Assembly: GCF_001482285.1 (NCBI RefSeq)
Contig: NZ_LOEP01000022.1
Location: 1 to 64,000, forward strand
DNA length: 64,000 nt
Reading direction: 5' to 3'
Origin: Haloferax sp. Q22
Lineage (GTDB): Archaea; Halobacteriota; Halobacteria; Halobacteriales; Haloferacaceae
Under the pieces are notes generated by a model. The model was given only the letters and a program-made list of their open reading frames with translations. It was not told the origin of the DNA and did no database searches. Both the position numbers and the translations under genes were made by a program. The first letter of the stretch is position 1; each line of letters begins with the position of its first letter. Below are positions 1 to 64,000 of this stretch, one piece after another.

Positions 1-289
1 CGACGGCGAGCGAGGCGGCGTGTCTCGCCGCGGGCGCGTCCGCGAGCGTCCCGTCCCCGAGCGCGGATTCGGGGTCCGTCTCGCCCGCGGCGTCGCCTTC
101 GGCGAGGCCGACAAGCGCGTCGCGGCAGTCGGCGAGCGACTCGGTCCAGCCCGGAAGCGGCGTCGCCTCGCCGACGCCCGTCTCGCCCGCGACGTCGACC
201 GCGACGAGGAGCCCTTCGCGGCGCTCGATATCGCCGCTGGCGGTCGAAAGCGGCGTTCGGAGGTCGACGGCGAACTCGCGGAGGCGCAT
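1..289 (-). CDS. menC: o-succinylbenzoate synthase MenC, N-terminal part (cut by window edge)
   Basis: The minus-strand frame opens with ATG at 287-289 and runs off the window start, giving the first 96 residues. They begin MRLREFAVDLRTPLSTASGD and continue with a REGLLVAVD segment and a GVGEATPLPGW stretch. This is typical of the N-terminal capping domain of enolase-superfamily o-succinylbenzoate synthases, which dehydrate SHCHC in menaquinone synthesis. The catalytic barrel lies outside the window. The start lies 2 nt after the menA stop codon, so the two genes are almost certainly cotranscribed. The family call is confident because of the menA neighbour; the sequence alone could also fit another muconate-lactonizing-enzyme relative. 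Confidence 0.8.
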   Translation of the reverse strand, partial: MRLREFAVDLRTPLSTASGDIERREGLLVAVDVAGETGVGEATPLPGWTESLADCRDALVGLAEGDAAGETDPESALGDGTLADAPAARHAASLAV

Positions 290-291
290 CG

Positions 292-1230
292 TCACGCGAG
301 GACGAGGCCGACCGAGAAGAGGACGGCGTAGAGCGCGAGGAGTTTGCCCGTGTCTTCGAGCGCCGGGTTGAGCTTCTCGCCTTTCGTCTCGGTCACGACC
401 GTCCGCGCGATGCGGGCCGCGACGGGCATCGAGAACATGGGGAGAAGGACGAACCAGTCGAAGCCGGCGCGAGTCCAGAGGTAGGCGGGGACGACGTAGG
501 CGAGCGCGAGCATGGCGATGTACTCGGCGCGGGCGAAGCCGTAGCCGAACCGGACCGCGAGCGTCCGCTTGCCCGTGGTCGCGTCTTCCTCCTTGTCGCG
601 GACGTTGTTCACGACGAGGATGTTCGTGGAGATGGCCGCGATGGGGAGACTGGCGAGGACGGCGACGACGGTGACGGTCCCCTCCGGAATCCCGACGGTG
701 AGCGGGGCCGCGAGGACGCTCGCGGCCTGCACGTAGAAGGTTCCGACGACGGCGATGAGGCCGAAGAAGACGAAGACGAACAGGTCTCCGAGGCCGTGGT
801 AGCCGAGGGGGTACGGGCCGCCGGTGTAGGCGATGCCCGAGGCGACAGAGAGCAGGCCGATGACGAGGATGGGCACGCCGCCGACGTAGACGAGGTAGGT
901 GCCGAGGAGGATGGCGGCGGCGAAGGTGAGGTACATCGCCCGCTTGACCTCGGCCGGCGGGATGAGTCCGCCCGCGGTGACGCGGGTGAAGCCCTCGCGG
1001 GCTTCGGTGTCCGCGCCCTGCACCGCGTCGTAGTAGTCGTTGGCGAAGTTGGTCCCGACCTGGATGAGAAGCGCGCCCACGAGCGCCGCGAGCGCGGGCA
1101 GCGGGGCGAACAGGTCGGCGTGGACGGCGACCGCGGTGCCGACGACGACCGGCGCGGCGGCCGCCGGGAGCGTCTGCGGCCGCGACGCCATCACCCACGC
1201 CCGCCTGCGAGAGATGTCCTGCGTGCTCAT
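292..1230 (-). CDS. menA: 1,4-dihydroxy-2-naphthoate polyprenyltransferase MenA
   Basis: UbiA-family integral membrane prenyltransferase of about 312 residues that attaches the polyprenyl tail to dihydroxynaphthoate to give demethylmenaquinone. Two aspartate-rich prenyl-diphosphate sites are visible: NDYYD at residues 64-68 (within NFANDYYDAVQGAD) and NNVRDKEEDATTGKRTLAVR near residue 205. About eight hydrophobic segments separate them. ASRPQTLPAAAAPV near residue 15 is the usual MenA N-terminus. I chose the ATG at 1230 (MSTQD) over the one three codons upstream at 1239. The gene is directly followed by menC. Respiratory menaquinone is the expected quinone of this aerobic haloarchaeon. Confidence 0.93.
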   Translation of the reverse strand: MSTQDISRRRAWVMASRPQTLPAAAAPVVVGTAVAVHADLFAPLPALAALVGALLIQVGTNFANDYYDAVQGADTEAREGFTRVTAGGLIPPAEVKRAMYLTFAAAILLGTYLVYVGGVPILVIGLLSVASGIAYTGGPYPLGYHGLGDLFVFVFFGLIAVVGTFYVQAASVLAAPLTVGIPEGTVTVVAVLASLPIAAISTNILVVNNVRDKEEDATTGKRTLAVRFGYGFARAEYIAMLALAYVVPAYLWTRAGFDWFVLLPMFSMPVAARIARTVVTETKGEKLNPALEDTGKLLALYAVLFSVGLVLA

Positions 1231-1409
1231 TGTCTGCATACGAGGGCCGAAGCAGTGAGTAAGTTCCTATCCGAAAGCGCGCGACGCCGAGGCGGTGGGT
1301 GGGAGAACACGGTGGCCCGGCGCGCGCGTCGGTCCTGACGAGACAGTCGCGCCCGACGTCGGCGACGACGTGGTCATCGCCGTCACCGACCGACTGGGGC
1401 GGTGCCTCG

Positions 1410-2405
1410 CTATTCGGAATCGGAGCCGGAATCCGAATCGGAGACGGGGGCGGAATCGGCGTCGACACCGAGATGGTCGGCGAGCCGCTCGCGACCCCGC
1501 TCGGCCCGGGTTTCGACCGTCTCCTCGGAGACGTACATCCCGCGTTGGCGCTCCACGTCGGCCTCGCGGAGTTCGCGGAGTCGTTCCTCGGGGAGGTCGC
1601 AGTCGTCGGGGACGCGGCTATCGAACCGCTCGCGCCAGTCGTCGCGGGCGGTCTCCTCGTCGGCGAGTTCCGCTTCGGGACGTATCCAGTCCCAGTGGCG
1701 CGCGAGGTCCTCGGGATAGCCCCGTTCGAGACGGTGGTCGGTGATGACCGACCGCCCGACTCGCGCGCCCTGCCCGGCCGACATGATTGCCTGCACGTTG
1801 ACCTCGCTCACCGGCGCGGCGACGTACAAGCCGTCGATTGGTGTTCGGCCCTCGATGTCGGCGTAGTCGCGGTCGAACTTCGTCCGCGTCTCGCCGTCGT
1901 ACTCGTAGGTGACGAACATCTCGTCGTCGCCGAGCGGTTCGAGGAAGTCACCGCCGTAGCGGGCGGCCGCGACGACCCGCCTCGCGGTGACGGTCTCGCC
2001 ATCCTGCGTCGTGACCTCGAAGCCCGGCCCGGCGGCGTCCGCGTCGTCGGTGTCCGCCGTCTCGGTCCCGGCCGCGTCGCCCCCGACGGGTTCGACCGCC
2101 TCGACGAGGTCCGGAACGAGGTCACAGCCGGCCTCCTCGACGTGGTCGTGGATGAGTTCGTAGAACGTCTCGATGTCGACGCCGCCGGGGAAGCCGAGGT
2201 AGTTCTCCAGATAGGCACAGCGCTGGAGCGACGACCGGCCGCGGTCGAAGACGACGGTGTCGAGGCCGTACCGGCCGGTGAAGACGCCCGCCGAGCAGCC
2301 CGTCGGCCCGCCGCCGACGATGGCCACGTCGTAGTCGAACGCCACGGCATCGGGGCCTGTCGCGGTCTCCGTCGCCGTCTCTCCCGAGCGCTCGGCGTCC
2401 GCCAT
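1410..2405 (-). CDS. FAD-dependent NAD(P)-disulfide-type oxidoreductase without redox CxxC, iron-operon partner
   Basis: A 331-residue flavoprotein. The dinucleotide-binding motif GGGPTG lies at residues 31-36 after a disordered acidic N-terminus, and a second region (GRTPIDGLYVAAPVSEVNVQAIMSAGQGARVG in outline) has the shape of the C-terminal FAD contact of thioredoxin-reductase-like proteins. The CxxC active site of true thioredoxin reductases is absent, and the last 80 residues are a charged helical extension. The start lies 1 nt after the stop of the upstream iron-binding lipoprotein gene, so the pair forms an operon under an iron-responsive palindrome. Reduction of ferric siderophore or iron inside the cell is a reasonable inference from that context, but the electron acceptor is not shown by the sequence. 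Confidence 0.82.
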   Translation of the reverse strand: MADAERSGETATETATGPDAVAFDYDVAIVGGGPTGCSAGVFTGRYGLDTVVFDRGRSSLQRCAYLENYLGFPGGVDIETFYELIHDHVEEAGCDLVPDLVEAVEPVGGDAAGTETADTDDADAAGPGFEVTTQDGETVTARRVVAAARYGGDFLEPLGDDEMFVTYEYDGETRTKFDRDYADIEGRTPIDGLYVAAPVSEVNVQAIMSAGQGARVGRSVITDHRLERGYPEDLARHWDWIRPEAELADEETARDDWRERFDSRVPDDCDLPEERLRELREADVERQRGMYVSEETVETRAERGRERLADHLGVDADSAPVSDSDSGSDSE

Positions 2406-2406
2406 C

Positions 2407-3624
2407 TCAGAACTCCCCGTTGACGATGTCGGCGACGCGCTGGCGGTCGAACAGCTCGGCGTCGCCCGTCACGTCGCCGAACACGTCGGGGTACAGCTGC
2501 TTCGCGGCGCGCTCGGTCAGGAACAGGTTGTGAATCGGTCCCTGGAACAGGTAGCCGCCGCGGTAGACCCGGCCGTTCTGGACGGCCGCCAGTTCGCCGC
2601 CGACGGGGTGGTCTTCCATGTACGCGAGGACGGTGTCGCGGAACTCCGCGGGCGTCTTGCGCTCGTGGCCGCGGACGAGAATCACGTCGGGGTCGATTTC
2701 GAGGAGGTTCTCGTAGTCGAGTTCACCGCGGTTGGTCGTGCTGAGGTTCTCGATGTCGGTCCCCGAGAGCGCGTCGGTGACGCCGAGGTCGTTCCACTGC
2801 TTTTTGCTCGTCCCCTTGTCGTTGAGGCGGTACGGCGAGAACATCTCGGGTTCGGTCGTCCCCTCGAAGGTGAGAAAGACGTTCGGGCGCTCGTCCGCCG
2901 GCGGCAGTTCCGCCTGTATCTCCGCGATGAACTCGTCGTGGAGCGCCTCGAACGCCTCGTAGCGATCCTCGCGCTGGAACACCTGCGCTACCTTCTCGAA
3001 CGCCTCGTAGAGCGTGTAGTAGCGGTAGTCGTGCCAGCCGTCCGAGCGGCGGAAGACGAGGTTGCCGACGAACGGGGCGACGTTCTCCGCGATTTCGTCC
3101 ACGTCCGCCTGGTCCCAGTCGAACCAGTTGATGAGCATATTCGGGTCGTAGAGGTGGACGTCGTTGTCGAGTTCGTAGAACTCCTCTTTCGTCCGGACCT
3201 CGGGGTACGCCTCGACCTGCTCGCGGTCGACGCTCACGCCGGGGAGTTCGTCGTAGACGTAGGTGTAGTACCGCCCCGCGCCGCCGACCCCCGTCAGCCC
3301 GTCACCGACGCCGAGCGCGACGGCCATGTCGGCGTAGCCGCCGTCGTAGGCGGCCCACGACTCGGGGACCGAGTCGAACGTGACCTCGCCCATCGGCTCC
3401 ATCGTCACCGAGTACGAGGAGTCCGCCTCGGTGGTCTGAGTCTCCGTCTCGGCGCTCGTTTCGGTGGCTACCTCGGTCGTCGTCTCGGCCGCGGTGGTCG
3501 TCTCGTCGCTCCCCGACGAGTCCGACGTACAGCCGGCCAGCATCCCGGCCCCGAGAGCCGTGCCGCCGTACCGAATGTAGTTGCGTCGCGTGAGTCCCTC
3601 CCGCCCGGTGGATTTCTCGTCCAT
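2407..3624 (-). CDS. Iron(III)-siderophore-type ABC transporter substrate-binding lipoprotein (Tat-exported)
   Basis: A 405-residue secreted binding protein. The N-terminus has a twin-arginine motif (TRRNY, residues 12-16) followed by a hydrophobic run and a lipobox ending at Cys32, which is the usual halophilic Tat lipoprotein signal. A Ser/Thr/Glu-rich linker spans roughly residues 33-70. The rest resembles the periplasmic-binding fold of the FepB/BtuF class, including the conserved block ENLLEIDPDVILVRG and a C-terminal GRVYRGGYLFQGP segment. No permease or ATPase gene adjoins it. The start ATG at 3624 is supported by a TATA box and an iron-box palindrome immediately upstream. Substrate identity (siderophore, haem or cobalamin) is inferred mainly from the iron box. 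Confidence 0.85.
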   Translation of the reverse strand: MDEKSTGREGLTRRNYIRYGGTALGAGMLAGCTSDSSGSDETTTAAETTTEVATETSAETETQTTEADSSYSVTMEPMGEVTFDSVPESWAAYDGGYADMAVALGVGDGLTGVGGAGRYYTYVYDELPGVSVDREQVEAYPEVRTKEEFYELDNDVHLYDPNMLINWFDWDQADVDEIAENVAPFVGNLVFRRSDGWHDYRYYTLYEAFEKVAQVFQREDRYEAFEALHDEFIAEIQAELPPADERPNVFLTFEGTTEPEMFSPYRLNDKGTSKKQWNDLGVTDALSGTDIENLSTTNRGELDYENLLEIDPDVILVRGHERKTPAEFRDTVLAYMEDHPVGGELAAVQNGRVYRGGYLFQGPIHNLFLTERAAKQLYPDVFGDVTGDAELFDRQRVADIVNGEF

Positions 3625-3628
3625 GGGG

Positions 3629-3653
3629 TTTAGGCTAACCTAAATGTATAAGA
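3629..3653 (-). promoter_or_regulatory. DtxR/SirR/Idr-type iron box overlapping a leaderless promoter
   Basis: Positions 3629-3644 read TTTAGGCTAACCTAAA, with arms TTTAGG and CCTAAA as a perfect 6-bp inverted repeat around a 4-bp centre. Immediately upstream on the minus strand is a TATA-like element (CTTATACA, about 3646-3653), which would place the transcription start at about the ATG of the lipoprotein gene (3624). A repressor on the palindrome would therefore occupy the gap between TATA box and start. This matches the TTAGG-type boxes known for archaeal DtxR-family iron regulators. A further CCTAAA half site lies at 3675-3680. Confidence 0.75.
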
Positions 3654-3750
3654 GCGTTCCTATTTTTCGGCGTGCCTAAACCATGACACCCCAACGAGTT
3701 CCGGCCCGGTGGCGCGGCTGTGGCCCGATAGCGTCGGTTCCGTCAGGCCC

Positions 3751-4668
3751 TCAGTAGTGCCATGGGTAGTCGCGGAAGCGCGGTTCGCGCTTTTCGAGGA
3801 AAGCGTCGCGGCCCTCCTGTGCCTCTTCGGTCATGTAGGCGAGTCGGGTCGCCTCGCCGGCGAACACCTGCTGGCCGACCATGCCGTCGTCGGTCATGTT
3901 GAAGGCGTACTTGAGCATGCGCATGGCCGTCGGCGACTTCTTCGTCATCTCGTCGGCCCACTCCAGCGCCACGTCTTCGAGGTCCTCGTGGGGAATCGCC
4001 TCGTTCGCCATGCCCATGTCCACGGCCTCCTCGGCGGAGTAGGTCTTCCCCATGAAGAACACCTCGCGGGCCTTCTTCTGGCCGACCTGTTTGGCGAGGT
4101 ACGCGGAGCCGAAGCCGCCGTCGAAGGAGGCCACGTCGGGGTCGGTCTGGAGGAACTTCGCGTGCTCGTCGGACGCGAGCGTCATGTCGCAGACGACGTG
4201 CAGGGAGTGGCCGCCGCCGACGGCCCACCCCGGCACGACGGCGACGACGGGTTTGGGCATGAAGCGGATGAGCCGCTGGACTTCGAGGATGTGCAGGCGA
4301 CCGGCCTTCGCCTCGCGGACGAGCGGATCGTCGGAGGCGTCGGCCTCGTCGTCGTCGCGGTACTCGTAGCCCGAGCCGCCGCGGACCGACTGGTCGCCGC
4401 CGGAACAGAACGCCCAGCCGCCGTCCTTCTCGGAGGGGCCGTTGCCAGTCAGGAGGACGCAACCCACGTTCGCGCGCTTTCGGGCGTCGTCGAGCGCGGC
4501 GTAGAGTTCGTCCACGGTTCCCGGTCGGAAGGCGTTTCGGACCTCGGGGCGGTCGAACGCGATGCGGACCGCCGGCACGTCGACGGCGCGGTGGTAGGTG
4601 ATGTCGTCGAACTCGTCGGACCCCGGGACGGGCTCCCAGCGGTCGGGGTCGAAAATCTCCGAGACCAT
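3751..4668 (-). CDS. menB: 1,4-dihydroxy-2-naphthoyl-CoA synthase MenB
   Basis: A 305-residue crotonase-superfamily enzyme that cyclises o-succinylbenzoyl-CoA. Diagnostic segments are GGWAFCSGGDQSVRG, PKPVVAVVPGWAVGGGHSLH (oxyanion-hole region), TDPDVASFDGGFGSAYLAKQ with the MenB-specific aspartate, and the GKTYSAEEAVDMGMANEAIP block. The C-terminus FRDYPWHY is short and basic, as in the family. It stands alone between the iron operon and a divergently oriented membrane gene, with a T-rich TATA candidate around 4693-4702. Length and motifs are complete, so it should be functional. Confidence 0.95.
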   Translation of the reverse strand: MVSEIFDPDRWEPVPGSDEFDDITYHRAVDVPAVRIAFDRPEVRNAFRPGTVDELYAALDDARKRANVGCVLLTGNGPSEKDGGWAFCSGGDQSVRGGSGYEYRDDDEADASDDPLVREAKAGRLHILEVQRLIRFMPKPVVAVVPGWAVGGGHSLHVVCDMTLASDEHAKFLQTDPDVASFDGGFGSAYLAKQVGQKKAREVFFMGKTYSAEEAVDMGMANEAIPHEDLEDVALEWADEMTKKSPTAMRMLKYAFNMTDDGMVGQQVFAGEATRLAYMTEEAQEGRDAFLEKREPRFRDYPWHY

Positions 4669-4767
4669 ACCGAGAGGCGGCGCGGGCGGCGCAAAAAGAT
4701 TCGCTTGCGGCCGCGGTTCGGGGTCGAACCCCGCCGCGTTCTCCGCTCGGCCCGGAACTATTTGTCA

Positions 4768-5253
4768 ATGCGCGAACGACTCTCGCGCATGTCGGCCGCA
4801 ACTACCCTGCTCGTCAGATTCGTCCACGTCGTCGGGATGTCCCTCGTCTTCGGCGGCGCGGCGTTCGCGTGGGGCGCGCTCAGAGCACCCGATTCTGGGA
4901 GCGAGGACGCGGGTGGCTCGGCTGCGGTCGTCGGCGACCCGACCCCGCTCGCGGCCACCTATGAGTGGGTCTTCTGGGCGGTGATGGGCGCGATGGTCGT
5001 CACCGGCGTCGGCAACCTCGGCGCGCTCGGCCCGCCCGGACCGTCCGGGCGCTGGGGGACGCTCCTGACCGCGAAGCTCCTCGCGGTGACCGCGTTCGTC
5101 CTCGGGTCGTTCGTCCGCACGCTCGCCGTGTTCAGGCTCCGACGAGACCACCCGGCGGGTGCCGGGCGCTCACTCCTCGCGAAGAGCTACGGGGCGACCG
5201 CCGCCGCGCTCCTCGTCCTCGTCGCGCTCGCGGAGGTGTTGGCGCATGGCTGA
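4768..5253 (+). CDS. CopD-like small integral membrane protein
   Basis: A membrane protein of 161 residues with about four hydrophobic segments. The first contains LLVRFVHVVGMSLVFGGAAFAWG, in which a histidine and a glycine-rich turn resemble the copper-resistance CopD / DUF4149-type four-helix family. A second ATG at 4789 (MSAATTL) is an equally good start and would give 154 residues. Codons upstream of 4768 remain open but are antisense to menB and not believable. Its 3' end overlaps the next membrane gene by 8 nt, so the two are cotranscribed. The CopD resemblance is weak and no metal-binding set is obvious; a plain haloarchaeal membrane protein is the alternative. Confidence 0.65.
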   Translation: MRERLSRMSAATTLLVRFVHVVGMSLVFGGAAFAWGALRAPDSGSEDAGGSAAVVGDPTPLAATYEWVFWAVMGAMVVTGVGNLGALGPPGPSGRWGTLLTAKLLAVTAFVLGSFVRTLAVFRLRRDHPAGAGRSLLAKSYGATAAALLVLVALAEVLAHG

Positions 5254-5764
5254 GGCCGCCGCCGGCCGCTCCGAGGCGTGGATCGTCTCGTCGTTCAACC
5301 TCGTCGCCCTGAGTCTCGTCGGGCTCCTCCCGGCGCACGCGAGCGGCGCGCTCGAAGGCGAACTCGCCGGCTTCGGGACGGCTCAGGGCGTCGCCGTCTT
5401 CGCCTATCTGTGGCTCCTCACCGCGGCCGCGACCCGGTGGGCGCTGGCGGACGGCGGGCTGGAAGACCTACGAAACGGCCTCCGCGGACTGTGGCGACTC
5501 GTCCTCCGCGGGTTCGCGGCGGGCGCGCTCATCGGGGCCGCGTTCCTCTTCGGACTGCTCCTCGTCGGCGCGGTTCTGAACGGCGCGACACTCGTGTCGC
5601 TGGCGTTCATCGCGCTCATCGGCGTCGCGGCCGCGAGCGTCGTCGGGGGCGTCATCGGTGGCCTGTCGGTCGTCCTCGACGCCGGCTGTTACTGGGCGGC
5701 CGGTCGGCTCGTCGGGCGGTGGACGGAGTCGGACACCTCGGGGCGAGCCGCCGACGTGGAGTGA
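5246..5764 (+). CDS. Four-to-five-helix membrane protein of unknown function
   Basis: I do not recognise this 172-residue protein. It starts MAEAAAGRSEAW and contains about five hydrophobic, Gly/Ala/Val-rich helices, with a central basic loop (ALADGGLEDLRNGLRGLWRLVLRG in outline) and a polar acidic tail. The ATG lies inside the last codons of the upstream CopD-like gene (8-nt overlap), which indicates translational coupling and suggests that both proteins belong to one membrane complex. It converges with the 174-residue membrane protein gene on the other strand, about 20 nt apart. Confidence 0.65.
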   Translation: MAEAAAGRSEAWIVSSFNLVALSLVGLLPAHASGALEGELAGFGTAQGVAVFAYLWLLTAAATRWALADGGLEDLRNGLRGLWRLVLRGFAAGALIGAAFLFGLLLVGAVLNGATLVSLAFIALIGVAAASVVGGVIGGLSVVLDAGCYWAAGRLVGRWTESDTSGRAADVE

Positions 5765-5785
5765 GTGAGTAAGTGAGTCAGCCAG

Positions 5786-6310
5786 TTAGTCAGCCAGTCT
5801 GCCCCGAAGCGGGCCGCGCGGACTCGTCAGCCACGACGCTAGCCCGACGAGTATCGCGCCCGCGATGCCGACGAGAAAGGCGGTCGCCCCGGCAAGCGAC
5901 CCGTACGCGACGAGTCCGGTCCCAACGAAGGCGGTGGCGAGCGACCGACGGCGACCCATCGACTCGGGGTAGCCGACGGCCTTGAACCGCGCGAGTCCCC
6001 ACACGGCCACCGCGACGAGCGGCGCGAGACCGACGCCGGTCAGGGGGCGCTGGACGACGAACCAGAAGACGGGAAAGACGACCACGACTGCAACGAGCGC
6101 GAGCGTTCCGCGGCGGCCGAGCGCCGAGGGGTAGCCGCGCTCGGCGAGGTCCGAGAGAAGCACCACGCCGAAGACGACGGTCGCACCGGCGAGAACCCCG
6201 GCGAGCGGTTCGTTCGTGACGACGGCCGCGTAGGCGAACACGAGGACGCCGAGGAACCCGGCCACGGCGTAGACGCTGCCGCGGTACTGGCGAAAGAGAG
6301 CGGAGGGCAC
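5786..6310 (-). CDS. Six-helix membrane protein of unknown function, GTG start
   Basis: Unrecognised 174-residue membrane protein with about six hydrophobic segments in two similar halves. Each half has a Gly-Tyr-Pro-containing polar loop (ERGYPSALGRRGTLA and AVGYPESMGRRRSLAT), which suggests an internal duplication of a three-helix unit. The frame opens with GTG at 6308-6310 (V-P-S-A-L-F-R); no in-frame ATG lies near it. It lies downstream of menD in the same direction with 38 nt between and could be part of the men transcript, but nothing in the sequence ties it to quinone synthesis. Confidence 0.6.
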   Translation of the reverse strand: MPSALFRQYRGSVYAVAGFLGVLVFAYAAVVTNEPLAGVLAGATVVFGVVLLSDLAERGYPSALGRRGTLALVAVVVVFPVFWFVVQRPLTGVGLAPLVAVAVWGLARFKAVGYPESMGRRRSLATAFVGTGLVAYGSLAGATAFLVGIAGAILVGLASWLTSPRGPLRGRLAD

Positions 6311-6348
6311 ATCGCCACGATTCGGAGCGCGGGAGAAAAGTCAGTCGG

Positions 6349-8097
6349 TCAGTCGGACAGTTGCTCGACGGCGCGCTCGGCGATGCGCTCGCGCACGCGG
6401 TGCGAGGACTCGGCGTCGGTGCGGGCCTCGATGACATCGGTGCCGTCGGTGGCGACCGACTCGGCGTAGGCGTCGCGGAAGCCATCCGGGTCGACCGACG
6501 CGAACGAGAGGTCGTAGAGGTCCTCGGTGGCTTCGAAGTCGAGGCCGTGGGGTGTCTTGAACTGGTCCGTAAAGGGCGGCTCGTACTCCTCGATGGGGAG
6601 CATGTGGAAGATGCCGCCGCCGTCGTTGTTGACGAGGACGATAGTCGCGTCCACGCCGAGGCGACCGAGCGCGAGCAGGCCGTTCATGTCGTGGTAGTAC
6701 GCGAGGTCGCCGGTCAGAAGCGTCAGGTGGTCGGTCGCCGCGGAGCCGGCTCCGAGCGCCGAGGAAACGACGCCGTCGATGCCGGACGCGCCGCGGTTGC
6801 CGAGGACCGTCCGGGACTTCGTCGAGGGGCGCGCGAAGCGGTCGAGGTCGCGGACAGGCATAGAGTTCGAGACGAACAGCGTCGACGGCTCGGGCGCGAG
6901 GTCGGCCACGTCGGCCGCGAGCCGCCCCTCGAAGGCGTCGGTCTCGTCGTCAACAAGGCTCCAGTAGGCGTCCTCCGCATCGGTCCACAGCGCGTTCCAC
7001 GACTCGTCGGGACGGTTGCGGATGAGTTGCGAGAGCCGCCACGCGAGCACCGAGGGCTCGGCCTCCACGAGGTCGGTCGCGCCGAACTCGGCCTCACGCC
7101 AGCGGCCCGTCGGGTCGACGAGATACTGTCGGGCATCGGTGCGCGCGAGGTACTTCCGGAGCGCCTTCGAGGTCGGCGACGCGCCGATGCGGACGACGAC
7201 CTCCGGGTCGGGCCAGTCGGCGGTGACGCGCTCGTCGAGGTAGGCGTCGTAGCCGCCGAGGACAGTCGTCGTCCGGGTGTGGCCGCCGAATCGGAGCCCC
7301 GAAAGCGGGTCGGCGACGACCGGGAAGCCGGTCGCGTGGGCGAACGCCGCGACGGCCTCGGCGTTGAATCCCGGCGGGTCGGCAGGGCCGGCGACGATGA
7401 GTCCGCGGTCGGCCGCGAGGTCGTCGGCCAGCTTTCGGAGGTGGTCCTCGGAGAGTTCCGGCGCGCCCGCGGTCGTCTTGACGTAGGGTCGGCTCCCGCT
7501 CCGACCGTCGAGCGCCTCGGGGTCGAGGTCGGCGGGCACGTCGCCCTCGACGTACGTCGGTTCGAGCGGCTTTCTGAAGGGGAAGTTGAGGTGGACGGGG
7601 CCGGCGTCGACGCCGGTCGCCTCGGAGACGGCGCGGGCGGCGGTCGTCCGGAGGCTCCGGAGTTTCCTGTCTGTGGCCTCCGGTTCGGGCATGTCCTTGT
7701 ACCAGCGGACAGCATCGCCGTAGAGCTTCTCCTGGTCGACGGTCTGGTTGGCTCCGCTGTCGCGGAGTTCCGGCGGGCGGTCGGCCGTGAGGACGAGCAT
7801 CGGCACGCGGGCCTGCGACGCCTCGATGACCGCGGGGTGGAAGTTGGCCGCGGCGGTGCCCGAGGTGCAGACGATGGGCGTCACCTCGCCCGTGCGCCGG
7901 GCGCGACCGAGCGCGAAGTAGGCCGCCGAGCGCTCGTCGAGGTGCGAGAACGTCTCGATGTCGTCGTGGCGGTCGAACGCCTCCGTGAGGGGCGTCGAGC
8001 GACTGCCGGGTGCGATGCACACCGCGTCGATGCCGGTGCGTGCCAGTTCGTCGGCGAAGGTCCGTGCCCAGAGGGCGTTTCGGTTCGGTGCTGTCAT
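6349..8097 (-). CDS. menD: SEPHCHC synthase MenD (thiamine diphosphate enzyme)
   Basis: A 582-residue enzyme that condenses isochorismate with 2-oxoglutarate in menaquinone synthesis. The N-terminal pyrimidine-binding half shows CIAPGSRSTPLTEAF and HLDERSAAYFALGRARRTG, followed by the TSGTAAANFHPAV segment. The C-terminal half holds the thiamine diphosphate motif LTGDLAYYHDMNGLLALG followed by VLVNNDGGGIFHMLP. Length matches bacterial MenD (about 550-580). It follows menF on the same strand after 77 nt. Start ATG at 8097 gives the expected MTAPNRNALWARTF N-terminus. Confidence 0.96.
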   Translation of the reverse strand: MTAPNRNALWARTFADELARTGIDAVCIAPGSRSTPLTEAFDRHDDIETFSHLDERSAAYFALGRARRTGEVTPIVCTSGTAAANFHPAVIEASQARVPMLVLTADRPPELRDSGANQTVDQEKLYGDAVRWYKDMPEPEATDRKLRSLRTTAARAVSEATGVDAGPVHLNFPFRKPLEPTYVEGDVPADLDPEALDGRSGSRPYVKTTAGAPELSEDHLRKLADDLAADRGLIVAGPADPPGFNAEAVAAFAHATGFPVVADPLSGLRFGGHTRTTTVLGGYDAYLDERVTADWPDPEVVVRIGASPTSKALRKYLARTDARQYLVDPTGRWREAEFGATDLVEAEPSVLAWRLSQLIRNRPDESWNALWTDAEDAYWSLVDDETDAFEGRLAADVADLAPEPSTLFVSNSMPVRDLDRFARPSTKSRTVLGNRGASGIDGVVSSALGAGSAATDHLTLLTGDLAYYHDMNGLLALGRLGVDATIVLVNNDGGGIFHMLPIEEYEPPFTDQFKTPHGLDFEATEDLYDLSFASVDPDGFRDAYAESVATDGTDVIEARTDAESSHRVRERIAERAVEQLSD

Positions 8098-8174
8098 CTC
8101 GTCTATGTCGTCAAATCGGATTGAATCGAATCAACGTCGGTCGTCGGCTCCGACGCCGGTCGTCGGTCCCGAAC

Positions 8175-9506
8175 TCAGCCGTCGCGTTCGAGTTCGTCGA
8201 GGATGGGGCGGTACTTCAGTTGCACCTCGTCCCACTCGGCGTCGGGGTCCGAGTCGGCGACGAGGCCGACGCCCGCAAAGAGCGTCGCCAGCGTCTCCTC
8301 GACGATTGCCGAGCGGAGAGCGACCGCGAAACTGCCGTCGCCGTCGGCGTCGAACCAGCCGACCGGTGCGGCGTACCAGCCGCGGTCGAACGGCTCGGTG
8401 TCGCGAATCACGTCGAGGGCGGCCTCCGGCGGGAGGCCGCCGACCGCGGGCGTCGGGTGGAGCGCGTCCACGAGCGAGAGGACGTGTTCGTCGCGTTCGA
8501 GCGTCGCGTCGATGGGCGTCCAGAGGTGCTGGACGGTCGCGAGCTTCCGAATCCCGCGGTCGCCGACGCGAATGTCGGCCGACAGGGGCGCGAGCTGTTC
8601 CCGAATCGTCTCCGCGACGAGTTCGTGTTCGTGGTTGTCCTTCTCGCTTCCGAGCAGTTCGTTCGCCAGCCACTCGTCTTCGTCTTCGGTGTCGCCGCGG
8701 CCGGTCGTCCCGGCGAGCGCGCCGGTCTCCACCTCGCGGCCGCGGAGCGAGACGAGTCGCTCGGGCGTCGCGCCGAGGAAGCTCGCCCCGCCGTTCGGCT
8801 CGACAAGGAAGCGGTGGCAGTCGGGGTACGTCCGGCCGAGGCGGGCGAGCAGGTCGGGCGCGGCGGCGGGGCGGTCGAGTTCGACTTCGAGCGCCTGCGC
8901 GAGGACGACCTTCTGGAGGTCGCCGGCGCGGATGCGAGAGACCGCGGCATCGACGCTCTCGTGCCACGCCTCCACCGAGGTCGTTCGGTGACGGTCCGCG
9001 ACGCCCGGCGGCCCCTCGGAGGGTTCGTCGTCGAGCGATTCGAGCGTCTCGCGGACCTCGTCGAGCCGGTCGCCGACGATCTCCGGATCGGCGTCCGCGC
9101 CGACGGCGGTGACCGTGAGCCACGCGTCGTCGCCGTCGAAGGCGACTTGCACCTCGGGGACGACGAAGCGCGCGGCCGGGAAGTCGGCCCACGGGTCGCG
9201 GCCGGTCGCCTCCTCGTGGAAGGCGAGGCCGCCGAAGAATCGCGGGCGGGCGGCGTCGGAGGCGTCAACGTCAGCGCCGTCGAACAGCGCCGTGGCCGAC
9301 TCTCGAATGCGCGCGAGTCGCTCAGGGCCGTCGGCCTCGACGGCCACGGCGACGCCGCCACCGACGACTGTCGGCTCGTCGGGGGCGGTCCACAGCGCCC
9401 GCGGGCGGCGCATCGTCGCGAGCGACGCCGAGACGGGCGGCGCAGACAGTCGAACCGACCTGCTGACGAGATGGGTCCCCATCTCGTCTGTCCGCAACGG
9501 TTCCAT
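8175..9506 (-). CDS. menF: Isochorismate synthase MenF
   Basis: A chorismate-binding enzyme of 443 residues converting chorismate to isochorismate, the first committed step to menaquinone. Family landmarks are IRAGDLQKVVLAQALE, FLGATPERLVSLRGREVETGALAGT in outline, GSEKDNHEHELV with the catalytic Glu/His region, and HPTPAVGGLPPEAAL. I took the ATG at 9506 (MEPLRTDEMG). The open frame continues upstream to 9821, but that part is basic, unlike the acidic body, and runs into the neighbouring gene. Codon choice and length then agree with the family. Followed by menD. Confidence 0.93.
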   Translation of the reverse strand: MEPLRTDEMGTHLVSRSVRLSAPPVSASLATMRRPRALWTAPDEPTVVGGGVAVAVEADGPERLARIRESATALFDGADVDASDAARPRFFGGLAFHEEATGRDPWADFPAARFVVPEVQVAFDGDDAWLTVTAVGADADPEIVGDRLDEVRETLESLDDEPSEGPPGVADRHRTTSVEAWHESVDAAVSRIRAGDLQKVVLAQALEVELDRPAAAPDLLARLGRTYPDCHRFLVEPNGGASFLGATPERLVSLRGREVETGALAGTTGRGDTEDEDEWLANELLGSEKDNHEHELVAETIREQLAPLSADIRVGDRGIRKLATVQHLWTPIDATLERDEHVLSLVDALHPTPAVGGLPPEAALDVIRDTEPFDRGWYAAPVGWFDADGDGSFAVALRSAIVEETLATLFAGVGLVADSDPDAEWDEVQLKYRPILDELERDG

Positions 9507-9660
9507 CGACCGTGGGTCAGGACCGGGGACGCTTGAAACTCTCCCTTCTGTCCCGCCCGTCGCCCCGGAGGGAGACAGTGAGACGCGCACATCTGTCCAC
9601 CGAACGACAACGCTGGTGGCTCGGACGCGAAGCGACCGCCGAAAACGCTGAAAAATCAGC

Positions 9661-10254
9661 TCAGCTGTACCGCTCTTCGTTCCACGGGTTCGCCGTGTTC
9701 GAGTACCCGCGTTTCTCCCAGTAGCCGCGTTCGGGCTCGGTGAGGAATTCGACGCCCGAGACCCACTTCGCGCCCTTGTAGGCGTACTTGTGCGGGGTGA
9801 CGACCCGAAGGGGGCCGCCATGGTCGGCGGGCAGGTCCTCGCCGTCGTAGCCCCAGACGAACATGACCTCGTCGCGCATGCACTGGTCGAGAGGCAGGTT
9901 CGTCGTGTAGCCGTCCATGGCGTGGAACATCACGTGGACCGCGTCGTCGTCGACGCCGACCGCGTCTGCGAGCGTCGGGAACGTGACGCCCTCGAACTCG
10001 CAGTCGAACTTGCTCCAGCCGGTGACGCAGTGGAAGTCCTGTACCTGCATCTCGGCGGGGAGGTCGCGGAACTCGTCGAACGAGAGGTCGAGTTCGGTCT
10101 CGACCGCGCCCCACGCCTCGAACGACCACGTCTCGGGGTCCCACGAGGGCGTGCCGCTCTTGGAGAGCACGGGGAACCGCTGGGTCTCGCGTTGGCCCGG
10201 CGGGAGTCGGTCGTCGCCGAACTCCTCGTAGAGGTGGGTCACGTCGTTGGCCAT
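9661..10254 (-). CDS. Molybdopterin-dependent sulfite-oxidase-fold oxidoreductase (MsrP/YedY-like domain)
   Basis: A single-domain, cytoplasmic-looking protein of 197 residues of the sulfite oxidase molybdopterin-binding fold. The expected molybdenum-ligand cysteine is in QVQDFHCVTGWSKFDCEFEG, and HGGPLRVVTPHKYAYKGAKW is the usual cofactor-contact segment near the C-terminus. No dimerisation domain and no Tat signal are present, unlike exported MsrP. I chose the ATG at 10254 (MANDVTHLYEEFG); eight upstream in-frame codons exist but are basic. Physiological substrate unknown; this short form is common in haloarchaea and actinobacteria. Confidence 0.85.
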   Translation of the reverse strand: MANDVTHLYEEFGDDRLPPGQRETQRFPVLSKSGTPSWDPETWSFEAWGAVETELDLSFDEFRDLPAEMQVQDFHCVTGWSKFDCEFEGVTFPTLADAVGVDDDAVHVMFHAMDGYTTNLPLDQCMRDEVMFVWGYDGEDLPADHGGPLRVVTPHKYAYKGAKWVSGVEFLTEPERGYWEKRGYSNTANPWNEERYS

Positions 10255-10332
10255 GGTCGAATCTTCGGCCCGACGCACCTATCACTAACGACTCCGGACA
10301 CCCGTCGACGACCGGGGGGACGGCCACACTAA

Positions 10333-10375
10333 CCGAAGGTAAGCGGAGCTTCGCGTTCGCCGGAACGACCTTCGG
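10333..10375. repeat. 8-bp inverted repeat upstream of the RHH gene
   Basis: CCGAAGGT at 10333-10340 and its exact complement ACCTTCGG at 10368-10375, 27 bp apart. They lie just upstream of the TATA box (GTTATATA, 10401-10408) of the ribbon-helix-helix gene at 10437 and could be paired sites for a dimeric regulator, possibly that protein itself. Confidence 0.4.
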
Positions 10376-10436
10376 AAAACCCGATTATTCCCCCGGTAGA
10401 GTTATATACGGCCCTTCCAAAGCGACGGACGTTCAG

Positions 10437-10649
10437 ATGCCCAAAGTAGAGATTACCGTGCCGGAACACCTGGAGATGCAGATCGTCCAACTCGTCGAAC
10501 AGGGCGAGTTCGTCAACCGCGACGAGGCTATCGAGGACCTGCTGTCGACCGGTATCCGCGCGTACAAGACCAGCGGTCCGATGTCCGACGAGGACCGCGC
10601 GTACGAAGACGACGGGATGATGGGTCACGAAGACGAGTACGTCTTCTGA
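10437..10649 (+). CDS. Ribbon-helix-helix (CopG-type) DNA-binding protein
   Basis: A 70-residue protein. Its first 45 residues have the ribbon-helix-helix pattern: a beta strand MPKVEITVPEHLEMQI, then helices around VQLVEQGEFVNRDEAIEDLL. A flexible acidic tail follows (DEDRAYEDDGMMGHEDEYVF). The strand residues K, E, T would contact DNA as a dimer. The TATA box GTTATATA at 10401-10408 puts the transcript start a few nucleotides before the ATG. No toxin gene adjoins, so it is probably a stand-alone regulator and not an antitoxin. Target genes are unknown. Confidence 0.85.
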   Translation: MPKVEITVPEHLEMQIVQLVEQGEFVNRDEAIEDLLSTGIRAYKTSGPMSDEDRAYEDDGMMGHEDEYVF

Positions 10650-10707
10650 GCCGAGTGACAGTATCCCCCAATAACGCTTAAACCGCCCTCGCGCCTAACC
10701 AACGCTC

Positions 10708-10986
10708 ATGCACAAGGACGAACTGCTGGAGCTGCACGAACAGATGGTTATCATCAAGGACCACTTCTCGGCCCGCGAGCACGTCGATTCGAGCTTGTTC
10801 GACCCCTACGACGAGCTTGCCGTCGAGCCCTCCCACGTCCACAAATCGAAAAGCGAGCACAAACACGCCGTGTTCGTGCTCGGAAACGCCCTCGCGACTG
10901 CGATGAGCGACGACGAGTTCTCCAGCGCGGGCCGCGTCGGCAAGCGCATGGAGGAACTGGCCGACGACGCCGAAGGAAAAATCTGA
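10708..10986 (+). CDS. UPF0058 family protein
   Basis: A 92-residue helical protein of the archaeal UPF0058 family, recognised from MHKDELLELHEQMVIIKDHF at the N-terminus and the HVHKSKSEHKHAVFVLG histidine-rich turn in the middle. Function unknown for the whole family; the fold is a small helical bundle in known archaeal relatives. Promoter-like GCTTAAACC at 10676-10684 gives a nearly leaderless mRNA. It is separated from the RHH gene by 58 nt and may be transcribed on its own. Confidence 0.85.
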   Translation: MHKDELLELHEQMVIIKDHFSAREHVDSSLFDPYDELAVEPSHVHKSKSEHKHAVFVLGNALATAMSDDEFSSAGRVGKRMEELADDAEGKI

Positions 10987-11130
10987 GCGCCCGTCCGCCG
11001 CAGCGCGCCCCGCGACCGACCCCCCGGCGCTGAGCCGTCACTCGCCGTCGGATTCGTGTCGCTCGCTAGCACCTCTCAAGCAGTTCTCCGCGGGTTTCTT
11101 TATCACCCATTCGTACGACACAGGTAGCTA

Positions 11131-12783
11131 ATGCTAGAGATACCGGGCTGGATACCGTTCCAGCGGTTGGCCGCGCTCCTCGCGCTCCTCGCGGCCGCCG
11201 TCGCGCTCGCCGTCGTCGACAGACCGACTCGGTTCTCGGCGGCGCTCCGGCGGCGCTTCCTGTTCGGTCTCCCGCTCGGAACGCTCGTCAGCGCCGGCGG
11301 CGTCCTCCTCGTCTATCTCGTCGTGCAGGACGGCTGGTCGTCGTGGTACCGGCCCATCGTCATCCCGTTCCGGGCGTGGTCGTACTTCTACCCGACCGGG
11401 ATGCTGACCGCCGCGTTCGCTCACTCCAGCGCCGGCCACCTCGTCGGCAACCTCGTCGGCACGCTCACGCTCGCGCCGGTCGCGGAGTACGCGTGGGGAC
11501 ACTATCCGACGCGTCGGGGGTCCACGTCGTTCGGGTCGGCCCGCGAGAATCCCTACGTCCGGTCGCTGGTCGTCTTCCCCGCGGTCGTCGTCGGCGTGGG
11601 GCTTCTGACCTCCGTCTTCGCGCTCGGCCCGGTCGTCGGCTTCTCCGGCGTCGTGTTCGCGTTCGCCGGCTTCGCGCTCGTCTTCCGGCCGCTGACGACT
11701 ATCTTGGCGTTCGTCTCGGGGCGCGTCGTCAGCCTGTTTTACAACGCGATGCTCTCGCCCGAAGTCGTCTCGTCGGCCCGTCCTATCTTCTCGACGCCGT
11801 GGTGGTCGCAAATCGCCATTCAGGGCCACGCAATCGGCTTCCTGTTCGGCGTCCTCCTCGGCGTGTGGCTCAGCCACCGCCGCGAGGGGTCGAACCCGCC
11901 CGCCCTCCGGAGCTTCGCCGGCATCCTCCTGTTTTCCGTGAGCGAGTCGCTGTGGGCGGTCTACTGGTACCGCGGCGGCGAGACCTACGTGCTGTTTCGC
12001 GCCGTCGGCTTCGCGCTCGTCGTCGCGCTCGCGACCATCGTCGCGCTGACGGTCGCGGCCTCCGACAAGCCGCTCCGAGAGTACGCGCCCGACAACTCGC
12101 TGTTTTCGGCCCGCCGCTGGCAGGTCGGCGTCGCCGTTCTCCTCGTCGTCGTCGCGGCCCTGTCGGGACCGGCGATGCTGTACAACACGTTCACCGCGAG
12201 CGGCGACGACCTGCCGGGCGAGAGCGTCTCGGTCAGGGACTACGACGTGACTTACGCCGAGGACGTGCCGAACGGGCTGACCGCCGTCTTCGACATCGAA
12301 CTGTTCGGCGAGTCGACGACGACCAACACCTCCGGGGTCATCGTCAGAAGCGAGCGGCGCGGCATCTGGACCACCGCCGTCTCGACGAGTCGGCTGGCGT
12401 TCGACGGCGAGTCGACGGTTAGGCTCGGCGGCCTCGGCTGGCGCGAACGGGTGACGGCGGTCCGCGACGGCTACGTCGTCACGGGCGCGGGAACCGCCTA
12501 CCGGGTGTTCCTCGTCGCCGACGGCGAGGCGCGGTTGGCCTACCAGACCGGTCCGGTCCGGGCCGAACCGGTGGTCTCCCGGCGGAACATCTCAGTCGTG
12601 CCGACGGCGACGGGCTACGACATACAGGTGTCGTCGGACAGCGGGACCGTCAGGGGGCCGATGCCGACCGAGAACGCGAGCACGACGCTCGACGGCATTC
12701 GGTTCGTCCGAGAGAAGTCGTTCGTCTTCGCCGAGTCGCGGGGGACGAAAGTCCGGGTCGCGCGACAGGAAACGTACAATTAG
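11131..12783 (+). CDS. Rhomboid family intramembrane serine protease with large C-terminal extracytoplasmic domain
   Basis: A 550-residue protein. The rhomboid core occupies about residues 45-250. AFAHSSAGHLVGNLVGT (His98, His103, Asn107) is the usual HxxxxHxxxN loop, VGFSGVVFAFAG carries the catalytic Ser172 in GFSG, and QGHAIGFLFGVLLG carries the catalytic His233. Two to three further hydrophobic segments run to about residue 350. The remaining 200 residues are hydrophilic and beta-rich, with repeated acidic strands. The H. volcanii orthologue region also holds a rhomboid gene as I recall. TATA-like TTCTTTATC at 11095-11103 implies a leader of at most a few bases. Substrates unknown. Confidence 0.88.
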   Translation: MLEIPGWIPFQRLAALLALLAAAVALAVVDRPTRFSAALRRRFLFGLPLGTLVSAGGVLLVYLVVQDGWSSWYRPIVIPFRAWSYFYPTGMLTAAFAHSSAGHLVGNLVGTLTLAPVAEYAWGHYPTRRGSTSFGSARENPYVRSLVVFPAVVVGVGLLTSVFALGPVVGFSGVVFAFAGFALVFRPLTTILAFVSGRVVSLFYNAMLSPEVVSSARPIFSTPWWSQIAIQGHAIGFLFGVLLGVWLSHRREGSNPPALRSFAGILLFSVSESLWAVYWYRGGETYVLFRAVGFALVVALATIVALTVAASDKPLREYAPDNSLFSARRWQVGVAVLLVVVAALSGPAMLYNTFTASGDDLPGESVSVRDYDVTYAEDVPNGLTAVFDIELFGESTTTNTSGVIVRSERRGIWTTAVSTSRLAFDGESTVRLGGLGWRERVTAVRDGYVVTGAGTAYRVFLVADGEARLAYQTGPVRAEPVVSRRNISVVPTATGYDIQVSSDSGTVRGPMPTENASTTLDGIRFVREKSFVFAESRGTKVRVARQETYN

Positions 12784-12834
12784 GTCAGGTCCGCGGTCGA
12801 CGCGGGCGCTGACGACGGCGCGGTCACGACCGCC

Positions 12835-13461
12835 TCACCACTCGATGCGGAACACTTCGGCGTCGAGTTGTCGGCGGTCCTCGTCGTGGAAGTCGAACTG
12901 GCGGTCGAGGTCGAACGTCGCCCGGAAGGCGTCCGTGAGGTCGCCGCCGGCGTCGGCGACGAACGACTCGACGAACTCCTTGCTTCCCTCGTTGTGAACC
13001 GAGTAGGACACGTCGGCGACCGACGCGACCGATTCGAGGAAGGCGCGGTCGGCGTGTTCGTTGCCCCGCTGCGCGCCGAACGGCGGGTTCATGAGCACCG
13101 TGACCTGCCGGTCGTCGGGGAGACAAAGCGGCAGGCGGGTCGCGTCGGCGCGAATCCAGTCGATGGGGGCGCTCGCGCCGACGCGGCGGGCGTTATCGGT
13201 CGCGGTTTCGAGCGCCGCGTCGTCGAGTTCGACGCCGACGACGCGGGCGGGCGAGCGGAGCGCCGCGCCGAGTCCGAGCATGCCGGTTCCGGAGCCCAAA
13301 TCGAGGACCGTCGCACCCTCGATATCGCCGCGGAGGTCCGCGAGGTGGACGAGGTGCGCGGCGAGGTCCGGCGGCGTCGGATACTGTTCGAGCGAGACCT
13401 TCGGGTTCTCGAAGCCGGCGACCACCGCCAACTGCGCTTCCAGCGCGGCCTTGGTTGCCAT
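12835..13461 (-). CDS. METTL5-like class I methyltransferase (N6-adenine, probable rRNA)
   Basis: A 208-residue SAM-dependent methyltransferase. DLGSGTGMLGLG (residues 54-65) is the SAM motif I, VGVELDDAALETA motif II, and MNPPFGAQRGNEHAD (NPPF, residues 125-128) the adenine-N6 catalytic motif. The N-terminal LEQYPTPPDLAAHL block and the NPPFG-x3-G-x2-AD arrangement match the METTL5 group, whose eukaryotic member methylates 18S rRNA. Its start codon shares one base with the stop of the upstream gene (TGATG), so the two are translated together. Target base not provable here. Confidence 0.88.
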   Translation of the reverse strand: MATKAALEAQLAVVAGFENPKVSLEQYPTPPDLAAHLVHLADLRGDIEGATVLDLGSGTGMLGLGAALRSPARVVGVELDDAALETATDNARRVGASAPIDWIRADATRLPLCLPDDRQVTVLMNPPFGAQRGNEHADRAFLESVASVADVSYSVHNEGSKEFVESFVADAGGDLTDAFRATFDLDRQFDFHDEDRRQLDAEVFRIEW

Positions 13462-13856
13462 CAGCCGTCGATGGAACCTCGAAGCTCAAAAGCGACACCC
13501 TCGCGCCGGGCGCGCTCGCCGAGCGCGGCGAGCGCCGACTCGGCGTCGTCGGGGCGACAGCACTCCGCGACGTCGACGGCGACGCGCCCGACGCCGAGGA
13601 ACGCGGCGGCGCGGACGTACTCGCGGAGGCGCTCGGACTCCGACTGCACCGCGAGGGGGTCGTCCTCGCTGAAACAGGCCTCCACGGTGAGTTCCGCCGG
13701 AAGGTAGCCCTCCTCGGCGAGTTCGGCCTTCAGGTCGCGGAGGTGCGAGGGGGCAGTCGACTCCAGCCCCGCGGCATCGAGGACGACAGGGGTCAGGTCA
13801 GCGGGACGGCCGGCGACGAGTGCGGCTTCGACGGACGAGGATTCGAGCGTGCTCAT
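13461..13856 (-). CDS. Conserved haloarchaeal protein coupled to the METTL5-like methyltransferase
   Basis: A 131-residue acidic protein whose family I do not recognise. It starts MSTLESSSVEAALVAGRPAD; the middle contains two cysteines (VEACFSEDDP and AECCRPDDAE), and the end is FELRGSIDG. Length and position immediately before the methyltransferase, with TGATG stop-start overlap, suggest an accessory subunit or activator, by analogy with TRMT112-METTL5, but no zinc-binding set is seen. TATATAT at 13884-13890 lies about 30 nt before the ATG at 13856, which supports this start; the open frame continues upstream only through non-coding sequence. Confidence 0.75.
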   Translation of the reverse strand: MSTLESSSVEAALVAGRPADLTPVVLDAAGLESTAPSHLRDLKAELAEEGYLPAELTVEACFSEDDPLAVQSESERLREYVRAAAFLGVGRVAVDVAECCRPDDAESALAALGERARREGVAFELRGSIDG

Positions 13857-13883
13857 GTTGCACACACATTTCCTTTGGTTATG

Positions 13884-13890
13884 TATATAT
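13884..13890 (-). promoter_or_regulatory. TATA box of the methyltransferase operon
   Basis: ATATATA on the minus strand, flanked by AT-rich DNA (13871-13900), centred 30 nt before the ATG at 13856. Predicts an almost leaderless transcript. The rest of the 222-bp gap to 14078 holds a 6-bp G/C stem (TGGGGG 14005-14010, CCCCCA 14022-14027) and no gene that I can see. Confidence 0.65.
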
Positions 13891-14078
13891 CTTTGTAAAT
13901 GCGCAGTAGTAATCCGTCGGGGCGGGAAACAGCCGATGACGCGCGGATTCATCGCGCAGATATGACAGTCTAGAGAATGATGCCGATTGGTACCGTACTG
14001 CTCGTGGGGGCACACGCTCCACCCCCATTCCCCCTGACCCCGCGCGGGCAATTCCCGCAGTCGCCGACTTCTCGATCT

Positions 14079-15062
14079 CTACCCGTACGTGTACGCGAGC
14101 ACTTCGACACCGGTGGCGTTCCGAATCGTGACCGTGTCGCCGCCGTTGTTCCACACCGCGCCGCCGCGGCCCCAGTAGACGTCCTCGTCGGTGTCGGTTC
14201 CCGACCCCGTGTGGAGCGTCAGCGACGCGCCGGGGCTGAGTTCGGTCCCCTCGGCGAACGTATAGGTCGCGCCCGCCGCGTCGGCGACGGTCCATCCCGA
14301 GAGGTCGATCGTCGCGTCGCCGTCGTTCCGGAGCGTGACGTACTCCTCGTTCAGGTTGTCGTTGTCGTTGCCGGGCGCGTCGGCGACGACCGAGACCGAG
14401 AGGCCGTCGTCGGTGGTCGCGTCCGCGCCTCCCGCGGCCGACCCCTCGGTCGCACAGGACCAGAGGCCGACCCCGCGCTCTCTAGCGTCGCGCTCGGCGC
14501 GCTCGTAGCGCTCGCGGTCCTCGAACGAACTCTCGTAGAACCGGGCGTGGCCCTCGGCGATGAGGTCGTAGTTGAACTCCGCGCCGTCGACGACGACGTA
14601 CGCGAGGAGCCGACCGTAGTAGCCGCGCTCACCGGCTTTCTCGTCGTAGCGGAGCTCGACGGTTCGGTTGGCGAGCCGGGACTTCGCGTAGGCGCTCGCG
14701 TTCTCGCCGGCCGCCCGGAGGCAGGTCCGGCCGGCCTCGGTCTCGGGGACGCCCTCGAACTCGTCGGGCGTGTTCTCGGCGTGGACCTCGGGAGTGTCGA
14801 CGCCGAGGAGCCGAACCGTCTCGCGCGCGCCGTCCGGCATGACGACTTTGATGGTGTCGCCGTCGACCACCTCGACCACCTCGACTGTCACGTCGCCCGC
14901 GGCGGTTGCGGCCGTCGGCGACCCCGACTGCGCCGTCGGCGACGCCGTCTCCGTCGCGGTCGATTCGACCGTCGCCGGCGCGTCCACGCCGCCCCCGCCG
15001 AGACAGCCCGCGAGAACCGCGAGAACGACGACAACGAGTGTCGTGGTAGCACGTCTGACCAT
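14079..15062 (-). CDS. Secreted thermonuclease-like lipoprotein with C-terminal lamin-tail domain
   Basis: A lipoprotein of 327 residues: a Sec-type hydrophobic run then lipobox LAGC with Cys20, and a Thr/Ala-rich linker to about residue 60. A staphylococcal-nuclease domain follows, with VEVVDGDTIKVVMPDG, RLLGVDTPEVH (catalytic Arg and Asp) and GYYGRLLAYV (second Arg), to about residue 190. The C-terminal 100 residues (VTLRNDGDATIDLSGWTVAD and GGDTVTIRNATG) form a lamin-tail (LTD) beta domain. Expected role is extracellular nucleic-acid hydrolysis, anchored to the membrane. TATA GTATAAG (15088-15094) favours the ATG at 15062 over that at 15071. Confidence 0.9.
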   Translation of the reverse strand: MVRRATTTLVVVVLAVLAGCLGGGGVDAPATVESTATETASPTAQSGSPTAATAAGDVTVEVVEVVDGDTIKVVMPDGARETVRLLGVDTPEVHAENTPDEFEGVPETEAGRTCLRAAGENASAYAKSRLANRTVELRYDEKAGERGYYGRLLAYVVVDGAEFNYDLIAEGHARFYESSFEDRERYERAERDARERGVGLWSCATEGSAAGGADATTDDGLSVSVVADAPGNDNDNLNEEYVTLRNDGDATIDLSGWTVADAAGATYTFAEGTELSPGASLTLHTGSGTDTDEDVYWGRGGAVWNNGGDTVTIRNATGVEVLAYTYG

Positions 15063-15087
15063 TCGATTCACCGTTAGTCAGGGAACC

Positions 15088-15094
15088 GTATAAG
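15088..15094 (-). promoter_or_regulatory. TATA box of the SNase lipoprotein gene
   Basis: CTTATAC on the minus strand, centred about 29 nt before the ATG at 15062. The expected start of transcription is near 15066, so the mRNA would be leaderless and the alternative ATG at 15071 would lie upstream of the start. Confidence 0.6.
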
Positions 15095-15172
15095 TAGATG
15101 CGTCCCAATTGCCCGAATCCGAACTCGTCGAATCGCCAGACTGCGGCCTTTATCATATTTCTGTTACAAAGG

Positions 15173-15180
15173 TTTAAATT
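15173..15180 (+). promoter_or_regulatory. TATA box of tfb
   Basis: TTTAAATT in an AT-rich stretch (15150-15203). Its centre is 28 nt before the tfb ATG at 15204, which predicts a leaderless tfb mRNA. Confidence 0.65.
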
Positions 15181-15203
15181 CACGCTCCACCAGAAACCTT
15201 TTA

Positions 15204-16157
15204 ATGGAACGTCCGAGCCGGCAGCGTCAGCGAGAGGAGGAGGCAACGGCACAAGAGGACGAGCAAGTCAACTGTCCGGAGTGTGGGTCTGACCAGATCG
15301 TCACGGACGCGGACCAGGGGGAGCTGGTGTGTGACGACTGTGGTCTCGTCCTCGATGAGCGACAAATCGACCGCGGCCCGGAGTGGCGGGCGTTCAACCA
15401 CTCCGAGCGGCAGTCGAAGTCGCGCGTCGGTGCGCCCATCACGGAGACGATGCACGACCGGGGGCTGACGACGACCATCGACTGGAAGGACAAAGACGCC
15501 TACGGTCGCTCGCTTTCGTCCGAGAAACGCTCGCAGATGCACCGTCTGCGCAAGTGGCAAGAGCGCATCCGGACGAAAGACGCCGGCGAACGCAACCTCC
15601 AGTTCGCCCTCAGCGAAATCGACCGCATGGCCTCGGCGCTTGGCGTCCCGCGGTCGGTCCGCGAGGTCGCCTCGGTCATCTATCGACGGGCGCTCAACGA
15701 AGACCTGATTCGCGGGCGCTCCATCGAGGGCGTCGCCACGTCGGCGCTCTACGCCGCCTGCCGTCAGGAGGGAATCCCACGGTCGCTCGACGAGGTCGCG
15801 GAGGTATCGCGCGTCCCGCAGAAGGAAATCGGCCGCACGTACCGCTACATCTCCCAGGAACTCGGTCTCGAACTCAAGCCCGTCGACCCCAAGCAGTTCG
15901 TCCCGCGGTTCGCCTCCGCGCTCGACCTCTCCGAAGAGGTACAGGCCAAGGCGACCGAGATTATCGACGTGTCCGCCGAACAGGGCCTGCTGTCGGGTAA
16001 GTCGCCGACTGGCTTCGCCGCCGCCGCAATCTACGCCGCATCGCTTCTCTGCAACGAAAAGAAGACCCAACGCGAGGTCGCGGACGTGGCGCAGGTGACG
16101 GAAGTCACCATCCGGAACCGCTACCAAGAACAGATCGAAGCGATGGGCTTCCGCTGA
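15204..16157 (+). CDS. tfb: Transcription initiation factor TFB
   Basis: A 317-residue archaeal TFIIB homologue. The N-terminal zinc ribbon has Cys24, Cys27, Cys43 and Cys46 (CPEC...CDDC), followed by the B-finger/linker ([19 protein letters not shown]). Two cyclin-like repeats occupy about residues 110-210 and 210-317; the second contains [20 protein letters not shown] and the BRE-recognition helix [20 protein letters not shown]. It recruits RNA polymerase to TBP-bound promoters. Haloferax genomes carry many tfb paralogues, so the number of this copy cannot be set from sequence. The gene stands alone with its own promoter. Confidence 0.97.
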
Positions 16158-16228
16158 GCGTCGGCCCGCCAACCCGACCGACGACCCGGCTCACCGTCAC
16201 CGACTGACGACGTCGGCGACACTCAGTT

Positions 16229-17872
16229 TCAGCTTTTCACGAACACCACGACCGACCGGCCCCAGAGGCCGGTGTCGTACTGGTGTGCGACGTACCCGTC
16301 GAGGAGCGGCGCGACCGTCCCGCGCTCGTCGGCGGGCGCGATGACCACCGGCGGCACCGACGACCGGGCTTCGAGCGCCTCGGGCGTCGCCGCCGCCGTC
16401 GAGTCGGCGCCGATTCGCTCGACGTACCACGCCATCGGGAGCTGTTCGCCCCACGCGTCGGGGACCGGCGGGTAGTCGGCCGCGCCGTCGGCGACGTACA
16501 TCGAACTCCCGTAGTAGAGCACCTCTGGCCCCTCGTCGTCGGTCGGCCCGACCCACGCGGAGAGATTGTCGCGGAACGACGAGAACTCGCTGGACGGCTG
16601 TGCGAAGTGTGCGAGTTCGGTGTCGCGATCGCTCGGACCGTACACCTCGGTCGTCGCCACCGCGCCGGTCTGGGCGACGAGCGCGAGCAGGACGATGACC
16701 GCGGCCGCGACGCGGGGCACGTCCCGCGAGTCGAACGCGCTGCGACCCCAGCGGACGAGCGCCGCGAGGCCGATACCCGCCGGGAGCGCGAGCGGGACGA
16801 CGACGTAGACGCCGAGCCACGACGCGGACACCTCGGTCAGCATGGGGACGAACACCAGCGACGCGCCGGCCCAGTAGACCGCCGCCGACACCTCCGACCG
16901 CGGCCCGCCGGCCGTGTAGCGGTCGACGAGGAAGACCGCCGCACCGAGGAGGACGACCGGGAGCGCCGCGAGCGCGAGCGCGCCGAGGAGGTCGCCGAAG
17001 TACGGGAGGTACTCGTGGGTCCCCTCCGGATAGCGGTCGACGACGCGGACGCCGACGAAGCGGCGAACCGAGCCGAACAGCGCCGCATCGATTGCGCCGA
17101 GAATCGTCCCCGGCGTGTAGAGACCCGCGCCGTCGGTGCCGCCCGCCCGCGGGGCGAACGCGAAGACGTAGAATGCGACGAAGACGAGGAGCGCGCGGGC
17201 CGCGGGGGTCGCCGCACCGCGGAGTCGGGCGGCGTACTCGCCGAGGCGCATCGCGGCCGGGCGCGCCGACGTGAGGAGCGCCGCGTGGTCGAACACCAAG
17301 AACCCGGCGACGGCGAGACAGCCGAGCGCGACGATGCCGAGCCCTGACGAGGCGACGGCGAGCGCGACGGCCGCGGCGAGTCCGTAGGCGTTGCGCCGCC
17401 CCGCGCCGTCGACGAGGCGGAGCGCGAAGCCGAAGGCGACGAGCGCGAAGCCGACCGCGAGCACGTCGCCGCGGGCGAACCGGCCGTAGTAGACGAGAAT
17501 CGGGTTCGCTGCGAGGACGGCCGCGAACCCGACGGTCTCGTCGGCGGCGAGGCGGCCGCGGAAGAGGAGCGCCGCGAGCGGGAGGGCCGCGCCAAAGAGC
17601 GCGAACGGGAGGCGGAGCGCGAAGTCGGTCGCGCCGAACAGCGCGAGCGACGGTCGCGAGAAGTGATAGACGAGCGGGCCGCCGGCGACGGGGCGGTACG
17701 AGAAGAAGCCGGTTTCGAGCGACCGGAGGCTCCAGTAGCCGACGCGGGCCTCGTCCCAGTGGAGCGGTCGGTCGCCGAGGCCGACGAGGCGGACGACGAG
17801 TGCCGCGGCGGCGAGCGCGACGACGGCGAGCGTCGTTCGGTCGGGCCGCCGACCGACGCGGGAGGGAGTCAT
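16229..17872 (-). CDS. Polytopic membrane protein, TIGR03663 / Agl23-like (flippase-associated), GT39-related
   Basis: A 547-residue protein with about twelve hydrophobic segments and a soluble C-terminal part of about 140 residues. GDRPLHWDEARVGYWSLRSLE near residue 33 is the first-loop Asp-Glu motif of GT39/PMT-type mannosyltransferases, and NPILVYYGRFARGDVLAVG follows. This profile fits the haloarchaeal TIGR03663 family, annotated elsewhere as flippase-activity-associated Agl23. It probably handles a dolichol-linked sugar on the outer membrane face. It lies 30 kb from the aglJ-aglB island and has no glycosylation neighbours. Divergent from the 95-residue orphan gene. Confidence 0.8.
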   Translation of the reverse strand: MTPSRVGRRPDRTTLAVVALAAAALVVRLVGLGDRPLHWDEARVGYWSLRSLETGFFSYRPVAGGPLVYHFSRPSLALFGATDFALRLPFALFGAALPLAALLFRGRLAADETVGFAAVLAANPILVYYGRFARGDVLAVGFALVAFGFALRLVDGAGRRNAYGLAAAVALAVASSGLGIVALGCLAVAGFLVFDHAALLTSARPAAMRLGEYAARLRGAATPAARALLVFVAFYVFAFAPRAGGTDGAGLYTPGTILGAIDAALFGSVRRFVGVRVVDRYPEGTHEYLPYFGDLLGALALAALPVVLLGAAVFLVDRYTAGGPRSEVSAAVYWAGASLVFVPMLTEVSASWLGVYVVVPLALPAGIGLAALVRWGRSAFDSRDVPRVAAAVIVLLALVAQTGAVATTEVYGPSDRDTELAHFAQPSSEFSSFRDNLSAWVGPTDDEGPEVLYYGSSMYVADGAADYPPVPDAWGEQLPMAWYVERIGADSTAAATPEALEARSSVPPVVIAPADERGTVAPLLDGYVAHQYDTGLWGRSVVVFVKS

Positions 17873-17973
17873 GAGGTGACGTGGCGCGCCGGACGGCAGA
17901 AAGGTTACGACTTGGAAGGCCGGCGGCCCGCCCCTTCGAAAGCGTCATCCCCGCCGACCGGTAGCACTCGGAT

Positions 17974-18261
17974 ATGTCGCTCATCGAGTCGCTACCCGCT
18001 CGCCCCCTCGAACCGCAGGAGTTGACCTCGCTGAACCGCGCCGACGCGTTCGAACTCGTCGTCGCCGTCGAGGACGACGGCCCCGCCCGCAGCCTGCTCG
18101 TCGCCACCGAGGGGTGGGTCAAGGCTATCGCCTACGAGGACGACGCCGGCTGGTCGGTTGTCGAGACGGTCGAACTCGACGAGGAGACCCAGCGAATCGA
18201 CGGACTGCAGACGTGCGAGGAGGCCGTCCTGTCGTTCCGAGACGACGGGAACGAGGAGTAG
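17974..18261 (+). CDS. Small acidic haloarchaeal protein of unknown function
   Basis: Unrecognised 95-residue acidic protein. It has a beta-rich look: a VVAVEDDGPARSLLVATEG stretch, then VKAIAYEDDAGWSVVETVEL, ending in a short helix and an acidic tail. The pattern of alternating hydrophobic strands is reminiscent of small single-domain haloarchaeal DUFs. It precedes the uspA gene by 34 nt, but uspA has its own TATA element overlapping this gene's stop region, so they may be independent. Confidence 0.6.
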   Translation: MSLIESLPARPLEPQELTSLNRADAFELVVAVEDDGPARSLLVATEGWVKAIAYEDDAGWSVVETVELDEETQRIDGLQTCEEAVLSFRDDGNEE

Positions 18262-18295
18262 TATTAACCGCGTTCCGAACTAAGTACAATTCGTC

Positions 18296-18778
18296 ATGTA
18301 CAGCGAAATCCTCGTCCCGACCGACGGAAGCAGGGCCGCCGAACGCGCCATCGACCACGCCCTCGACCTCGCGAAGACCTACGACGCGCGGATTCACGCG
18401 CTGTACGTCGTCGACACCAGCATCTACACCTCGCTCGACGCCGGCGCGGACGTGGTCATCGACGCCCTCGAACGGGAGGGCGACGCCGCGACCCGACACG
18501 TTCTCGCGGCCGCAGAGGAGGCCGGTATCGACGCGCAGGCCGAGGTCGTCACCGGGACCGCCTACCGCTCCATCCGGGAGTACATCGACGATCACGACAT
18601 CGACCTCGTCGTCATGGGCACGCACGGTCGCACGGGGCTGAGCCACTATCTCCTCGGGAGCGTCACCGAGCGCGTCGTCCGCACCTCGCCGGTGCCGGTG
18701 CTCACCATCCGGTTGGACGACGAAGAAGACGAGGCAGACGCCGTGGACGAAGAGACGGACGCCGAAGCCGAGGAGTAG
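18296..18778 (+). CDS. Universal stress protein UspA family
   Basis: A single-domain Usp of 160 residues. The ATP-binding signature G-2x-G-9x-G-S/T is complete in GTHGRTGLSHYLLGSVTERV, and the N-terminus VPTDGSRAAERAIDHALDLA carries the conserved Asp. The C-terminus ends in an acidic tail of about 25 residues. Likely a nucleotide-binding dimer acting in general stress response. GTATTAAC at 18262-18269 is centred about 30 nt from the ATG, so the mRNA is leaderless. Haloarchaea have many Usp paralogues; no partner is implied by neighbours. Confidence 0.93.
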   Translation: MYSEILVPTDGSRAAERAIDHALDLAKTYDARIHALYVVDTSIYTSLDAGADVVIDALEREGDAATRHVLAAAEEAGIDAQAEVVTGTAYRSIREYIDDHDIDLVVMGTHGRTGLSHYLLGSVTERVVRTSPVPVLTIRLDDEEDEADAVDEETDAEAEE

Positions 18779-18911
18779 TCCGGACTCGGGCGCGAGTCGC
18801 GCGTTCGCGTGTTCGCGCCGCGCTCGGCAGCCTGCTTCGACCGCACGGTCGGCGGCGAGGTCGCCGCGGGTTTGATAAACAGTTTTGGTGCGGTCGCTCA
18901 TACGCCGCGGT

Positions 18912-19238
18912 ATGACCGAGTACACCGTCGAGTTCGTCGGCACGGGCGAGACTATCACCGTCTCCGACAAGCAGACTATTCTCAAGGCCTGCATCGAGGA
19001 GGGCATCGCACAGGAGTACTCCTGCCGCGTCGGGATGTGCCTCGCCTGCTCCGCCGAAATTCTCGAAGGCGACGTCACTCAGCCCGCCGCCCGCGGGCTG
19101 ACCGACGAGGAAGCAGAGCGCTTCGCGCTCACCTGTATGGCCCGGCCGCAGAGCGACCTCAAACTCGACCGCGGCGTCTACCCGCCGAGTATCGAGGGTG
19201 ACGCCGCGGCCGCCGGCACCGCCGCGGACGACGACTGA
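18912..19238 (+). CDS. Plant-type 2Fe-2S ferredoxin
   Basis: A 108-residue ferredoxin with cluster ligands Cys38, Cys43, Cys46 and Cys74 (CRVGMCLAC ... TCMARP), the C-x4-C-x2-C...C spacing of the plant/halobacterial fold. It lacks the large acidic N-terminal insertion of the main halobacterial ferredoxin, so it is a secondary electron carrier. The ATG at 18912 (MTEYTVEFVGTGETITV) was preferred; nine upstream in-frame codons are basic. TTTGATAAAC at 18872-18881 may be its TATA element. Converges on the rhodanese-MBL gene. Confidence 0.93.
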   Translation: MTEYTVEFVGTGETITVSDKQTILKACIEEGIAQEYSCRVGMCLACSAEILEGDVTQPAARGLTDEEAERFALTCMARPQSDLKLDRGVYPPSIEGDAAAAGTAADDD

Positions 19239-19358
19239 CGACGGGTACTCTCCGGGGCCGGACCGCCGGCCCGCGTTCTCCGCTTTGCATCGCGCCACCG
19301 AGCCGATGCGCCGGCCCGACACAGGCGCTCGGCCCGCGGTCTCCCCGCAGACCGCGTC

Positions 19359-20513
19359 TCACGCCGTGCTCTCGCCTTCACTCGTCGCCGCGCAGTTGTT
19401 CGGCCCCAACTCGACTTCGAACGCCTCCTCGTCCGACAGCAAGTCGCGCCCGAGGTTCGTCTCGATGATTCGCTCGTAGTTGGCCGGTCGCGGCGGCATG
19501 TCCGAACAGACGAACGAGACGAACGCCGCCTCCTCCATCGAGAGCGCCCCAAGTCGCTTCCGGAGCGTCCCGAGCTCGGCGACGTACGCGCCGTTTTCGG
19601 TCGGAACCTCCCGTGGGCCGCGGTGGGCGGGCGCGACCAGCGTGTCGTCCGCGAACTCGCCGTACCGCTCCGTGAGCGTCGCGTAGAGCCGCCTCGCGGC
19701 CTCAGGTGCGCCCTCGTCGCCGTCTTCGAGGTCCGGTCGGGCGACGCTCTGTAAAAAGAGGCTGTCGCCGGCGAGAAGCAGGTCACCGAGGCGGAACGCG
19801 GTCATCTCGGTCGTGTGTCCCGGCGCGTGGACGACGACGAGTTCCGCGTCGCCGACGCTGACGGCCTCGCCGTCCGCGACGAGTCGCGCGTCGAAGTCGA
19901 GGCCGCGGTCGGTCGCGCCCGCCGGGAGGACGGCGGTCGCGCCGGTTCGCTCCGCGACAGCTCTGACGCCGCTGACGTGGTCGGCGTGGACGTGCGTGTC
20001 GACGGCGGCGACGACCTCCGCACCGCGCTCGCGGGCGTCTTCGACGTATCGGTCCGCGAACGCCCGAAGGGGGTCGACGACGACCGCCTCGTCGCCGGCG
20101 ACGACGAGATAGGCGAGACAGCCACTGGAGGGGCGGTCGTACTGGAGGACCGTCGCGTCCGCGTCGCCGATGGGGAGTTCGCGGGCGCGGTAGACGCGCG
20201 CCCAGCCGTCCATGCCAGTTTCGAGATTCTCCGCGGGGACGCCGGCCTCGGAGAGTAGGTCGGCGACGTGGGCGCTCGACCGGCCCTCCGCGCAGACGAC
20301 GACCACCGGCGAGGGGGCGTCTCGGAACTCGGCCGCGAGTTCGTCGACCGTCCCGCGAATCTCGGCCTGCGTGAATCGAATCGCCGGAATCTGCGTCGCG
20401 GTCACGGACGCGCCGTCGACGCGCCACGCCTCGAACTCGTCGCGGTTGCGTACGTCGAGCACCGCCGTCGGGTCGCCGCGGGCGAGTCGGCTCGCGAGTT
20501 CCTCGGGAGTCAT
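19359..20513 (-). CDS. Rhodanese / metallo-beta-lactamase fusion (persulfide-dioxygenase-like)
   Basis: A 384-residue fusion. Residues 1-110 form a rhodanese domain with catalytic Cys74 in VVVVCAEGRSSAHVA. Residues 118-300 form an MBL-fold domain with the metal site THVHADH (His174, His176, Asp178, His179), VHAPGHTTEM and LLAGDSLFL. About 75 residues follow (FVSFVCSDMPPRPANYERII), which resemble the C-terminal part of ETHE1-like persulfide dioxygenases. Probably detoxifies or transfers sulfane sulfur. The rhodanese-first order is the reverse of the usual MBL-rhodanese fusions. No sulfide-quinone reductase adjoins. Confidence 0.88.
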   Translation of the reverse strand: MTPEELASRLARGDPTAVLDVRNRDEFEAWRVDGASVTATQIPAIRFTQAEIRGTVDELAAEFRDAPSPVVVVCAEGRSSAHVADLLSEAGVPAENLETGMDGWARVYRARELPIGDADATVLQYDRPSSGCLAYLVVAGDEAVVVDPLRAFADRYVEDARERGAEVVAAVDTHVHADHVSGVRAVAERTGATAVLPAGATDRGLDFDARLVADGEAVSVGDAELVVVHAPGHTTEMTAFRLGDLLLAGDSLFLQSVARPDLEDGDEGAPEAARRLYATLTERYGEFADDTLVAPAHRGPREVPTENGAYVAELGTLRKRLGALSMEEAAFVSFVCSDMPPRPANYERIIETNLGRDLLSDEEAFEVELGPNNCAATSEGESTA

Positions 20514-20576
20514 ACGGACACCATACGCGCGCCGGCCGCAAGAACGCTACGCGGACCGAAACGAGGAGAGCGTCCG

Positions 20577-22325
20577 CTACTCCGACGTTCCGCCGTCGTT
20601 GCTCAGGCGGTTCGAGGGCGGTTCGTCGAAACCGGATTCGTCGAGGACGCCGGCCGGCGGACCGTCAACACCGCCGGTTGTCGTGGTGTCGGAGTTCGAT
20701 TCGAGGGGCGTGCCCACCGCGCCAGCGCCGCCCGTCTCGCCGCCGCCGAGTCGCGCGGCCGCGTCGCGAATCGAGAGCACCTGTTCGGTCTGCGAGCGGT
20801 TGGCGTCGGCGATGTCGCCGATTTGGTCCGAGACGGTGGTCGCGCGGGCGGTCGCGTCGTCGACCATGCGGGCGATTTGCTCGGCACTCTCGGCTTGGTC
20901 GTCGGTCGCCGAGGCGACTTCGCCGACGCCGACAGTTGCCTGTTCGACCGCCGCCGAGATGTCCGAGAGGCTCCCCATCACGTCCTCGCCGCGGTCGATG
21001 CCGTCGTAGAGTCGCCCGGTCGTCTGCGAGAGACTCTCGATGGTCTCCTGCGCCTCGGTCTGGATTTGGTCAACCGTGCCTTCGACCTCGGCGGCGCGGG
21101 CCTGCGACTCCTCTGCGAGGTTCTTCACCTCGCTGGCGACGACGGCGAACCCCTCGCCCGCGTCGCCGGCGCGGGCGGCCTCGATGGAGGCGTTGAGCGC
21201 GAGCAGGTTCGTCTGCTCCGCGATGTCGTTGATGGCGTCGAGCACCTCGTCTATCTCCGCGATTTGGTCGTGCAGTTGCTGGACGTCCTCGGAGGCCGTC
21301 TCGGCGGCCTCGCTCACGTCGCGCATCACGTCGATGGCCTCGTCGGCAGCGTCCTCGCCCTCGGCGGCGCGCATGGCGGCGTCGGCGCTGGTCCGCTCGA
21401 CCTCCTCCGCGGTCGCCGCGATTTCCTCGACGGTCGCGCTCATATCCGACACCTCGGCGGCGACCGTCGCCATGTCGTCGGCCTGCGCCTGCGCCGTGGT
21501 CTCGATGTCGTCGGTCCGCTCGGTGACTTCCTCGGAGGTCTGCAGGAGCGACTCGACCGGTTCGCTCACGTCGGCTTCGACCTCGTTTGCGAGGGCGCGC
21601 CGACGCTCGGCGGCTTCCCGCGCGGCCCGGCTGTACGAGTGGATGTACGTCTCCATCGCCACCTGCTGGTCGAGAGACAGGAGCTTCAACACGGGGAGGA
21701 TGCGCGCGACGACCTCGTCGACGGCGTCTTCGACCTGGTCGTCACCGCCGCGGAGACCGCTGGGGACGCCGGACGCGCTACCGAGAAGTCCCGAAAGGAG
21801 GCCGTCGGCGTCGTCGTCATCGGCACCGATATCGGCGTCGCTTCCGGCCGTGTCGCCGCCGGTGAACTCGGCTTTCACCTCGTCCGCGACAGCACCGAGA
21901 ATGCCCTCGTAGTAGACCGAGTACGCCCCGAGGTAGAACTTCGGCCCGAGGCCTATCATATCGTGTAATTTCCCGATTCGCGCCCGCTTCGCGAAGTAGT
22001 CCTCGCCGTACTCGCCGCGGCCGAGTTCGCGGAGGTACGCCGCCTGGTCGGCCTGCAGCATCTCCGTGTTCTTCGTCGAGCGACCGAAGAACTTCGTCGT
22101 CGCGTGCTCGCCGAGGTGGTCGTAAAACTCCGCCGCGAACTCGTCCGCAAACTCGTCCAAGAGCGGTTCGAGGTCGCGCAGGCGACGTTCGTCTCCCTCC
22201 GAGAGGCGAACGAACGATTTCCGGCGGTCGATTTCCGCCGCGTCGATATCCAACTGCGAGAGCAGCGCATTCCCGTCGACGCGCGCTCGTGCGCTGGCGT
22301 CGACCGGTCCCGAGGAGTCCGTCAT
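20577..22325 (-). CDS. hemAT: HemAT-type globin-coupled methyl-accepting transducer (soluble)
   Basis: A 582-residue aerotaxis-type sensor without membrane segments. Residues 35-180 are a protoglobin-like sensor; the proximal haem ligand is His121 in [20 protein letters not shown]. Helical linkers lead to a methyl-accepting signalling domain (about 270-530) with the hairpin tip [20 protein letters not shown] and [18 protein letters not shown], which binds CheA/CheW. Gln/Glu-rich stretches provide methylation sites. A Ser/Gly-rich tail of 50 residues closes the protein. Senses oxygen and feeds the chemotaxis pathway controlling archaella; che genes are not in this window. Confidence 0.94.
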
Positions 22326-22453
22326 ATACCGTTCTCAACAGACACCAGTATTTCAACCCTCTCCGCTCGATATCACGAATGATACCAGAACGGATTGCCA
22401 TGAAAAGCCCACACTCGTGGACCGGTCCGAATGTTCAGGTGACTGGCGGACCG

Positions 22454-23098
22454 ATGAACGGTATGGACGCCGATTCGTTCCGCGAGTCAGTCGAGACGGC
22501 GAAGCGCACGCAACTCGACCGACTCGGCTCGTCGAAGCTCCTGTTGGCGCTGACCGATGCAGACCTCTCCGAGCCGGCGGTGCTCCGCGCCGCCGCGTAC
22601 TCCGAGCACGCGGCCCGCGGGACGTTCGAAGCGTGGGCCGCCGACGAGACGGACGCGGAAGCGAGAGCCGCCTTCGAGGCCACTGCGGCCCAAGAGGCCG
22701 AACACCTCGACCGCGTCCTCGACGCGCTCGGCGAGGAGGTCGACCTCCCGGATGAACCGGGCGTGATGCACGCGTACCTCCGCGGGCGCGAGGACACGGT
22801 CGAACGAGCCGCCGCCGGGATGGTCGGCCGCGGCCTCGTCTCGATTCGCACACACACGCAGGTCATCGGCTTCTTCGTCAACGAGGCGGACGAGCCCCGC
22901 GCCGACCTCTTTCGCGACCTGAAAGCCGAGACCGAGGAGACGCTTGCGACCGGTCTCGACCTCTTGGCCGACCGCTGTGAGACCGACGAGGACTGGGAGC
23001 GCGCCCGGATGGTCGCCGAGTACGTCGTCCAACTGGCCTACGACGACTACGCCGACGGCCTCGCCGAACTCGGCGTCGACCCGAAGCCGCTCTGCTGA
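22454..23098 (+). CDS. Ferritin-like / rubrerythrin-family helical protein
   Basis: A 214-residue all-alpha protein. Helix 1 carries AAYSEHAARGTFEAWAADE and helix 2 AAQEAEHLDRVLDALGE, the E...ExxH style of ferritin-like di-iron proteins. Helices 3 and 4 (GRGLVSIRTHTQVIGFFVNEAD and LFRDLKAETEETLATGLDLL) look degenerate for metal ligands, so metal binding is uncertain. Start is ambiguous: ATG at 22454 or 22463 fits best; in-frame codons reach further upstream through the hemAT promoter. Divergent from hemAT, with the shared intergenic sequence holding both promoters; a joint oxygen-response role is only a guess. Confidence 0.72.
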   Translation: MNGMDADSFRESVETAKRTQLDRLGSSKLLLALTDADLSEPAVLRAAAYSEHAARGTFEAWAADETDAEARAAFEATAAQEAEHLDRVLDALGEEVDLPDEPGVMHAYLRGREDTVERAAAGMVGRGLVSIRTHTQVIGFFVNEADEPRADLFRDLKAETEETLATGLDLLADRCETDEDWERARMVAEYVVQLAYDDYADGLAELGVDPKPLC

Positions 23099-23174
23099 GT
23101 CGAGCCGAGGACGCCCGGAACCGCCCCGCGTCGCCGACCCAACCTATTCGTGTCCCCGAGTGGTAGCCGGAGGT

Positions 23175-23756
23175 ATGACTTCCGAGGTTCGCGGGCGCGT
23201 CGAAGCGCTGTACACCGCGCCGTCGAAGGGGGAGCCGATGGTCTCCCACGAGACCGTCGCGGTCGCCGAGGGCGGTATCGAAGGCGACCGCTACGCCGAC
23301 GGCGACGGCTTCTACTCGGCGACCGACGGCTGTCAGGTGACGCTCGTCGACGCCGCGGTGCTGGACGACGCGAAGCACGAGTACGACCTCGACCTCGCTG
23401 ACGGCCAACACCGACGGAACGTCGTCGTCCGCGGCGTCGACCTCGCCGACCTGCTCGATGCGACGTTCGAACTCGGCGGGGCCGAACTCCGCGGGACGAA
23501 GCTCAGGCCGCCCTGCGCGTACCTCGCGGACCTCGTCGGCGACGACGACGTGGGCGAGGCCCTCCGCGAGTCCCGCGGCGGCATCTGCGCGGACGTGCTC
23601 GCGCCCGGCCGGGTCGCCGTCGGCGACGACCTCCGCGTGACCGAGGCGAACCCGCGTGAACTGGGCCGGCAGATAGCCCAGCGACTCGGCGGTGAGCGAG
23701 TCGCGGACGATGAAGCCGCGACGAGCCACGAGGAACACGGAGACGGCCACGAATGA
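23175..23756 (+). CDS. MOSC-domain protein
   Basis: A single MOSC domain of 193 residues: EALYTAPSKGEPMVSHETVAV, then AEGGIEGDRYADGDGFYS, VTLVDAAVLDD, and the conserved cysteine in GTKLRPPCAYLADLVG. MOSC proteins bind molybdenum cofactor or act as sulfur carriers in molybdoenzyme maturation. A strong Shine-Dalgarno-like GGAGGT lies directly before the ATG at 23175, unusual in a genome of leaderless genes. Its end overlaps the galactokinase gene in ATGA, so the two are translationally coupled, although no functional link is evident. Confidence 0.9.
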   Translation: MTSEVRGRVEALYTAPSKGEPMVSHETVAVAEGGIEGDRYADGDGFYSATDGCQVTLVDAAVLDDAKHEYDLDLADGQHRRNVVVRGVDLADLLDATFELGGAELRGTKLRPPCAYLADLVGDDDVGEALRESRGGICADVLAPGRVAVGDDLRVTEANPRELGRQIAQRLGGERVADDEAATSHEEHGDGHE

Positions 23757-24988
23757 CGAATGACGACGTTCTCGACGACGTGGTGGGCGACGACGACGGA
23801 AGCCCGGTGGAACGCGCGAAGGCCGCGCTCGCGTCGCTCCGGGACGAAGGCGACACCTCGGCGTCGGCCGTAGACTCGCCCGTGAGCGCGGCCCCAACGA
23901 TCGCCGTCGCTCCCGGCCGCGTGAACCTCGTCGGCGGCCACACTGACTACAACGACGGCCTCTGCCTCCCGATGGCCGTCGACCGCCACGTCGCTGTCGC
24001 GGCCCGCCCCCGAAGCGACGACCTGCTTCGCGTCCGCGCCGCCGACTTCGGCGAGACGGCCGAACTCGCACCCGACGACGACCCCGACGGATGGGCGGCC
24101 TACGTTGCCGCGGTCGCGCGCGTCCTCCGCGAGGACGACCCGGTTGGCGGCGCGGATCTCGCCATCGCCTCGGACGTGCCCACGGGCGCGGGGCTCTCTT
24201 CGTCGGCCGCGCTCGAACTCTCTGTCGGCCGCGCGCTCCTCGCGGTCTCCGGGCGCGACCTCCCTACCGCCGACCTCGCGCTGGCGTGCTGGCGGGCCGA
24301 ACGCGAGGGCGTCGGCGTCGAATGCGGCATCCTCGACCAGTTCTCCGCGGCGCTGTGCGAAGCCGACTCGGCGCTCTTTCTCGACTGCCGGAGCCGCGAG
24401 TTCGAGTCGGTGCCCGTCGGTGCCGGTGTCGGTGTCCTCGTCATCGACACCGGCGTCTCCCACGAACTGACCGAATCGGGCTACAACGACCGCGTCCGCG
24501 AGTGCGCGGCGGCGCTCGACCGACTCCGCGAGGTCGCCGACCGCGAACTCGACTCCCTGCGCGACGTGGACCGTGACCTCCTCGACGCCCACGCCGACGC
24601 GCTGGACCCGATGCACCGCCGCCGGGTTCGACACGTCGTGACCGAAAACGAGCGCGTCCGTCGCGCCCGCGACGCGCTTGTCGCCGGCGACCTCGACCGC
24701 GTCGGCGACGCGATGCTCACGGCCCACGAGAGCCTGCGCGACGACTACGAGGTGAGCTGTCCCGAACTCGACGCGGCGGTCGAACTCGCCGCCGAGACGC
24801 CGGGCGTCTACGGCGCGCGGATGACCGGCGGCGGCTTCGGCGGGAGCGCGGTCGCGCTGGTCGACGGCGACGCGCTCGACCGGGTGGCGCGGGCGATTCG
24901 AGACGCCGCTCCCGAGCGCGTCGGTCCCGACGCCGACGTGTTCGCCTGCCGCCCGTCGGCCGGCGTTCGGCTGGTCGGCGAGGAGTAA
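23753..24988 (+). CDS. galK: Galactokinase (GHMP kinase)
   Basis: A 411-residue GHMP-family sugar kinase. The N-terminal galactokinase signature appears as APGRVNLVGGHTDYNDG near residue 50. The phosphate loop is DVPTGAGLSSSAALELSVG, followed by CGILDQFSAALCEADSA and the C-terminal GARMTGGGFGGSAVALVD. An acidic N-terminal extension of about 40 residues precedes the domain. Expected to phosphorylate galactose at C1; haloarchaea also degrade galactose through an oxidative route, so another GHMP sugar substrate remains possible. Starts inside the stop of the MOSC gene (ATGA). Confidence 0.85.
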   Translation: MTNDDVLDDVVGDDDGSPVERAKAALASLRDEGDTSASAVDSPVSAAPTIAVAPGRVNLVGGHTDYNDGLCLPMAVDRHVAVAARPRSDDLLRVRAADFGETAELAPDDDPDGWAAYVAAVARVLREDDPVGGADLAIASDVPTGAGLSSSAALELSVGRALLAVSGRDLPTADLALACWRAEREGVGVECGILDQFSAALCEADSALFLDCRSREFESVPVGAGVGVLVIDTGVSHELTESGYNDRVRECAAALDRLREVADRELDSLRDVDRDLLDAHADALDPMHRRRVRHVVTENERVRRARDALVAGDLDRVGDAMLTAHESLRDDYEVSCPELDAAVELAAETPGVYGARMTGGGFGGSAVALVDGDALDRVARAIRDAAPERVGPDADVFACRPSAGVRLVGEE

Positions 24989-25057
24989 GCGCAAGCCGAC
25001 GGCTCCGCGTGGAGTCTCGGAAAAATCGGAACGCGGGTCCGTGAGTTCGACTTCGGC

Positions 25058-25130
25058 TTACGCCTCGTCAAACAGCGCAGCACTCCGTGCTGCTGGCTCG
25101 ACGAAGCTTACGCTTCGTCGAACAGCGTCT
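25058..25130. repeat. Duplicated 3' tail of gnaD with two perfect hairpins
   Basis: The last codons of gnaD read FDEA plus TAA (25108-25130 region, CTTACGCTTCGTCGAACAGCG). A near copy, CTTACGCCTCGTCAAACAGCG, lies at 25058-25078, 50 bp downstream of the gene end in its direction. Between them GCAGCAC (25077-25083) pairs with GTGCTGC (25087-25093), and CGACGAAGC (25099-25107) pairs with GCTTCGTCG (25112-25120) across the stop codon. It looks like a partial tandem duplication that now may serve as a convergent terminator between galK and gnaD. Confidence 0.6.
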
Positions 25131-26346
25131 CGCCGTCGACCATGTGCGCTTCGACGGTGTCCATGTCCAGCGTCACGCCGAGGCCCGGCTTCTCCGGAAT
25201 CTCGATGTAGCCGTCCTCGATGACCGTCTCCTCGACGAGGTCGCCCCACCAGCCCAGCTCGTAGGAGTGGTATTCGACCGCCAGCGAGTTCGGAATCGCC
25301 GTGCCGACGTGTGCGGAGGCCATCGTCGCCACCGGCGACGAGACGTTGTGCATCGCGACCGGCACGTAGTACTGGTTCGCCACGTCCGCGATCTTCTGCG
25401 TCTCGCGCATTCCGCCGACCTTCGGCATGTCCGGCGCGACGATGTCCACGGCCTGCTTTTCGATGAGGCGGCGCAGTTCCGTCACGCGGTAGCGGTTCTC
25501 GCCGACCGTGATGGGCGTGAGCGTGGACTTCGTGACCTCCTCCTGCACGTCGAGGTTCTCCGGCGGGACGGGGTCTTCGAGCCACCACACGTCGTAGTCT
25601 TCGAGCGCGGCCGCGAGCCGCTTTGCGCTGCCGCCCGAGAACGTCCAGTGGCAGTCGAACGCCACGTCCGCCTTGTCCTTGACGCGCTCTGTGACCTTCT
25701 CGACGATTTCGGCCTTGTGCCGAATCTCACCGGGTCGCAGGTGGCGGTTCGCGCGGTCCTTCTCGAAGCCCGACGGCACGTCGAGGTCGAATTTGAGGGC
25801 GTCGTAGCCGAGTTCGTCGACCACACGCTCTGCCTCGTCAGCGCACGCTTCGGGGTCGGCCTCCTCTTCGGTGTGGCAGTCGCAGTAGACCCGCACCTTG
25901 TCGCGGTACTTCCCGCCGAGAAGCTGATAGGCGGGGATGTCGAGAATCTTGCCCGCGAGGTCGTGCAGCGCGATTTCGATGCCCGCGATGGCGGTGACCG
26001 TGACGCCCTCGACGGAACCCTCACCGGACATCTTCTGGACGAGGTGCTCGTACAGACGGTCGATGTCGAGGGGGTTCTCGCCGATGACGAACGGCTTCAT
26101 GCGCTCGATGAGTTCGGGGACGCCCGCGCCCCAGTAGGCCTCACCGGTGCCGACGATACCGGCGTCGGTGTAGATGCGGACGAGCGTCCACGGGAAGTTG
26201 CCGTCGACCATCGTCGTCTGCACGTCGGTGATTTCGACGTCGCGACCGCCGCCGCGCTTGGCCGTCACGCCCATCGTCTCCGCCGACAGCTCCCGCATCG
26301 TGTACTCCGCGTTCGGATCGTGCAACTCCGCGTAGTTCTTACCCAT
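25108..26346 (-). CDS. gnaD: D-gluconate dehydratase (enolase superfamily)
   Basis: A 412-residue mandelate-racemase/enolase-superfamily dehydratase of the semi-phosphorylative Entner-Doudoroff pathway, removing water from gluconate to give 2-keto-3-deoxygluconate. Visible landmarks are the capping domain (VEITDVQTTMVDGNFPWTLV), the metal-binding barrel segments VAFDCHWTFSG, WWLEDPVPPENLD and TVGENRYRVTELR, and PVAMHNVSSPVATMASAH near the C-terminus. Length agrees with the characterised haloarchaeal enzyme. No kdgK or aldolase gene is adjacent. The name follows genus-level synteny; other sugar-acid dehydratases share the fold. Confidence 0.88.
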   Translation of the reverse strand: MGKNYAELHDPNAEYTMRELSAETMGVTAKRGGGRDVEITDVQTTMVDGNFPWTLVRIYTDAGIVGTGEAYWGAGVPELIERMKPFVIGENPLDIDRLYEHLVQKMSGEGSVEGVTVTAIAGIEIALHDLAGKILDIPAYQLLGGKYRDKVRVYCDCHTEEEADPEACADEAERVVDELGYDALKFDLDVPSGFEKDRANRHLRPGEIRHKAEIVEKVTERVKDKADVAFDCHWTFSGGSAKRLAAALEDYDVWWLEDPVPPENLDVQEEVTKSTLTPITVGENRYRVTELRRLIEKQAVDIVAPDMPKVGGMRETQKIADVANQYYVPVAMHNVSSPVATMASAHVGTAIPNSLAVEYHSYELGWWGDLVEETVIEDGYIEIPEKPGLGVTLDMDTVEAHMVDGETLFDEA

Positions 26347-26423
26347 GCAGAGTGGTTTACTCGGACGTTAGTAAAGTTTTTCCGACCGAGACATGTCCTC
26401 GATCGGGGCTCGCCTAAGAGCGG

Positions 26424-26870
26424 TCAGACCGGCGCGCGTCGGTCGAGAGAGTCGCGGAACGTCTCTCGGACGAGCGCGTCGAGGTCGTCGGGGAGGCCGA
26501 GTCGGCGGAGGTCGGTGTCGGGGTCCGTCGCCGGGTTGAGGTCGACGCCCCGGCGGCGGAGCGCGAGAAGTCGCCAGAGATACGCGAGTCTGAGCAGGCG
26601 CATCGCGCCCGGCACGTCGGCGTCGCTCCGGACGCGATAGGTCACCCACGCCGAGTCGGGGAGCACGTGGTGCGGGTCCGCGAGGCCGTCGGTGAGGAGC
26701 ACGTCGCGGACGCGCTTCGTGAGCGCGAGATCGACGACGCCGGCGTCGTGGACGTGGCCGATTTCCCTGCCGGCGACGAGGAACTCCGTTCCGCCGAAGC
26801 GGTGTGGCGCGGTCTCGACGCCGGGCCAGCGCGAGACGCGCGCAACGATTCTGTCGATGGAGGCAGTCAT
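26424..26870 (-). CDS. Luciferase-domain protein (DUF5519-like)
   Basis: A 148-residue protein. RFGGTEFLVAGREIGHVHDAGVVDLAL, then VRDVLLTDGLADPHHVLPDSAWVTYRV fits the small luciferase-domain (DUF5519) family found in haloarchaea and actinobacteria, in which a GH-H motif and an acidic strand are conserved. The second half, rich in Leu and Arg (AMRLLRLAYLWRLLALRRRG), is helical. No cofactor site is obvious. The name of the family should not be read as light emission; function is unknown. Single gene, same strand as gnaD. Confidence 0.75.
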   Translation of the reverse strand: MTASIDRIVARVSRWPGVETAPHRFGGTEFLVAGREIGHVHDAGVVDLALTKRVRDVLLTDGLADPHHVLPDSAWVTYRVRSDADVPGAMRLLRLAYLWRLLALRRRGVDLNPATDPDTDLRRLGLPDDLDALVRETFRDSLDRRAPV

Positions 26871-27211
26871 TCACCGAATATACGCGTTCCGAGGACATAA
26901 CTGCAGAGTCGAATCAGCGCGAAGGCCGGCGCTTGACTCCCCGAGTTCGACACCGCGTAGTCGAGCGATAACCACAGGATTTCCGGACATTCAGTTCACG
27001 GTGAGTGTCCGCCGAAAATAGACACTCAGACGGGCGCGGTATTCGCGGATTAACACGGGTTAGGAACGCGAATTTTCGTGTCCCGCGACGACTTCGCGTC
27101 GGGGCCCCGTCGCGGGACGCGCTCTCCGACTGACGGAATCCCGAACTGTGGCGGTGTCCGGGGTAGACGATTCGTAACGAAACCCTCGGGACGCAAATAA
27201 CGGGACGAACC
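26871..27211. other. 341-bp non-coding stretch with one strong inverted repeat
   Basis: No believable gene: the frames open here are Arg/Ser-rich and lack the acidic composition of neighbours. Local AT-rich patches at about 26994-27075 (CCGAAAATAGACACTC, GCGGATTAACACGGG) could be promoter or terminator DNA. The main structure is the perfect inverted repeat at 27080-27118, listed separately. Confidence 0.5.
27080..27118. repeat. Perfect 11-bp inverted repeat (39-bp hairpin)
   Basis: GTCCCGCGACG (27080-27090) and CGTCGCGGGAC (27108-27118) are exact complements around a 17-base loop that itself contains GGGGCCCC at 27101-27108, slightly overlapping the second arm. Lies between the divergent luciferase-domain gene and the Asp/Ser-rich protein gene, so it is not an obvious terminator of either. 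May be a regulator site or part of a small RNA. Confidence 0.6.
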
Positions 27212-27280
27212 ATGTCTCTGACTGCCACCGATGTACCGACACAGGGTCCCGACTTCGACTCCCGGGAGGCCGCGCGATGA
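27212..27280 (+). CDS. Possible 22-codon upstream ORF coupled to the Asp/Ser-rich protein
   Basis: ATG at 27212 opens a frame (MSLTATDVPTQ...) of 22 residues. Its TGA overlaps the ATG of the next gene as ATGA (27277-27280). The peptide is acidic in its second half (PDFDSREAAR) with no membrane or regulatory motif. Such an overlap is either translational coupling or chance. The AT-rich GCAAATAACGG just upstream (27192-27202) could be a promoter for this ORF. Confidence 0.35.
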   Translation: MSLTATDVPTQGPDFDSREAAR

Positions 27281-27831
27281 ACCTCGGCCAACTCGGCGTC
27301 GGTGCCGTCGTCCTCGTCATCGTCGTGTTCGCCCTCCTCTCCGGCGGCGTGAATACGCCCGAGACGCCCGACCCCGCCGACGACGCCGACAGAAGTATCG
27401 GCGCCGACGTGACCGACCCCGGCGCTGACGACGCGCCGGACGAGGAATCTGAAATCCAAGAAGAGCCCGTCGTCGGTGACGACTCGGGTGACGCCGACGA
27501 TACCGACGGCAGTTCGTCCGCGGACGACTCCGAGAACGCGACCGGCACGTTCGAGACGGTCGAAACCGACGCTGCCGACGACGACACCGACTCGACGACG
27601 AAGAAGTCCTCGAAGAAGCGCAGCAGTTCGAGCTCGAACGACGACAGCGACGACTCGTCTTCCGATGACTCGTCTGACGACACTTCGACCGATGAGAACT
27701 CGTCCGACGATTCGAGCGACGACAGTACGGACGACGCCACGAACGACGGTTCGACCACCGACGACTCGGGTGACGGTGACGGCGATACCGGTGATGGCTC
27801 GGGTGACGACATCGGGGTGTGCACGGTGTAG
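27277..27831 (+). CDS. Secreted or membrane-anchored Asp/Ser-rich low-complexity protein
   Basis: A protein of 184 residues. The first 25 residues form a hydrophobic anchor (LGVGAVVLVIVVFALLSGG) with no preceding charge cluster or cleavable lipobox. The rest is disordered: acidic to about residue 110, then a single basic patch KKSSKKRSSSSS, then runs of Asp, Ser and Thr up to the short end DIGVCTV with the only cysteine. It resembles stalk-like surface segments of haloarchaeal proteins without a folded domain. Function unknown. The low complexity of the 3' half makes length prone to variation between strains. Confidence 0.6.
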   Translation: MNLGQLGVGAVVLVIVVFALLSGGVNTPETPDPADDADRSIGADVTDPGADDAPDEESEIQEEPVVGDDSGDADDTDGSSSADDSENATGTFETVETDAADDDTDSTTKKSSKKRSSSSSNDDSDDSSSDDSSDDTSTDENSSDDSSDDSTDDATNDGSTTDDSGDGDGDTGDGSGDDIGVCTV

Positions 27832-27860
27832 TCACCAGACGCCGGTACGGCGCGGCCACC

Positions 27861-29084
27861 TCAGTCGACTAAGAGATTGAGGGCGTAGGCGGTCCGGAGC
27901 ACCGAGGCGGCGTCGCCGCGGGGAAACACCAGCTCGTCGGTCTCGCGGACGTGTTCGAGCACACCCGGAGAGGAGTGCTCGGGGGCGGCCGCGAGCCCAC
28001 ACTCGTTTTCGTCGGCCCACGTCATCACGTCGAGGTCGGACTTCGAGTCGCCCATCACGAGGACGAACGGGTCGTCCACCCCGAGCACGTCGAGCGCGGC
28101 GCGGACGCCCGCCGCCTTGTTCAGGTCGACCGCGGAGAGCTCCGCGGCGTCGGCGTGGTAGTACGCGACCGTCACGCGCTCCAGCGTCCGCCGCGCGTCC
28201 TCGGGAATCTCCGCCGCCTCCGAGTCGGGAAGCGCGTCGCGGTCGTCGAGCACGCCCGCTATCTCCGGGTCGCGCTCCGCGAAGTACGCCCGCGCCCAGT
28301 CGGGGCCGGCGGGGTCGTCGGTGAGCGCCTCGCCGAGGAGGTCCAACAGGTAGACGAGCGCGCCGTCGATGACTTCCTCGGCGTCGTCGCTGCCGGTCTC
28401 GAAGTTCGGTTTGAGCGTGACGTTGAACTCGTTGCCCTGCAGGTGAACGCCACCGCGGAGCGCGTCGGGGAGGTCGCTGATGACGCGCCCGCGAACCGAC
28501 TCGAAGACCGACTGCACCGGGTCGTCGAGCGTCTCGTAGAGGAGCCGCTTCGTGTCGGAGCCGTGGCCGGGCGTGAAGACGCCGGTGCCCGCCTCGTAGA
28601 CGATGCTCACGTTCCCTGAGTGGACGAGTTCGTTGCCCAATCCCTGGATGGCGAAGCCCTTGACGTTCTCCAGGGTCTGGCCGGTGCAGATGACGATGGG
28701 GACGCCCTCCTCGTGGAACTGCGTGAGGAGGTGCAGCACCTCGCGCGGAATCTCGTTGTCGGTCTGCCCCGCAGAGCGCAGCGTCTCGTCCACGTCCAAG
28801 ACGAGCGCGTTCACCGCCCGGCCGTACTTCGTGTAGAGGTCGAGGGCGGTGAACGCCTGGTCCCGCGTCGCACGCGCGGCGAGTTCGGCGTAGCGGTCGC
28901 CGTCGGAGAGCGCCCGACGGATGCGGTCTTTCTTCGCCGTGAGTTCGTCGTCGACCGCCTGCCAGTGCGACAGTGCCACCTGCGAGCCGAGCGGCGGCAA
29001 GAGGTCGACGAAGTCCTGTGCGTCCCGGACCGCGTCCGCGTCGAAGTTCCCGTACAGTCTGTACAGGAGGTCGTACCGCTCCAT
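27861..29084 (-). CDS. HAD-superfamily hydrolase with N-terminal helical domain
   Basis: A 407-residue protein. After a 90-residue helical domain (MERYDLLYRLYGNFDADAVRD...) comes HAD motif I as VLDVDETLRSAG with both aspartates, motif II in VIVCTGQTLENVKG, and motif IV as VLVMGDSKSDLDVMTWAD near residue 345. A large C2-type cap (about 150-330) lies between. The C2 cap and GDSKSDLDMM-type end are like those of sugar phosphatases such as phosphomannomutase/trehalose-phosphatase relatives. Substrate not identified. Divergent from the DUF5799 gene. Confidence 0.8.
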   Translation of the reverse strand: MERYDLLYRLYGNFDADAVRDAQDFVDLLPPLGSQVALSHWQAVDDELTAKKDRIRRALSDGDRYAELAARATRDQAFTALDLYTKYGRAVNALVLDVDETLRSAGQTDNEIPREVLHLLTQFHEEGVPIVICTGQTLENVKGFAIQGLGNELVHSGNVSIVYEAGTGVFTPGHGSDTKRLLYETLDDPVQSVFESVRGRVISDLPDALRGGVHLQGNEFNVTLKPNFETGSDDAEEVIDGALVYLLDLLGEALTDDPAGPDWARAYFAERDPEIAGVLDDRDALPDSEAAEIPEDARRTLERVTVAYYHADAAELSAVDLNKAAGVRAALDVLGVDDPFVLVMGDSKSDLDVMTWADENECGLAAAPEHSSPGVLEHVRETDELVFPRGDAASVLRTAYALNLLVD

Positions 29085-29226
29085 GATTCGGGGTCGTCAC
29101 CCAACCGCATTAAACCCGCGTGGGAGGCAATTCGCCCCGGCGTCTCGTCGGCTGGCTGGGACGCGGTCGCCGCCGTCGGCGGTCGGCCCCGCAACTCTGA
29201 TACCGACCGGCCGACGACGTGTGCAC

Positions 29227-29673
29227 ATGGCACATTGGACCGACAGCATCGTCGGCGACCGAATGACGGTGGACCGCGAGTTCAACGACCAGGTGATGAA
29301 CTCCCGGTTCAACAGTCAGGAGTGGGGTCTCATCATGACGGCGACCGAGTTCGAAATCGAGAACGCGGACGACCCCGAGGAGGCGCGCATCGTCGCCGAC
29401 ACGGAGAAAGTCCCGCAGATTATCCCCGAACTCGACAACATCCGCAGCCAGATGGGCGCGATGGGCGGCGGAGGAGGTGACTCGTCGTCGGGCGGCGGCG
29501 GTATCGTCGACTCCATCAAGGGCGCGCTCGGTATGGGCGGCGGCGGCAAGAAGGGAGAACAGGAGAAACTGGAGGACGCGGAGCGACTCACCCAGGAGTA
29601 CGCCGACGCGCTCCAAGACCACCTCGAAAAGAAGGGCAAGTGGGATCAGGTCCGCGTCAGCTACCTCGAATAG
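29227..29673 (+). CDS. DUF5799-family haloarchaeal protein
   Basis: A 148-residue acidic protein that I place in the haloarchaeal DUF5799 family from its N-terminus (MAHWTDSIVGDRMTVDREF and SQEWGLIMTATEFEIENADD). The middle is a flexible Gly/Ser stretch (about residues 78-118) around IVDSIKGALGMGGGG. A C-terminal helix EKLEDAERLTQEYADALQDH and a basic end follow. No enzymatic motif. The ATG at 29227 was chosen as the first one with acidic downstream sequence; earlier in-frame codons are antisense to the HAD gene. Confidence 0.8.
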   Translation: MAHWTDSIVGDRMTVDREFNDQVMNSRFNSQEWGLIMTATEFEIENADDPEEARIVADTEKVPQIIPELDNIRSQMGAMGGGGGDSSSGGGGIVDSIKGALGMGGGGKKGEQEKLEDAERLTQEYADALQDHLEKKGKWDQVRVSYLE

Positions 29674-29780
29674 CGGGGCAACCGGCCGGCGGTGGCGACG
29701 CGCTCACTTGGTGGCCAAAGACGACATTCCGTTCGAGGGCCACAATTAGTAACCGGCTCCGGACGCGACGTCCTCGCCAG

Positions 29781-29906
29781 ATGAAACCGTCAACGCTGGT
29801 CTTCGCGTTCGGTGGACTCCTGTTCGTGCTACCGATTCCCGGCACGTTTATCGCCGGCGCACTGGTGCTCCTCGCGGGAGCCCTCGCGCGGTGGCTCGGA
29901 TTGTAA
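29781..29906 (+). CDS. 41-residue membrane protein
   Basis: ATG at 29781 opens MKPSTLVFAFGGLLFVLPIP followed by GTFIAGALVLLAGALARWLGL. Two hydrophobic stretches flank a Pro-Ile-Pro-Gly turn, the pattern of small haloarchaeal two-helix membrane proteins. The frame also extends upstream into non-coding sequence but without a better start. AATTAGTAACC at 29744-29754 is a promoter candidate. Function unknown; may be too short for automatic annotation. Confidence 0.6.
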   Translation: MKPSTLVFAFGGLLFVLPIPGTFIAGALVLLAGALARWLGL

Positions 29907-29957
29907 CGACCCACCACGAATCAGTCGCACGGCTGACGGAGCGTCGGGGGCGACGGC

Positions 29958-30107
29958 TCAGTACTCGTCGCCGGCGTGGAACAGCGTCCGCTCACTCGCC
30001 TCGTAGATGTTCATCAGTTCGTTGATGAGGTCGTCGTACTCCTCGTCGTCCTCGCGGAGCGCGTCGAGTCGGGCGACCGTCTCGTCGTCGAGGTGAATCT
30101 GCGGCAT
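29958..30107 (-). CDS. 49-residue antitoxin-like protein (DUF7557-like)
   Basis: A 49-residue acidic peptide, MPQIHLDDETVARLDALRED..., with one strand and two helices ending ASERTLFHAGDEY. The MPQIHLDxETVxRLDALR opening is repeatedly seen in haloarchaea in stand-alone small proteins resembling VapB/RHH antitoxins, and I associate it with DUF7557. No toxin gene is adjacent. The ATG at 30107 fits a promoter in the GC-poor CCTTAAGCG at 30131-30139. The upstream 200 bp to fba hold no other gene. Confidence 0.7.
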   Translation of the reverse strand: MPQIHLDDETVARLDALREDDEEYDDLINELMNIYEASERTLFHAGDEY

Positions 30108-30310
30108 ACCTACACCCACGCCGCGTGACACCTTAAGCGACGTGGGGCGGCGGATTCGACCGCTGTCGAGCATCGAGAGCGCCGCCGCTGGGCGGGAGAC
30201 GTATCGAAACGAAGAGCCGGCGGAGTGCCGGGTAGAGACGACAACCGGTTCCGGTCCGCCGTGCGGACGCGGTGAACGCTCGACGGTGAACGAATCACCG
30301 CCCGCGCGGG

Positions 30311-31303
30311 TTACTTGAACAGGGACTGGCCGGCGCTGCCGGAGACCTCGGTCAGCCCGGCGTGCACGTCGGCGATGCGCTCGCGGATGTCGCGACCGAC
30401 AACGCGGGGGTCGAACACGTCCTTGTTCGGCGACCACTCGGTCTCGTTGAAGAACGTGTCGCGGGCGTCCTCGACGCCCTCTGGCGGGACGATGGCGTTG
30501 GGGTCCTCGCTGTAGAGGTCGTAGGCGGTGCGCGTGTACTCGTACTGGTAGCGGGTGTCCTTGTTGACCTTGCAGATGCCGTGTTTGAGCATCTCCTGCA
30601 GTTGGTCGGGCTGGACGCCCGAAGAGCCGTGGAGGACGAGCGGCGTGTCGAGGCCGTGGTCGCGCAGGGCCTGCCGGATGTCCTGGGCGAGGTCCGGGCG
30701 GAGTTCGAGGTCCTTGCCCTTGGCGACGCCGTGCTGCGTGCCGACGGAGATGGCGAGCAGGTCCGCGCCCGTCTTGTCGACGAACTCGACGGCCTGTTCG
30801 GGGTCCGTGTAGAACGCCTCTTCGGCCTCGATTTCGTCCTCGACGCCCTTGATCTGGCCGAGTTCGGCCTCGATGAGCACGTCGGAGCCCGCGGCCTCGA
30901 CCATCTCGACGACCTCGCGGCTCGTCGCGACGTTCTCGTCGAACGGCTCGTGGGAGGCGTCGATCATGATGGACGACGGGATGTCGAGTTCGATCTGCTG
31001 CTCGATGAACTCGAGGTCCGTCTGGTGGTCCATGTTGAGGAAGACGCCGATGTCGTACCGCTCGGCGATGGTCTCGATGTAGTTCCCCATGGCTTTCAGG
31101 CCCGCAACGGCGTCGCCGTCACCGGCGAACCGGCAGGCACCACCGCTCATCTGCAACAGGAGGTCCGAGTCCATCCGGTCGGCTCCCTCCATGAGACCCA
31201 TCATAATGTTCGGCTCCGCGATGTTACTCGCGATGAGGCCGAATCCTTCGTCGAGCGCCTCGTCGTACACTGTGGCGAGTTCCTCCCCGCCGTAGAACGG
31301 CAT
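30311..31303 (-). CDS. fba: Class II fructose-1,6-bisphosphate aldolase
   Basis: A 330-residue zinc aldolase cleaving fructose-1,6-bisphosphate to dihydroxyacetone phosphate and glyceraldehyde-3-phosphate. Zinc and substrate segments are visible: [13 protein letters not shown] (first His and Asp), [39 protein letters not shown] and [13 protein letters not shown]. It closes the fructose cluster downstream of ptfB but has its own 164-bp intergenic region with a TATA candidate (CATTATTAG, 31340-31348 on the minus strand). It is the aldolase required for the fructose-1-phosphate route; archaeal gluconeogenic FBPA/P is a different protein. Confidence 0.94.
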
Positions 31304-31467
31304 TATGCGTTCACCTCGGTTTCGTCAACGACTGCGAGACTAATAATGTATGGGAAGCGAGTTTCGATTCTGCACGTTTTCGTTTGTTCGCGTTCGAGTT
31401 AATTTTCGTCTCCGAGAGAGAGCCGCCGCTGGGGATGAGCGAAAAACGGGAAAAACGCCGGTGAGCG

Positions 31468-31944
31468 TTACGAGAACAGCTTCTTCAGGCGGGCGAACAG
31501 TCCCTTCTCGGGGTCGCCGCCGCGGCGCACGGGTTCGTCCGATTCCGTGTCGTCGCTGGACGAGTCGTCGGAACCGGCGTCGGTGTCGGCGTCCTCGCCG
31601 TCGTCGCCGCTTCCGAACGTGACCGAACCGGTCTTGCCGGCCTCGGCGAGTTCGACCGCCTTCTTCACGACGGCCTCGGCGTTGTTGACGCCGTCTTTGA
31701 CCGTCCCCTTGAGGACGAGTTTGCCGTCGAAGCGGTCGCGGCTGACCGAGGTATCCGAGGTGATGATGACCGCGTCGGCCTCGGCGATGGCGTCCGAGGA
31801 CAGTTCGTCCTGCGTGCCCATCGCGCCCTGGACCTCGACGTCGATGTCGTGGCCGAGGCGCTCGCCGGCCTGCAGGAGGTTCTCGGCCGCCATCTGGCTG
31901 TGTGCGATTCCGGTCGGACAGGATGTGACTGCGACGAGTTTCAT
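31468..31944 (-). CDS. ptfB: PTS fructose-specific component EIIB
   Basis: A 158-residue IIB-Fru protein. The phosphorylatable cysteine lies in VAVTSCPTGIAHSQMAAENL, followed by VEVQGAMGTQDELS, which is the canonical fructose-type IIB pattern (TACPTGIAHT). The domain ends near residue 100. An acidic Asp/Ser linker and a short basic tail (KGLFARLKKLFS), possibly a membrane-surface helix, follow and are not part of bacterial IIB. Translationally coupled to ptsI by ATGA at 31941-31944. Confidence 0.93.
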   Translation of the reverse strand: MKLVAVTSCPTGIAHSQMAAENLLQAGERLGHDIDVEVQGAMGTQDELSSDAIAEADAVIITSDTSVSRDRFDGKLVLKGTVKDGVNNAEAVVKKAVELAEAGKTGSVTFGSGDDGEDADTDAGSDDSSSDDTESDEPVRRGGDPEKGLFARLKKLFS

Positions 31945-33638
31945 TGGTCTAGTGTAAGGATTTCCGCGACTTCAGCCTTGGTGTCGGCCTGCAGGACGCG
32001 TTCCGCGAGTTCGCGGGCGTCCGCGGTGTCGGTCTCCGCGACGGCCGCCTTGACCTGCGGCACCGTCACGGCGCTCATGCTCAGTTCGTCGAGGCCGAGC
32101 CCGACGAGCAGTTCGGTGAGGTCCGGGTCGCCGGCCATCTCGCCGCACATGCCGACCCAGCAGTCCTCGCCCTCGGTCGCCGAGACGGTGGCGTCGATGG
32201 CGCGGAGGACCGCCGGCTGTCGGTAGTCGCCGAGGTCCGAGACGCGCTCGTTGCCGCGCTCGGCGGCCATCACGTACTGCGCGAGGTCGTTCGTCCCGAT
32301 GCTGAAGAAGTCGACGTGCGGCGCGAACTGGTCGGCCATGAACGCCGCGGCGGGCGTCTCGACCATGATGCCGAACTCGGGCAGTTCGTTTTCGACGCCC
32401 TCGGCGTCGAGGTCGGCCGCAATCGACTCGAACCGCTCTCGGCCGGCGCGAAGCTCCTCGACCGTCGAGACGAGCGGGAGCATCACCGACAGGTTCGCCC
32501 CGTCGGCGCTGGCCGCCGCGCGCAGCAGTGCGCGCACCTGCGTCTCGAAGAGGTCCGCGTCCGGGCCGAGCGACCGGCGGATGCCGCGCTCGCCGAGGAA
32601 CGGGTTCTCCTCGTCGGGCAGGTCGAGGTACGGGACCGGCTTGTCGCCGCCGATGTCGAGCGTCCGGACGACGACGCGCCCGCCGTCGAAGGATTCGAGC
32701 GCCTCGACGTACGCTTCGTACTGCTCGTCTTCGTCCGGCGGCGACTCGCGGTCGAGGAAGAGGAATTCGGTGCGGAACAGGCCGACGCCGTCGGCCCCAC
32801 GGTCGACGGCCGGCCCGAGGTCCGCCAGCGTACCGATGTTGGCGGCGATCTCGATTTCGACGCCGTCTGCGGTCTCGACCGACTCGTGTCGGATGTCCAC
32901 GTCGGCGGCGGCCGCGGCGGCCTCTTTCCGCTCGTCGCTCGGGTCGACCACGAAGTCGCCCGACTCGCCGTCGACGACGACTTCCGCGCCGTCCTCGACG
33001 GACTGGAGTTCCTCGCCCACGCCGACGATGGCCGGCAGGGCGAGCGAGCGCGCGAAGATGGCCGCGTGGGAGGTGCGGCCGCCCGTCACCGTGACGAAGC
33101 CGGCGACGCGCTCGGGGTCGAGCTGCGCCGTGTCGCTCGGCGTGAGGCGCTCGGCGACGACGACGCTCCCCTCCGGCAGCGACGAGAGGTCGACCCGCTC
33201 GCCGTCCGAGAGGACGCGCACGAGCCGGTCGCGCACGTCGCGGAGGTCGTCGGCGCGCTCGCCCATGCGACCGCCCATGTTCTCGAACTGCTCAACGAAC
33301 TCGGAGAACGTCTCCTGCACGGCGTGTTCGGCCGGGAGCCCGCCCTCGATGGCGTCGGTGACGCCGTCGGTTATCTGCGGGTCGTTGAGGAACTGGACGT
33401 GCGCGTCGAACACCGCGGCCTCCTCCTCGCCGACGCGCTCGGCGGTCCGCTCGCGCTCGGCTTCGAGTTCGTCCTCGGCGGCCGCGCGGGCGTCCTCGAA
33501 GCGCGCGAGTTCGGCCTCCGCGTCCACGTCTTCGGCGGCCGGCGGTTCGGGGAGGTCGGCGTCCGGTCGGTACCAGACGACGGTGCCGACGCCCGAAAGC
33601 GGTGTCACGCCGATGCCGGAGAGGGTTCGTTCGGTCAT
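31941..33638 (-). CDS. ptsI: PTS enzyme I (phosphoenolpyruvate-protein phosphotransferase)
   Basis: A 565-residue enzyme I that takes phosphate from PEP. The HPr-interacting helical domain leads to the active-site histidine His191 in VTGGRTSHAAIFARSLALPA. The PEP-binding barrel shows GADGVGLFRTEFLFLDRES, LDIGGDKPVPYL, and the catalytic cysteine in WVGMCGEMAGDPDLT. It passes phosphate to the HPr encoded 3 nt upstream. Complete length and all active-site residues present, so a functional archaeal PTS. Confidence 0.96.
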   Translation of the reverse strand: MTERTLSGIGVTPLSGVGTVVWYRPDADLPEPPAAEDVDAEAELARFEDARAAAEDELEAERERTAERVGEEEAAVFDAHVQFLNDPQITDGVTDAIEGGLPAEHAVQETFSEFVEQFENMGGRMGERADDLRDVRDRLVRVLSDGERVDLSSLPEGSVVVAERLTPSDTAQLDPERVAGFVTVTGGRTSHAAIFARSLALPAIVGVGEELQSVEDGAEVVVDGESGDFVVDPSDERKEAAAAAADVDIRHESVETADGVEIEIAANIGTLADLGPAVDRGADGVGLFRTEFLFLDRESPPDEDEQYEAYVEALESFDGGRVVVRTLDIGGDKPVPYLDLPDEENPFLGERGIRRSLGPDADLFETQVRALLRAAASADGANLSVMLPLVSTVEELRAGRERFESIAADLDAEGVENELPEFGIMVETPAAAFMADQFAPHVDFFSIGTNDLAQYVMAAERGNERVSDLGDYRQPAVLRAIDATVSATEGEDCWVGMCGEMAGDPDLTELLVGLGLDELSMSAVTVPQVKAAVAETDTADARELAERVLQADTKAEVAEILTLDQ

Positions 33639-33641
33639 GGC

Positions 33642-33911
33642 TTACTGTTTGGCTTCAGGCGTCGAAAGGATGTCCTCTAGGGCGTCGAGTGCCGCTTCCG
33701 CGTCGTCACCCTCGGCGGCGAGGCGCACGGACTCGTCGTGGCCGACGCCGAGACCGGTGACGGCGAGCATGCTGGCGGCGGGGACGAGGTCGTCCTCGTC
33801 GGCGCGGCCGAGCTGGATGTCGGCGTCGAAGGAGTTCGCGGTCTCGACGAACTGCGAGGCCGGGCGGGCGTGAAGCCCGTCTTCGGGGACGACCGTGACG
33901 GTCCGCTCCAT
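33642..33911 (-). CDS. ptsH: PTS phosphocarrier protein HPr
   Basis: An HPr of 89 residues with the phosphorylation histidine in EDGLHARPASQFVETANSF (residue 14 from this ATG). The usual regulatory serine region near residue 45 reads VPAASMLAVTGLGVGHDESV, lacking a clear HPr-kinase serine site motif; archaea have no HPr kinase that I know of. Start: ATG at 33911 shares a base with the ptfA stop (TGATG); a GTG one codon earlier (33914) is the alternative. Lies 3 nt before ptsI. Confidence 0.94.
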   Translation of the reverse strand: MERTVTVVPEDGLHARPASQFVETANSFDADIQLGRADEDDLVPAASMLAVTGLGVGHDESVRLAAEGDDAEAALDALEDILSTPEAKQ

Positions 33912-34375
33912 CACTCGACCACCTCGGCGAGCACGTCCTGGACGGTCTGCTTGCTCTCGGCTTCGAGGAGCTTCTCGCGTACGTCCTCGTGCATGAGCGA
34001 CCGCGAGAGGGCGCTCAGAATCTGCAGGTGGTCCTCGCCGCCCGCCGCGGGGACGAGAATCATGAACAGGAGCTTCGCCGGCTTGTCGTCCATGGCGTCG
34101 AAGTCGATGCCTTCGGTCGAGCGCGCGAACGCGACCGTCGGCTTCGAGACGGCGTCGGTCTTCGCGTGGGGGATGCCGATGCCGAAGCCGACGCCGGTCG
34201 TCGCCTCCTCCTCGCGTTCGAGGAGGGCGTCGAGCGCGGCGTCGCGGTCGTCGACGCGCCCGGCGTCGACGGCGAGGTCGAGGAGGAACTCGATGGCCCC
34301 CTCCTTCGTCGCCGGCGGCTCTTCGAGCGAGATCAGTTCGAGCGGTGTGATGGTGCTGATGTCAGTGACGTCCAT
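33911..34375 (-). CDS. ptfA: PTS fructose-specific component EIIA
   Basis: A 154-residue IIA of the mannitol/fructose class. The active histidine lies in GVGFGIGIPHAKTDAVSKP, followed by VAFARSTEGIDFDAMDDKPA and LLFMILVPAAGGEDHLQILS, the typical IIA core. N-terminal LISLEEPPATKEGAIEFLLD is the usual start. It moves phosphate from HPr to the separate IIB. Coupled to ptsH. Upstream 44 bp to ptfC suggest continued transcription from the ptfC promoter. Confidence 0.94.
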   Translation of the reverse strand: MDVTDISTITPLELISLEEPPATKEGAIEFLLDLAVDAGRVDDRDAALDALLEREEEATTGVGFGIGIPHAKTDAVSKPTVAFARSTEGIDFDAMDDKPAKLLFMILVPAAGGEDHLQILSALSRSLMHEDVREKLLEAESKQTVQDVLAEVVE

Positions 34376-34419
34376 TGTATTGTACTTCGTTCGAGTCTGG
34401 AAAGATTAGTTCGGTGTGG

Positions 34420-35547
34420 TCAGTCGTCGGAGCTCTGGGCCGCGACCTTGGCGTCGAAGTTCGGCTTGATAGCCGTCGCGATGACGGCGGTCACGATGGA
34501 GCCCAGTAGGATGCACGCGATGAACATGAACGGCTGGTTCGACAGCGGAACCACGAAGATGCCGCCGTGCGGTGCCGGCATGTTCACGCCGAGCGCCATC
34601 GAGGCCGCGCCGGCGACGGCGCTGCCGGCGACGACGCTCGGGATGACGCGGGCGGGGTCGGCCGCCGCGTACGGAATCGCGCCCTCAGTAATGAACGAGA
34701 AGCCGAGGAGCACGCCGCTCTTGGCGTTCTCGTACATCTCGGCCGCGTACTTCTGCGGTGCGATGAAGTTCGACAGCGCGAGGCCGATCGGCGGGACCAT
34801 ACCCGCGATCATGACCGCGGCCATCGGCGCGGTGACGCCCTCGGAGATGAGGCCGACGGAGAACACGTAGGCGACCTTGTTGATGGGGCCACCCATGTCG
34901 GCCGCCATCATCGCCCCGAGGATGCCCCCGAGGAGAATCGCCTGTCCGCCGCCCTGCATATTGCTCAGGAAGTTCGTGAGTCCCGCGTTCGCGATGGAAA
35001 TCGGGACGCCCAGCACGAACAGCATGATGGGCGTGAGCACCGCGGTCGTCGCGACCGGGATGAGGAGCACGGGCATCATCGGTGCGATGAACTCGGGCAC
35101 GTCGCGCTGCTTGAACCAGCGCGCGACGATACCGGCGAGGAACCCGGCGACGATAGCGCCGAGGTAGCCCGCGCCGGCGGAGCCACCCTGAAGGCCGATG
35201 ACGTCCCCGGCCGCCTGCAGGACGTTGCCCTGCTGGATGATGTACGACAGGATGAAGCCCGGTGCGAGGCCCGGACGGTCGGCGATAGCGTACGCGATGT
35301 ACGCGCCGAGCACCGGAACCATCAGCGTCAGCCCAGCGACGCCGATCTGCGCGAGGAACCAGCCGGCGGTCCCCGTGCTGTTGAATACGTCTTGTACGTT
35401 GTTCGAAAGCGAGGCTACCGCGTAGCCCAGCGCCAGGAAGATTCCGCCGATAGTCACGAACGGAATCATGAACGATACCCCAGTCATCAGGTCCTCCTTC
35501 ACCGAAGTGAGGTAGGACCGAACTGCGTCTTCTGCGTCGTTTGCCAT
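34420..35547 (-). CDS. ptfC: PTS fructose-specific permease component EIIC
   Basis: A 375-residue integral membrane IIC, starting MANDAEDAVRSYLTSVKEDL followed by LMTGVSFMIPFVTIGGIFLALG, the standard IIC-Fru opening, and about nine membrane segments. Substrate-site segments include GLQGGSAGAGYLGAIVAGFLAG, MGGPINKVAYVFS and SFITEGAIPYAAADPARVIPS (the GAIPF-type motif). Start chosen at 35547; eleven upstream codons (MRTFFRRGGNT) are basic and lie in the leader. Cotransports and phosphorylates fructose to fructose-1-phosphate with ptfA/ptfB. Confidence 0.94.
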   Translation of the reverse strand: MANDAEDAVRSYLTSVKEDLMTGVSFMIPFVTIGGIFLALGYAVASLSNNVQDVFNSTGTAGWFLAQIGVAGLTLMVPVLGAYIAYAIADRPGLAPGFILSYIIQQGNVLQAAGDVIGLQGGSAGAGYLGAIVAGFLAGIVARWFKQRDVPEFIAPMMPVLLIPVATTAVLTPIMLFVLGVPISIANAGLTNFLSNMQGGGQAILLGGILGAMMAADMGGPINKVAYVFSVGLISEGVTAPMAAVMIAGMVPPIGLALSNFIAPQKYAAEMYENAKSGVLLGFSFITEGAIPYAAADPARVIPSVVAGSAVAGAASMALGVNMPAPHGGIFVVPLSNQPFMFIACILLGSIVTAVIATAIKPNFDAKVAAQSSDD

Positions 35548-35604
35548 AGTGTTGCCACCCCTACGAAAGAACGTACGCAAATGTGCTCAAAAACCCTTTC
35601 GAAT

Positions 35605-35645
35605 ATGAACGTTACTGAGCGTTTTGATCGTTAACAAACGTTCAT
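35605..35645. promoter_or_regulatory. Phased CGTT array and 9-bp inverted repeat at the ptfC promoter
   Basis: ATGAACGTT (35605-35613) and AACGTTCAT (35637-35645) are perfect inverted repeats with a 32-bp offset. CGTT occurs at 35610, 35620, 35629 and 35639, that is about once per helical turn. The array sits 58 bp upstream of the ptfC ATG, next to an AT-rich TATA candidate (CATATTCG, 35600-35607 on the minus strand). It looks like a multi-subunit activator or repressor site controlling the PTS genes. Confidence 0.6.
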
Positions 35646-35652
35646 CTGAGAA

Positions 35653-36570
35653 TCACCGGCTCCGAACGGTCGTCACCTCGACGTGCGTTTCGTTCGTCAG
35701 CACGTCTTCGAGGTTCGGAGCGCGGGTGCCAGCAACCCCGACGACGCGGGACGCGGTCAACACGCCCATTCGGAGGGCATCGGCGTCCGACAGTCCGTGT
35801 TCGCGTGCGGCGAGGAACCCGGACATGACGGCGTCGCCCGCGCCGACTGTGTCCACGACCTCAACGTCGAGCGCAGGCGCAGAGAGGACCTCGCTGTCGG
35901 TGACGAGGAGCGCGCCGTCCGCGCCGAGCGAGGCTAACACGTACTCGAACCCGCGCGCGTGAAGTTCCTCGGCGGCCTCGATGGCGTCGGCTTCGGTCTC
36001 GACAGTTCGACCCGTCGCCGCCGCGAGTTCCGAGCGATTGGGTTTGCAGACGTAGTAGTCGGCCTCCAGTTCGGCGAGGTACTCCCCGCCCATGTCCACC
36101 GCTATCTGCCAGTCGCCCGCGCGGGCGAGTCTATCGACATCGGCGAGAGACATCCCCGGTGGGAGGCTACCGCCGACGAGGAGCGTGTCGGGCTCGTTCG
36201 CCTGCGCGGTTTCGACGAGTTCGTCCACGTCGGCTGCACGAATCTGCGGGCCGTTGTGATTGAGTTTGTACTCGCCGTCCTCCGCGAGCACGGTCGTGTT
36301 CAGGCGCGTGTCCGCGTCGACGGTGACGAAGTCTGAGGCGATGCCGTCGGCGTCGAGTCGATCGCGGACGAACTTCCCGAAATGGCCGCCGAGAAAGCCC
36401 GAGGCGGTCACGTCGGCATCGAGCGCCGAGACGTACTTGGCGACGTTGATACCCTTGCCGCCCGCGGTAAACACCGCGTCGTCGGTCCGGTGGACGACGC
36501 CGGGCTGAAGCGGTTCGTCGAAGTGAATCGTGTGGTCTACTGCTGGGTTCGGGGTGACTGTGAGAATCAT
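35653..36570 (-). CDS. pfkB: 1-phosphofructokinase (PfkB family)
   Basis: A 305-residue ribokinase-family kinase that phosphorylates fructose-1-phosphate at C6. Landmarks: VFTAGGKGINVAKYVSAL near residue 35 (PfkB signature 1), NGPQIRAADVDEL, KPNRSELAAATGR, and the catalytic-base motif DTVGAGDAVMSGFLAARE near residue 250. Coupled to glpR by ATGA (36567-36570). Its product is the substrate of fba at the cluster end. Confidence 0.95.
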   Translation of the reverse strand: MILTVTPNPAVDHTIHFDEPLQPGVVHRTDDAVFTAGGKGINVAKYVSALDADVTASGFLGGHFGKFVRDRLDADGIASDFVTVDADTRLNTTVLAEDGEYKLNHNGPQIRAADVDELVETAQANEPDTLLVGGSLPPGMSLADVDRLARAGDWQIAVDMGGEYLAELEADYYVCKPNRSELAAATGRTVETEADAIEAAEELHARGFEYVLASLGADGALLVTDSEVLSAPALDVEVVDTVGAGDAVMSGFLAAREHGLSDADALRMGVLTASRVVGVAGTRAPNLEDVLTNETHVEVTTVRSR

Positions 36571-37334
36571 CGTGCAACTCCGTCGACGACGGTGACGCCC
36601 GCGCTCTCAATCTCCTCGCGAGAGTCGTCGTCGAGCGTTCCGTCGGTGATAATCAGGTCGATATCTTCGAGCGATGCGAACTGGACGAAGCTCCGGCGGC
36701 CGAGCTTCGAGAGATCAGCGACGAGGACGACTTTCGCGGCCTTTTCCACCATCAGCTCCTTCATCCGCGCCTCGTCCTCGTTCGGGGTCGTGAGGCCGGA
36801 CTCCACGTCCAGCCCGTTCGTGCCGAGGAACAGCAGGTCGAAGTTCGTCCGCTCCATGAACGACTCCGCGGTCGGTCCCACGAGCGCCTTCGTCCGCCGG
36901 CGGAGCGTCCCGCCCGTGAGTTTGACCTCGTTTTCCTCTTCGTTCAGTTCGATGGCAAGCCGCGGCGAGTTGGTGACGCCGAGTATCGTCCCGTCCTTGG
37001 GGACCTTCCGCGCCACCTCCATCGTGGTCGTCCCGGCGTCGAAGAACACGACCTGTCCCTCGGCCAGTTCCTCGACCGCGCGGTCGGCGATCGCGCGTTT
37101 CCCTTCGAGATTCTGTACTTCCTTCTGCCCGTAGGTCTGCTCGCGCCCGACGGAGGTCACGGGGACGGCTCCGCCGTGCGACCGCTCGATGAGCCCACGG
37201 TCTTCGAGTTCGCGCAGGTCACGTCGTATCGTCGCCTTCGAATAGCCGAGGTGGTCGGACAGCGACTCGACCGACCGGCCGTCCGAGTCGGAAACGAGTT
37301 CGACGATGCGGCGTTTGCGCTCTGCTGGTAACAT
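36567..37334 (-). CDS. glpR: DeoR/GlpR-family transcriptional regulator
   Basis: A 255-residue repressor. Residues 1-60 are the DeoR winged helix: MLPAERKRRIVELVSDSDG, VESLSDHLGYSKATIRRDLRE, then RSHGGAVPV. The sensor domain resembles ribose-5-phosphate isomerase: VVFFDAGTTTMEVARKVP, GVTNSPRLAIELN, KLTGGTLRRRTKALVGP, DLLFLGTNGLDVESGLT. GlpR of H. volcanii represses glucose and fructose metabolic kinases on glycerol, which fits its linkage to pfkB. The operator-like repeat directly upstream suggests autoregulation. Confidence 0.95.
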   Translation of the reverse strand: MLPAERKRRIVELVSDSDGRSVESLSDHLGYSKATIRRDLRELEDRGLIERSHGGAVPVTSVGREQTYGQKEVQNLEGKRAIADRAVEELAEGQVVFFDAGTTTMEVARKVPKDGTILGVTNSPRLAIELNEEENEVKLTGGTLRRRTKALVGPTAESFMERTNFDLLFLGTNGLDVESGLTTPNEDEARMKELMVEKAAKVVLVADLSKLGRRSFVQFASLEDIDLIITDGTLDDDSREEIESAGVTVVDGVAR

Positions 37335-37343
37335 CGGTAGCGA

Positions 37344-37360
37344 TTCCTCGTTAGGTGGAA
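37344..37360 (-). promoter_or_regulatory. GlpR operator-like inverted repeat
   Basis: TTCCTCGTTAGGTGGAA: arms TTCCNC and GNGGAA around five bases, 10 bp before the glpR start. It resembles the hexameric inverted repeat reported for H. volcanii GlpR (as I recall, TCSNC...GNGGA). It lies downstream of the TATA candidate (ATAAACAATTAA, about 37380-37391 on the minus strand), where binding would block transcription. Confidence 0.6.
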
Positions 37361-37438
37361 GGTAAGTCGGGGAGTAGTGTTAATTGTTTATGTTGGATTC
37401 CGCCCGTATTTGCTCGAAACAGCCGTATCTCACACAAG

Positions 37439-37506
37439 AACGAAAACGGCGTGTTCGTTGGTGAGAAAACGATCAAAAACGAAAACGAGAACGCTCGAAA
37501 CGAACG
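37439..37506. promoter_or_regulatory. Cluster of AACG repeats upstream of glpR
   Basis: AACG appears at 37439, 37445, 37468, 37478, 37484, 37490, 37499 and 37503, with one CGTT at 37456, in 68 bp that are otherwise A-rich. It is located about 50-120 bp upstream of the glpR TATA candidate and downstream of leuB, so it most probably serves glpR. The motif matches the CGTT array in front of ptfC. Confidence 0.5.
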
Positions 37507-37537
37507 TCGAACCGCCGATTCGGTGGGTTGCCGACGC

Positions 37538-38512
37538 TCAGAGTCGGTCGAGAATCGCGGCGGTCACGTCCTCCGTGGAGGCGTCGCCGCCGAGGTCGGG
37601 CGTGCGCGGCCCGTCAGCGAGGACGCCTTCGACGGCCGACCGGACGCGGTCGGCTTCGTCCTCGTAGTCGAGGTAGTCGAGCAGCATCGCCGCGGACAGA
37701 ATCGTCGCCGCGGGGTTGGCGATGCCCTCGCCGGCGATGTCCGGCGCGGAGCCGTGAACCGGCTCGAACAGCGCGGCGTCCGGGCCGATGTTCGCCGAGG
37801 GGAGCAGTCCGAGACCGCCGACGAGGCCGGCGGCGAGGTCGGACAGCACGTCGCCCGCGAGGTTCGGGCAGACGATGGTGTCGAACTGCGTGGGGTCGAG
37901 ACAGACGCGCGTCGCGAAGGCGTCCATCAGGACCTCCTCTGCCTCGACGCCGCGCTCGTCGGCGACGGAGACGACGGCGTCGCGGAAGCGACCGTCCGTC
38001 TCGCGCATCACGTTCGCCTTGTGGGCGACCTGGAAACTGCCGCCCTCGCCGCCGACGTAGTCGCAGGCGTACTCGGCGAGTCGCTCGGACGCCGAGGTGG
38101 TGACGACGCGCGTGAGCGTCGAGAGGTCGTCAGAGAGCCGGTCTTCGTGGCCGGCGTAGACGCCTTCCGTGTTCTCCCGGAGGAAGACGAGGTCCGTCTC
38201 CGGTCGGAGCGCGTCGACGCCGGGGTAGGCCTTCGCCGGGCGGACGTTGACAAAGGAGTCCACCGCAGTCCGAAGCGGCAGGATAACGTCCGCCGCGGTC
38301 TCGCCGGCCGCGCCGAACAGCGTCGCGTCGGCCTCGGCGGCGAGGTCGTACGTCTCCTGCGGGAGCGCCTCGCCGGTCTCTTCTTTCACGTGGTCGCCGG
38401 CGTCGGCCTCGACGAACTCGAAGTCGCCGACGGCCTTCAGCACGTCAACCGCCGCCGGGATGACCTCCGCGCCGATGCCATCGCCGGGGATGACGACGAT
38501 TTCCTCAGTCAT
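37538..38512 (-). CDS. leuB: 3-isopropylmalate dehydrogenase
   Basis: A 324-residue NAD-dependent beta-decarboxylating dehydrogenase. [20 protein letters not shown] opens it, [20 protein letters not shown] and [18 protein letters not shown] follow, and [23 protein letters not shown] (Asp metal ligands) and [19 protein letters not shown] (NAD site) complete the set. Third step of leucine synthesis. The start lies inside the end of leuD (8-nt overlap), the last gene of the ilvB-leuB operon. It is the leuB marker locus in H. volcanii. Confidence 0.96.
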
Positions 38513-39113
38513 CGACGTAGGGCAGGGAAGCGGCTTTCTCGGCGACCGCGTCGGCGTTCGACTTCATGAGCGCCGTCGTGTCCCAGACGCCCTCGGTGAG
38601 CGCCTTCCGTTGTGCGTCGTCGACGGTCACGTCCACGGTCTTCTCGCCGTAGGTGACCGTCTCGTTTTCCACGTCCACGTCGATGTCTGCATCCGGGTGC
38701 TCGTCGACCCAGTCCTGCAGTTCGGTGATGGTGTCGTGGTCGGCGGTGACCGTCGGGATACCGAGCGCGAGGCAGTTGCCCGCGAAAATCTCGGCGAACG
38801 ACTCACCGATGATGGCGTCGATGCCCCAGCGCATGAGCGCCTGCGGGGCGTGCTCCCGAGAGGAGCCACAGCCGAAGTTGGCGTTGACGACCATGATGGA
38901 GGCGTCCTGGAACTGCGGCTCGTTCATCGGGTGGTCCTTCGGTTCGTCGTTCTCGTCGTAGCGCTGGTCGAAGAACGCGAACTCGCCGAGGCCGTCGAAC
39001 GTGACGACCTTCATGAATCGCGCCGGGATGATCTGGTCCGTGTCGATGTCGTTGCCGCGGATGGGAACGCCGGAGCCGGACGCGGAGTCGATTTCGGGAA
39101 TCTCGTCGGTCAT
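38505..39113 (-). CDS. leuD: 3-isopropylmalate dehydratase small subunit
   Basis: A 202-residue aconitase-swivel subunit: [21 protein letters not shown], then [22 protein letters not shown] and [18 protein letters not shown], the standard LeuD motifs. Pairs with LeuC to isomerise 2- to 3-isopropylmalate. Coupled to leuC by ATGA (39110-39113) and overlapping leuB. Confidence 0.96.
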
Positions 39114-40531
39114 GCGACGCTCACCTCCTTCAGTTCGCGCACGTCAGTCACGTGCCCGGTGACGGCCGCGGCGGCGACCATGCGCGGGTTCATCAGGACG
39201 GTGCGGCCGTCTTTCGACCCCTGCCGACCGATGAAGTTGCGGTTCGACGAGGACGCGGAGGCCTCGTCGCCCTCCAGTTGGTCCTCGTTCATGCCGAGAC
39301 ACATCGAACAGCCCGCCTCCCGCCACTCGAAGCCGGCTTCCGTGAATATCTCGTCGAGACCCTCCGCCTCCGCGGCGGCCTTGACGCGCTGGCTGCCGGG
39401 GACGACCATCGCACGGACGCTGTCCGCGACCTGTCGCCCCTTCACGACCCCCGCCGCGCGGCGGAGGTCGGGCATCCGGGCATTCGTACACGAACCGAGG
39501 AACGCCACGTCGATTTCGTAGCCTTCCATCGTCTCGCCGGGCGTGACGCCCATGTGCTCCTGCGCCATCCGGGCGGTGTCCTGCTTCTCCTCGGGCAGGT
39601 CTTCGGGGGCCGGAATGGGCTGGGTGATACCGACGCCCTGTCCGGGCGTGGTCCCCCACGTGACGACGGGCTCGAGTTCGGAGCCGTCGATGGTGACGAC
39701 GTCGTCGTACTCGGCGTCCTCGTCGGAGCGGATGGACTCCCAGTACGGCTTGAGTTCGTCGAACCGCTCGGGGTTCTCTTGGAAGTACTCGGTGTCTTTC
39801 AGCCAGTCGTAGGTGGTCTCGTCGGGGTTGACGTAGCCCGCACGAGCGCCGCCTTCGATGGACATGTTACAGATGCTCATCCGGCCTTCCATATCGAGGT
39901 TCTCGATGGCCTCGCCGGCGTACTCGTAGACGTAGCCGACGCCGCCTTCGGTCCCGAGACGACGGATGATTTCGAGGATGACGTCCTTGGCCTCGACGCC
40001 GGGGCCGAGTTCGCCCGTGACCTCGATCTTCCGAACCTTCTTTTTCTCCATCGCGACCGTTTGGGTCGCCAGCACGTCGCGAATCTGGCTCGTGCCGATA
40101 CCGAACGCGAGCGCCCCGAACGCGCCGTGGGTCGACGTGTGGCTGTCGCCGCAGACGATAGTCATGCCGGGTTGGGTGAGTCCCTTCTCGGGCCCGATGA
40201 CGTGGACGATACCCTGTTCGCCCGAGGTCGGGTCCGAGAAGTTGATGCCGGCGTCGCGGACGTTCTGTTCGAGTTCGGCCATCATCTCCTCTGCGGCGTC
40301 GTCGCGGAACGGCCGCGACTGGTCCGACGTGGGGACGATGTGGTCGACCGTCGCGTGCGTCCGGTTCGGGTAGGCGACTTCGAGGTCGCGCTCCTGCAGC
40401 ATGCCGAACGCCTGCGGGCTCGTCACCTCGTGGATGAGGTGCAGGCCGCAGAACAACTGCGTCTGGCCGGTCGGAAGCTCCGAGACCGTGTGTTCCTCCC
40501 AGACCTTGTCGTACAGTGTTCCCTCACTCAT
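39110..40531 (-). CDS. leuC: 3-isopropylmalate dehydratase large subunit
   Basis: A 473-residue 4Fe-4S aconitase-family subunit. [49 protein letters not shown] and [15 protein letters not shown] supply the cluster cysteines and substrate site. I set the start at ATG 40531 ([16 protein letters not shown]), the normal LeuC opening; upstream in-frame codons reach 40588 but are inside the small gene before it. It overlaps that gene by 8 nt. Confidence 0.96.
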
Positions 40532-40790
40532 GTCCGTCACCCGGTACGACGCGGTCGTCGTGGCCACGTTCCCAGACCTGGTTCGCACCCTCGCCGTTGC
40601 GGGGCGTGTGGTCCACGTCGCCCATCGTCTCGGTCTCGGTCGCGTCCGTGTCCGTCGCGGGCGTCGCGTCGCTCTGACCGCCGTCGGTGACGGCCGGGCC
40701 GCGCTCGTAGACCGTGGTGAACGTCTCGCCCGTATAGGGGTTCGTGTGGCTGATGTCTCGCATTCGGTCGGTCGTGTCGTCGCGTGTCAT
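40524..40790 (-). CDS. Small acidic protein conserved between ilvC and leuC
   Basis: An 88-residue hydrophilic protein starting [21 protein letters not shown], with a Thr/Asp-rich middle and the end [17 protein letters not shown]. The blocks [20 protein letters not shown] and [21 protein letters not shown] look like two related repeats (TxxYERG / xxVWERG). It sits in the operon 11 nt after ilvC and overlaps leuC by 8 nt. No known function; its invariant position suggests a regulatory or assembly role for the isomeroreductase or dehydratase. Confidence 0.72.
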
Positions 40791-40801
40791 TGGTGTCGTG
40801 T

Positions 40802-41848
40802 TCAGTCGTCCGCCGGTGCTTCGGCTTTCTCCGCGTCCGCTTCTTCTTCGTCGTCGGCCCACGCGAACAGGTCGCGCAGCGGCGCGCCGACCTGTTCGAT
40901 GTGGTGGTTCTCTTCTGCGTCCTTGAGCTGGGAGTACGACGGGCGGCCCGCCTGGTTCTCCAGAATCCACTCGCGGGCGAAGGTACCGTCTTGGACCTCC
41001 TCCAGAATCTCCTCCATGTTCTCGCGGGCGTGCTCGTCGACGACGCGGTCGCCGCGGGTCAGCCCGCCGAACTCGGCCGTGTCGGAGACCGAGTCCCACA
41101 TCTCGCCGAGCCCGCCTTCGTACATCAGGTCGACGATGAGCTTCAGTTCGTTCAGGCATTCGAAGTACGCCATCTCGGGGGAGTAGCCCGCGTCGACGAG
41201 CGTCTCGTAGCCCTGCTTGACCAGCGAGGTGACGCCGCCGCAGAGGACGGCCTGCTCGCCGAACAGGTCGGTCTCGGTCTCTTCCTGGAACGTCGTCTCG
41301 ATGACGCCCGCGCGGGTGCAGCCGAGGCCGTGCGCGTAGGCCAGCGCTTCTTCCTTGGCGTCGCCCGTCACGTCTTGGTAGACCGCGATGAGACCCGGCG
41401 TCCCCTCGTTCGCCTCGTAGTTGCGGCGGACGAGGTGGCCCGGCGACTTCGGCGCGACCATCGTCACGTCGACGTCTTCCGGGGGCCGAATCTGGTTGTA
41501 GTGGATGTTGAAGCCGTGGGCGAACTGGAGCGTGTCGCCGGCGTCGAGGGAGTCTCGAATCTCCTCGAACACCGCCGGCTGGACGGTGTCGGGGACGAGA
41601 ATCGAGACGATGTCGCCCTCGGCGGCCGCCTCTGCCGGCTCCTTGACGCGGAGGCCGTCGGCTTCCGCGGCGGCGCGGGACGAAGAGCTGGCGCGGAGGC
41701 CGACAACCACGTCGACCCCGCTGTCGGCGAGGTTCTGCGCGTGGGCGTGGCCCTGGCTGCCGTAGCCGATGACGGCTACGGTCTTGTCGTCGATTTGGGA
41801 GCGGTCGGCGTCGTCGTCGTAGTAAACTTCCGTGGTGAGTTCTGTCAT
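40802..41848 (-). CDS. ilvC: Ketol-acid reductoisomerase (class I)
   Basis: A 348-residue NADPH enzyme: [21 protein letters not shown] (dinucleotide fold), [36 protein letters not shown], and the helical knotted domain with [17 protein letters not shown] and [19 protein letters not shown] carrying the metal Asp/Glu ligands. A class I length with an acidic tail. Coupled to ilvN by ATGA (41845-41848). Confidence 0.96.
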
Positions 41849-42501
41849 TGCGTGTTTGTGTTGGGTTTGGTGGGTTCGCCGGAGGTTCCGGGTTCCTCTC
41901 CGGGGACGGTCTTCTTCGAGCCGTGGGCGAGCGCGGTCTGGCCGGTCCGGGCGATTTCGATGATGCCGAACCGCCGGAACGCGTCCACGGCGTCGTCTAT
42001 CTTCCGCTCGTCGCCGCTGAGTTGGACCGTGATGGTCTCTGGGCCGGCGTCGAGGGTGCGGCCGTCGTACATCTCCGTGATGGCGTGGACTTTGTCGGGG
42101 TCCTCGCCGCGGACCTTCAGGAGGACGAGTTCCGCGCGAACGGCGTCGTCGTCCAACTCGCCGACGGAGATGACGGGCTTGAGCTTCGCGAGCTGTTTTT
42201 CTATCTGGTCGATGCCCGGTTCGGGCTCCTCTACGACCATCGTGATGCGGGAGTGCCCCTCGACGGTCGTGGGACCCACGGTGAGGCTCTCGATGTTGAA
42301 CTGGCGGCGGGCGGCGAGGCCGGCGACGCGCGAGAGCACGCCGGGTTCGTCCTCGACGATGGCCGAAAAGACCGTTCGCCGCGGTTCGTGTTCCGATTCC
42401 GCTTCGGGGTCGATGCGGATACCCTGCGCGTTGCGTCGGCCGTCGGGGTGTGGCCGCTCGTCGGGCGCGGGGCCTTGCAGTCCTGTCCGATTGTCGCTCA
42501 T
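41845..42501 (-). CDS. ilvN: Acetolactate synthase regulatory (small) subunit
   Basis: A 218-residue regulatory subunit. After a 40-residue acidic/proline-rich extension an ACT domain begins ([34 protein letters not shown]), followed by the C-terminal ALS_ss domain ([38 protein letters not shown]). The tail is disordered. Confers valine-type feedback on IlvB. The ATG at 42501 overlaps the ilvB stop (ATGA). Confidence 0.95.
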
Positions 42502-44261
42502 AGCTGGTCCTCCGAGAGTGCGAATTTGCCGTTCGCGCCGCCCGAGGAGACCATCGGGTAGACGTTCTCCGCCGGGTCGACGTGGAAGTCGATGACCGAG
42601 GGGCCGTCGTACGCGAGCGCTTCCTCGATGGCGTCGGGGACCTCCTCGTAGGAGTCGACGGTCCAACCGCGCGCGCCGAACGCCTCGGCGAGCTTGTCGA
42701 ACTGGGGACACCACTCGTAGCCGGCGGCCATGCGTCGGCCCTCGAAGAAGGCGTCCTGCCACTGGCGGACCATCCCGATGTACTCGTTGTTCAGGATGGC
42801 GACGGTGATGTCGAGGTTCTCGCGGACGGCGACCGACAGCTCCTGAATCGTCATCAGGAACGAGGCGTCGCCGTCGACGCAGACGACCGTCTCGTCGTCG
42901 TCGGCCGCGACCCGCGCGCCGATTGCGGCGGGCAGGCCGTAGCCCATCGTGCCGAGGCCGTGGGACGAAACCCACCGCCGCGGCTCGGTGAACGTCCAGT
43001 ACTGGGCGGCCCACATCTGGTGTTGGCCGACGCCGCTCGTGACGATGGTCTCGTCGGGCGTGGCCTCGTCGAGCGCCTCGACGACAAACTGCGGCTTCAG
43101 CGGCTCGTTGTCCGGGGCCGCGTAGTCCATCGGGTACTCGTCTTTCCACGTGAGGCACTGGTCGACCCACTCGCGGGCGTCAGGGCCCTCGTCGAGTTCG
43201 GCGTCGACGCGCTCGATGGCGCGGCCGGCGTCGCCGACGACCGGGTAGTCCGCGTGGACGTTCTTCGAGATTTCCGCCGGGTCGATGTCGATGTGGACGA
43301 CCTCGGCCTCGGGCGCGAACGTGTCGATACCGCCGGTCAGGCGGTCGTCGAACCGCGTACCGACCGCGATGAGGCAGTCGGTGTGCGTGATGGCCATGTT
43401 GGCGTAGCCGGTGCCGTGCATCCCCGCCCACGACAGGCAGAGTTCGTGGTCCTCCGGCATCGCGCCGATTCCGGGCATCGTGGTGACGACCGGAATCCGG
43501 TGCTCGGTCGCGAACTGCCGGGCGACCTCGGCTGCGTCGGCCTTGACGACGCCGCCACCGAACAGCAGGAGGGGCTTCTCCGCGCGCTCGATTGCGCGCG
43601 CTGCGGCCTCGACCTGCGAGTCGGCCGGGTCGGTGCGCGCGCGACACGTTTCGGGTGCCTGCGCCGGACCGGGTTCGCGGTCGGTCTCGTTGAGCGAGAC
43701 GTCCTTCGGGAGGTCGACGAGCGTCGGGCCGGGTCGGCCTTCCGCGGCGAGCGCGAACGCTTCGCCGACGGTGTCGCCGACGGTGTCGGGCGACGAGGCG
43801 AAGTAGTTGTGCTTCGTGATGGGCGCGGTGACGCCCGTGGTGTCGGTCTCCTGGAACGCGTCGGAGCCGACCATGTCGGACGGGACCTGCCCCGTGAGCG
43901 CGAGCACCGCGTCGGAGTCCATGTTCGCGTCGGCGATGCCAGTCACGAGGTTGGTCGCGCCCGGACCGGACGTGGCGAGACAGACGCCGGGGTCGCCGCG
44001 AACGACGCCGTACGCGTCGGCCGCGTGCGCCGCGCCCTGCTCGTGGGCCATCGTCACGTGACGGATGTCAGAGTGGTACAGCGCGTCGTAAATGGGCATT
44101 ATCGCCCCGCCCTGCACGCCGAACGCGGTCTCGACGCCGGCGTTTTCGAGGGCGCGGACGACTGACGTCGAACCCGAGGTGATCTCAGTCGGTGTCTCGG
44201 TCGAATCGTCTGCCCCGTCGGTCGCGTCGGGGTCGGTCGTGGCTGCGGTTCGTTCGCTCAT
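42498..44261 (-). CDS. ilvB: Acetolactate synthase catalytic (large) subunit
   Basis: A 587-residue thiamine-diphosphate enzyme and first gene of the ilvB-N-C-orf-leuC-D-B operon. [19 protein letters not shown] and [19 protein letters not shown] contain the catalytic Glu; [34 protein letters not shown] and the thiamine site [18 protein letters not shown] followed by [14 protein letters not shown] are all present. An acidic 35-residue N-terminal extension is haloarchaeal. Its ATG overlaps the stop of a 25-codon ORF, and a longer leader precedes. Confidence 0.96.
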
Positions 44262-44335
44262 GTGTGGGCTCCGTGGTGTGTAGTCGGTCGTCGATGCGGA
44301 CTGTCTGGTGACTGCGTGTGGTGCTGGTGCGCCAT
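44258..44335 (-). CDS. 25-codon His-rich ORF coupled to ilvB
   Basis: ATG at 44335 opens MAHQHHTQSPDSPHRRPTTH plus HGAHT and ends in a TGA that overlaps the ilvB ATG as ATGA (44258-44261). Seven of 25 residues are histidine. The overlap is identical in form to the other gene junctions in this operon, suggesting that it is translated and delivers ribosomes to ilvB. It lacks branched-chain codons. Could be chance, since no homology can be tested here. Confidence 0.5.
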   Translation of the reverse strand: MAHQHHTQSPDSPHRRPTTHHGAHT

Positions 44336-44395
44336 TGTGGGGACTGCGGACGTGTCTGAAAACGGTGCGAATACGCGGGACGGAGAGATGGTGTG

Positions 44396-44415
44396 GTAGG
44401 GGGCTATGCCCCTAC
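44396..44415 (-). promoter_or_regulatory. Hairpin at the end of the ilvB leader peptide ORF
   Basis: GTAGGGG (44396-44402) and CCCCTAC (44409-44415) pair perfectly; in the minus-strand RNA the stem begins at the Val codon of Leu-Ile-Ile-Val and includes the stop codon (TAG at 44404-44406) in its loop. About 35 nt downstream is a U-run (CCGTTTTCAG, 44355-44364). A stalled or passing ribosome would decide whether the stem forms. Confidence 0.6.
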
Positions 44416-44505
44416 AATAATGAGCGACCGAATCGCACCGACGGCGGCGGCGCTGGCCCCGGCTTCCGGGGTCGCGCGAACCGCGTGTTCGTCGTGCGAG
44501 GTCAT
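44404..44505 (-). CDS. 33-residue leader peptide of the ilvB operon, ending Leu-Ile-Ile-Val-Gly-Ala
   Basis: ATG at 44505 opens a frame reading MTSHDEHAVRATPEAGASAA then AVGAIRSLIIVGA and TAG. It is 169 nt upstream of ilvB. A TATA element (ATTATTAC) at 44531-44538 places the transcription start just before this ATG, so the ORF is leaderless and should be translated. The terminal CTC-ATT-ATT-GTA codons for leucine, isoleucine and valine sit directly before a hairpin. The arrangement resembles bacterial ilv leader peptides (compare the IvbL style SAAVVVVRVVVVVG). Not a member of a known archaeal family as far as I can tell. Confidence 0.6.
   Translation of the reverse strand: MTSHDEHAVRATPEAGASAAAVGAIRSLIIVGA
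44457..44471 (-). promoter_or_regulatory. Hairpin inside the ilvB leader ORF
   Basis: CCCCGG (44457-44462) and CCGGGG (44466-44471) form a perfect 6-bp stem with a CTT loop within the leader ORF (codons for Thr-Pro-Glu-Ala-Gly). With the second stem at 44396-44415 it gives the leader two alternative structures or a pause site. Confidence 0.5.
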
Positions 44506-44530
44506 CGTATGCCACACGTCCGTCCCGGCC

Positions 44531-44539
44531 GTAATAATG
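44531..44539 (-). promoter_or_regulatory. Promoter of the ilvB operon leader
   Basis: GCATTATTACGG on the minus strand, centred 30 nt before the leader ORF ATG (44505). A transcript from here would have a leader of about 245 nt to ilvB, exceptional in a window of leaderless genes. A weaker AT-rich element (TCATTATTG, about 44415-44423) could drive a shorter transcript. The remaining gap to the leuA end (44540-44625) shows no gene. Confidence 0.55.
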
Positions 44540-44625
44540 CTTTCGCGGCGGGCAACGATTGCACGCCGCGCGGGAGGTCGGACGCGAGCAGGGCGGTCGC
44601 CCCGTAGGGCCACAGCCCGGCGCCA

Positions 44626-45862
44626 TCAGGCGCGGACCTCCTCCTCCGTGTCGTCCTCGTGGGTGATACCCACGTCGCGGGCGAACACCTCGAGCGTCGA
44701 GTCGTCGACGCGTTCTTTCTCCGCGCCGTGGTCTTTGACGCGGCGGGTTACCTCCCGGACCTCGGCGTCCGAGGGCTCGAACCCGATATCTGCGAGGCGC
44801 TTGCGTACCGAGTGCGTCCCCGTGTGCTTGCCGAGTACGAACTCGCGGGTCGCGCCGACCATCTCCGGGGTCATGACGCCCGGTTCGAAGGTGTCAGCGT
44901 TCTCGATGACGCCGGCGGCGTGGATGCCGCTCTCGTGAGAGAAGGCGTTGCGGCCGACGACCGGCTTATTCGCCGGGACCGGGATGTCGGACGCCGCCTC
45001 GACGACGCGAGCCAGCTCGGTTATCTTCGTCGTGTCGATGCCGGTGTCGACGCCGTAGAGGGATTCGGCGGCCATGACGACCTCCTCGTAGGCGGCGTTC
45101 CCGGCGCGTTCGCCGATGCCGTTGACCGACACCTGCGCCTGTGCCGCGCCGGCCTCGAAGCCGGCCATCGCGTTCGCCGACGCCAGTCCGAAGTCGTCGT
45201 GCGCGTGCACGTCGATTCTCGCGTCGGTGTGCTCTCTGACCGTCGCCACCATGCGGGCGAAGCGAGTCGGCGTCGCCACGCCGCAGGTGTCGGGCAGGTT
45301 GATCCAATCGACGCCTGCCTCGGAGACGGCCTCGACGACTTCGATGAGGAAGTCCTCGTCCGTTCGGGTGGCGTCCATCGGTGAGAACATTACTTCAACG
45401 CCCGCGTCGCGGACGTGTTCGACACTGCGGACGGCCCGCTCGACGGCTTCTTCGCGGGAAGCGTGCATCGAGTCGGCCAACTGGACGTCGCTGGTGCTCA
45501 CGAACGTGTGCACCATGTCCACGCCGGAATCCAGCGCGGCTTCGATATCCTTGTCGACGACGCGGGCCAACCCGCACGTCGTCGCGTCCGTCGAAGCAGC
45601 GATATCTGCGACTGCTTCGAACTCCGCTTCCGAGTTCACCGGGAACCCGGCCTCGATGACGTGGGTACCCATGTCGTCGAGGGTTTCGGCGATGTCGCGC
45701 TTTTCCTCGTAACTGAACGAGGTTCGCGGTGACTGTTCGCCGTCGCGGAGTGTCGTGTCGAAGATTCGTACGTCTTCGATTTCAGATTGTTGGGCTAATG
45801 TGCCCTGGAAGAACTCGACCCGCCGGGGAACCCGACGAATCCTCCGTGTCGTTGTGAGACAT
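44626..45862 (-). CDS. leuA: 2-isopropylmalate synthase, with apparent frameshift near the 5' end
   Basis: From the ATG at 45672 an open frame of 348 residues (MGTHVIEAGFPVNSEAEFEA ... ) covers most of the DRE-TIM barrel and LeuA C-terminal part, including HAHDDFGLASANAMAG and HESGIHAAGVIENA. The essential N-terminal motif RIFDTTLRDGEQSPRTSFSY is encoded in the same frame upstream (45673-45790) but has no start codon. A leaderless ATG at 45862 (MSHNDTEDSSGSPAG), well placed behind a TATA box, opens the adjacent frame, which stops at 45781-45783. One surplus base near 45815-45825 would reconcile them. Either a sequencing error, a real inactivating frameshift or recoding; catalysis needs the upstream motif. 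Confidence 0.8.
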
Positions 45863-46227
45863 CGTGTCAGTCACGTGCCCGAACTCATATTTAAATGTTT
45901 CTCCCCGACAGTATCACGAACGTTCAGCGAGTGTTGCGTGACAACCACTCTCGGGGCTAATCGCTGTACCTAAACGTCCTTATACGATATCATGACATAT
46001 GTTGACTTGATATGTTCGCTCGGCGTTCGATAGCTCAGGAACGATAATATAACTAAATAGAATTTAGAAACAAAATTTAGCACCCGGTGCGCGCACTTGC
46101 GACTGGACAAACGTGGAGCAAACTGCGACTGTCGTGTGAAACGTGATACCAATGAGCGTGTTTTTGCCGTCGAGGCCGTTCCCGACTCGACCGAACCCTT
46201 TTCTCGTCGCTCGACAACCGGGCGGGT
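45863..46227. other. 365-bp intergenic region with leuA promoter and an AT-rich island
   Basis: Divergent promoters for leuA and the DUF5779 gene. ATATTTAAAT at 45887-45896 is the leuA TATA box, centred 30 nt from the ATG at 45862. From 45975 to 46080 the DNA is unusually AT-rich for this genome, with CATATG and GATATC palindromes, CTAAAT-AGA-ATTTAG (46053-46067) and another AATTTAG at 46074-46080. The remainder to 46227 has no gene that I can support. Confidence 0.6.
46053..46067. repeat. 6-bp inverted repeat in AT-rich island
   Basis: CTAAAT (46053-46058) and ATTTAG (46062-46067) around AGA, followed by a third ATTTAG copy at 46075-46080. Candidate binding site for a regulator, or part of a terminator. 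Confidence 0.4.
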
Positions 46228-46515
46228 ATGGGCGATTTCAATCTCAACTTGCAGACGGCCGAAGAACACCTCGACGAGGACGACGCCGAGGGTGACGTGG
46301 TCCTCGGCGTCCTCGACGGGTCGACCCCGCCCGAGGAGTGGGTCCAGTCCATCGCCCGCGGAAACGTCCTCTTTCTCGCTATCGAGGGCGACCTCAACAA
46401 GCTCGCGTCGGGATTCGCACGCGACATCAAGGATATGGGCGGCCAGCTGATGCACTTCCGGAAGTTCCTCGTCGTCTCTCCCCCGGGCGTGGACATCAAC
46501 ACGGACGACCTCTGA
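46228..46515 (+). CDS. DUF5779-family haloarchaeal protein
   Basis: A 95-residue acidic protein, MGDFNLNLQTAEEHLDEDD followed by VVLGVLDGSTPPEEWVQSIA, LFLAIEGDLNKLASGFARDIKDMGGQLM and FLVVSPPGVDINTDDL. Alternating strands and helices suggest a small alpha/beta fold, and I assign it to the haloarchaeal DUF5779 family, of unknown role. First gene of a possible three-gene plus-strand run, although 107 nt separate it from the next. Confidence 0.8.
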   Translation: MGDFNLNLQTAEEHLDEDDAEGDVVLGVLDGSTPPEEWVQSIARGNVLFLAIEGDLNKLASGFARDIKDMGGQLMHFRKFLVVSPPGVDINTDDL

Positions 46516-46622
46516 CCGGGCGGCTCGTCTGTTGCTCCGGCGAGCGCCGACGCGGGAGGCGAGAACCGGGCGCATCGGCCGCGGGGAGAGTCCTTATGCG
46601 CCGCGCGCCCCACGATACTGGC

Positions 46623-47309
46623 ATGCCGATGAAAGGTCGCGGCACGTCCGACCTCCGCGAAATCGACCGATGGGATCACGGCGTCGGCTGGCTCGCATAC
46701 CCCGACGAGACGATGCAGCGGGCCAGTCACGCCGTCGAAGTCGACGGCGACGTGTGGCTGTTCGACCCCGTCGATTCCCCCGGCGTCGACGACCTGTTCG
46801 CCGAGTTCGGCGACGTGGCCGGCGTCGTGGTCGGACTCGACCGACACAAACGCGACTCGGCGGCCATCGCCAACCGCCACGAAGTGCCGGTCTACGTCGC
46901 CTCGTGGATGACCGGCGTCGCCGACGAACTCGACGCGACCGTCGAACGCTTCGGGGCCGACCTCGCCGACTCCGGCTTCGAGGCGTTCCGTCTCGTCGAC
47001 CGCTCCGTCCCGCCGTGGCAGGAGGTTGGCTTCTATCACGACGGGTACGACCTGCTCGTCATCCCCGAATCGGTCGGCACGGTCGGCTACTTCTGCGCCC
47101 GCGGCGAGCACCTCGGCGTCCATCCGATGCTCCGGCCGTTCCCGCCGCGGCGCGTGCTCTCTCGGTACGACCCCGAGCGGCTGCTCGTCGGCCACGGCGC
47201 GGGCGTACCCGTGAACGCGGGCGACGAGCTCCGGACCGCACTCGGCAACGCCCGACGAAACCTCCCGAGCGCCTACTTCCAGGCGTTCACCTCGATGCTC
47301 TCGAACTGA
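46623..47309 (+). CDS. MBL-fold-like protein lacking the metal motif
   Basis: A 228-residue protein. The opening ASHAVEVDGDVWLFDPVDSP, then GVVVGLDRHKRDSAAIANRH, VPVYVASWMTG, LLVIPESVGTVGYFCARGE and RLLVGHGAGV follow the strand order of metallo-beta-lactamases. The HxHxDH metal motif is replaced by DRHKRDS, so zinc hydrolysis is unlikely. Probably a non-catalytic MBL relative. Its TGA shares a base with the ATG of the following JAMM-like gene (TGATG), implying a shared function. Confidence 0.7.
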   Translation: MPMKGRGTSDLREIDRWDHGVGWLAYPDETMQRASHAVEVDGDVWLFDPVDSPGVDDLFAEFGDVAGVVVGLDRHKRDSAAIANRHEVPVYVASWMTGVADELDATVERFGADLADSGFEAFRLVDRSVPPWQEVGFYHDGYDLLVIPESVGTVGYFCARGEHLGVHPMLRPFPPRRVLSRYDPERLLVGHGAGVPVNAGDELRTALGNARRNLPSAYFQAFTSMLSN

Positions 47310-47824
47310 TGTCCGACGACACAACGGCCGTGGGCGACGAAACCACGCCCGGCACCGAGGCTGAGCCTGACCGCGCGACCGACGGGGCGGCCGACGAGTC
47401 TGAGCGACAGCGAGTCCACGTCACGCGAGGGCTCGTCGACGTGCTGCTCGATATGGCCGAGGAGGCCGAGCCGACGTCGATGAACCTCGTCCTCGCGCCG
47501 ACGCCCGCGGGCGAGTTCGACGAGGAGCTCGGTCTCGACCCGGAGACGCCGGTGCTCACCCACTTCTACATGGCCGAGGCCGGTCAGTCCGTGAGCGCCG
47601 TCTTCGGGATGGACCTCGGGACGCCCGCCGGACGCGGCCGCGCCCGCTTTCTCACCCACCCGCAGGGACCGTTCGAACTCACGGAGCGCGACGACCTCGC
47701 GGCCGTGGTGCTCCTCGCCGTTCCCCCGTGGGAACGACGGACGCTGGCCGCCTTCGACCGCGCCGGGCGGAAGTTGAAACTCGTCGTGCTCGACGCCGAA
47801 CCGCCGCAGGAAGAACTCGACTGA
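47309..47824 (+). CDS. JAMM/MPN-like protein with a degenerate metal site
   Basis: A 171-residue protein with a 35-residue acidic N-terminal tail. The segment RARFLTHPQGPFELTERDD has the exact spacing of the JAMM deubiquitinase-type motif HxHP-x6-S-xx-D: His117-Pro118, Thr125 and Asp128 occupy three positions, but the first His is Leu115 and the Ser is Thr. A Glu in LLDMAEEAEPTSMNL could be the remote ligand. It is therefore a candidate pseudo-JAMM or a variant metalloprotease of the archaeal SAMP system. The resemblance rests on one motif read by eye. Confidence 0.55.
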   Translation: MSDDTTAVGDETTPGTEAEPDRATDGAADESERQRVHVTRGLVDVLLDMAEEAEPTSMNLVLAPTPAGEFDEELGLDPETPVLTHFYMAEAGQSVSAVFGMDLGTPAGRGRARFLTHPQGPFELTERDDLAAVVLLAVPPWERRTLAAFDRAGRKLKLVVLDAEPPQEELD

Positions 47825-47887
47825 GCCGACCCCGTTCGGCCGGCCGGCGCTGCCGGCCCGCACGCGGCGGCCGCTCGTCTCGGCCGA

Positions 47888-48100
47888 CTACCGCAGATAG
47901 CCGAGGTCGGTCAGCTGTTCCGCTATCTCCTGGAACTCCGACTCAGAGAGGTCGCCGCCGGAGCGCTCGTGTTGGATGACGATGCTGCGCAGGAGGAACC
48001 GGACGAGGTCGCTCGTACTGGAGAACGTGGTTCCTTCGAGCGTGTCGTCGACGCGAGCGGCCAACTCCTTCGGTATCGAGACCGTCGTGTACTCGGTCAT
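47888..48100 (-). CDS. Ribbon-helix-helix (CopG-type) DNA-binding protein
   Basis: A 70-residue protein with MTEYTTVSIPKELAARVDDT as the DNA-binding strand and first helix, then FSSTSDLVRFLLRSIVIQHE as the second helix. The last 22 residues (LSESEFQEIAEQLTDLGYLR) are an extra helix. Typical archaeal CopG regulator. A perfect palindrome lies 21 bp before its ATG, where autoregulation would act. No toxin gene adjoins. Confidence 0.85.
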   Translation of the reverse strand: MTEYTTVSIPKELAARVDDTLEGTTFSSTSDLVRFLLRSIVIQHERSGGDLSESEFQEIAEQLTDLGYLR

Positions 48101-48120
48101 GGCTCGAACGTGGCTCCGGG

Positions 48121-48134
48121 TGGGGTTAACCCCA
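48121..48134. promoter_or_regulatory. Perfect 14-bp palindrome upstream of the RHH gene
   Basis: TGGGGTTAACCCCA, fully self-complementary, centred 27.5 bp upstream of the RHH start codon (48100), which is the TATA-box position for a leaderless gene. The GTTAAC core can double as a TATA element. A likely operator for the encoded regulator. Confidence 0.6.
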
Positions 48135-48238
48135 ACGGTGGGTCGCGAACCAAACGTTTGTCGCGGTTTTTCGGCGCTTACCGGGAGTATCACCGAAGGT
48201 CGGGGGTTTTTCCATGCGGGACATCCTATACACGTTCG

Positions 48239-48565
48239 ATGGCCGCGAGACCGCCCCAAAACGACACATCAGAGCCGGACTCAATCGAATTCGGTATCGC
48301 CGCGCTCGCCGCCGATGTCGACGCCGCAGACATCGACTACCCGGCAGACGCGAGAGAGATTGCGCGGGCGCTTGACGACGTCGCCGTGCCGATAGACGCC
48401 GCGGGCAACACGGTCGCGATAAGCGACGCCCTCGCCGCTGCGCCGAAAGACCGGTTCGACTCCCGCCGCGACCTCTTGGAGACGCTCCACCCCGTGTTCG
48501 AGGAGTTCCGCGCCAAGGCGTCGAAAAGTCTGATGGGTCGGCTCCGTTCGCTCGTCCCGTTCTGA
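48239..48565 (+). CDS. Small haloarchaeal protein (DUF5789-like)
   Basis: A 108-residue acidic protein: SIEFGIAALAADVDAADIDYPADAREI then ALDDVAVPIDAAGNTVAISDALAA and a basic helical end ASKSLMGRLRSLVPF. The FGxAAL...YPAxAxEI...IPxDxxGxT order resembles the haloarchaeal DUF5789 family, though with a longer C-terminus. Function unknown. ATG at 48239 is preceded by CCTATACACG (48226-48235), which is too close to be a TATA box, so a short 5' leader is likely. Confidence 0.62.
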   Translation: MAARPPQNDTSEPDSIEFGIAALAADVDAADIDYPADAREIARALDDVAVPIDAAGNTVAISDALAAAPKDRFDSRRDLLETLHPVFEEFRAKASKSLMGRLRSLVPF

Positions 48566-48635
48566 AGGCGGTCTCGGTCGATTCACCCGGTTCCGACGGC
48601 CCGACGCGAGCCGACGCCGACACTGACGCTCACGC

Positions 48636-49544
48636 TCACTCCAGTTCTTCGATTTGTTTCATCTGCTCGCGGTGTAACGAGAGGATGAGGTCCGAGAGCA
48701 CGCCGAACATCAGCAGTTGCACACCGAAGAGGATGCCCGCCGCGGAGACGACGGCGATGACCTCGTGGGAGATAGAGCGGATGAACCACTCGTAGGCGAC
48801 GTAGCCGGCGAGGCCGACCCCGGTCGCGGTCGACGTGAGCCCGACGCTGCCGAAGTAGAAAAGCGGGTTGTTGGTCTTGGCGCGGCGGTACAGTTCGAGG
48901 AAGATGATACCGCCGTCACGGACCGGGTTGAGGTTCGTGTCCGAGCCGTTCGGCCGCGGGTAGTAGGTCGTGGGGACGACCGTCGTCTCGATGCCGCGTT
49001 TCGCGCACTCGACGGCCATCTCCGTCTCGATGCCGAAGCCGTCGGAGGTGAGCGTCATGTCGAGGAACGACTCGCGGGTGAACGCGCGGTAGCCGCTGAG
49101 GATGTCGCGGAAGTCCTGGCCGTGGATGAACGCGAACGCCCGGTTGATGATGCGGTTTCCGACCTTGTTCAGCCGCGTCATCGCGCCCGGCCGCATGTCG
49201 GCGAAGCGGTCGCCGATGACGTGGTCGTACCCCTCGGTGAGCGGTTCGAGCATCTTCGTCGCGTCGCCCGCCTCGTAGGTGCCGTCGCCGTCGAGCATCA
49301 AGACGTACGTCGCCTCGATGTGCTCTTCGACCGCCTCCCTGACCGCCTGTCCCTTCCCGCTCCCGCGCTGTACGACGACGTGCGCGCCGGCATCCTCGGC
49401 GAGCTCCCGCGTCCCGTCCGTGGAGTCACCGTCGATGACGAGGACGTTGTGGAACCCCTCGTCTCGGTAGCTGGCGACGACCTCGGCGATAGTCTCCGCC
49501 TCGTTGTAGGTCGGGACGAGGACGCAAACGTCCGCGTAGTCCAT
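48636..49544 (-). CDS. aglJ: AglJ-type dolichol-phosphate glycosyltransferase, N-glycan linking sugar
   Basis: A 302-residue GT2 enzyme. VCVLVPTYNEAETIAEVVAS, VLVIDGDSTDGTRELAED and YVLMLDGDGTYEAGDATKM hold the nucleotide-sugar DxD-type motifs. DRFADMRPGAMTRLNKVGNR and GFGIETEMAVECAKRG are dolichol-phosphate-hexose-synthase landmarks. Two C-terminal membrane helices (about 225-285) anchor it. In H. volcanii AglJ attaches the first (linking) hexose to dolichol phosphate, and the gene sits at the same place relative to aglB. TATA CTTTTATACT at 49565-49574 supports the ATG at 49544 over one 24 codons upstream. Confidence 0.92.
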   Translation of the reverse strand: MDYADVCVLVPTYNEAETIAEVVASYRDEGFHNVLVIDGDSTDGTRELAEDAGAHVVVQRGSGKGQAVREAVEEHIEATYVLMLDGDGTYEAGDATKMLEPLTEGYDHVIGDRFADMRPGAMTRLNKVGNRIINRAFAFIHGQDFRDILSGYRAFTRESFLDMTLTSDGFGIETEMAVECAKRGIETTVVPTTYYPRPNGSDTNLNPVRDGGIIFLELYRRAKTNNPLFYFGSVGLTSTATGVGLAGYVAYEWFIRSISHEVIAVVSAAGILFGVQLLMFGVLSDLILSLHREQMKQIEELE

Positions 49545-49564
49545 CAGCGGGACATCCAGCGGGC

Positions 49565-49574
49565 AGTATAAAAG
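49565..49574 (-). promoter_or_regulatory. TATA box of aglJ
   Basis: CTTTTATACT on the minus strand, centred 26 nt before the aglJ ATG at 49544; a leaderless mRNA is predicted. The opposite-strand element CTTTTATT at 49626-49633 drives the divergent glycosyltransferase. Confidence 0.7.
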
Positions 49575-49625
49575 GACTTCTGGATACGCCCCCGCGAATC
49601 CGCGGGGCGAGAGCAACCTACAGCA

Positions 49626-49633
49626 CTTTTATT
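49626..49633 (+). promoter_or_regulatory. TATA box of the GT2 gene
   Basis: CTTTTATT, centred 27 nt before the ATG at 49656. This decides the start at 49656 (MRARLRR) against the in-frame ATG at 49638, which would lie too close to the TATA box. Confidence 0.6.
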
Positions 49634-49655
49634 CTCGGTGGGAAAACCCCACACC

Positions 49656-50810
49656 ATGCGCGCACGCCTCCGTCGCCTCCTCGCCGCGACGTTCGGACTC
49701 CTCTCTCTGACCGGGGTGCCCTACCTCGTCTATCTCACGTTGCTCCGGGTCGTCGACACCACGGGGTCGCCCGCCCGGAAGTGCCCGGACGAGCCGACCG
49801 TGAGCATCGTCCTTCCGACCTACAACGAGGCGAGCATCATCGAGGCGAAGCTCCAAGACATCCTCGCACTCGACTACCCGATGGAGAAAATCGAGGTGGT
49901 CGTCGCCGACGCGAGCGACGACGACACGCCCGCGGTCGTCCGCGACTTCTTCGCCGGCCGCGACGCCCCCGAACTGACGCTCCTCCACGACGACGAGCGC
50001 CGGGGGGTCGCACCCGCCCTTAACGAGGCGTTCGCGGCGGCGAGCAACGAACTGCTCTTCCGAACCGACGCCGATTCGAAGCTCGCCCCGGACGTGCTCC
50101 GGCAGGCGGCGGCGAACCTCTCGGACCCGACCATCGGCGCGGTGACGGGCCAACAGTCCGAAGTCCTCGGCGACAGCGAGGTCGAATCGGACTACCGCGG
50201 CATCCTCACGAAGATTCAGGGCCTCGAATCCCACCTCGACTCGACGTTCATCTTCCACGGCCCCTGCTTCGCGTTCCGCGCCGAGGACTTCGTACCCATC
50301 GACCCCGACTCCCTCGCCGACGACACCGAACTCGCGCTCCGCATCCGCCGGGCCGGCAAGCGCGTCGTAATGGACCCCGCGATGGCGTTCACCGAGTCCG
50401 GCGTCTCCGAGTTCTCGAAGCGCCGCCAGCGCAAGGACCGCCGGGCGATGGGCCTGCTCAAACTCCTCGTCCAGAACCGGGACATGCTCGGCCGCTACGG
50501 GTTCTACGGCACCGTCGTCCTCCCGTTCAACTGGTGGTTCATGGTCGTCTCGCCGTGGCTGCTCGCGGCGAGCGTCGCACTGGCGACTGTCGCCGGCGTC
50601 CTCCTCGCGGGGCCGCTCGGCCTCGCCGTTCCGGGCGCCGTCGCGGCCTTCGCGTGGGCCGGCCAGTCTGAACGCCTCGGTCCGCTCCAGCCGCTGTACG
50701 CCGTCTTCGACTCGCAGGTGTCGCTGCTCGTCGCCGCGGTCGAACTCCTCCGCGACGAGGGCGACGGCACGTGGGAACTCGACCGGGAGTCGAGGGAGTA
50801 CTTCGAGTGA
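49656..50810 (+). CDS. Membrane-bound family 2 glycosyltransferase
   Basis: A 384-residue GT2. An N-terminal membrane helix (LLAATFGLLSLTGVPYLVYL) is followed by VSIVLPTYNEASIIEAKLQD, VVVADASDDDTPAVV, LLFRTDADSKLAPDVLRQA (DxD) and DDTELALRIRRAGKRVV; the RRQRKDRRAMG block is the usual QxxRW-type position in an altered form. Three hydrophobic segments (about 290-350) close the catalytic unit. The family resembles cellulose-synthase-like or chitin-synthase-like processive enzymes and AglI/AglE-type enzymes. Sugar unknown. Its end overlaps the following GT4 gene by GTGA. Confidence 0.85.
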   Translation: MRARLRRLLAATFGLLSLTGVPYLVYLTLLRVVDTTGSPARKCPDEPTVSIVLPTYNEASIIEAKLQDILALDYPMEKIEVVVADASDDDTPAVVRDFFAGRDAPELTLLHDDERRGVAPALNEAFAAASNELLFRTDADSKLAPDVLRQAAANLSDPTIGAVTGQQSEVLGDSEVESDYRGILTKIQGLESHLDSTFIFHGPCFAFRAEDFVPIDPDSLADDTELALRIRRAGKRVVMDPAMAFTESGVSEFSKRRQRKDRRAMGLLKLLVQNRDMLGRYGFYGTVVLPFNWWFMVVSPWLLAASVALATVAGVLLAGPLGLAVPGAVAAFAWAGQSERLGPLQPLYAVFDSQVSLLVAAVELLRDEGDGTWELDRESREYFE

Positions 50811-51871
50811 ACGTTCTCTACGTCACGACGCGGTATCCTCCGCACACCGGCGGCGTCGAGACCCACGTCGCCGAGCTTGCGTCCCGGTTCGCCGCGGCGG
50901 GACACGACGTGACGGTCCTCACCGCCGACGCCGAGGGACTCACCCGCTCGGCGGAGTACCGGGAGGGCGTCCGCGTGATTCGACACCCCGGCGTCGCCCC
51001 CGGCGGCGCGTTCCACGTCGCCCCGGAGATTCTGGCGACCCTACGCCGTCTCGTCGGCGACGCCGACATCGTCCACGCCCACAACTACCACTCGCTTCCG
51101 CTCCTGTTCGCGGCGCTCGGTACCGACGCGGAGACGCCGTTTGTCGCCACCCCGCACTACCACGGCGGGAGCGCCTCCGCGCTCCGGGACAAACTGCTGT
51201 CCGTCTACCGGGTTCCGGGCCGCTGGGCGCTCTGCCGCGCCGACGCCCGCATCGCGGTCAGCGGCTGGGAGCGCCGGCAGCTCGAAGCCGACTTCGGCGT
51301 CGAGGCGACGGTGATTCCGAACGGCCTCGACGTGGCGCGGTTCGCCGAGGCGTCCCCCGGCCCCGAGTGGGCGGACCGCGACTACCTGCTTTCTGTCGGC
51401 CGGTTAGAGGAGTACAAAGGCGTCCAGCACGTGATTCGAGCCCTCCCCGACCTCGATTACGACCTCGCGGTCGCCGGAGCCGGCGACTACGGGTCGGAGC
51501 TGAAGCGACTCGCCCGCGAGGTCGGCGTCGAAGACCGCGTTCACTTCCTCGGCTTCGTCGCCGACGAGGACCTGCCGGGGCTGTACGCCGGTGCGGCGGC
51601 GTTCGTGACGATGTCGGAGTTCGAGGCTTACGGGATGACGGTCGCCGAGGCGCTCGCAGCGGGCACCCCGTGCGTCGTCCGCAACGCGGGAGCGCTCGTC
51701 GACTGGGCCGAGCGCCCCGACTGCGTCGGCGTCGACCCCGCGACCGTCGTCTCGGGCGTCGAGCGCGCCGTTGCCCTCGACGCGCCGGCCGAACCGCTCC
51801 CAACGTGGGAGGACGTGGTCGAACGGACGGCCGCCATCTACGACTCAGTCTGTCACGGCGGGTGGCGCTGA
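50807..51871 (+). CDS. Family 4 glycosyltransferase, GTG start
   Basis: A GT4 of 354 residues that begins at GTG 50807 inside the stop of the previous gene (GTGA): VNVLYVTTRYPPHTGGVETH, DIVHAHNYHSLPLLFAAL, AVSGWERRQLEADFGV, VIPNGLDVARF, LLSVGRLEEYKGVQHVIRAL and the E-x7-E donor motif in SEFEAYGMTVAEALAAGTPCV. An in-frame ATG at 50771 lies inside the preceding gene. Retaining transferase with unknown sugar; part of the aglJ-aglB island. Confidence 0.88.
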   Translation: MNVLYVTTRYPPHTGGVETHVAELASRFAAAGHDVTVLTADAEGLTRSAEYREGVRVIRHPGVAPGGAFHVAPEILATLRRLVGDADIVHAHNYHSLPLLFAALGTDAETPFVATPHYHGGSASALRDKLLSVYRVPGRWALCRADARIAVSGWERRQLEADFGVEATVIPNGLDVARFAEASPGPEWADRDYLLSVGRLEEYKGVQHVIRALPDLDYDLAVAGAGDYGSELKRLAREVGVEDRVHFLGFVADEDLPGLYAGAAAFVTMSEFEAYGMTVAEALAAGTPCVVRNAGALVDWAERPDCVGVDPATVVSGVERAVALDAPAEPLPTWEDVVERTAAIYDSVCHGGWR

Positions 51872-51883
51872 GGCCGGCTGTCG

Positions 51884-52795
51884 CTACGCGTCGCCGCGCC
51901 GTCCGAAGAACGCTGTTTCGCCGGCCTCGCCGAGCGATGACCGGTCCACCGTCACGCCGAGTCGGGACTCGTGCTCGGCCGCGGTCGCCTGCACGCGTCG
52001 GAGCCGCCTGTCGAACTCGGCGCGGTCCCGCATCGGCGTCGGCGTCGGGAACGACTCGCGGGACGCCGCGACGGGGTACGCGAGGAGGAACGTCAGGCAG
52101 TCGTAGCCGCGTTTCATCGCGTGCGTGAGCGGCGGGCGCGAGCGTTCGAGCGGACTAGTCGGCGCGGTCGCGGCCCACTTGAGACAGCTCGTCAGCGTGA
52201 CGCCGCACTGGGCGTCGGCGACCTTCCCCGCGAAGTCCCGATAGCGCATCTCGTCGACGACCGACCGCTCGTAGCCGATGCTCTCGCGGACGGACCCGTG
52301 TTCGAGCCGGAGCATCGCGTCGTCGGCCAGCAACCGTCGCCAGAGGTCCCGGTCCTCCGAGGTCGGGAGGTTCCGGTAGGGAATCCGTTCGAGGAGCGAC
52401 GCGGGCGCGATGTTGAGCCCCTGCCCGTTCAGGTACAGCGGGCCGTCGAACCCCGCTTCGAACGCGTGGTAGACGCTGACGAAGTCGCGGATGCAGTCGT
52501 CGTACACGTCGTCGGCGTCCAGTTGGGGCAACACGTAGTCGCCGCGGGCTCGCTCGACCGCGATCTGTCTGTCGCGGCCGAGATGGCGTTCGGGGTCCGC
52601 GTCGAGTTCGACGACGCGAAGCGTCTCGTGTCGCTCTTGGAGGTCGCGCAGCAGCGAGACGCTCCCGTCGTCGGAGCCGCCGTCGACGACGAGCACCTCG
52701 AACTCGGGCGTGAGCTGGCCGAGGATACTCTCCAGCGAGCGCTCGAGCGTCTCGGCCATGTTGTAGTTGCAGACGGCGACGGTGTACCGGACCAT
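51884..52795 (-). CDS. Family 2 glycosyltransferase, soluble
   Basis: A 303-residue GT2. MVRYTVAVCNYNMAETLERS, then VLVVDGGSDDGSVSLLRDL, RGDYVLPQLDADDVYDDCI (DADD) and NLPTSEDRDLWRRLLADDA are the standard fold A markers. Unlike many GT2 enzymes the C-terminal half is polar, with no membrane anchor. The gene begins 2 nt after the stop of the sulfatase-like gene upstream on the same strand, so those two form an operon and may act on the same glycan residue. Confidence 0.85.
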   Translation of the reverse strand: MVRYTVAVCNYNMAETLERSLESILGQLTPEFEVLVVDGGSDDGSVSLLRDLQERHETLRVVELDADPERHLGRDRQIAVERARGDYVLPQLDADDVYDDCIRDFVSVYHAFEAGFDGPLYLNGQGLNIAPASLLERIPYRNLPTSEDRDLWRRLLADDAMLRLEHGSVRESIGYERSVVDEMRYRDFAGKVADAQCGVTLTSCLKWAATAPTSPLERSRPPLTHAMKRGYDCLTFLLAYPVAASRESFPTPTPMRDRAEFDRRLRRVQATAAEHESRLGVTVDRSSLGEAGETAFFGRRGDA

Positions 52796-52797
52796 GC

Positions 52798-53763
52798 TCA
52801 GGCGTAGCCGAGGTCGCGGAGCCGGTCCTTCATCTCCTCGCGTTCCGAGGCGGACGCCGACTCCGCGTCGCCGGCGTGGACCCGCCGCCGGTCGTCGCCG
52901 TCCGCGACGGCCCACGGTACCTCGACGAGTTCCGGCGTGCGGATACCCTTCGGGTGGCCGTAGCCCCGAATCTGGGCGGGAAAGACGCGCTCGCCGAGTA
53001 AGTTTCCGTGGTCGCTCGTGACGACGAGCCGACCGGAAACGGCGGACCGAAGCTCCTCGACGGAGTCCATCACCAGCGAGAGGTTGTCCCCGTAGGCCTC
53101 CCACAGTTCGTCTCTCGAGACGGCACCCATCCAAAGCGCGTCCCACGGCGTTCGGGGTCGCCCGCCGGCCTCGCCGTCGCCCTCGCCGTGGGTCTCGCCC
53201 TCTATCTGCCACCCCGCGAACTGGAGAGTTCGTGCGCCGATAAACGGGTGGTGGGGCTGCATGTAGTGGACGACGACGCGCTTGTCGGGGTGCGCCTCGT
53301 GAGCTTCGATGGCCGCCTCCGTCACGTCGCTCGGGTGGACCGTCCGGAGTTCGTCGTCGAAGTCGTCGAGCCAGACCTCGTACAGCTCGTGGAACGCGTC
53401 GCCCGCCTCCCGCGAGACGTACGGGTTCGCGGTCACGTACACCGTGTCCCCGTACTCGCCGCCGGTGAAGTTCTGCCGAACCCACTCTCGGGTGGTGCTT
53501 CCGGCGCTCGTCACGTGTCGGTACTCGTCGTACGCCGACGTGTCGACGCGTTCTTCGAAGAGGTCGACGCGGCAGGCGTCGAGGAGAACGAGCGTGTCCC
53601 AGTCCTCGTCCATCACGCGCACGCTGTCGCTCCGGGTGGGAGAGACGTTCGTGTGGAACGGCCCGACGACGTATTCGAAGAACCGCTCGCGCCACCAGAA
53701 CGTATCGGTGAAATTGCGACGAAGCCCGTCGAGGACGTAGCGGGCTTTATCGAGCACAGCCAT
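52798..53763 (-). CDS. Alkaline-phosphatase/sulfatase-superfamily protein (321 aa)
   Basis: A protein of 321 residues without a signal peptide. TLVLLDACRVDLFEERVDTS is the first metal site (Asp), MQPHHPFIGARTL the middle one and VVTSDHGNLLGERVFP the DHG site; it ends with DRLRDLGYA, a tail shared with the two other members in this island. The formylglycine signature C/S-x-P-x-R is absent; SAGSTTREWVRQNF occupies the expected place, so Ser or Thr would have to serve as nucleophile. Sulfatase, phosphatase or transferase activity cannot be told apart. TATA at 53787-53796 supports the start. Confidence 0.78.
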   Translation of the reverse strand: MAVLDKARYVLDGLRRNFTDTFWWRERFFEYVVGPFHTNVSPTRSDSVRVMDEDWDTLVLLDACRVDLFEERVDTSAYDEYRHVTSAGSTTREWVRQNFTGGEYGDTVYVTANPYVSREAGDAFHELYEVWLDDFDDELRTVHPSDVTEAAIEAHEAHPDKRVVVHYMQPHHPFIGARTLQFAGWQIEGETHGEGDGEAGGRPRTPWDALWMGAVSRDELWEAYGDNLSLVMDSVEELRSAVSGRLVVTSDHGNLLGERVFPAQIRGYGHPKGIRTPELVEVPWAVADGDDRRRVHAGDAESASASEREEMKDRLRDLGYA

Positions 53764-53786
53764 GGCTGTGTGCTCTCTGGGGAGAG

Positions 53787-53796
53787 TATTTATAAT
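53787..53796 (-). promoter_or_regulatory. TATA box of the first sulfatase-like gene
   Basis: GATTATAAATA on the minus strand, centred about 28 nt before the ATG at 53763. The divergent FkbM gene has its own element AGTTATTACC at 53858-53867. Confidence 0.6.
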
Positions 53797-53893
53797 CTCT
53801 ACCTCCGGTCCCGAATCGAGGACGTGACCGCCTCGAAATCACATCTGATAATTTGAGGAGAACAGTTATTACCGGAATGGCGCACCCACCGGT

Positions 53894-54529
53894 ATGCACT
53901 CCGTCAACTACATCTACAACAACACGATACGGGAGGCGCTCCCGCGGAAGGTAAGCGAGTTCTCCGGCGTGAAGGTGAAAAAAGAGCGGCTCTTCGACCT
54001 GCGAGCCGACCGCCCGAACTACAAGCCGCGGCAGGTGAGCGCGCTGACCGAGCGCGTGGGGGAGACCGACAGCGTCGGAATCATCGGCGGTGGATGGGGC
54101 GTCTCGGCGGTCATCGCGGCGGAACACGGTGAGCGCGTGACCGTCTACGAGGCGAGCGACGAGCAGGTCGAACACGTGAAGACGACGCTCGCGCTCAACG
54201 GCGCGGACACGAACACGGACGTGGTCCACGGACTCGTCGCAGAGGGACGGAACGTCTACGGCGATAGCTCGGCTGCGGTCGTCTCGCCGGGAGACCTCCC
54301 AGCGTTCGACGTGTTGGAGATGGACTGCGAGGGTGCCGAGGTGCCGATTCTCCGCGGTCTGACGTGTCGCCCGCGGGTGTTAATCGTCGAGACTCACCCG
54401 AAGTTCGACGCGCCCGACGAGACCGTCTGCGAACTCGTCGAGTCGCTGGGCTACGATATCGCATCCGTGAGGCCCAAAAAAGAGGCGTCCGAGGGAAGCG
54501 TCGTCGTCGCGGAGCACTCGCGAGACTGA
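53894..54529 (+). CDS. FkbM-type SAM-dependent methyltransferase
   Basis: A 211-residue FkbM methyltransferase. VGIIGGGWGVSAVIAAEHG is the SAM motif I (replacing the usual DxGxxxG by GGG), VTVYEASDEQVEHVKTTLAL motif II, and DVLEMDCEGAEVPILRGL is the FkbM hallmark, followed by VLIVETHPKFDAPDE. FkbM proteins O-methylate sugars. In H. volcanii, AglP methylates the hexuronic acid of the N-glycan, so this gene may be the local counterpart, though not clearly homologous. Confidence 0.87.
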   Translation: MHSVNYIYNNTIREALPRKVSEFSGVKVKKERLFDLRADRPNYKPRQVSALTERVGETDSVGIIGGGWGVSAVIAAEHGERVTVYEASDEQVEHVKTTLALNGADTNTDVVHGLVAEGRNVYGDSSAAVVSPGDLPAFDVLEMDCEGAEVPILRGLTCRPRVLIVETHPKFDAPDETVCELVESLGYDIASVRPKKEASEGSVVVAEHSRD

Positions 54530-54550
54530 CCGGCGTTCCCGCCCGTGTTC

Positions 54551-55855
54551 TCAGATGTAGCCGAGCTTCGAGAGCTGGCTCTTCGTCGAATCGGCGAGTT
54601 CGCGGTCGGCGCGGGGCGTCCCGACGGTCGCCGAGTCACGGGCGTGTGCGTCGAGTCGCGACCGAGGGTCGACGCCGCCGGGGTCGGCGTACTCGACGAA
54701 CCCGCTCACGTCCTCGTGACCGTAGTACCCGGCGAACGCGATACCCCGAAGCTTCTCGTCGTACCGCTCGATGTCTTGGGCCGGGAATCCGTTCTCCCGG
54801 AGCTGGTCGAACGTGAGCGGGCGGAGCCCGTGGAACTCGGTCATCGCCTCGCGGTCTGACGGGAGGGCGCGCAGGTCGTGGCCCGCCGTCTCCGCGGGGG
54901 CGTCCACGTCACAGAGCCCGAGCACGGTCTGGAACACGTCCACGAGACTCGCGGTCTCGCGGACGGTCTCTCGTCCGCCGCGACCGTCCGAGACGACGAG
55001 CGGGACGTGGGTCAGCTCGTCGTAGAGCCCGTAGCGGTGGCCGGCGAGGTCGTGTTCGCCGAACAGCTCACCGTGGTCGCTCAGCGTGACGACGACGTCG
55101 AACTCGTCGGTGAGTTCGTCGAAGATGTCGCGGTACACCTCCGAGAGGTACCGCGCGCAGTCGTTATACGCCCGCCAGAAGAGCTCGCTGTCGAAGTCGC
55201 CGGCGAGCACCTTCTCCGAGTCGGCGTACATGTCCACGCTGCGCGCGTCGGTCGTCGCGTACTCGGGCGGTGCCCAGTACGGCGAGTGGACCTCCATCAG
55301 GTTGGCGAAGAGGAACTCGGACTCGCCGAAAGACCACGAGCGGAGCTTCCGCAGGAAGTGCGCCGCGCCGTCGTCCTCGGCGCGGAACATCTCGTACCCG
55401 GCTTTCAGCGACTGCAGGGTTCGACTGTCGCCGTCCAGCACCGCGCGAACTACCGACTCTGGGTACCGAAGCGGCCCCGAGAAGAACCCGTCTTTGCTCC
55501 AGTTGTACGTCTCCGGAAGCGCGTTCAGGATGTGCCAGCCGTACTCTGTCTCGTCGAAGCCGCGCGTGAACTCGAACAGGTGTGATATCAGCGGGTTCGC
55601 GCTGAAACACCGCGTCCTGTAGCCGGCGTCGGAGAGCAGCCCCGCCAGCGTCGGTCGGTCGTCCGGGAGGTACTCGTGCTGCGAGTGAGCACCGACCTCG
55701 CTCGGGTACGCGCCCGTGAACAGCGAACCGTGGGCCGGAACCGTGTAGCTCCCGGTCGAGTACGCCTCCTCGTACCGGACGCCGGGAAGCCAGTCGAAGT
55801 GCTCGTCGAACACGTCCTTTCGCATCGTGTCGAGGACGATGACTGCAACGTTCAT
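54551..55855 (-). CDS. Alkaline-phosphatase/sulfatase-superfamily protein (434 aa)
   Basis: A 434-residue member. VAVIVLDTMRKDVFDEHFD (first metal site), YSTGSYTVPAHGSLFTGAYPSEVGA in outline with Thr or Ser in place of the formylglycine Cys, LFANLMEVHSPYWAPPEY and VVVTLSDHGELFGEHDLAGH (metal site) are all present. The C-terminus QLSKLGYI is the family tail. No signal peptide, so it acts in the cytoplasm or on the inner membrane face. The ATG at 55855 agrees with a TATA element TCTTATGCC near 55882-55890; the frame upstream is spurious. Confidence 0.82.
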   Translation of the reverse strand: MNVAVIVLDTMRKDVFDEHFDWLPGVRYEEAYSTGSYTVPAHGSLFTGAYPSEVGAHSQHEYLPDDRPTLAGLLSDAGYRTRCFSANPLISHLFEFTRGFDETEYGWHILNALPETYNWSKDGFFSGPLRYPESVVRAVLDGDSRTLQSLKAGYEMFRAEDDGAAHFLRKLRSWSFGESEFLFANLMEVHSPYWAPPEYATTDARSVDMYADSEKVLAGDFDSELFWRAYNDCARYLSEVYRDIFDELTDEFDVVVTLSDHGELFGEHDLAGHRYGLYDELTHVPLVVSDGRGGRETVRETASLVDVFQTVLGLCDVDAPAETAGHDLRALPSDREAMTEFHGLRPLTFDQLRENGFPAQDIERYDEKLRGIAFAGYYGHEDVSGFVEYADPGGVDPRSRLDAHARDSATVGTPRADRELADSTKSQLSKLGYI

Positions 55856-55961
55856 CAGCCTCACAGCGACGGTTATCCGGCATAAGACCGAGGGCCTAGT
55901 TATCAGAACTGGTACTCTGGTGTCATCCCGACGAGTGGTCCCGGCGTGACCCGGGTGGGTG

Positions 55962-57077
55962 TCACTCCCAGTCGCCGGTGATTTCCGCCCGTTCCACCGC
56001 GTCGTCGACCACGCGTCGCATGTTCCGCCGGAACGCCTCGACACCGAACCGGTCGGCGAACGCGGATATCTCCTCGGGAGTCCACGAGACGCCCCGCTCC
56101 GAGAACTCGGCCACCGCGGCCTTGATGTGCTCGACGCCTCGCTCGTAGACGTACCCGTTGTCGCCCGGCGATATCTGAACTCGCGTGAACCCGTCGTCGA
56201 CGCCGAGAACGGGCGTCCCGGCGGCCATCGCCTCGATGGGGACGATACCGAAGTTCTCGGACCGCGTGTTCATGAGGAGCGCCCGCGCGTGGCTCATGAG
56301 CGCGCGCTTGTCGGACTCCGAAACGCGCCCGGCGAAGACGACGTTCGACGACCCGGCCGCGAGTCGTTCCAGTCGCTCCCTGTCCGGGCCGTCGCCGGCC
56401 ACCACGAGCGTCTCGTCGAGGTCGGTGAACGCCTCGACGACCTCGTCGATGCGCTTGAGATGGTGGAGCCGCGAGAGGACGAGGTAGAACTCCTCCTCGG
56501 GGACGACGGCCGTCCGGTCGGTCTCCGGGGAGAACTCGTCGACCGCGACCGGTGGGTAGACGACGCTGATTCGGTCCGAGTCGACGCCCCAGTGGACGTT
56601 CAGTCGGCGCTCCGTGAGTTCCGAGTTGACGACGTAGCGGTCCGGAGTCGGTCGCTGTGTGTAGAGCACCCGGCCGCCGAGCGCGTACGCGAGTCCGGCC
56701 GTCGAGTCGATCTCCTCTTGGAACCGGTCGGTCTGCGCCCGCGGCGTCGCGTGGATGTACTGAATCGACACCTGTCGGTCCATCGGGATGTACCACCCGG
56801 GCGCGAGGCCGCTGCCGATGATGACGTCGGCGTCGTGGAGCGCCTCGACCCGAGACCAGACGAACGCGTCCGTCACCTCGCTCGGAATCGGCGTTCGCGC
56901 GAGCGCCCGAGAGAGGAGCGAGTCGGTGGTGCGAACCGTGTCGATGTCCGAGGGGACGGCGGCGTCCCGGTCGATGTCGGTGACGATGGGCGCGTCGAAA
57001 CACCGCGCGAGCGCGGTCGTCACGCGGTCCGCACCGCCGCTGTTTCGATACTCGGTCTGGGCGATACGAACGTTCAT
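55962..57077 (-). CDS. Family 4 glycosyltransferase
   Basis: A 371-residue GT4. MNVRIAQTEYRNSGGADRVT, IIGSGLAPGWYIPMDRQVSI, YVVNSELTERRLNVHWGV, SVVYPPVAVDEFSPE, LVLSRLHHLKRIDEVVEAF, and RSENFGIVPIEAMAAGTPVLG with the E-x7-E site. The GGADRV turn near the N-terminus substitutes for the usual GGxE acceptor loop. Sugar unknown. Separated from the downstream sulfatase-like gene by 106 bp containing that gene's own promoter. Confidence 0.87.
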   Translation of the reverse strand: MNVRIAQTEYRNSGGADRVTTALARCFDAPIVTDIDRDAAVPSDIDTVRTTDSLLSRALARTPIPSEVTDAFVWSRVEALHDADVIIGSGLAPGWYIPMDRQVSIQYIHATPRAQTDRFQEEIDSTAGLAYALGGRVLYTQRPTPDRYVVNSELTERRLNVHWGVDSDRISVVYPPVAVDEFSPETDRTAVVPEEEFYLVLSRLHHLKRIDEVVEAFTDLDETLVVAGDGPDRERLERLAAGSSNVVFAGRVSESDKRALMSHARALLMNTRSENFGIVPIEAMAAGTPVLGVDDGFTRVQISPGDNGYVYERGVEHIKAAVAEFSERGVSWTPEEISAFADRFGVEAFRRNMRRVVDDAVERAEITGDWE

Positions 57078-57147
57078 CTATCGACCGACGGGTCGGCGAA
57101 AAAGCGGGAGACGGTCATCATACGTTGGGTGTTACTTCTTCGGTCGA

Positions 57148-57157
57148 TTTATTATAG
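57148..57157 (+). promoter_or_regulatory. TATA box of the third sulfatase-like gene
   Basis: TTTATTATAG, centred 26-27 nt before the ATG at 57179; leaderless transcript expected for the sulfatase-GT4 operon that follows. Confidence 0.65.
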
Positions 57158-57178
57158 TTCACCGTTTTCATCGCGCAA

Positions 57179-58585
57179 ATGCGAAGCGTAGTCCTCATCT
57201 GTCTCGACACCGTCCGAAAGGACTATTTCGACAGATACGCTCGACGAATTCCCCAGCGGGCAGACGTCTCGTTCGAGGAGTGTCGAGCGGCGAGTTCGTG
57301 GTCGGTTCCCAGTCACGCCAGCATCATGCTGGAATCACTCCCCCACCGACACGGGGTCCACGACTACAACCGCGGCTACGACGGCATCGATCCCGACGAC
57401 ACCTTCCTCAGCCGACTACCGGACCACGAGTCGCTCGGGGCCAGCGCGAACGTCTACGCCTCGTCCGCGTTCGGGTTCAACGAGCTCTTCGACGAGTTTC
57501 TGGAGGTTTCGCCCGACCGTCGGTACCCGAAGGGGATTCACGTCGGGCGGTTCGGCTACGACTTCGACGGCGACGGGATACGGAAGTACCTCGGTTTCAT
57601 CCCCGCGGCACTCACGCACGACTACCCGGTACAGAGCTTCCTGAACGGCGCGTCGGTAGGCATCGAGCGGATGGTCGAGAAGCTCCCCGTCCCGACGCCG
57701 TTCGACGACGGTGCGAAGATAATCTCCAAGGTCGGAGCCGACGCCGTCGAGCGAACCGACGGTCCGTTCTTCCTGTTTACGAACTTCATGGAGGCGCACG
57801 CGCCGCACCGCGCCGCCGCCCACTACGACTCGGAGCTGTACTCCGCGCCGAACACGTGGGACTCCAGCGCGTTCGACAAGTGGGACATCAACCTCGGCGG
57901 TGAGGCCGGCCTCGAAGCCAACGAGAAGCACGTCACCTACTACCGCGAGCTGTACGGCGCGGCCATCGAGTACCTCGACCGTCAGGTGTCGGCGTTCATG
58001 GACCGGGTCCAGGCGGCCGCCGACCACGAAGTGACGTTCATCGTCACCGGCGACCACGGCGAGAACCTCGGAAAGGAGGAAGACGGCTACCTCCTCGGTC
58101 ACGACAGCAGCCTCTCCGAAGGGCTCGTCCACGTCCCGTGTTACATCGTGAACCCGCCGGAGGGGTACGACGAATTCGAAGACGAGCTGTTTTCTCATCT
58201 CGGTCTCGGCGAACTCATCGTCGGTCTCGCGAACGACGAGACACCCGACGTGTTCGAAGACCGCATCAGCGCCGAGCTGGTCGGCAGCACGAACGCGAGT
58301 CCGCCCGAAGACGCCGAGTACTGGACGCGGATGCTCCGAAGCGTCTACCTCGCCCCCGACGAGAAAATCGTCTGGGACTCGCTCGGAACCGGCCTGCGAT
58401 ACGAGCGGCGGGCCGACGGTGACGGCTGGCGTGAGGTCGGCGAAACCGACGAGTTCGAGGCGTTGGACGAGGCGCTGTTCGACGTGCCGATAGCCGAGTA
58501 CCAGCAATCCGCGGCCGCCGGCGAGCAGTCCGCCGACGTCCATCAGGCCACCCGTGACCGCCTCGAGGAACTCGGTTACCTCTGA
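57179..58585 (+). CDS. Alkaline-phosphatase/sulfatase-superfamily protein (468 aa)
   Basis: A 468-residue member. VVLICLDTVRKDYFDRYARR is the first metal site, CRAASSWSVPSHASIMLESL the nucleophile region with Ser-x-x-Pro-Ser-His in place of Cys-x-Pro-x-Arg, FLFTNFMEAHAPHRAAAHYD the middle site, and FIVTGDHGENLGKEEDGYLLGHDSS the DHG/H site. It ends TRDRLEELGYL. No signal peptide. Its TGA directly abuts the ATG of a GT4 gene (58586), so the two are an operon; they may modify the same sugar. A role in phosphoester or sulfate chemistry of the N-glycan is inference. Confidence 0.82.
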   Translation: MRSVVLICLDTVRKDYFDRYARRIPQRADVSFEECRAASSWSVPSHASIMLESLPHRHGVHDYNRGYDGIDPDDTFLSRLPDHESLGASANVYASSAFGFNELFDEFLEVSPDRRYPKGIHVGRFGYDFDGDGIRKYLGFIPAALTHDYPVQSFLNGASVGIERMVEKLPVPTPFDDGAKIISKVGADAVERTDGPFFLFTNFMEAHAPHRAAAHYDSELYSAPNTWDSSAFDKWDINLGGEAGLEANEKHVTYYRELYGAAIEYLDRQVSAFMDRVQAAADHEVTFIVTGDHGENLGKEEDGYLLGHDSSLSEGLVHVPCYIVNPPEGYDEFEDELFSHLGLGELIVGLANDETPDVFEDRISAELVGSTNASPPEDAEYWTRMLRSVYLAPDEKIVWDSLGTGLRYERRADGDGWREVGETDEFEALDEALFDVPIAEYQQSAAAGEQSADVHQATRDRLEELGYL

Positions 58586-59575
58586 ATGTCCATCGGAATC
58601 GTCACCGAACCGGACTGGGGTCTCGGCGGAATCGGCGTGTTCGGCGAGGAGGTGTGTCCCCGACTCTTGCGCCGCGAGGAGACGGTTCGCATCGAGGTCG
58701 ACCGAAACGGGGTCCGCTCGCTCCCGTTCCCCTCGGTGCTGACGTACGGGAAGCGCTGGCTGGTCGGCTCGAAGCTCCGCGACCGAATCGCGGCGTCGGA
58801 TGCGGCGGTCGTCTTCCTGCCGGACCACCGGTACCTGACGTTCGACCCGGGGTCGGTCCCGCAGACGGTGGTCCCGTACGTCCACGACATCCTCCCGGTG
58901 ACGACGCTGTTTTCCGACGTCCCGTCGACGCTCTTCGCGCGGCTCTACACCCGCCGACTGTCCGCGCTCGACGCCGCGATTTGCGCGAGTCGGTTCACGG
59001 CGTCCGACCTCCGACTGCGGACGCCGTTCGACGGCGAGACTCCCGTCGTCTACCAGGGCGTCGACCAGCTCCCGTCGAACCCCGAAGAGACGTTCGAGTA
59101 CGACCTCGTGTACGTCGGCTCGACCATCGACCGGAAGAACCCCGCGTTCCTGTCCGACTGCTTCGCCGCCGCGGAGGAGGCGGGGTTCAGTTGCGCGGCC
59201 GTCACCGACCGCGACGCAGAGCTTCCCGGAGACCGCTTCTCGGAGGTCTCGGCGGAGTCGCTCGGCGCGCTGCTCGCCGGCGCGAGGTTCTACCTGCACC
59301 CGTCGAAACAGGAGGGGTTCGGCCGTCCGCCGGTCGAGGCCCAACAGCTCGGGACGCCCGTCGTCGGGCTCCGAACGCCGATAAACGAGGAGGTGCTGGG
59401 CGAACCGTCCGAGGCGTGGCTCCCGATAGAGACGCCGACGGACCTCGTCGAAGTGCTGCGCGGCGACGGCGTCGACTACGAGGCGCTGGAAGCGCGCTCG
59501 GCCGAGAACGCGGCCCGCTTTTCGTGGGAGACGACCGCGGACGAAATATTCGACGTGCTGAGACGTTACAGATAG
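58586..59575 (+). CDS. Family 4 glycosyltransferase
   Basis: A 329-residue, somewhat short GT4: MSIGIVTEPDWGLGGIGVFG, VVPYVHDILPVTTLFSDVPS, DAAICASRFTASDLR, VVYQGVDQLPSNPEE, YVGSTIDRKNPAFLSDCF, and YLHPSKQEGFGRPPVEAQQLGTPVV in outline with the E-x7-E donor motif. The N-terminal acceptor domain is abbreviated. Starts without any spacer after the sulfatase-like gene. Sugar unknown. Confidence 0.86.
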   Translation: MSIGIVTEPDWGLGGIGVFGEEVCPRLLRREETVRIEVDRNGVRSLPFPSVLTYGKRWLVGSKLRDRIAASDAAVVFLPDHRYLTFDPGSVPQTVVPYVHDILPVTTLFSDVPSTLFARLYTRRLSALDAAICASRFTASDLRLRTPFDGETPVVYQGVDQLPSNPEETFEYDLVYVGSTIDRKNPAFLSDCFAAAEEAGFSCAAVTDRDAELPGDRFSEVSAESLGALLAGARFYLHPSKQEGFGRPPVEAQQLGTPVVGLRTPINEEVLGEPSEAWLPIETPTDLVEVLRGDGVDYEALEARSAENAARFSWETTADEIFDVLRRYR

Positions 59576-59661
59576 TCGTCGAGATCGAAAATCCAACCTA
59601 TCTGGTGTTCGTTTTATTTCGATTCGAAACGTCTATTGAACAAGTGCGGAAATGACACGCC

Positions 59662-60474
59662 ATGGCCGAGAACGCGCGGGGACTCTCCGTACTCATCCCC
59701 ACCAAGAACGTCGGGGGGACGCTGCGTCGGTGTCTGGAGAGCGTCGCGGACATCGCCGACGAAATCGTCGTCTTGGACTCCTACAGCGACGACGAGACGC
59801 TCGATATCTGCGCCGAGTTCGACACCCGGGTCATCCAAGCCGAGTTCCGCGGGTTCGGTGAGCTTCGAAAGCGCCTCATCGACGAGGCCGAACACGAGTG
59901 GATATTCTTCATCGACGCGGACGAGGAGGTCTCCGACGAGTTGGCGCGCGACATCGAGCGCGTGCTTCGAGACGGGCGAGACGGCCTCTACCGCGTCGGC
60001 CGGACGAACAAGATGTTCGGGTCGTGGATGAAAGACATCGGCGGCGACCCGCTTCGGCTGGGGCCGAAAGCCGCGTTCGCGGTGCCCGACGACGTCGTCC
60101 ACGAGGTCGTCGAGCCCGCGCCGGGGTACGAGGTCGTCGAGTGTCTCGGCGTGTTGCGGCACTACACCTACGAGTCGATAAGCGAGTTCTTCCAGAAGTT
60201 CGACCAGTACACCTCGCTGGAGGCCCTCGAAATCGTCACCGAGGGGAAGTCACCGTCGCTGTGGCGCTACGCGGCCAAAGGGTTCGCGACCGCCGGCCGG
60301 CACCTGATTCTGGAGAAGGGTATCCTTGAGGGCTACGCCGCCATCCTGTTCGCCTCCTTCTCGTTTCAGTACCGGCTCGTCACCTACGGCAAGGTCCGCG
60401 AGTTAGAGGCCTTCCGGCGAGAGCACCCGGACGACTGGGAGCAGGCGTGGTTCGAAACGAGATGTAGCCGTTGA
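59662..60474 (+). CDS. Family 2 glycosyltransferase, WaaE/KdtX-like
   Basis: A 270-residue GT2: LSVLIPTKNVGGTLRRCLES, DEIVVLDSYSDDETLDICAE, WIFFIDADEEVSDELARDI (DAD) and RHYTYESISEFFQKFDQYTS. The KNVGGTLRRCLESVADIADEIVVLDSYSxD pattern is that of LPS-core beta-1,4-glucosyltransferase WaaE relatives. A hydrophobic end (YAAILFASFSFQYRLVTYG) may be a membrane-surface helix. It is followed after 10 nt by the flippase gene. TTTTATTTC at 59610-59618 is a promoter candidate, which implies a leader of about 25 nt. Confidence 0.86.
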   Translation: MAENARGLSVLIPTKNVGGTLRRCLESVADIADEIVVLDSYSDDETLDICAEFDTRVIQAEFRGFGELRKRLIDEAEHEWIFFIDADEEVSDELARDIERVLRDGRDGLYRVGRTNKMFGSWMKDIGGDPLRLGPKAAFAVPDDVVHEVVEPAPGYEVVECLGVLRHYTYESISEFFQKFDQYTSLEALEIVTEGKSPSLWRYAAKGFATAGRHLILEKGILEGYAAILFASFSFQYRLVTYGKVRELEAFRREHPDDWEQAWFETRCSR

Positions 60475-60484
60475 ACGCCCAGAG

Positions 60485-61924
60485 ATGAGCAAGAGCAAAT
60501 CACTCAAGATGGGCCGAGAGGTGATTCTCAGCCTCGGCTCGGACGTGGTGATGAGCCTCATCGGGTTCGTCGGTATCGTCGCGTTCGCTCGGCTGCTCGG
60601 CGACGTCGGCCTCGGCGAGTACCGTACGGTCGTCGCCGTGGCGATGGTTCTGGGACAGGTGGCCAACGGCACCGGCTGGGCGATTCGCAAGCGCGTCAGC
60701 GAAGTCGGCGTCGACCCACGGGACTACCTGAGTACGGGGCTCATCTTCCACGCGGCGTTCACGCTCTGTCTGCTCGTCGCGTTCGCCCTCTTGAACCCGT
60801 TCGTCGTCGACTACTTCGGGAGCGTGGAACTCGCCTACGCCGTCGTCCTCCTCGTTGCCGCGCTCGGCGTCTTCGAGATACTCACCCACCTCTACGCCGG
60901 CCTCGGCTACCCCGCGAACGCGTCGTGGATAGACGCGGTGCGGAGCGTCCTGACGCTCGGGTTCCAGATACTGTTCATCGTCTGGGGGCTCGGCTCCTTC
61001 GGCGTCGTCGCGGGGCTGGCGGTGGCGACGTTCGCGAGCGCGGGGATCACCGCCGTCGTCGCGAGCGTCTACCCGCGGATTCCGACTTGGAGCAGCGTGA
61101 GCCGACTGTACGAGTTCGGTAAGTGGAACGTTCCGACCCAGCTACTCCGGTCGTTCGACTCCCAACTCGACGTGCTCATCCTCCGGCTCGCGGTCGGCGC
61201 GGGACCGGTCGGCATCTACACCGCGGCCGCGACCGCATCCATGCCGGGCACGATGCTGGGCGGGTCGATAAAAGACGCGCTGTCCGTGAAGTCGAGCGGC
61301 GTCTCGTCCAGCGGCGAGCCGATACGGGCGGACCTCGTGAACTCGGTCTCGTACGCGGGGCTGCTCTCGATTCCGATTTTCTTCGGCGCGGCCGCCATCC
61401 CGCGGGAGTTGATGGTCACCGTCTTCGGCGGCGACTTCTCGGCCGCCGGGCCGGCGCTCGTCGGCCTCACGTTAGCGCCGGTCGCCGGGGTGTACATCGG
61501 GGCGTTCGAGGCGGCGGTCGAGGGAATCGACAGGCCGGAAGTCGCCCTGCGAATCAGGCTCGTCTCCACGGCCGTTCACCTCATCCTGTCGTTCGCGCTC
61601 GTCTGGCAGTTCGAACTCCTGGGCGTCATCGCGGCGATGGTGCTGACAAACTGGCTCGTCCTCGCGGCGTACCAGTTTTTCGCCCACCGGCACCTCGGCG
61701 GCGTCGCGGTCACCAGACCGATGCTCGCGCAGTTCGCGAGCGGAGCCGTCATGTTCGCCGCCGTCGAGCTCACCACGAGATACGTCGTGACCATCACCAG
61801 TTGGGTCTGGCTGTCGGTGGTGCTGGCGGTCGGCGTCGTCACGTACTTCGGGTCGCTGATCGTCGTGAGCCGCCACTTCAGAGAGACGGTCTACGGCTCG
61901 CTACAGGACGTGCTGGAGGGGTGA
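60485..61924 (+). CDS. Wzx/MATE-type polyprenyl-glycan flippase (AglR-like)
   Basis: A 479-residue protein with 12-14 membrane segments of the polysaccharide-export fold: LGSDVVMSLIGFVGIVAFARLLGDVGLGEYRT at the start in outline, FGKWNVPTQLLRSFDSQLDVLIL in the middle, GPVGIYTAAATASMPGTMLGG and IDRPEVALRIRLVSTAVHLIL later. Archaeal homologues (AglR in H. volcanii) are implicated in moving dolichol-linked glycan across the membrane before AglB transfer. Position between the last glycosyltransferase and aglB matches that role. Confidence 0.88.
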   Translation: MSKSKSLKMGREVILSLGSDVVMSLIGFVGIVAFARLLGDVGLGEYRTVVAVAMVLGQVANGTGWAIRKRVSEVGVDPRDYLSTGLIFHAAFTLCLLVAFALLNPFVVDYFGSVELAYAVVLLVAALGVFEILTHLYAGLGYPANASWIDAVRSVLTLGFQILFIVWGLGSFGVVAGLAVATFASAGITAVVASVYPRIPTWSSVSRLYEFGKWNVPTQLLRSFDSQLDVLILRLAVGAGPVGIYTAAATASMPGTMLGGSIKDALSVKSSGVSSSGEPIRADLVNSVSYAGLLSIPIFFGAAAIPRELMVTVFGGDFSAAGPALVGLTLAPVAGVYIGAFEAAVEGIDRPEVALRIRLVSTAVHLILSFALVWQFELLGVIAAMVLTNWLVLAAYQFFAHRHLGGVAVTRPMLAQFASGAVMFAAVELTTRYVVTITSWVWLSVVLAVGVVTYFGSLIVVSRHFRETVYGSLQDVLEG

Positions 61925-62120
61925 ACTACCGGCGTCCGGTCGCGTCGATCCCGCGTTTCGTCCCTGCCTCTCCGGCGCGGGTCGCCGCTCGTTCGGCCGC
62001 GAAACCGCGACTAGACGACCGTGAGAACCCACGAACTGTTGGTCTCACCGGGAGATAGCCCGTCTCGGCGATGAAACCGAGTCATAAGGCTTATGCGGGT
62101 TTTCCCAGTCCATCGAAGCG

Positions 62121-64000
62121 ATGAGCGCAGACACAGAGCGCATCGAGGACCCCGACTCGAAATCGGTCCTCGACCTCGCTAAGGACTGGTATCACGTCCC
62201 CGCCCTCCTCGTGATACTGGTCGCCATGTTGGCCGTCCGTCTTCGGTCGTATAGCAATTTCATCAGGGACGGTGACGTCCTCTTTTCGGGGAACGACGCC
62301 TGGTACCACCTCCGTGAGGTGACGTACACCGTCCAAAACTGGCCGTCGACGATGCCGTTCGACCCGTGGACGTACTTCCCGTTCGGGACGAGCGTCGGCC
62401 AGTTCGGGACGATTTACGACCAGATTATCGCGACGGTCGCCCTCGTCGTCGGCCTCGGCAGTCCGTCGGCCGACCTCGTCGCCAAGACGCTGCTCGTCGC
62501 CCCGGCGGTCTTCGGGGCGCTCGTCGCCATCCCGACGTTCCTCATCGGCCGCCGTCTCGGCGGTCGCCTCGGCGGCATCTTCGGGGTCGTCATCCTCGCG
62601 TTGCTCCCCGGGACGTTCCTCCAGCGCGGCCTCGTCGGCTTCGCCGACCACAACGTCGCCGAGCCGTTCTTCCAGGGCTTCGCGGTCGTCGCGGTCATGA
62701 TCGCCCTCACGGTGGCGAACCGCGAGAAACCCGTCTGGGAACTCGTTGCCGCCCGCGACTTCGACGCCCTCCGTTCCACGCTTATCTGGTCCGCGCTCGC
62801 GGGCGTGGGCATGGCGCTCTACATGTGGGCGTGGCCGCCGGGCGTCCTTCTGGTCGGCATCTTCGGCCTGTATCTGGTCCTCCAGATGGTCGCCGACTAC
62901 GTCGGCGGGCAGTCCCCGGAACACGTCGCGTTCGTCGGTGCGGTCTCGATGCTCGTCACCGGCCTCCTGATGTTCGTCCCGCTGACCGACTTCTCGTTCA
63001 GCGTGACGAACTTCAGTCTCCTCCACCCGGTCATCTCCTTCGGCGTCGGCGCGGGCGCGGTCGTCCTCGCCGGTCTGGCCCGCTGGTGGGAGTCCGCCGA
63101 CGTCGACGACCGCGGCTACCCCGCCGCAGTCGCCGTCCTCGGCCTCGTCGCAATCGGTGCCATTTCGGTCGCTCTCCCGGCTGTGTTCGACAGCCTCGCG
63201 GTGAACTTCCTCCGCACCGTCGGCTTCAGCGCCGGTGCGGCGACGCGCACCATCGGTGAGGCACAGCCCTTCATCGCCGCGAACGTCCTCCAGAACACCG
63301 GCATGACCGCGACGGAGCGCATCATGTCCGAGTACGGCTTCACGTTCTTCACCGGCCTCGTCGGCGCCATCTGGCTCGTCGGCAAGCCGCTCGTCCGCGA
63401 CGGTGACACCCGGAAAATCGGCTACGTTGCCGGCAGCCTCGCCGCCTTCGGCGTCATCTTCCTGATTCCGGCCATCCCGGCCGGCGTCGGCGGGCTCCTC
63501 GGCCTCGAATCCTCGCTTGTCAGCCTCGCCATCGTGACCGCCCTCATCGTCGGCGCGGTGCTGCAGGCCGACTACGAGAGCGAACACCTGTTCGTCCTCG
63601 TCTGGGCGGCCATCATCACCTCGGCCGCCTTCACGCAGGTCCGCTTCAACTACTACCTCGCAGTCGTGGTCGCGGTGATGAACGCGTACCTCCTCCGCGA
63701 GGTGCTCTCGCTCGGCATCATCGACCTCGCCGACACCGACCGCCTCGACGACGTGTCGCTCGGAACCGTCGCGGTCGTCGCTATCGCCCTGCTTCTCGTT
63801 CTCACGCCGGTGCTCGTGGTACCGATTCAGCTCGGCAACGCCGGCACCAGCAACAACGCCATCGAGTCCGCCCGGACCGGCCCGGGCACGGTGACGCAGT
63901 GGCAGGACAGCTTCGAGTGGATGCAGACCAACACGCCCGAAGAGGGAGAGTTCGGTGGCGCATCCAACGGGATGGAGTACTACGGAACCTACGAACGGAC
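62121..64000 (+). CDS. aglB: Oligosaccharyltransferase AglB (STT3 family), 3' end beyond window
   Basis: The first 626 residues of an STT3-type transferase that moves the glycan from dolichol (phosphate) to Asn-X-Ser/Thr in the S-layer glycoprotein and archaellins. FSGNDAWYHLREVTY carries the first-loop catalytic Asp59, GFADHNVAEPFFQGFAV the second acidic loop site, and AGVGMALYMWAWPPGVLLVGI and TRTIGEAQPF further family blocks. About 12 membrane segments occur before residue 590, where the soluble C-terminal domain begins (WQDSFEWMQTNTPEEGEFG). The WWDYG motif would follow outside the window. ATG at 62121. Confidence 0.96.
   Translation, partial: MSADTERIEDPDSKSVLDLAKDWYHVPALLVILVAMLAVRLRSYSNFIRDGDVLFSGNDAWYHLREVTYTVQNWPSTMPFDPWTYFPFGTSVGQFGTIYDQIIATVALVVGLGSPSADLVAKTLLVAPAVFGALVAIPTFLIGRRLGGRLGGIFGVVILALLPGTFLQRGLVGFADHNVAEPFFQGFAVVAVMIALTVANREKPVWELVAARDFDALRSTLIWSALAGVGMALYMWAWPPGVLLVGIFGLYLVLQMVADYVGGQSPEHVAFVGAVSMLVTGLLMFVPLTDFSFSVTNFSLLHPVISFGVGAGAVVLAGLARWWESADVDDRGYPAAVAVLGLVAIGAISVALPAVFDSLAVNFLRTVGFSAGAATRTIGEAQPFIAANVLQNTGMTATERIMSEYGFTFFTGLVGAIWLVGKPLVRDGDTRKIGYVAGSLAAFGVIFLIPAIPAGVGGLLGLESSLVSLAIVTALIVGAVLQADYESEHLFVLVWAAIITSAAFTQVRFNYYLAVVVAVMNAYLLREVLSLGIIDLADTDRLDDVSLGTVAVVAIALLLVLTPVLVVPIQLGNAGTSNNAIESARTGPGTVTQWQDSFEWMQTNTPEEGEFGGASNGMEYYGTYER

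Follow-up and report, generated by a model that had tools for sequence, protein, structure and literature searches.

Sulfatase-like proteins encoded in a haloarchaeal aglB cluster are candidate glycan sulfotransferases

RESULTS

The window analyzed here is a stretch of 64,000 nucleotides from Haloferax sp. Q22 (contig NZ_LOEP01000022.1, positions 1 to 64,000), and the glycan island seen in it by the original prediction proved to be an aglB-anchored N-glycosylation cluster reaching from AglJ to AglB. The dolichol-phosphate glycosyltransferase AglJ (48636..49547, minus strand; NCBIfam TIGR04182, 453.9 bits, cut-off 325) forms one end. It is followed by three glycosyltransferases recognized by Pfam, of types GT2 (49638-50810, plus strand), GT4 (50771-51871, plus strand), and GT2 (51884-52789, minus strand). 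The three alkaline-phosphatase (AP) superfamily genes, called sulA, sulB, and sulC here, lie where they had been predicted, and their strands can now be added. SulA (52798..53763, minus strand, 321 amino acids) belongs to a LtaS/phosphoethanolamine (PEtN)-transferase-like subtype. SulB (54551..55855, minus strand, 434 amino acids; PF00884, 94.7 bits) and SulC (57179..58585, plus strand, 468 amino acids; PF00884, 54.5 bits) are sulfatase-like. An FkbM-type methyltransferase (53894..54529, plus strand; PF05050, 26.6 bits) is encoded between SulA and SulB, and a GT4 glycosyltransferase (55962..57077, minus strand; PF00534, 98.3 bits) between SulB and SulC. Downstream of SulC, all on the plus strand, are a GT4 glycosyltransferase (58586-59575; Pfam), a GT2 glycosyltransferase (59662-60474; sub-threshold NCBIfam glycosyltransferase matches), an oligosaccharide flippase of the MOP type (60485..61924; NF007773, 26.2 bits, sub-threshold), which recurs beside Sul homologues, and the oligosaccharyltransferase AglB (TIGR04154, 958.9 bits, cut-off 450), which occupies 62196..64000 of the window and runs on to contig position 65105. 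The ATG at 55855 (MNVAVIVLDT) was taken as the start of SulB, consistent with its homologues; a GTG upstream at 56044 is also open.

The metal-binding Asp and DHG sites that had been read in all three proteins are indeed present and are near-invariant within each family (33 to 45 homologues): D62 (LLDAC), D251/H252 (TSDHG), and H270 in SulA; D9 (VLDT), D260/H261 (LSDHG), and H273 in SulB; and D10 (CLDT), D292/H293 (TGDHG), and H308 in SulC. The formylglycine motif C/S-x-P-x-R is missing, as had also been noted. When SulB and SulC are aligned with choline sulfatase, its place is taken by TVPAH and SVPSH, with Thr38 and Ser42, respectively, at the nucleophile site. Position 38 is Thr in 33/33 SulB homologues and position 42 is Ser in 28 and Thr in 7 of the 35 SulC homologues, so that an alcohol stands there in every case and Cys never does. 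SulA has an unrelated segment at this place, VTSAGSTTREW, whose second Ser, Ser89, is the predicted nucleophile; it is Ser in 41 of 45 homologues and Cys, Ala, or Gly in the other 4, and the nearby Ser86 is invariant in the same set.

SulB is assigned to the AP superfamily through PF00884, and a search with its profile also picks up EptA-type chains (1.7e-7). The AlphaFold2 (AF2) model of SulC (pLDDT 92.8) has choline sulfatase as its best Foldseek matches. SulA scores 17.8 bits against PF00884, under the cut-off of 25, and a single-sequence search of the PDB gave no match for it. Its AF2 model (pLDDT 88.9) finds its best Foldseek matches within the AP superfamily, the best 22 PDB fold matches all being PEtN transferases, and one SulA homologue carries the annotation LTA synthase family. 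Matches of Sul proteins to PF01663 reached 16.1 and 21.1 bits, both below the cut-off of 23, that of SulC being weak.

Signal peptides are absent from SulA, SulB, and SulC, in agreement with the original prediction (best 19-residue Kyte-Doolittle means of 0.73, 1.08, and 0.84), and the same scan over the whole length detected no transmembrane segment; SulA has two N-terminal helices. A Pfam scan of the three proteins found no PF00685-type PAPS-dependent sulfotransferase domain. The formylglycine-generating enzyme FGE (PF03781), which is present in 33/293 genomes, was not found in the 99.88% complete genome of Haloferax sp. Q22 in a search for that family alone. These results support a cytoplasmic location and chemistry that does not use formylglycine.

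Homologues are widespread, with SulA in 253/293 Halobacteriales genomes (E<=1e-10), SulB in 235/293 (E<=1e-20; full-length relatives 36-48% identical), and SulC in 68/293 (E<=1e-40). In other genomes the regions around Sul homologues contain adjacent glycosyltransferases (30/38 regions), a flippase (25/38), and AglB (17/38), each of which was seen in 0/20 control regions. In the type strain of Halobacterium salinarum, full-length homologues of SulC (39-41% identity) and SulA (29%) adjoin within a glycosyltransferase cluster. Published primers allowed peptides of the Hbt. salinarum NRC-1 proteins to be decoded. The VNG1063H primers encode VHYFQPH, a peptide that occurs unchanged in SulA-family sequences and places VNG1063H in that family, and the peptides decoded for VNG1056C suggest that it too may belong there. 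The qPCR primers of VNG1057C fit two reading frames, leaving its assignment to the SulB or SulC family ambiguous. The C-termini decoded in the same way are LEDLGYL (VNG1056C), LEELGYT (VNG1057C), and KELGYI (VNG1063H). An exact search for the NRC-1 primer sequences in the type-strain loci gave no match, as the DNA sequence of the cluster varies from strain to strain (PMC10264941).

All three Sul proteins end in the L-x2-LGY tail noted originally (RLRDLGYA in SulA, QLSKLGYI in SulB, and RLEELGYL in SulC). Since only 1 of 639 genes of the control and FGE regions encodes this tail, and that one gene is itself AP-like, its occurrence on the Sul proteins is not due to chance. The tail goes with motifs other than the formylglycine one in 40/40, 27/27, and 10/10 cases and with C-x-P-x-R sulfatases in 0/22 and 0/9. 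It is also found on 23/23 CysD-like ATP-sulfurylase homologues, including a probable sulfate-activating enzyme encoded in the same cell as the Sul proteins. A trait exclusive to sulfate enzymes would be too strong a description, and we dropped it because a CopG-type, DNA-binding-like protein encoded near AglJ (47888-48259) ends in QLTDLGYLR and PF01663-like AP proteins also bear the tail.

Canonical ATP sulfurylase (Sat) and APS kinase were found neither in the Haloferax sp. Q22 genome nor in Hbt. salinarum; in the whole set, canonical APS kinase (>140 bits) occurs in ~21/293 genomes and Sat in 8/293. Nearly all genomes encode P-loop proteins with weak matches to APS kinase (24-30 bits, mostly over ~50 residues), which we set aside as not being APS kinase because the true enzyme scores >140 bits in the same search. 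The haloarchaeal CysD-like proteins align over their full length to Escherichia coli CysD, score 77-82 bits against a cut-off of 195 bits, and end in RLRDLGYM; cysN was not seen beside their genes in the flanks that were read. The copy in the Hbt. salinarum type strain lies at L251:8929-9900. A C-terminal GYF is an old trait of the CysD family.

DISCUSSION

Relatives of the Sul proteins in other organisms have been shown to transfer sulfate, and we estimate a probability of roughly 70% that at least two of SulA, SulB, and SulC transfer sulfate to the glycan. The three proteins are most likely additional members of the recently established kind of sulfatase-like glycan sulfotransferases exemplified by Agl30 and Agl31. 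The original prediction had left the choice between transferases and hydrolases acting on the dolichol-linked glycan. A sulfate-adding transferase is now well supported through Agl30 and Agl31 (PMC11980604), while the hydrolase option is weaker because FGE is absent, the nucleophile is an alcohol, and SulA matches transferases in structure. Its view that this chemistry was unassigned in the pathway did not hold, as the assignment was made in 2025 (PMC11980604) and Agl7 had been tied to sulfation in 2013 (PMC3871713).

In the mechanism that we propose, SulA, SulB, and SulC would be cytoplasmic AP-superfamily sulfotransferases, each serving different sugars of the dolichol-phosphate-linked glycan, and sulfation would precede the action of the flippase and AglB, as with Agl30 and Agl31 of Hbt. 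salinarum. The metal-bound Thr or Ser (T38, S42, and S89) would accept the sulfuryl group to give a sulfo-enzyme intermediate. An alcohol, unlike a formylglycine hydrate, cannot eliminate sulfate, so the group would be handed on to a hydroxyl of a sugar and not to water, a course resembling that of the superfamily's phosphoethanolamine and lipoteichoic-acid transferases. As the paralogues represent three old families, the acceptor positions would number three as well. The stand-alone CysD-like enzyme would probably supply the activated sulfate (APS), and the L-x2-LGY tail may hold this enzyme and the Sul proteins together or bind a common partner.

The superfamily's Thr/Ser enzymes also hydrolyze or transfer phosphodiesters, and the Sul proteins could pass phospho-groups (phosphoethanolamine, phosphoglycerol, or phosphosugar) on to the glycan in the manner of EptA, LtaS, or OpgB. 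The PEtN transferases at the head of the SulA fold matches, the reach of the SulB profile to EptA-type chains, the weak match of SulC to PF01663, and the LTA synthase annotation of a SulA homologue all point in this direction. Known PEtN/LTA transferases are membrane anchored, act outside the cell, and use lipid donors, whereas the Sul proteins have neither a transmembrane segment nor a signal peptide, and their tail recurs on a protein of the sulfate-activation type. The only haloarchaeal relatives that have been tested move sulfate (PMC11980604), and we regard phospho-group transfer as improbable. Still harder to sustain is the idea that the Sul proteins act as sulfatases or phosphatases, either in trimming the glycan or in the recycling of sulfated sugars. 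SulB and SulC do retain full sulfatase-like PF00884 domains, and SulC has a choline-sulfatase-like fold, a point that counts against our reading. However, hydrolysis fits poorly with the missing C/S-x-P-x-R motif and FGE, the conserved alcohol nucleophile, the cytoplasmic location within a biosynthetic cluster, and the absence of the tail from C-x-P-x-R sulfatases.

Most known sulfation uses PAPS and a single sulfotransferase fold, and a variant of the sulfotransferase reading in which the Sul proteins use ordinary PAPS and the tail, perhaps a motif for general stability or for membranes, is unrelated to sulfate is a credible one, if short of probable. It would accommodate the tail of the CopG-type protein, the long-standing GYF end of the CysD family, and the P-loop proteins that weakly match APS kinase; it sits less well with the scarcity of canonical APS kinase and Sat and with the perfect division of sulfatase-like motif classes by the tail. 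The tail common to CysD-like and Sul proteins, together with the missing Sat and APS kinase, hints at docking and at APS as a possible donor in place of PAPS. We offer only tentatively a haloarchaeal APS route in which the stand-alone CysD-like protein makes APS, Thr/Ser AP-superfamily enzymes move the sulfate straight from APS onto dolichol-linked glycans, and the L-x2-LGY helix docks both; APS as donor and docking are the more doubtful parts of our explanation.

If the sulfotransferase reading is correct, enzymes annotated as sulfatase or hypothetical protein appear to add sulfate, and given homologues in most Halobacteriales, a large set of such annotations is probably the wrong way round. 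The features added here are the alcohol-only nucleophile in two families, with Ser in 41/45 of the third, in a genome without FGE; the resemblance of SulA to PEtN transferases; the partition of motifs by the tail; and the tail of the CysD-like proteins alongside the missing canonical Sat and APS kinase. The conserved alcohol offers a chemical account of transfer over hydrolysis, and a rule combining tail and motif would tell apart, in genome sequences, candidates that add sulfate and candidates that remove it. Together, the lack of canonical PAPS genes and the shared tail make the question of the sulfate donor for haloarchaeal glycoproteins directly testable.

Among known systems, the formylglycine sulfatases (choline sulfatase, PDB 6g5z) have the fold of SulB and SulC and the metal residues in common with the Sul proteins, which differ in lacking C/S-x-P-x-R, with His in place of Arg, in the absence of FGE, in the LGY tail, and in their cytoplasmic biosynthetic context. 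The PEtN transferases (EptA and relatives) are superfamily transferases with a Thr nucleophile and the best fold match of SulA; unlike them, the Sul proteins have no membrane domain, are not exported, and work in another setting. CysD, the ATP sulfurylase small subunit, is unrelated in fold, and the likeness lies in the tail of its haloarchaeal homologues. The closest comparison is with the aglB cluster of Hbt. salinarum, in which Agl30 (VNG1056C) and Agl31 (VNG1057C), one membrane bound and one soluble, sulfate the DolP-linked tetrasaccharide; their deletion strongly lowers sulfation, and when expressed in Haloferax volcanii they sulfate its glycan too (PMC11980604). A full-text literature search for AP-superfamily sulfotransferases with a Thr nucleophile returned nothing relevant besides that study. 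Both resemble the Sul proteins as sulfatase-like AP-superfamily members of an aglB-anchored cluster and, as judged from primer-decoded peptides, in their L-x2-LGY end; Agl30 is membrane anchored, whereas none of the Sul proteins is, and the genus is another. VNG1063H, the third such protein and the sole clearly SulA-family member of that cluster, had no detectable part in N-glycan sulfation (PMC11980604), which counts against our reading. Agl7 of the Hfx. volcanii low-salt pathway, linked in 2013 to sulfation of the dolichol-phosphate-bound sugar (PMC3871713), resembles the role proposed here for the Sul proteins.

Results

The genes for the three alkaline-phosphatase (AP) superfamily proteins SulA (52798-53763, minus strand), SulB (54551-55855, minus strand) and SulC (57179-58585, plus strand) lie in the window between AglJ on one side (TIGR04182, 453.9 bits) and the oligosaccharyltransferase AglB (contig positions 62196-65105; TIGR04154, 958.9 bits). 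This identifies the island itself as the aglB-anchored N-glycosylation cluster, and within this interval glycosyltransferases, a methyltransferase and a flippase surround the Sul genes. The Pfam Sulfatase model scores SulB at 94.7, SulC at 54.5 and SulA, under the cut-off, at 17.8 bits. SulB and SulC share 27% identity across 395 residues and SulA has only short stretches similar to either; they thus belong to three old families and did not arise by recent tandem duplication.

The original prediction ascribed metal sites to all three proteins, and the residues are almost invariant: D9, D260, H261 and H273 are kept in 33/33 SulB homologues; D10, D292 and H293 in 35/35 and H308 in 34/35 SulC homologues; and D62 in 44/45 and D251, H252 and H270 in 45/45 SulA homologues. 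It was also right that signal peptides and the Cys/Ser-x-Pro-x-Arg signature are missing. Hydrophobic segments in the three proteins are too short or weak for a signal peptide or transmembrane helix. In profile alignments, the C/S-x-P-x-R position of choline sulfatase corresponds to SulB T38 (Thr in 33/33 homologues) and SulC S42 (28 Ser, 7 Thr and no Cys among 35), with His replacing Arg, and the equivalent SulA segment is S-x-x-S-x-[TS]-x-E-W. Phosphoethanolamine (PEtN) transferases carry an SCGT motif, and with this as a guide Ser89 is the predicted SulA nucleophile (Ser in 41/45, Cys in 2, Ala in 1, Gly in 1); the alternative is Ser86, which is invariant. Two SulA-family copies (L255:8761-9750 and L256:7770-9041) have Cys at the predicted position (SIGCSSPEW), and a normal SulA copy adjoins. 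AlphaFold models are confident (pLDDT 88.9 for SulA, 92.8 for SulC); in the PDB, the top 22 matches to SulA are PEtN transferases, and the top matches to SulC are choline sulfatases.

A formylglycine-generating enzyme (FGE) is absent from the window's own genome and present in only 33/293 Halobacteriales genomes. Although it lacks FGE, this genome encodes a tailless sulfatase with canonical C-I-P-A-R (G000:C31:70674-71666; L003:1081-2571), whose maturation may fall to an anaerobic maturase, if it is modified at all.

Homologues of SulA occur in 253/293 genomes (1e-10), of SulC in 68/293 (1e-40) and of SulB in 235/293 (1e-20), the last count taking in more distant sulfatase-like proteins. We compared the surroundings of homologues (38 regions, each at most 20 kb long) with 20 control regions. 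Glycosyltransferases were found in 30/38 versus 0/20 (Fisher 1.7e-9), a flippase and a second AP-like gene in 25/38 each versus 0/20, and AglB in 17/38 versus 0/20; these counts are lower bounds because detection used single-sequence queries. As an exception group, glycan regions of two genomes (L273, L275) hold tandem runs of four or five AP-like genes that lack the LGY tail.

The C-terminal L-x2-LGY tail ends 40/40 sulfatase-like proteins with T/S-x-P-x-H, 27/27 of SulA type and 0/22 with C-x-P-x-R; about 40 further proteins, with motifs that did not fit the simple pattern, are outside these counts. In a second sample, made up of named plasmid genes retrieved with a different query, the figures were 10/10 versus 0/9 (Fisher 1.1e-5). 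Among 639 genes of control and FGE regions, one, itself AP-like, ends in this way. The tail is a clean marker of motif class, though shared descent explains part of the partition. In the SulA model it forms a low-confidence helix beyond a flexible linker. Sulfate enzymes are not its sole carriers; it is also seen on a CopG-like protein and on PF01663-like AP proteins. The former, a small CopG/ribbon-helix-helix-like protein near AglJ (47888-48259, minus strand), ends in QLTDLGYLR and has a similar counterpart in L252. The latter, of about 300 aa (MTLVVLALDALD...; L268:13289-14194, L269:7117-8022, L270:11976-12881, L253:5053-5961), sit in glycan clusters and look like another AP-superfamily family.

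Of 293 genomes, 8 encode a canonical ATP sulfurylase and about 21 a true APS kinase. Both are missing from the window's genome and from Halobacterium salinarum, although the glycans of the latter are sulfated. Stand-alone homologues of the ATP-sulfurylase small subunit CysD are found in nearly all haloarchaea examined, as a tandem pair in the window's genome (G000:C52:149102-151156; L250:9103-10080 and 10204-11157) and singly in Hbt. salinarum (L251:8929-9900). No cysN adjoins them in the flanks read; a sugar-nucleotidyltransferase-like gene lies near the pair. Their best models are CysD (77-82 bits against a cut-off of 195), their sole significant PDB match is CysD (1zun, 2e-8), and their alignment with E. 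coli CysD (22%) spans the length of that protein. All 23 distinct CysD-like C-termini end in L-x2-LGYM; the RLRDLGYM ending of these homologues resembles the tail of the Sul proteins. The aligned C-terminus of E. coli CysD reads KKRQGYF, which makes GY an old ending for CysD.

Discussion

The most likely role of SulA, SulB and SulC is putative sulfate transfer to the dolichol-phosphate (DolP)-linked glycan. In the most likely scheme, the CysD-like protein would activate sulfate, the Sul Thr/Ser nucleophile would accept the sulfuryl group, and a sugar hydroxyl of the DolP-glycan would then receive it. The common tails of Sul and CysD-like proteins suggest docking; we infer this docking as well as the donor and the sulfo-enzyme intermediate. 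Sulfatase chemistry, including FGly-to-Ser mutants, indicates that a sulfated alcohol is unable to break down by elimination; since sulfate cannot be eliminated from it, absence of formylglycine is expected of a transferase.

Zaretsky et al. (2025) showed that the DolP-linked glycan is sulfated by two sulfatase-like proteins of the Hbt. salinarum aglB cluster, membrane Agl30 (VNG1056C) and soluble Agl31 (VNG1057C), whose deletion strongly lowered sulfation and whose expression in Hfx. volcanii led to sulfation of the host glycan; no role was visible for a third, VNG1063H (PMC11980604). That report makes no mention of PAPS, a donor, a nucleophile or formylglycine. In the low-salt pathway of Hfx. 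volcanii, Agl7 has a part in sulfation (PMC3871713). The cluster of Halorubrum sp. PV6 includes a sulfatase gene, and the glycan of this strain bears a sulfated or phosphorylated hexuronic acid (PMC6137143). The Hbt. salinarum type strain, whose cluster is not the same as that of NRC-1 (PMC10264941), encodes a 459-aa SulC homologue (39-41% identical over its full length) on a glycosyltransferase-rich contig, adjoined by a SulA homologue whose N-terminal part includes a hydrophobic segment. The NRC-1 proteins were compared through peptides decoded from primers printed in PMC11980604. The decoded C-termini are HLEDLGYL (VNG1056C), LEELGYT (VNG1057C) and KELGYI (VNG1063H). Internal VHYFQPH of VNG1063H is an exact SulA-family string (mean best score 36.2 versus 14.0 shuffled), and the VNG1057C peptides are ambiguous as to family. 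ITDRTV of VNG1056C resembles ITDRTI/ITDRAI at one conserved place of the SulA family, a likeness that is suggestive, not proof, of a relation between Agl30 and SulA.
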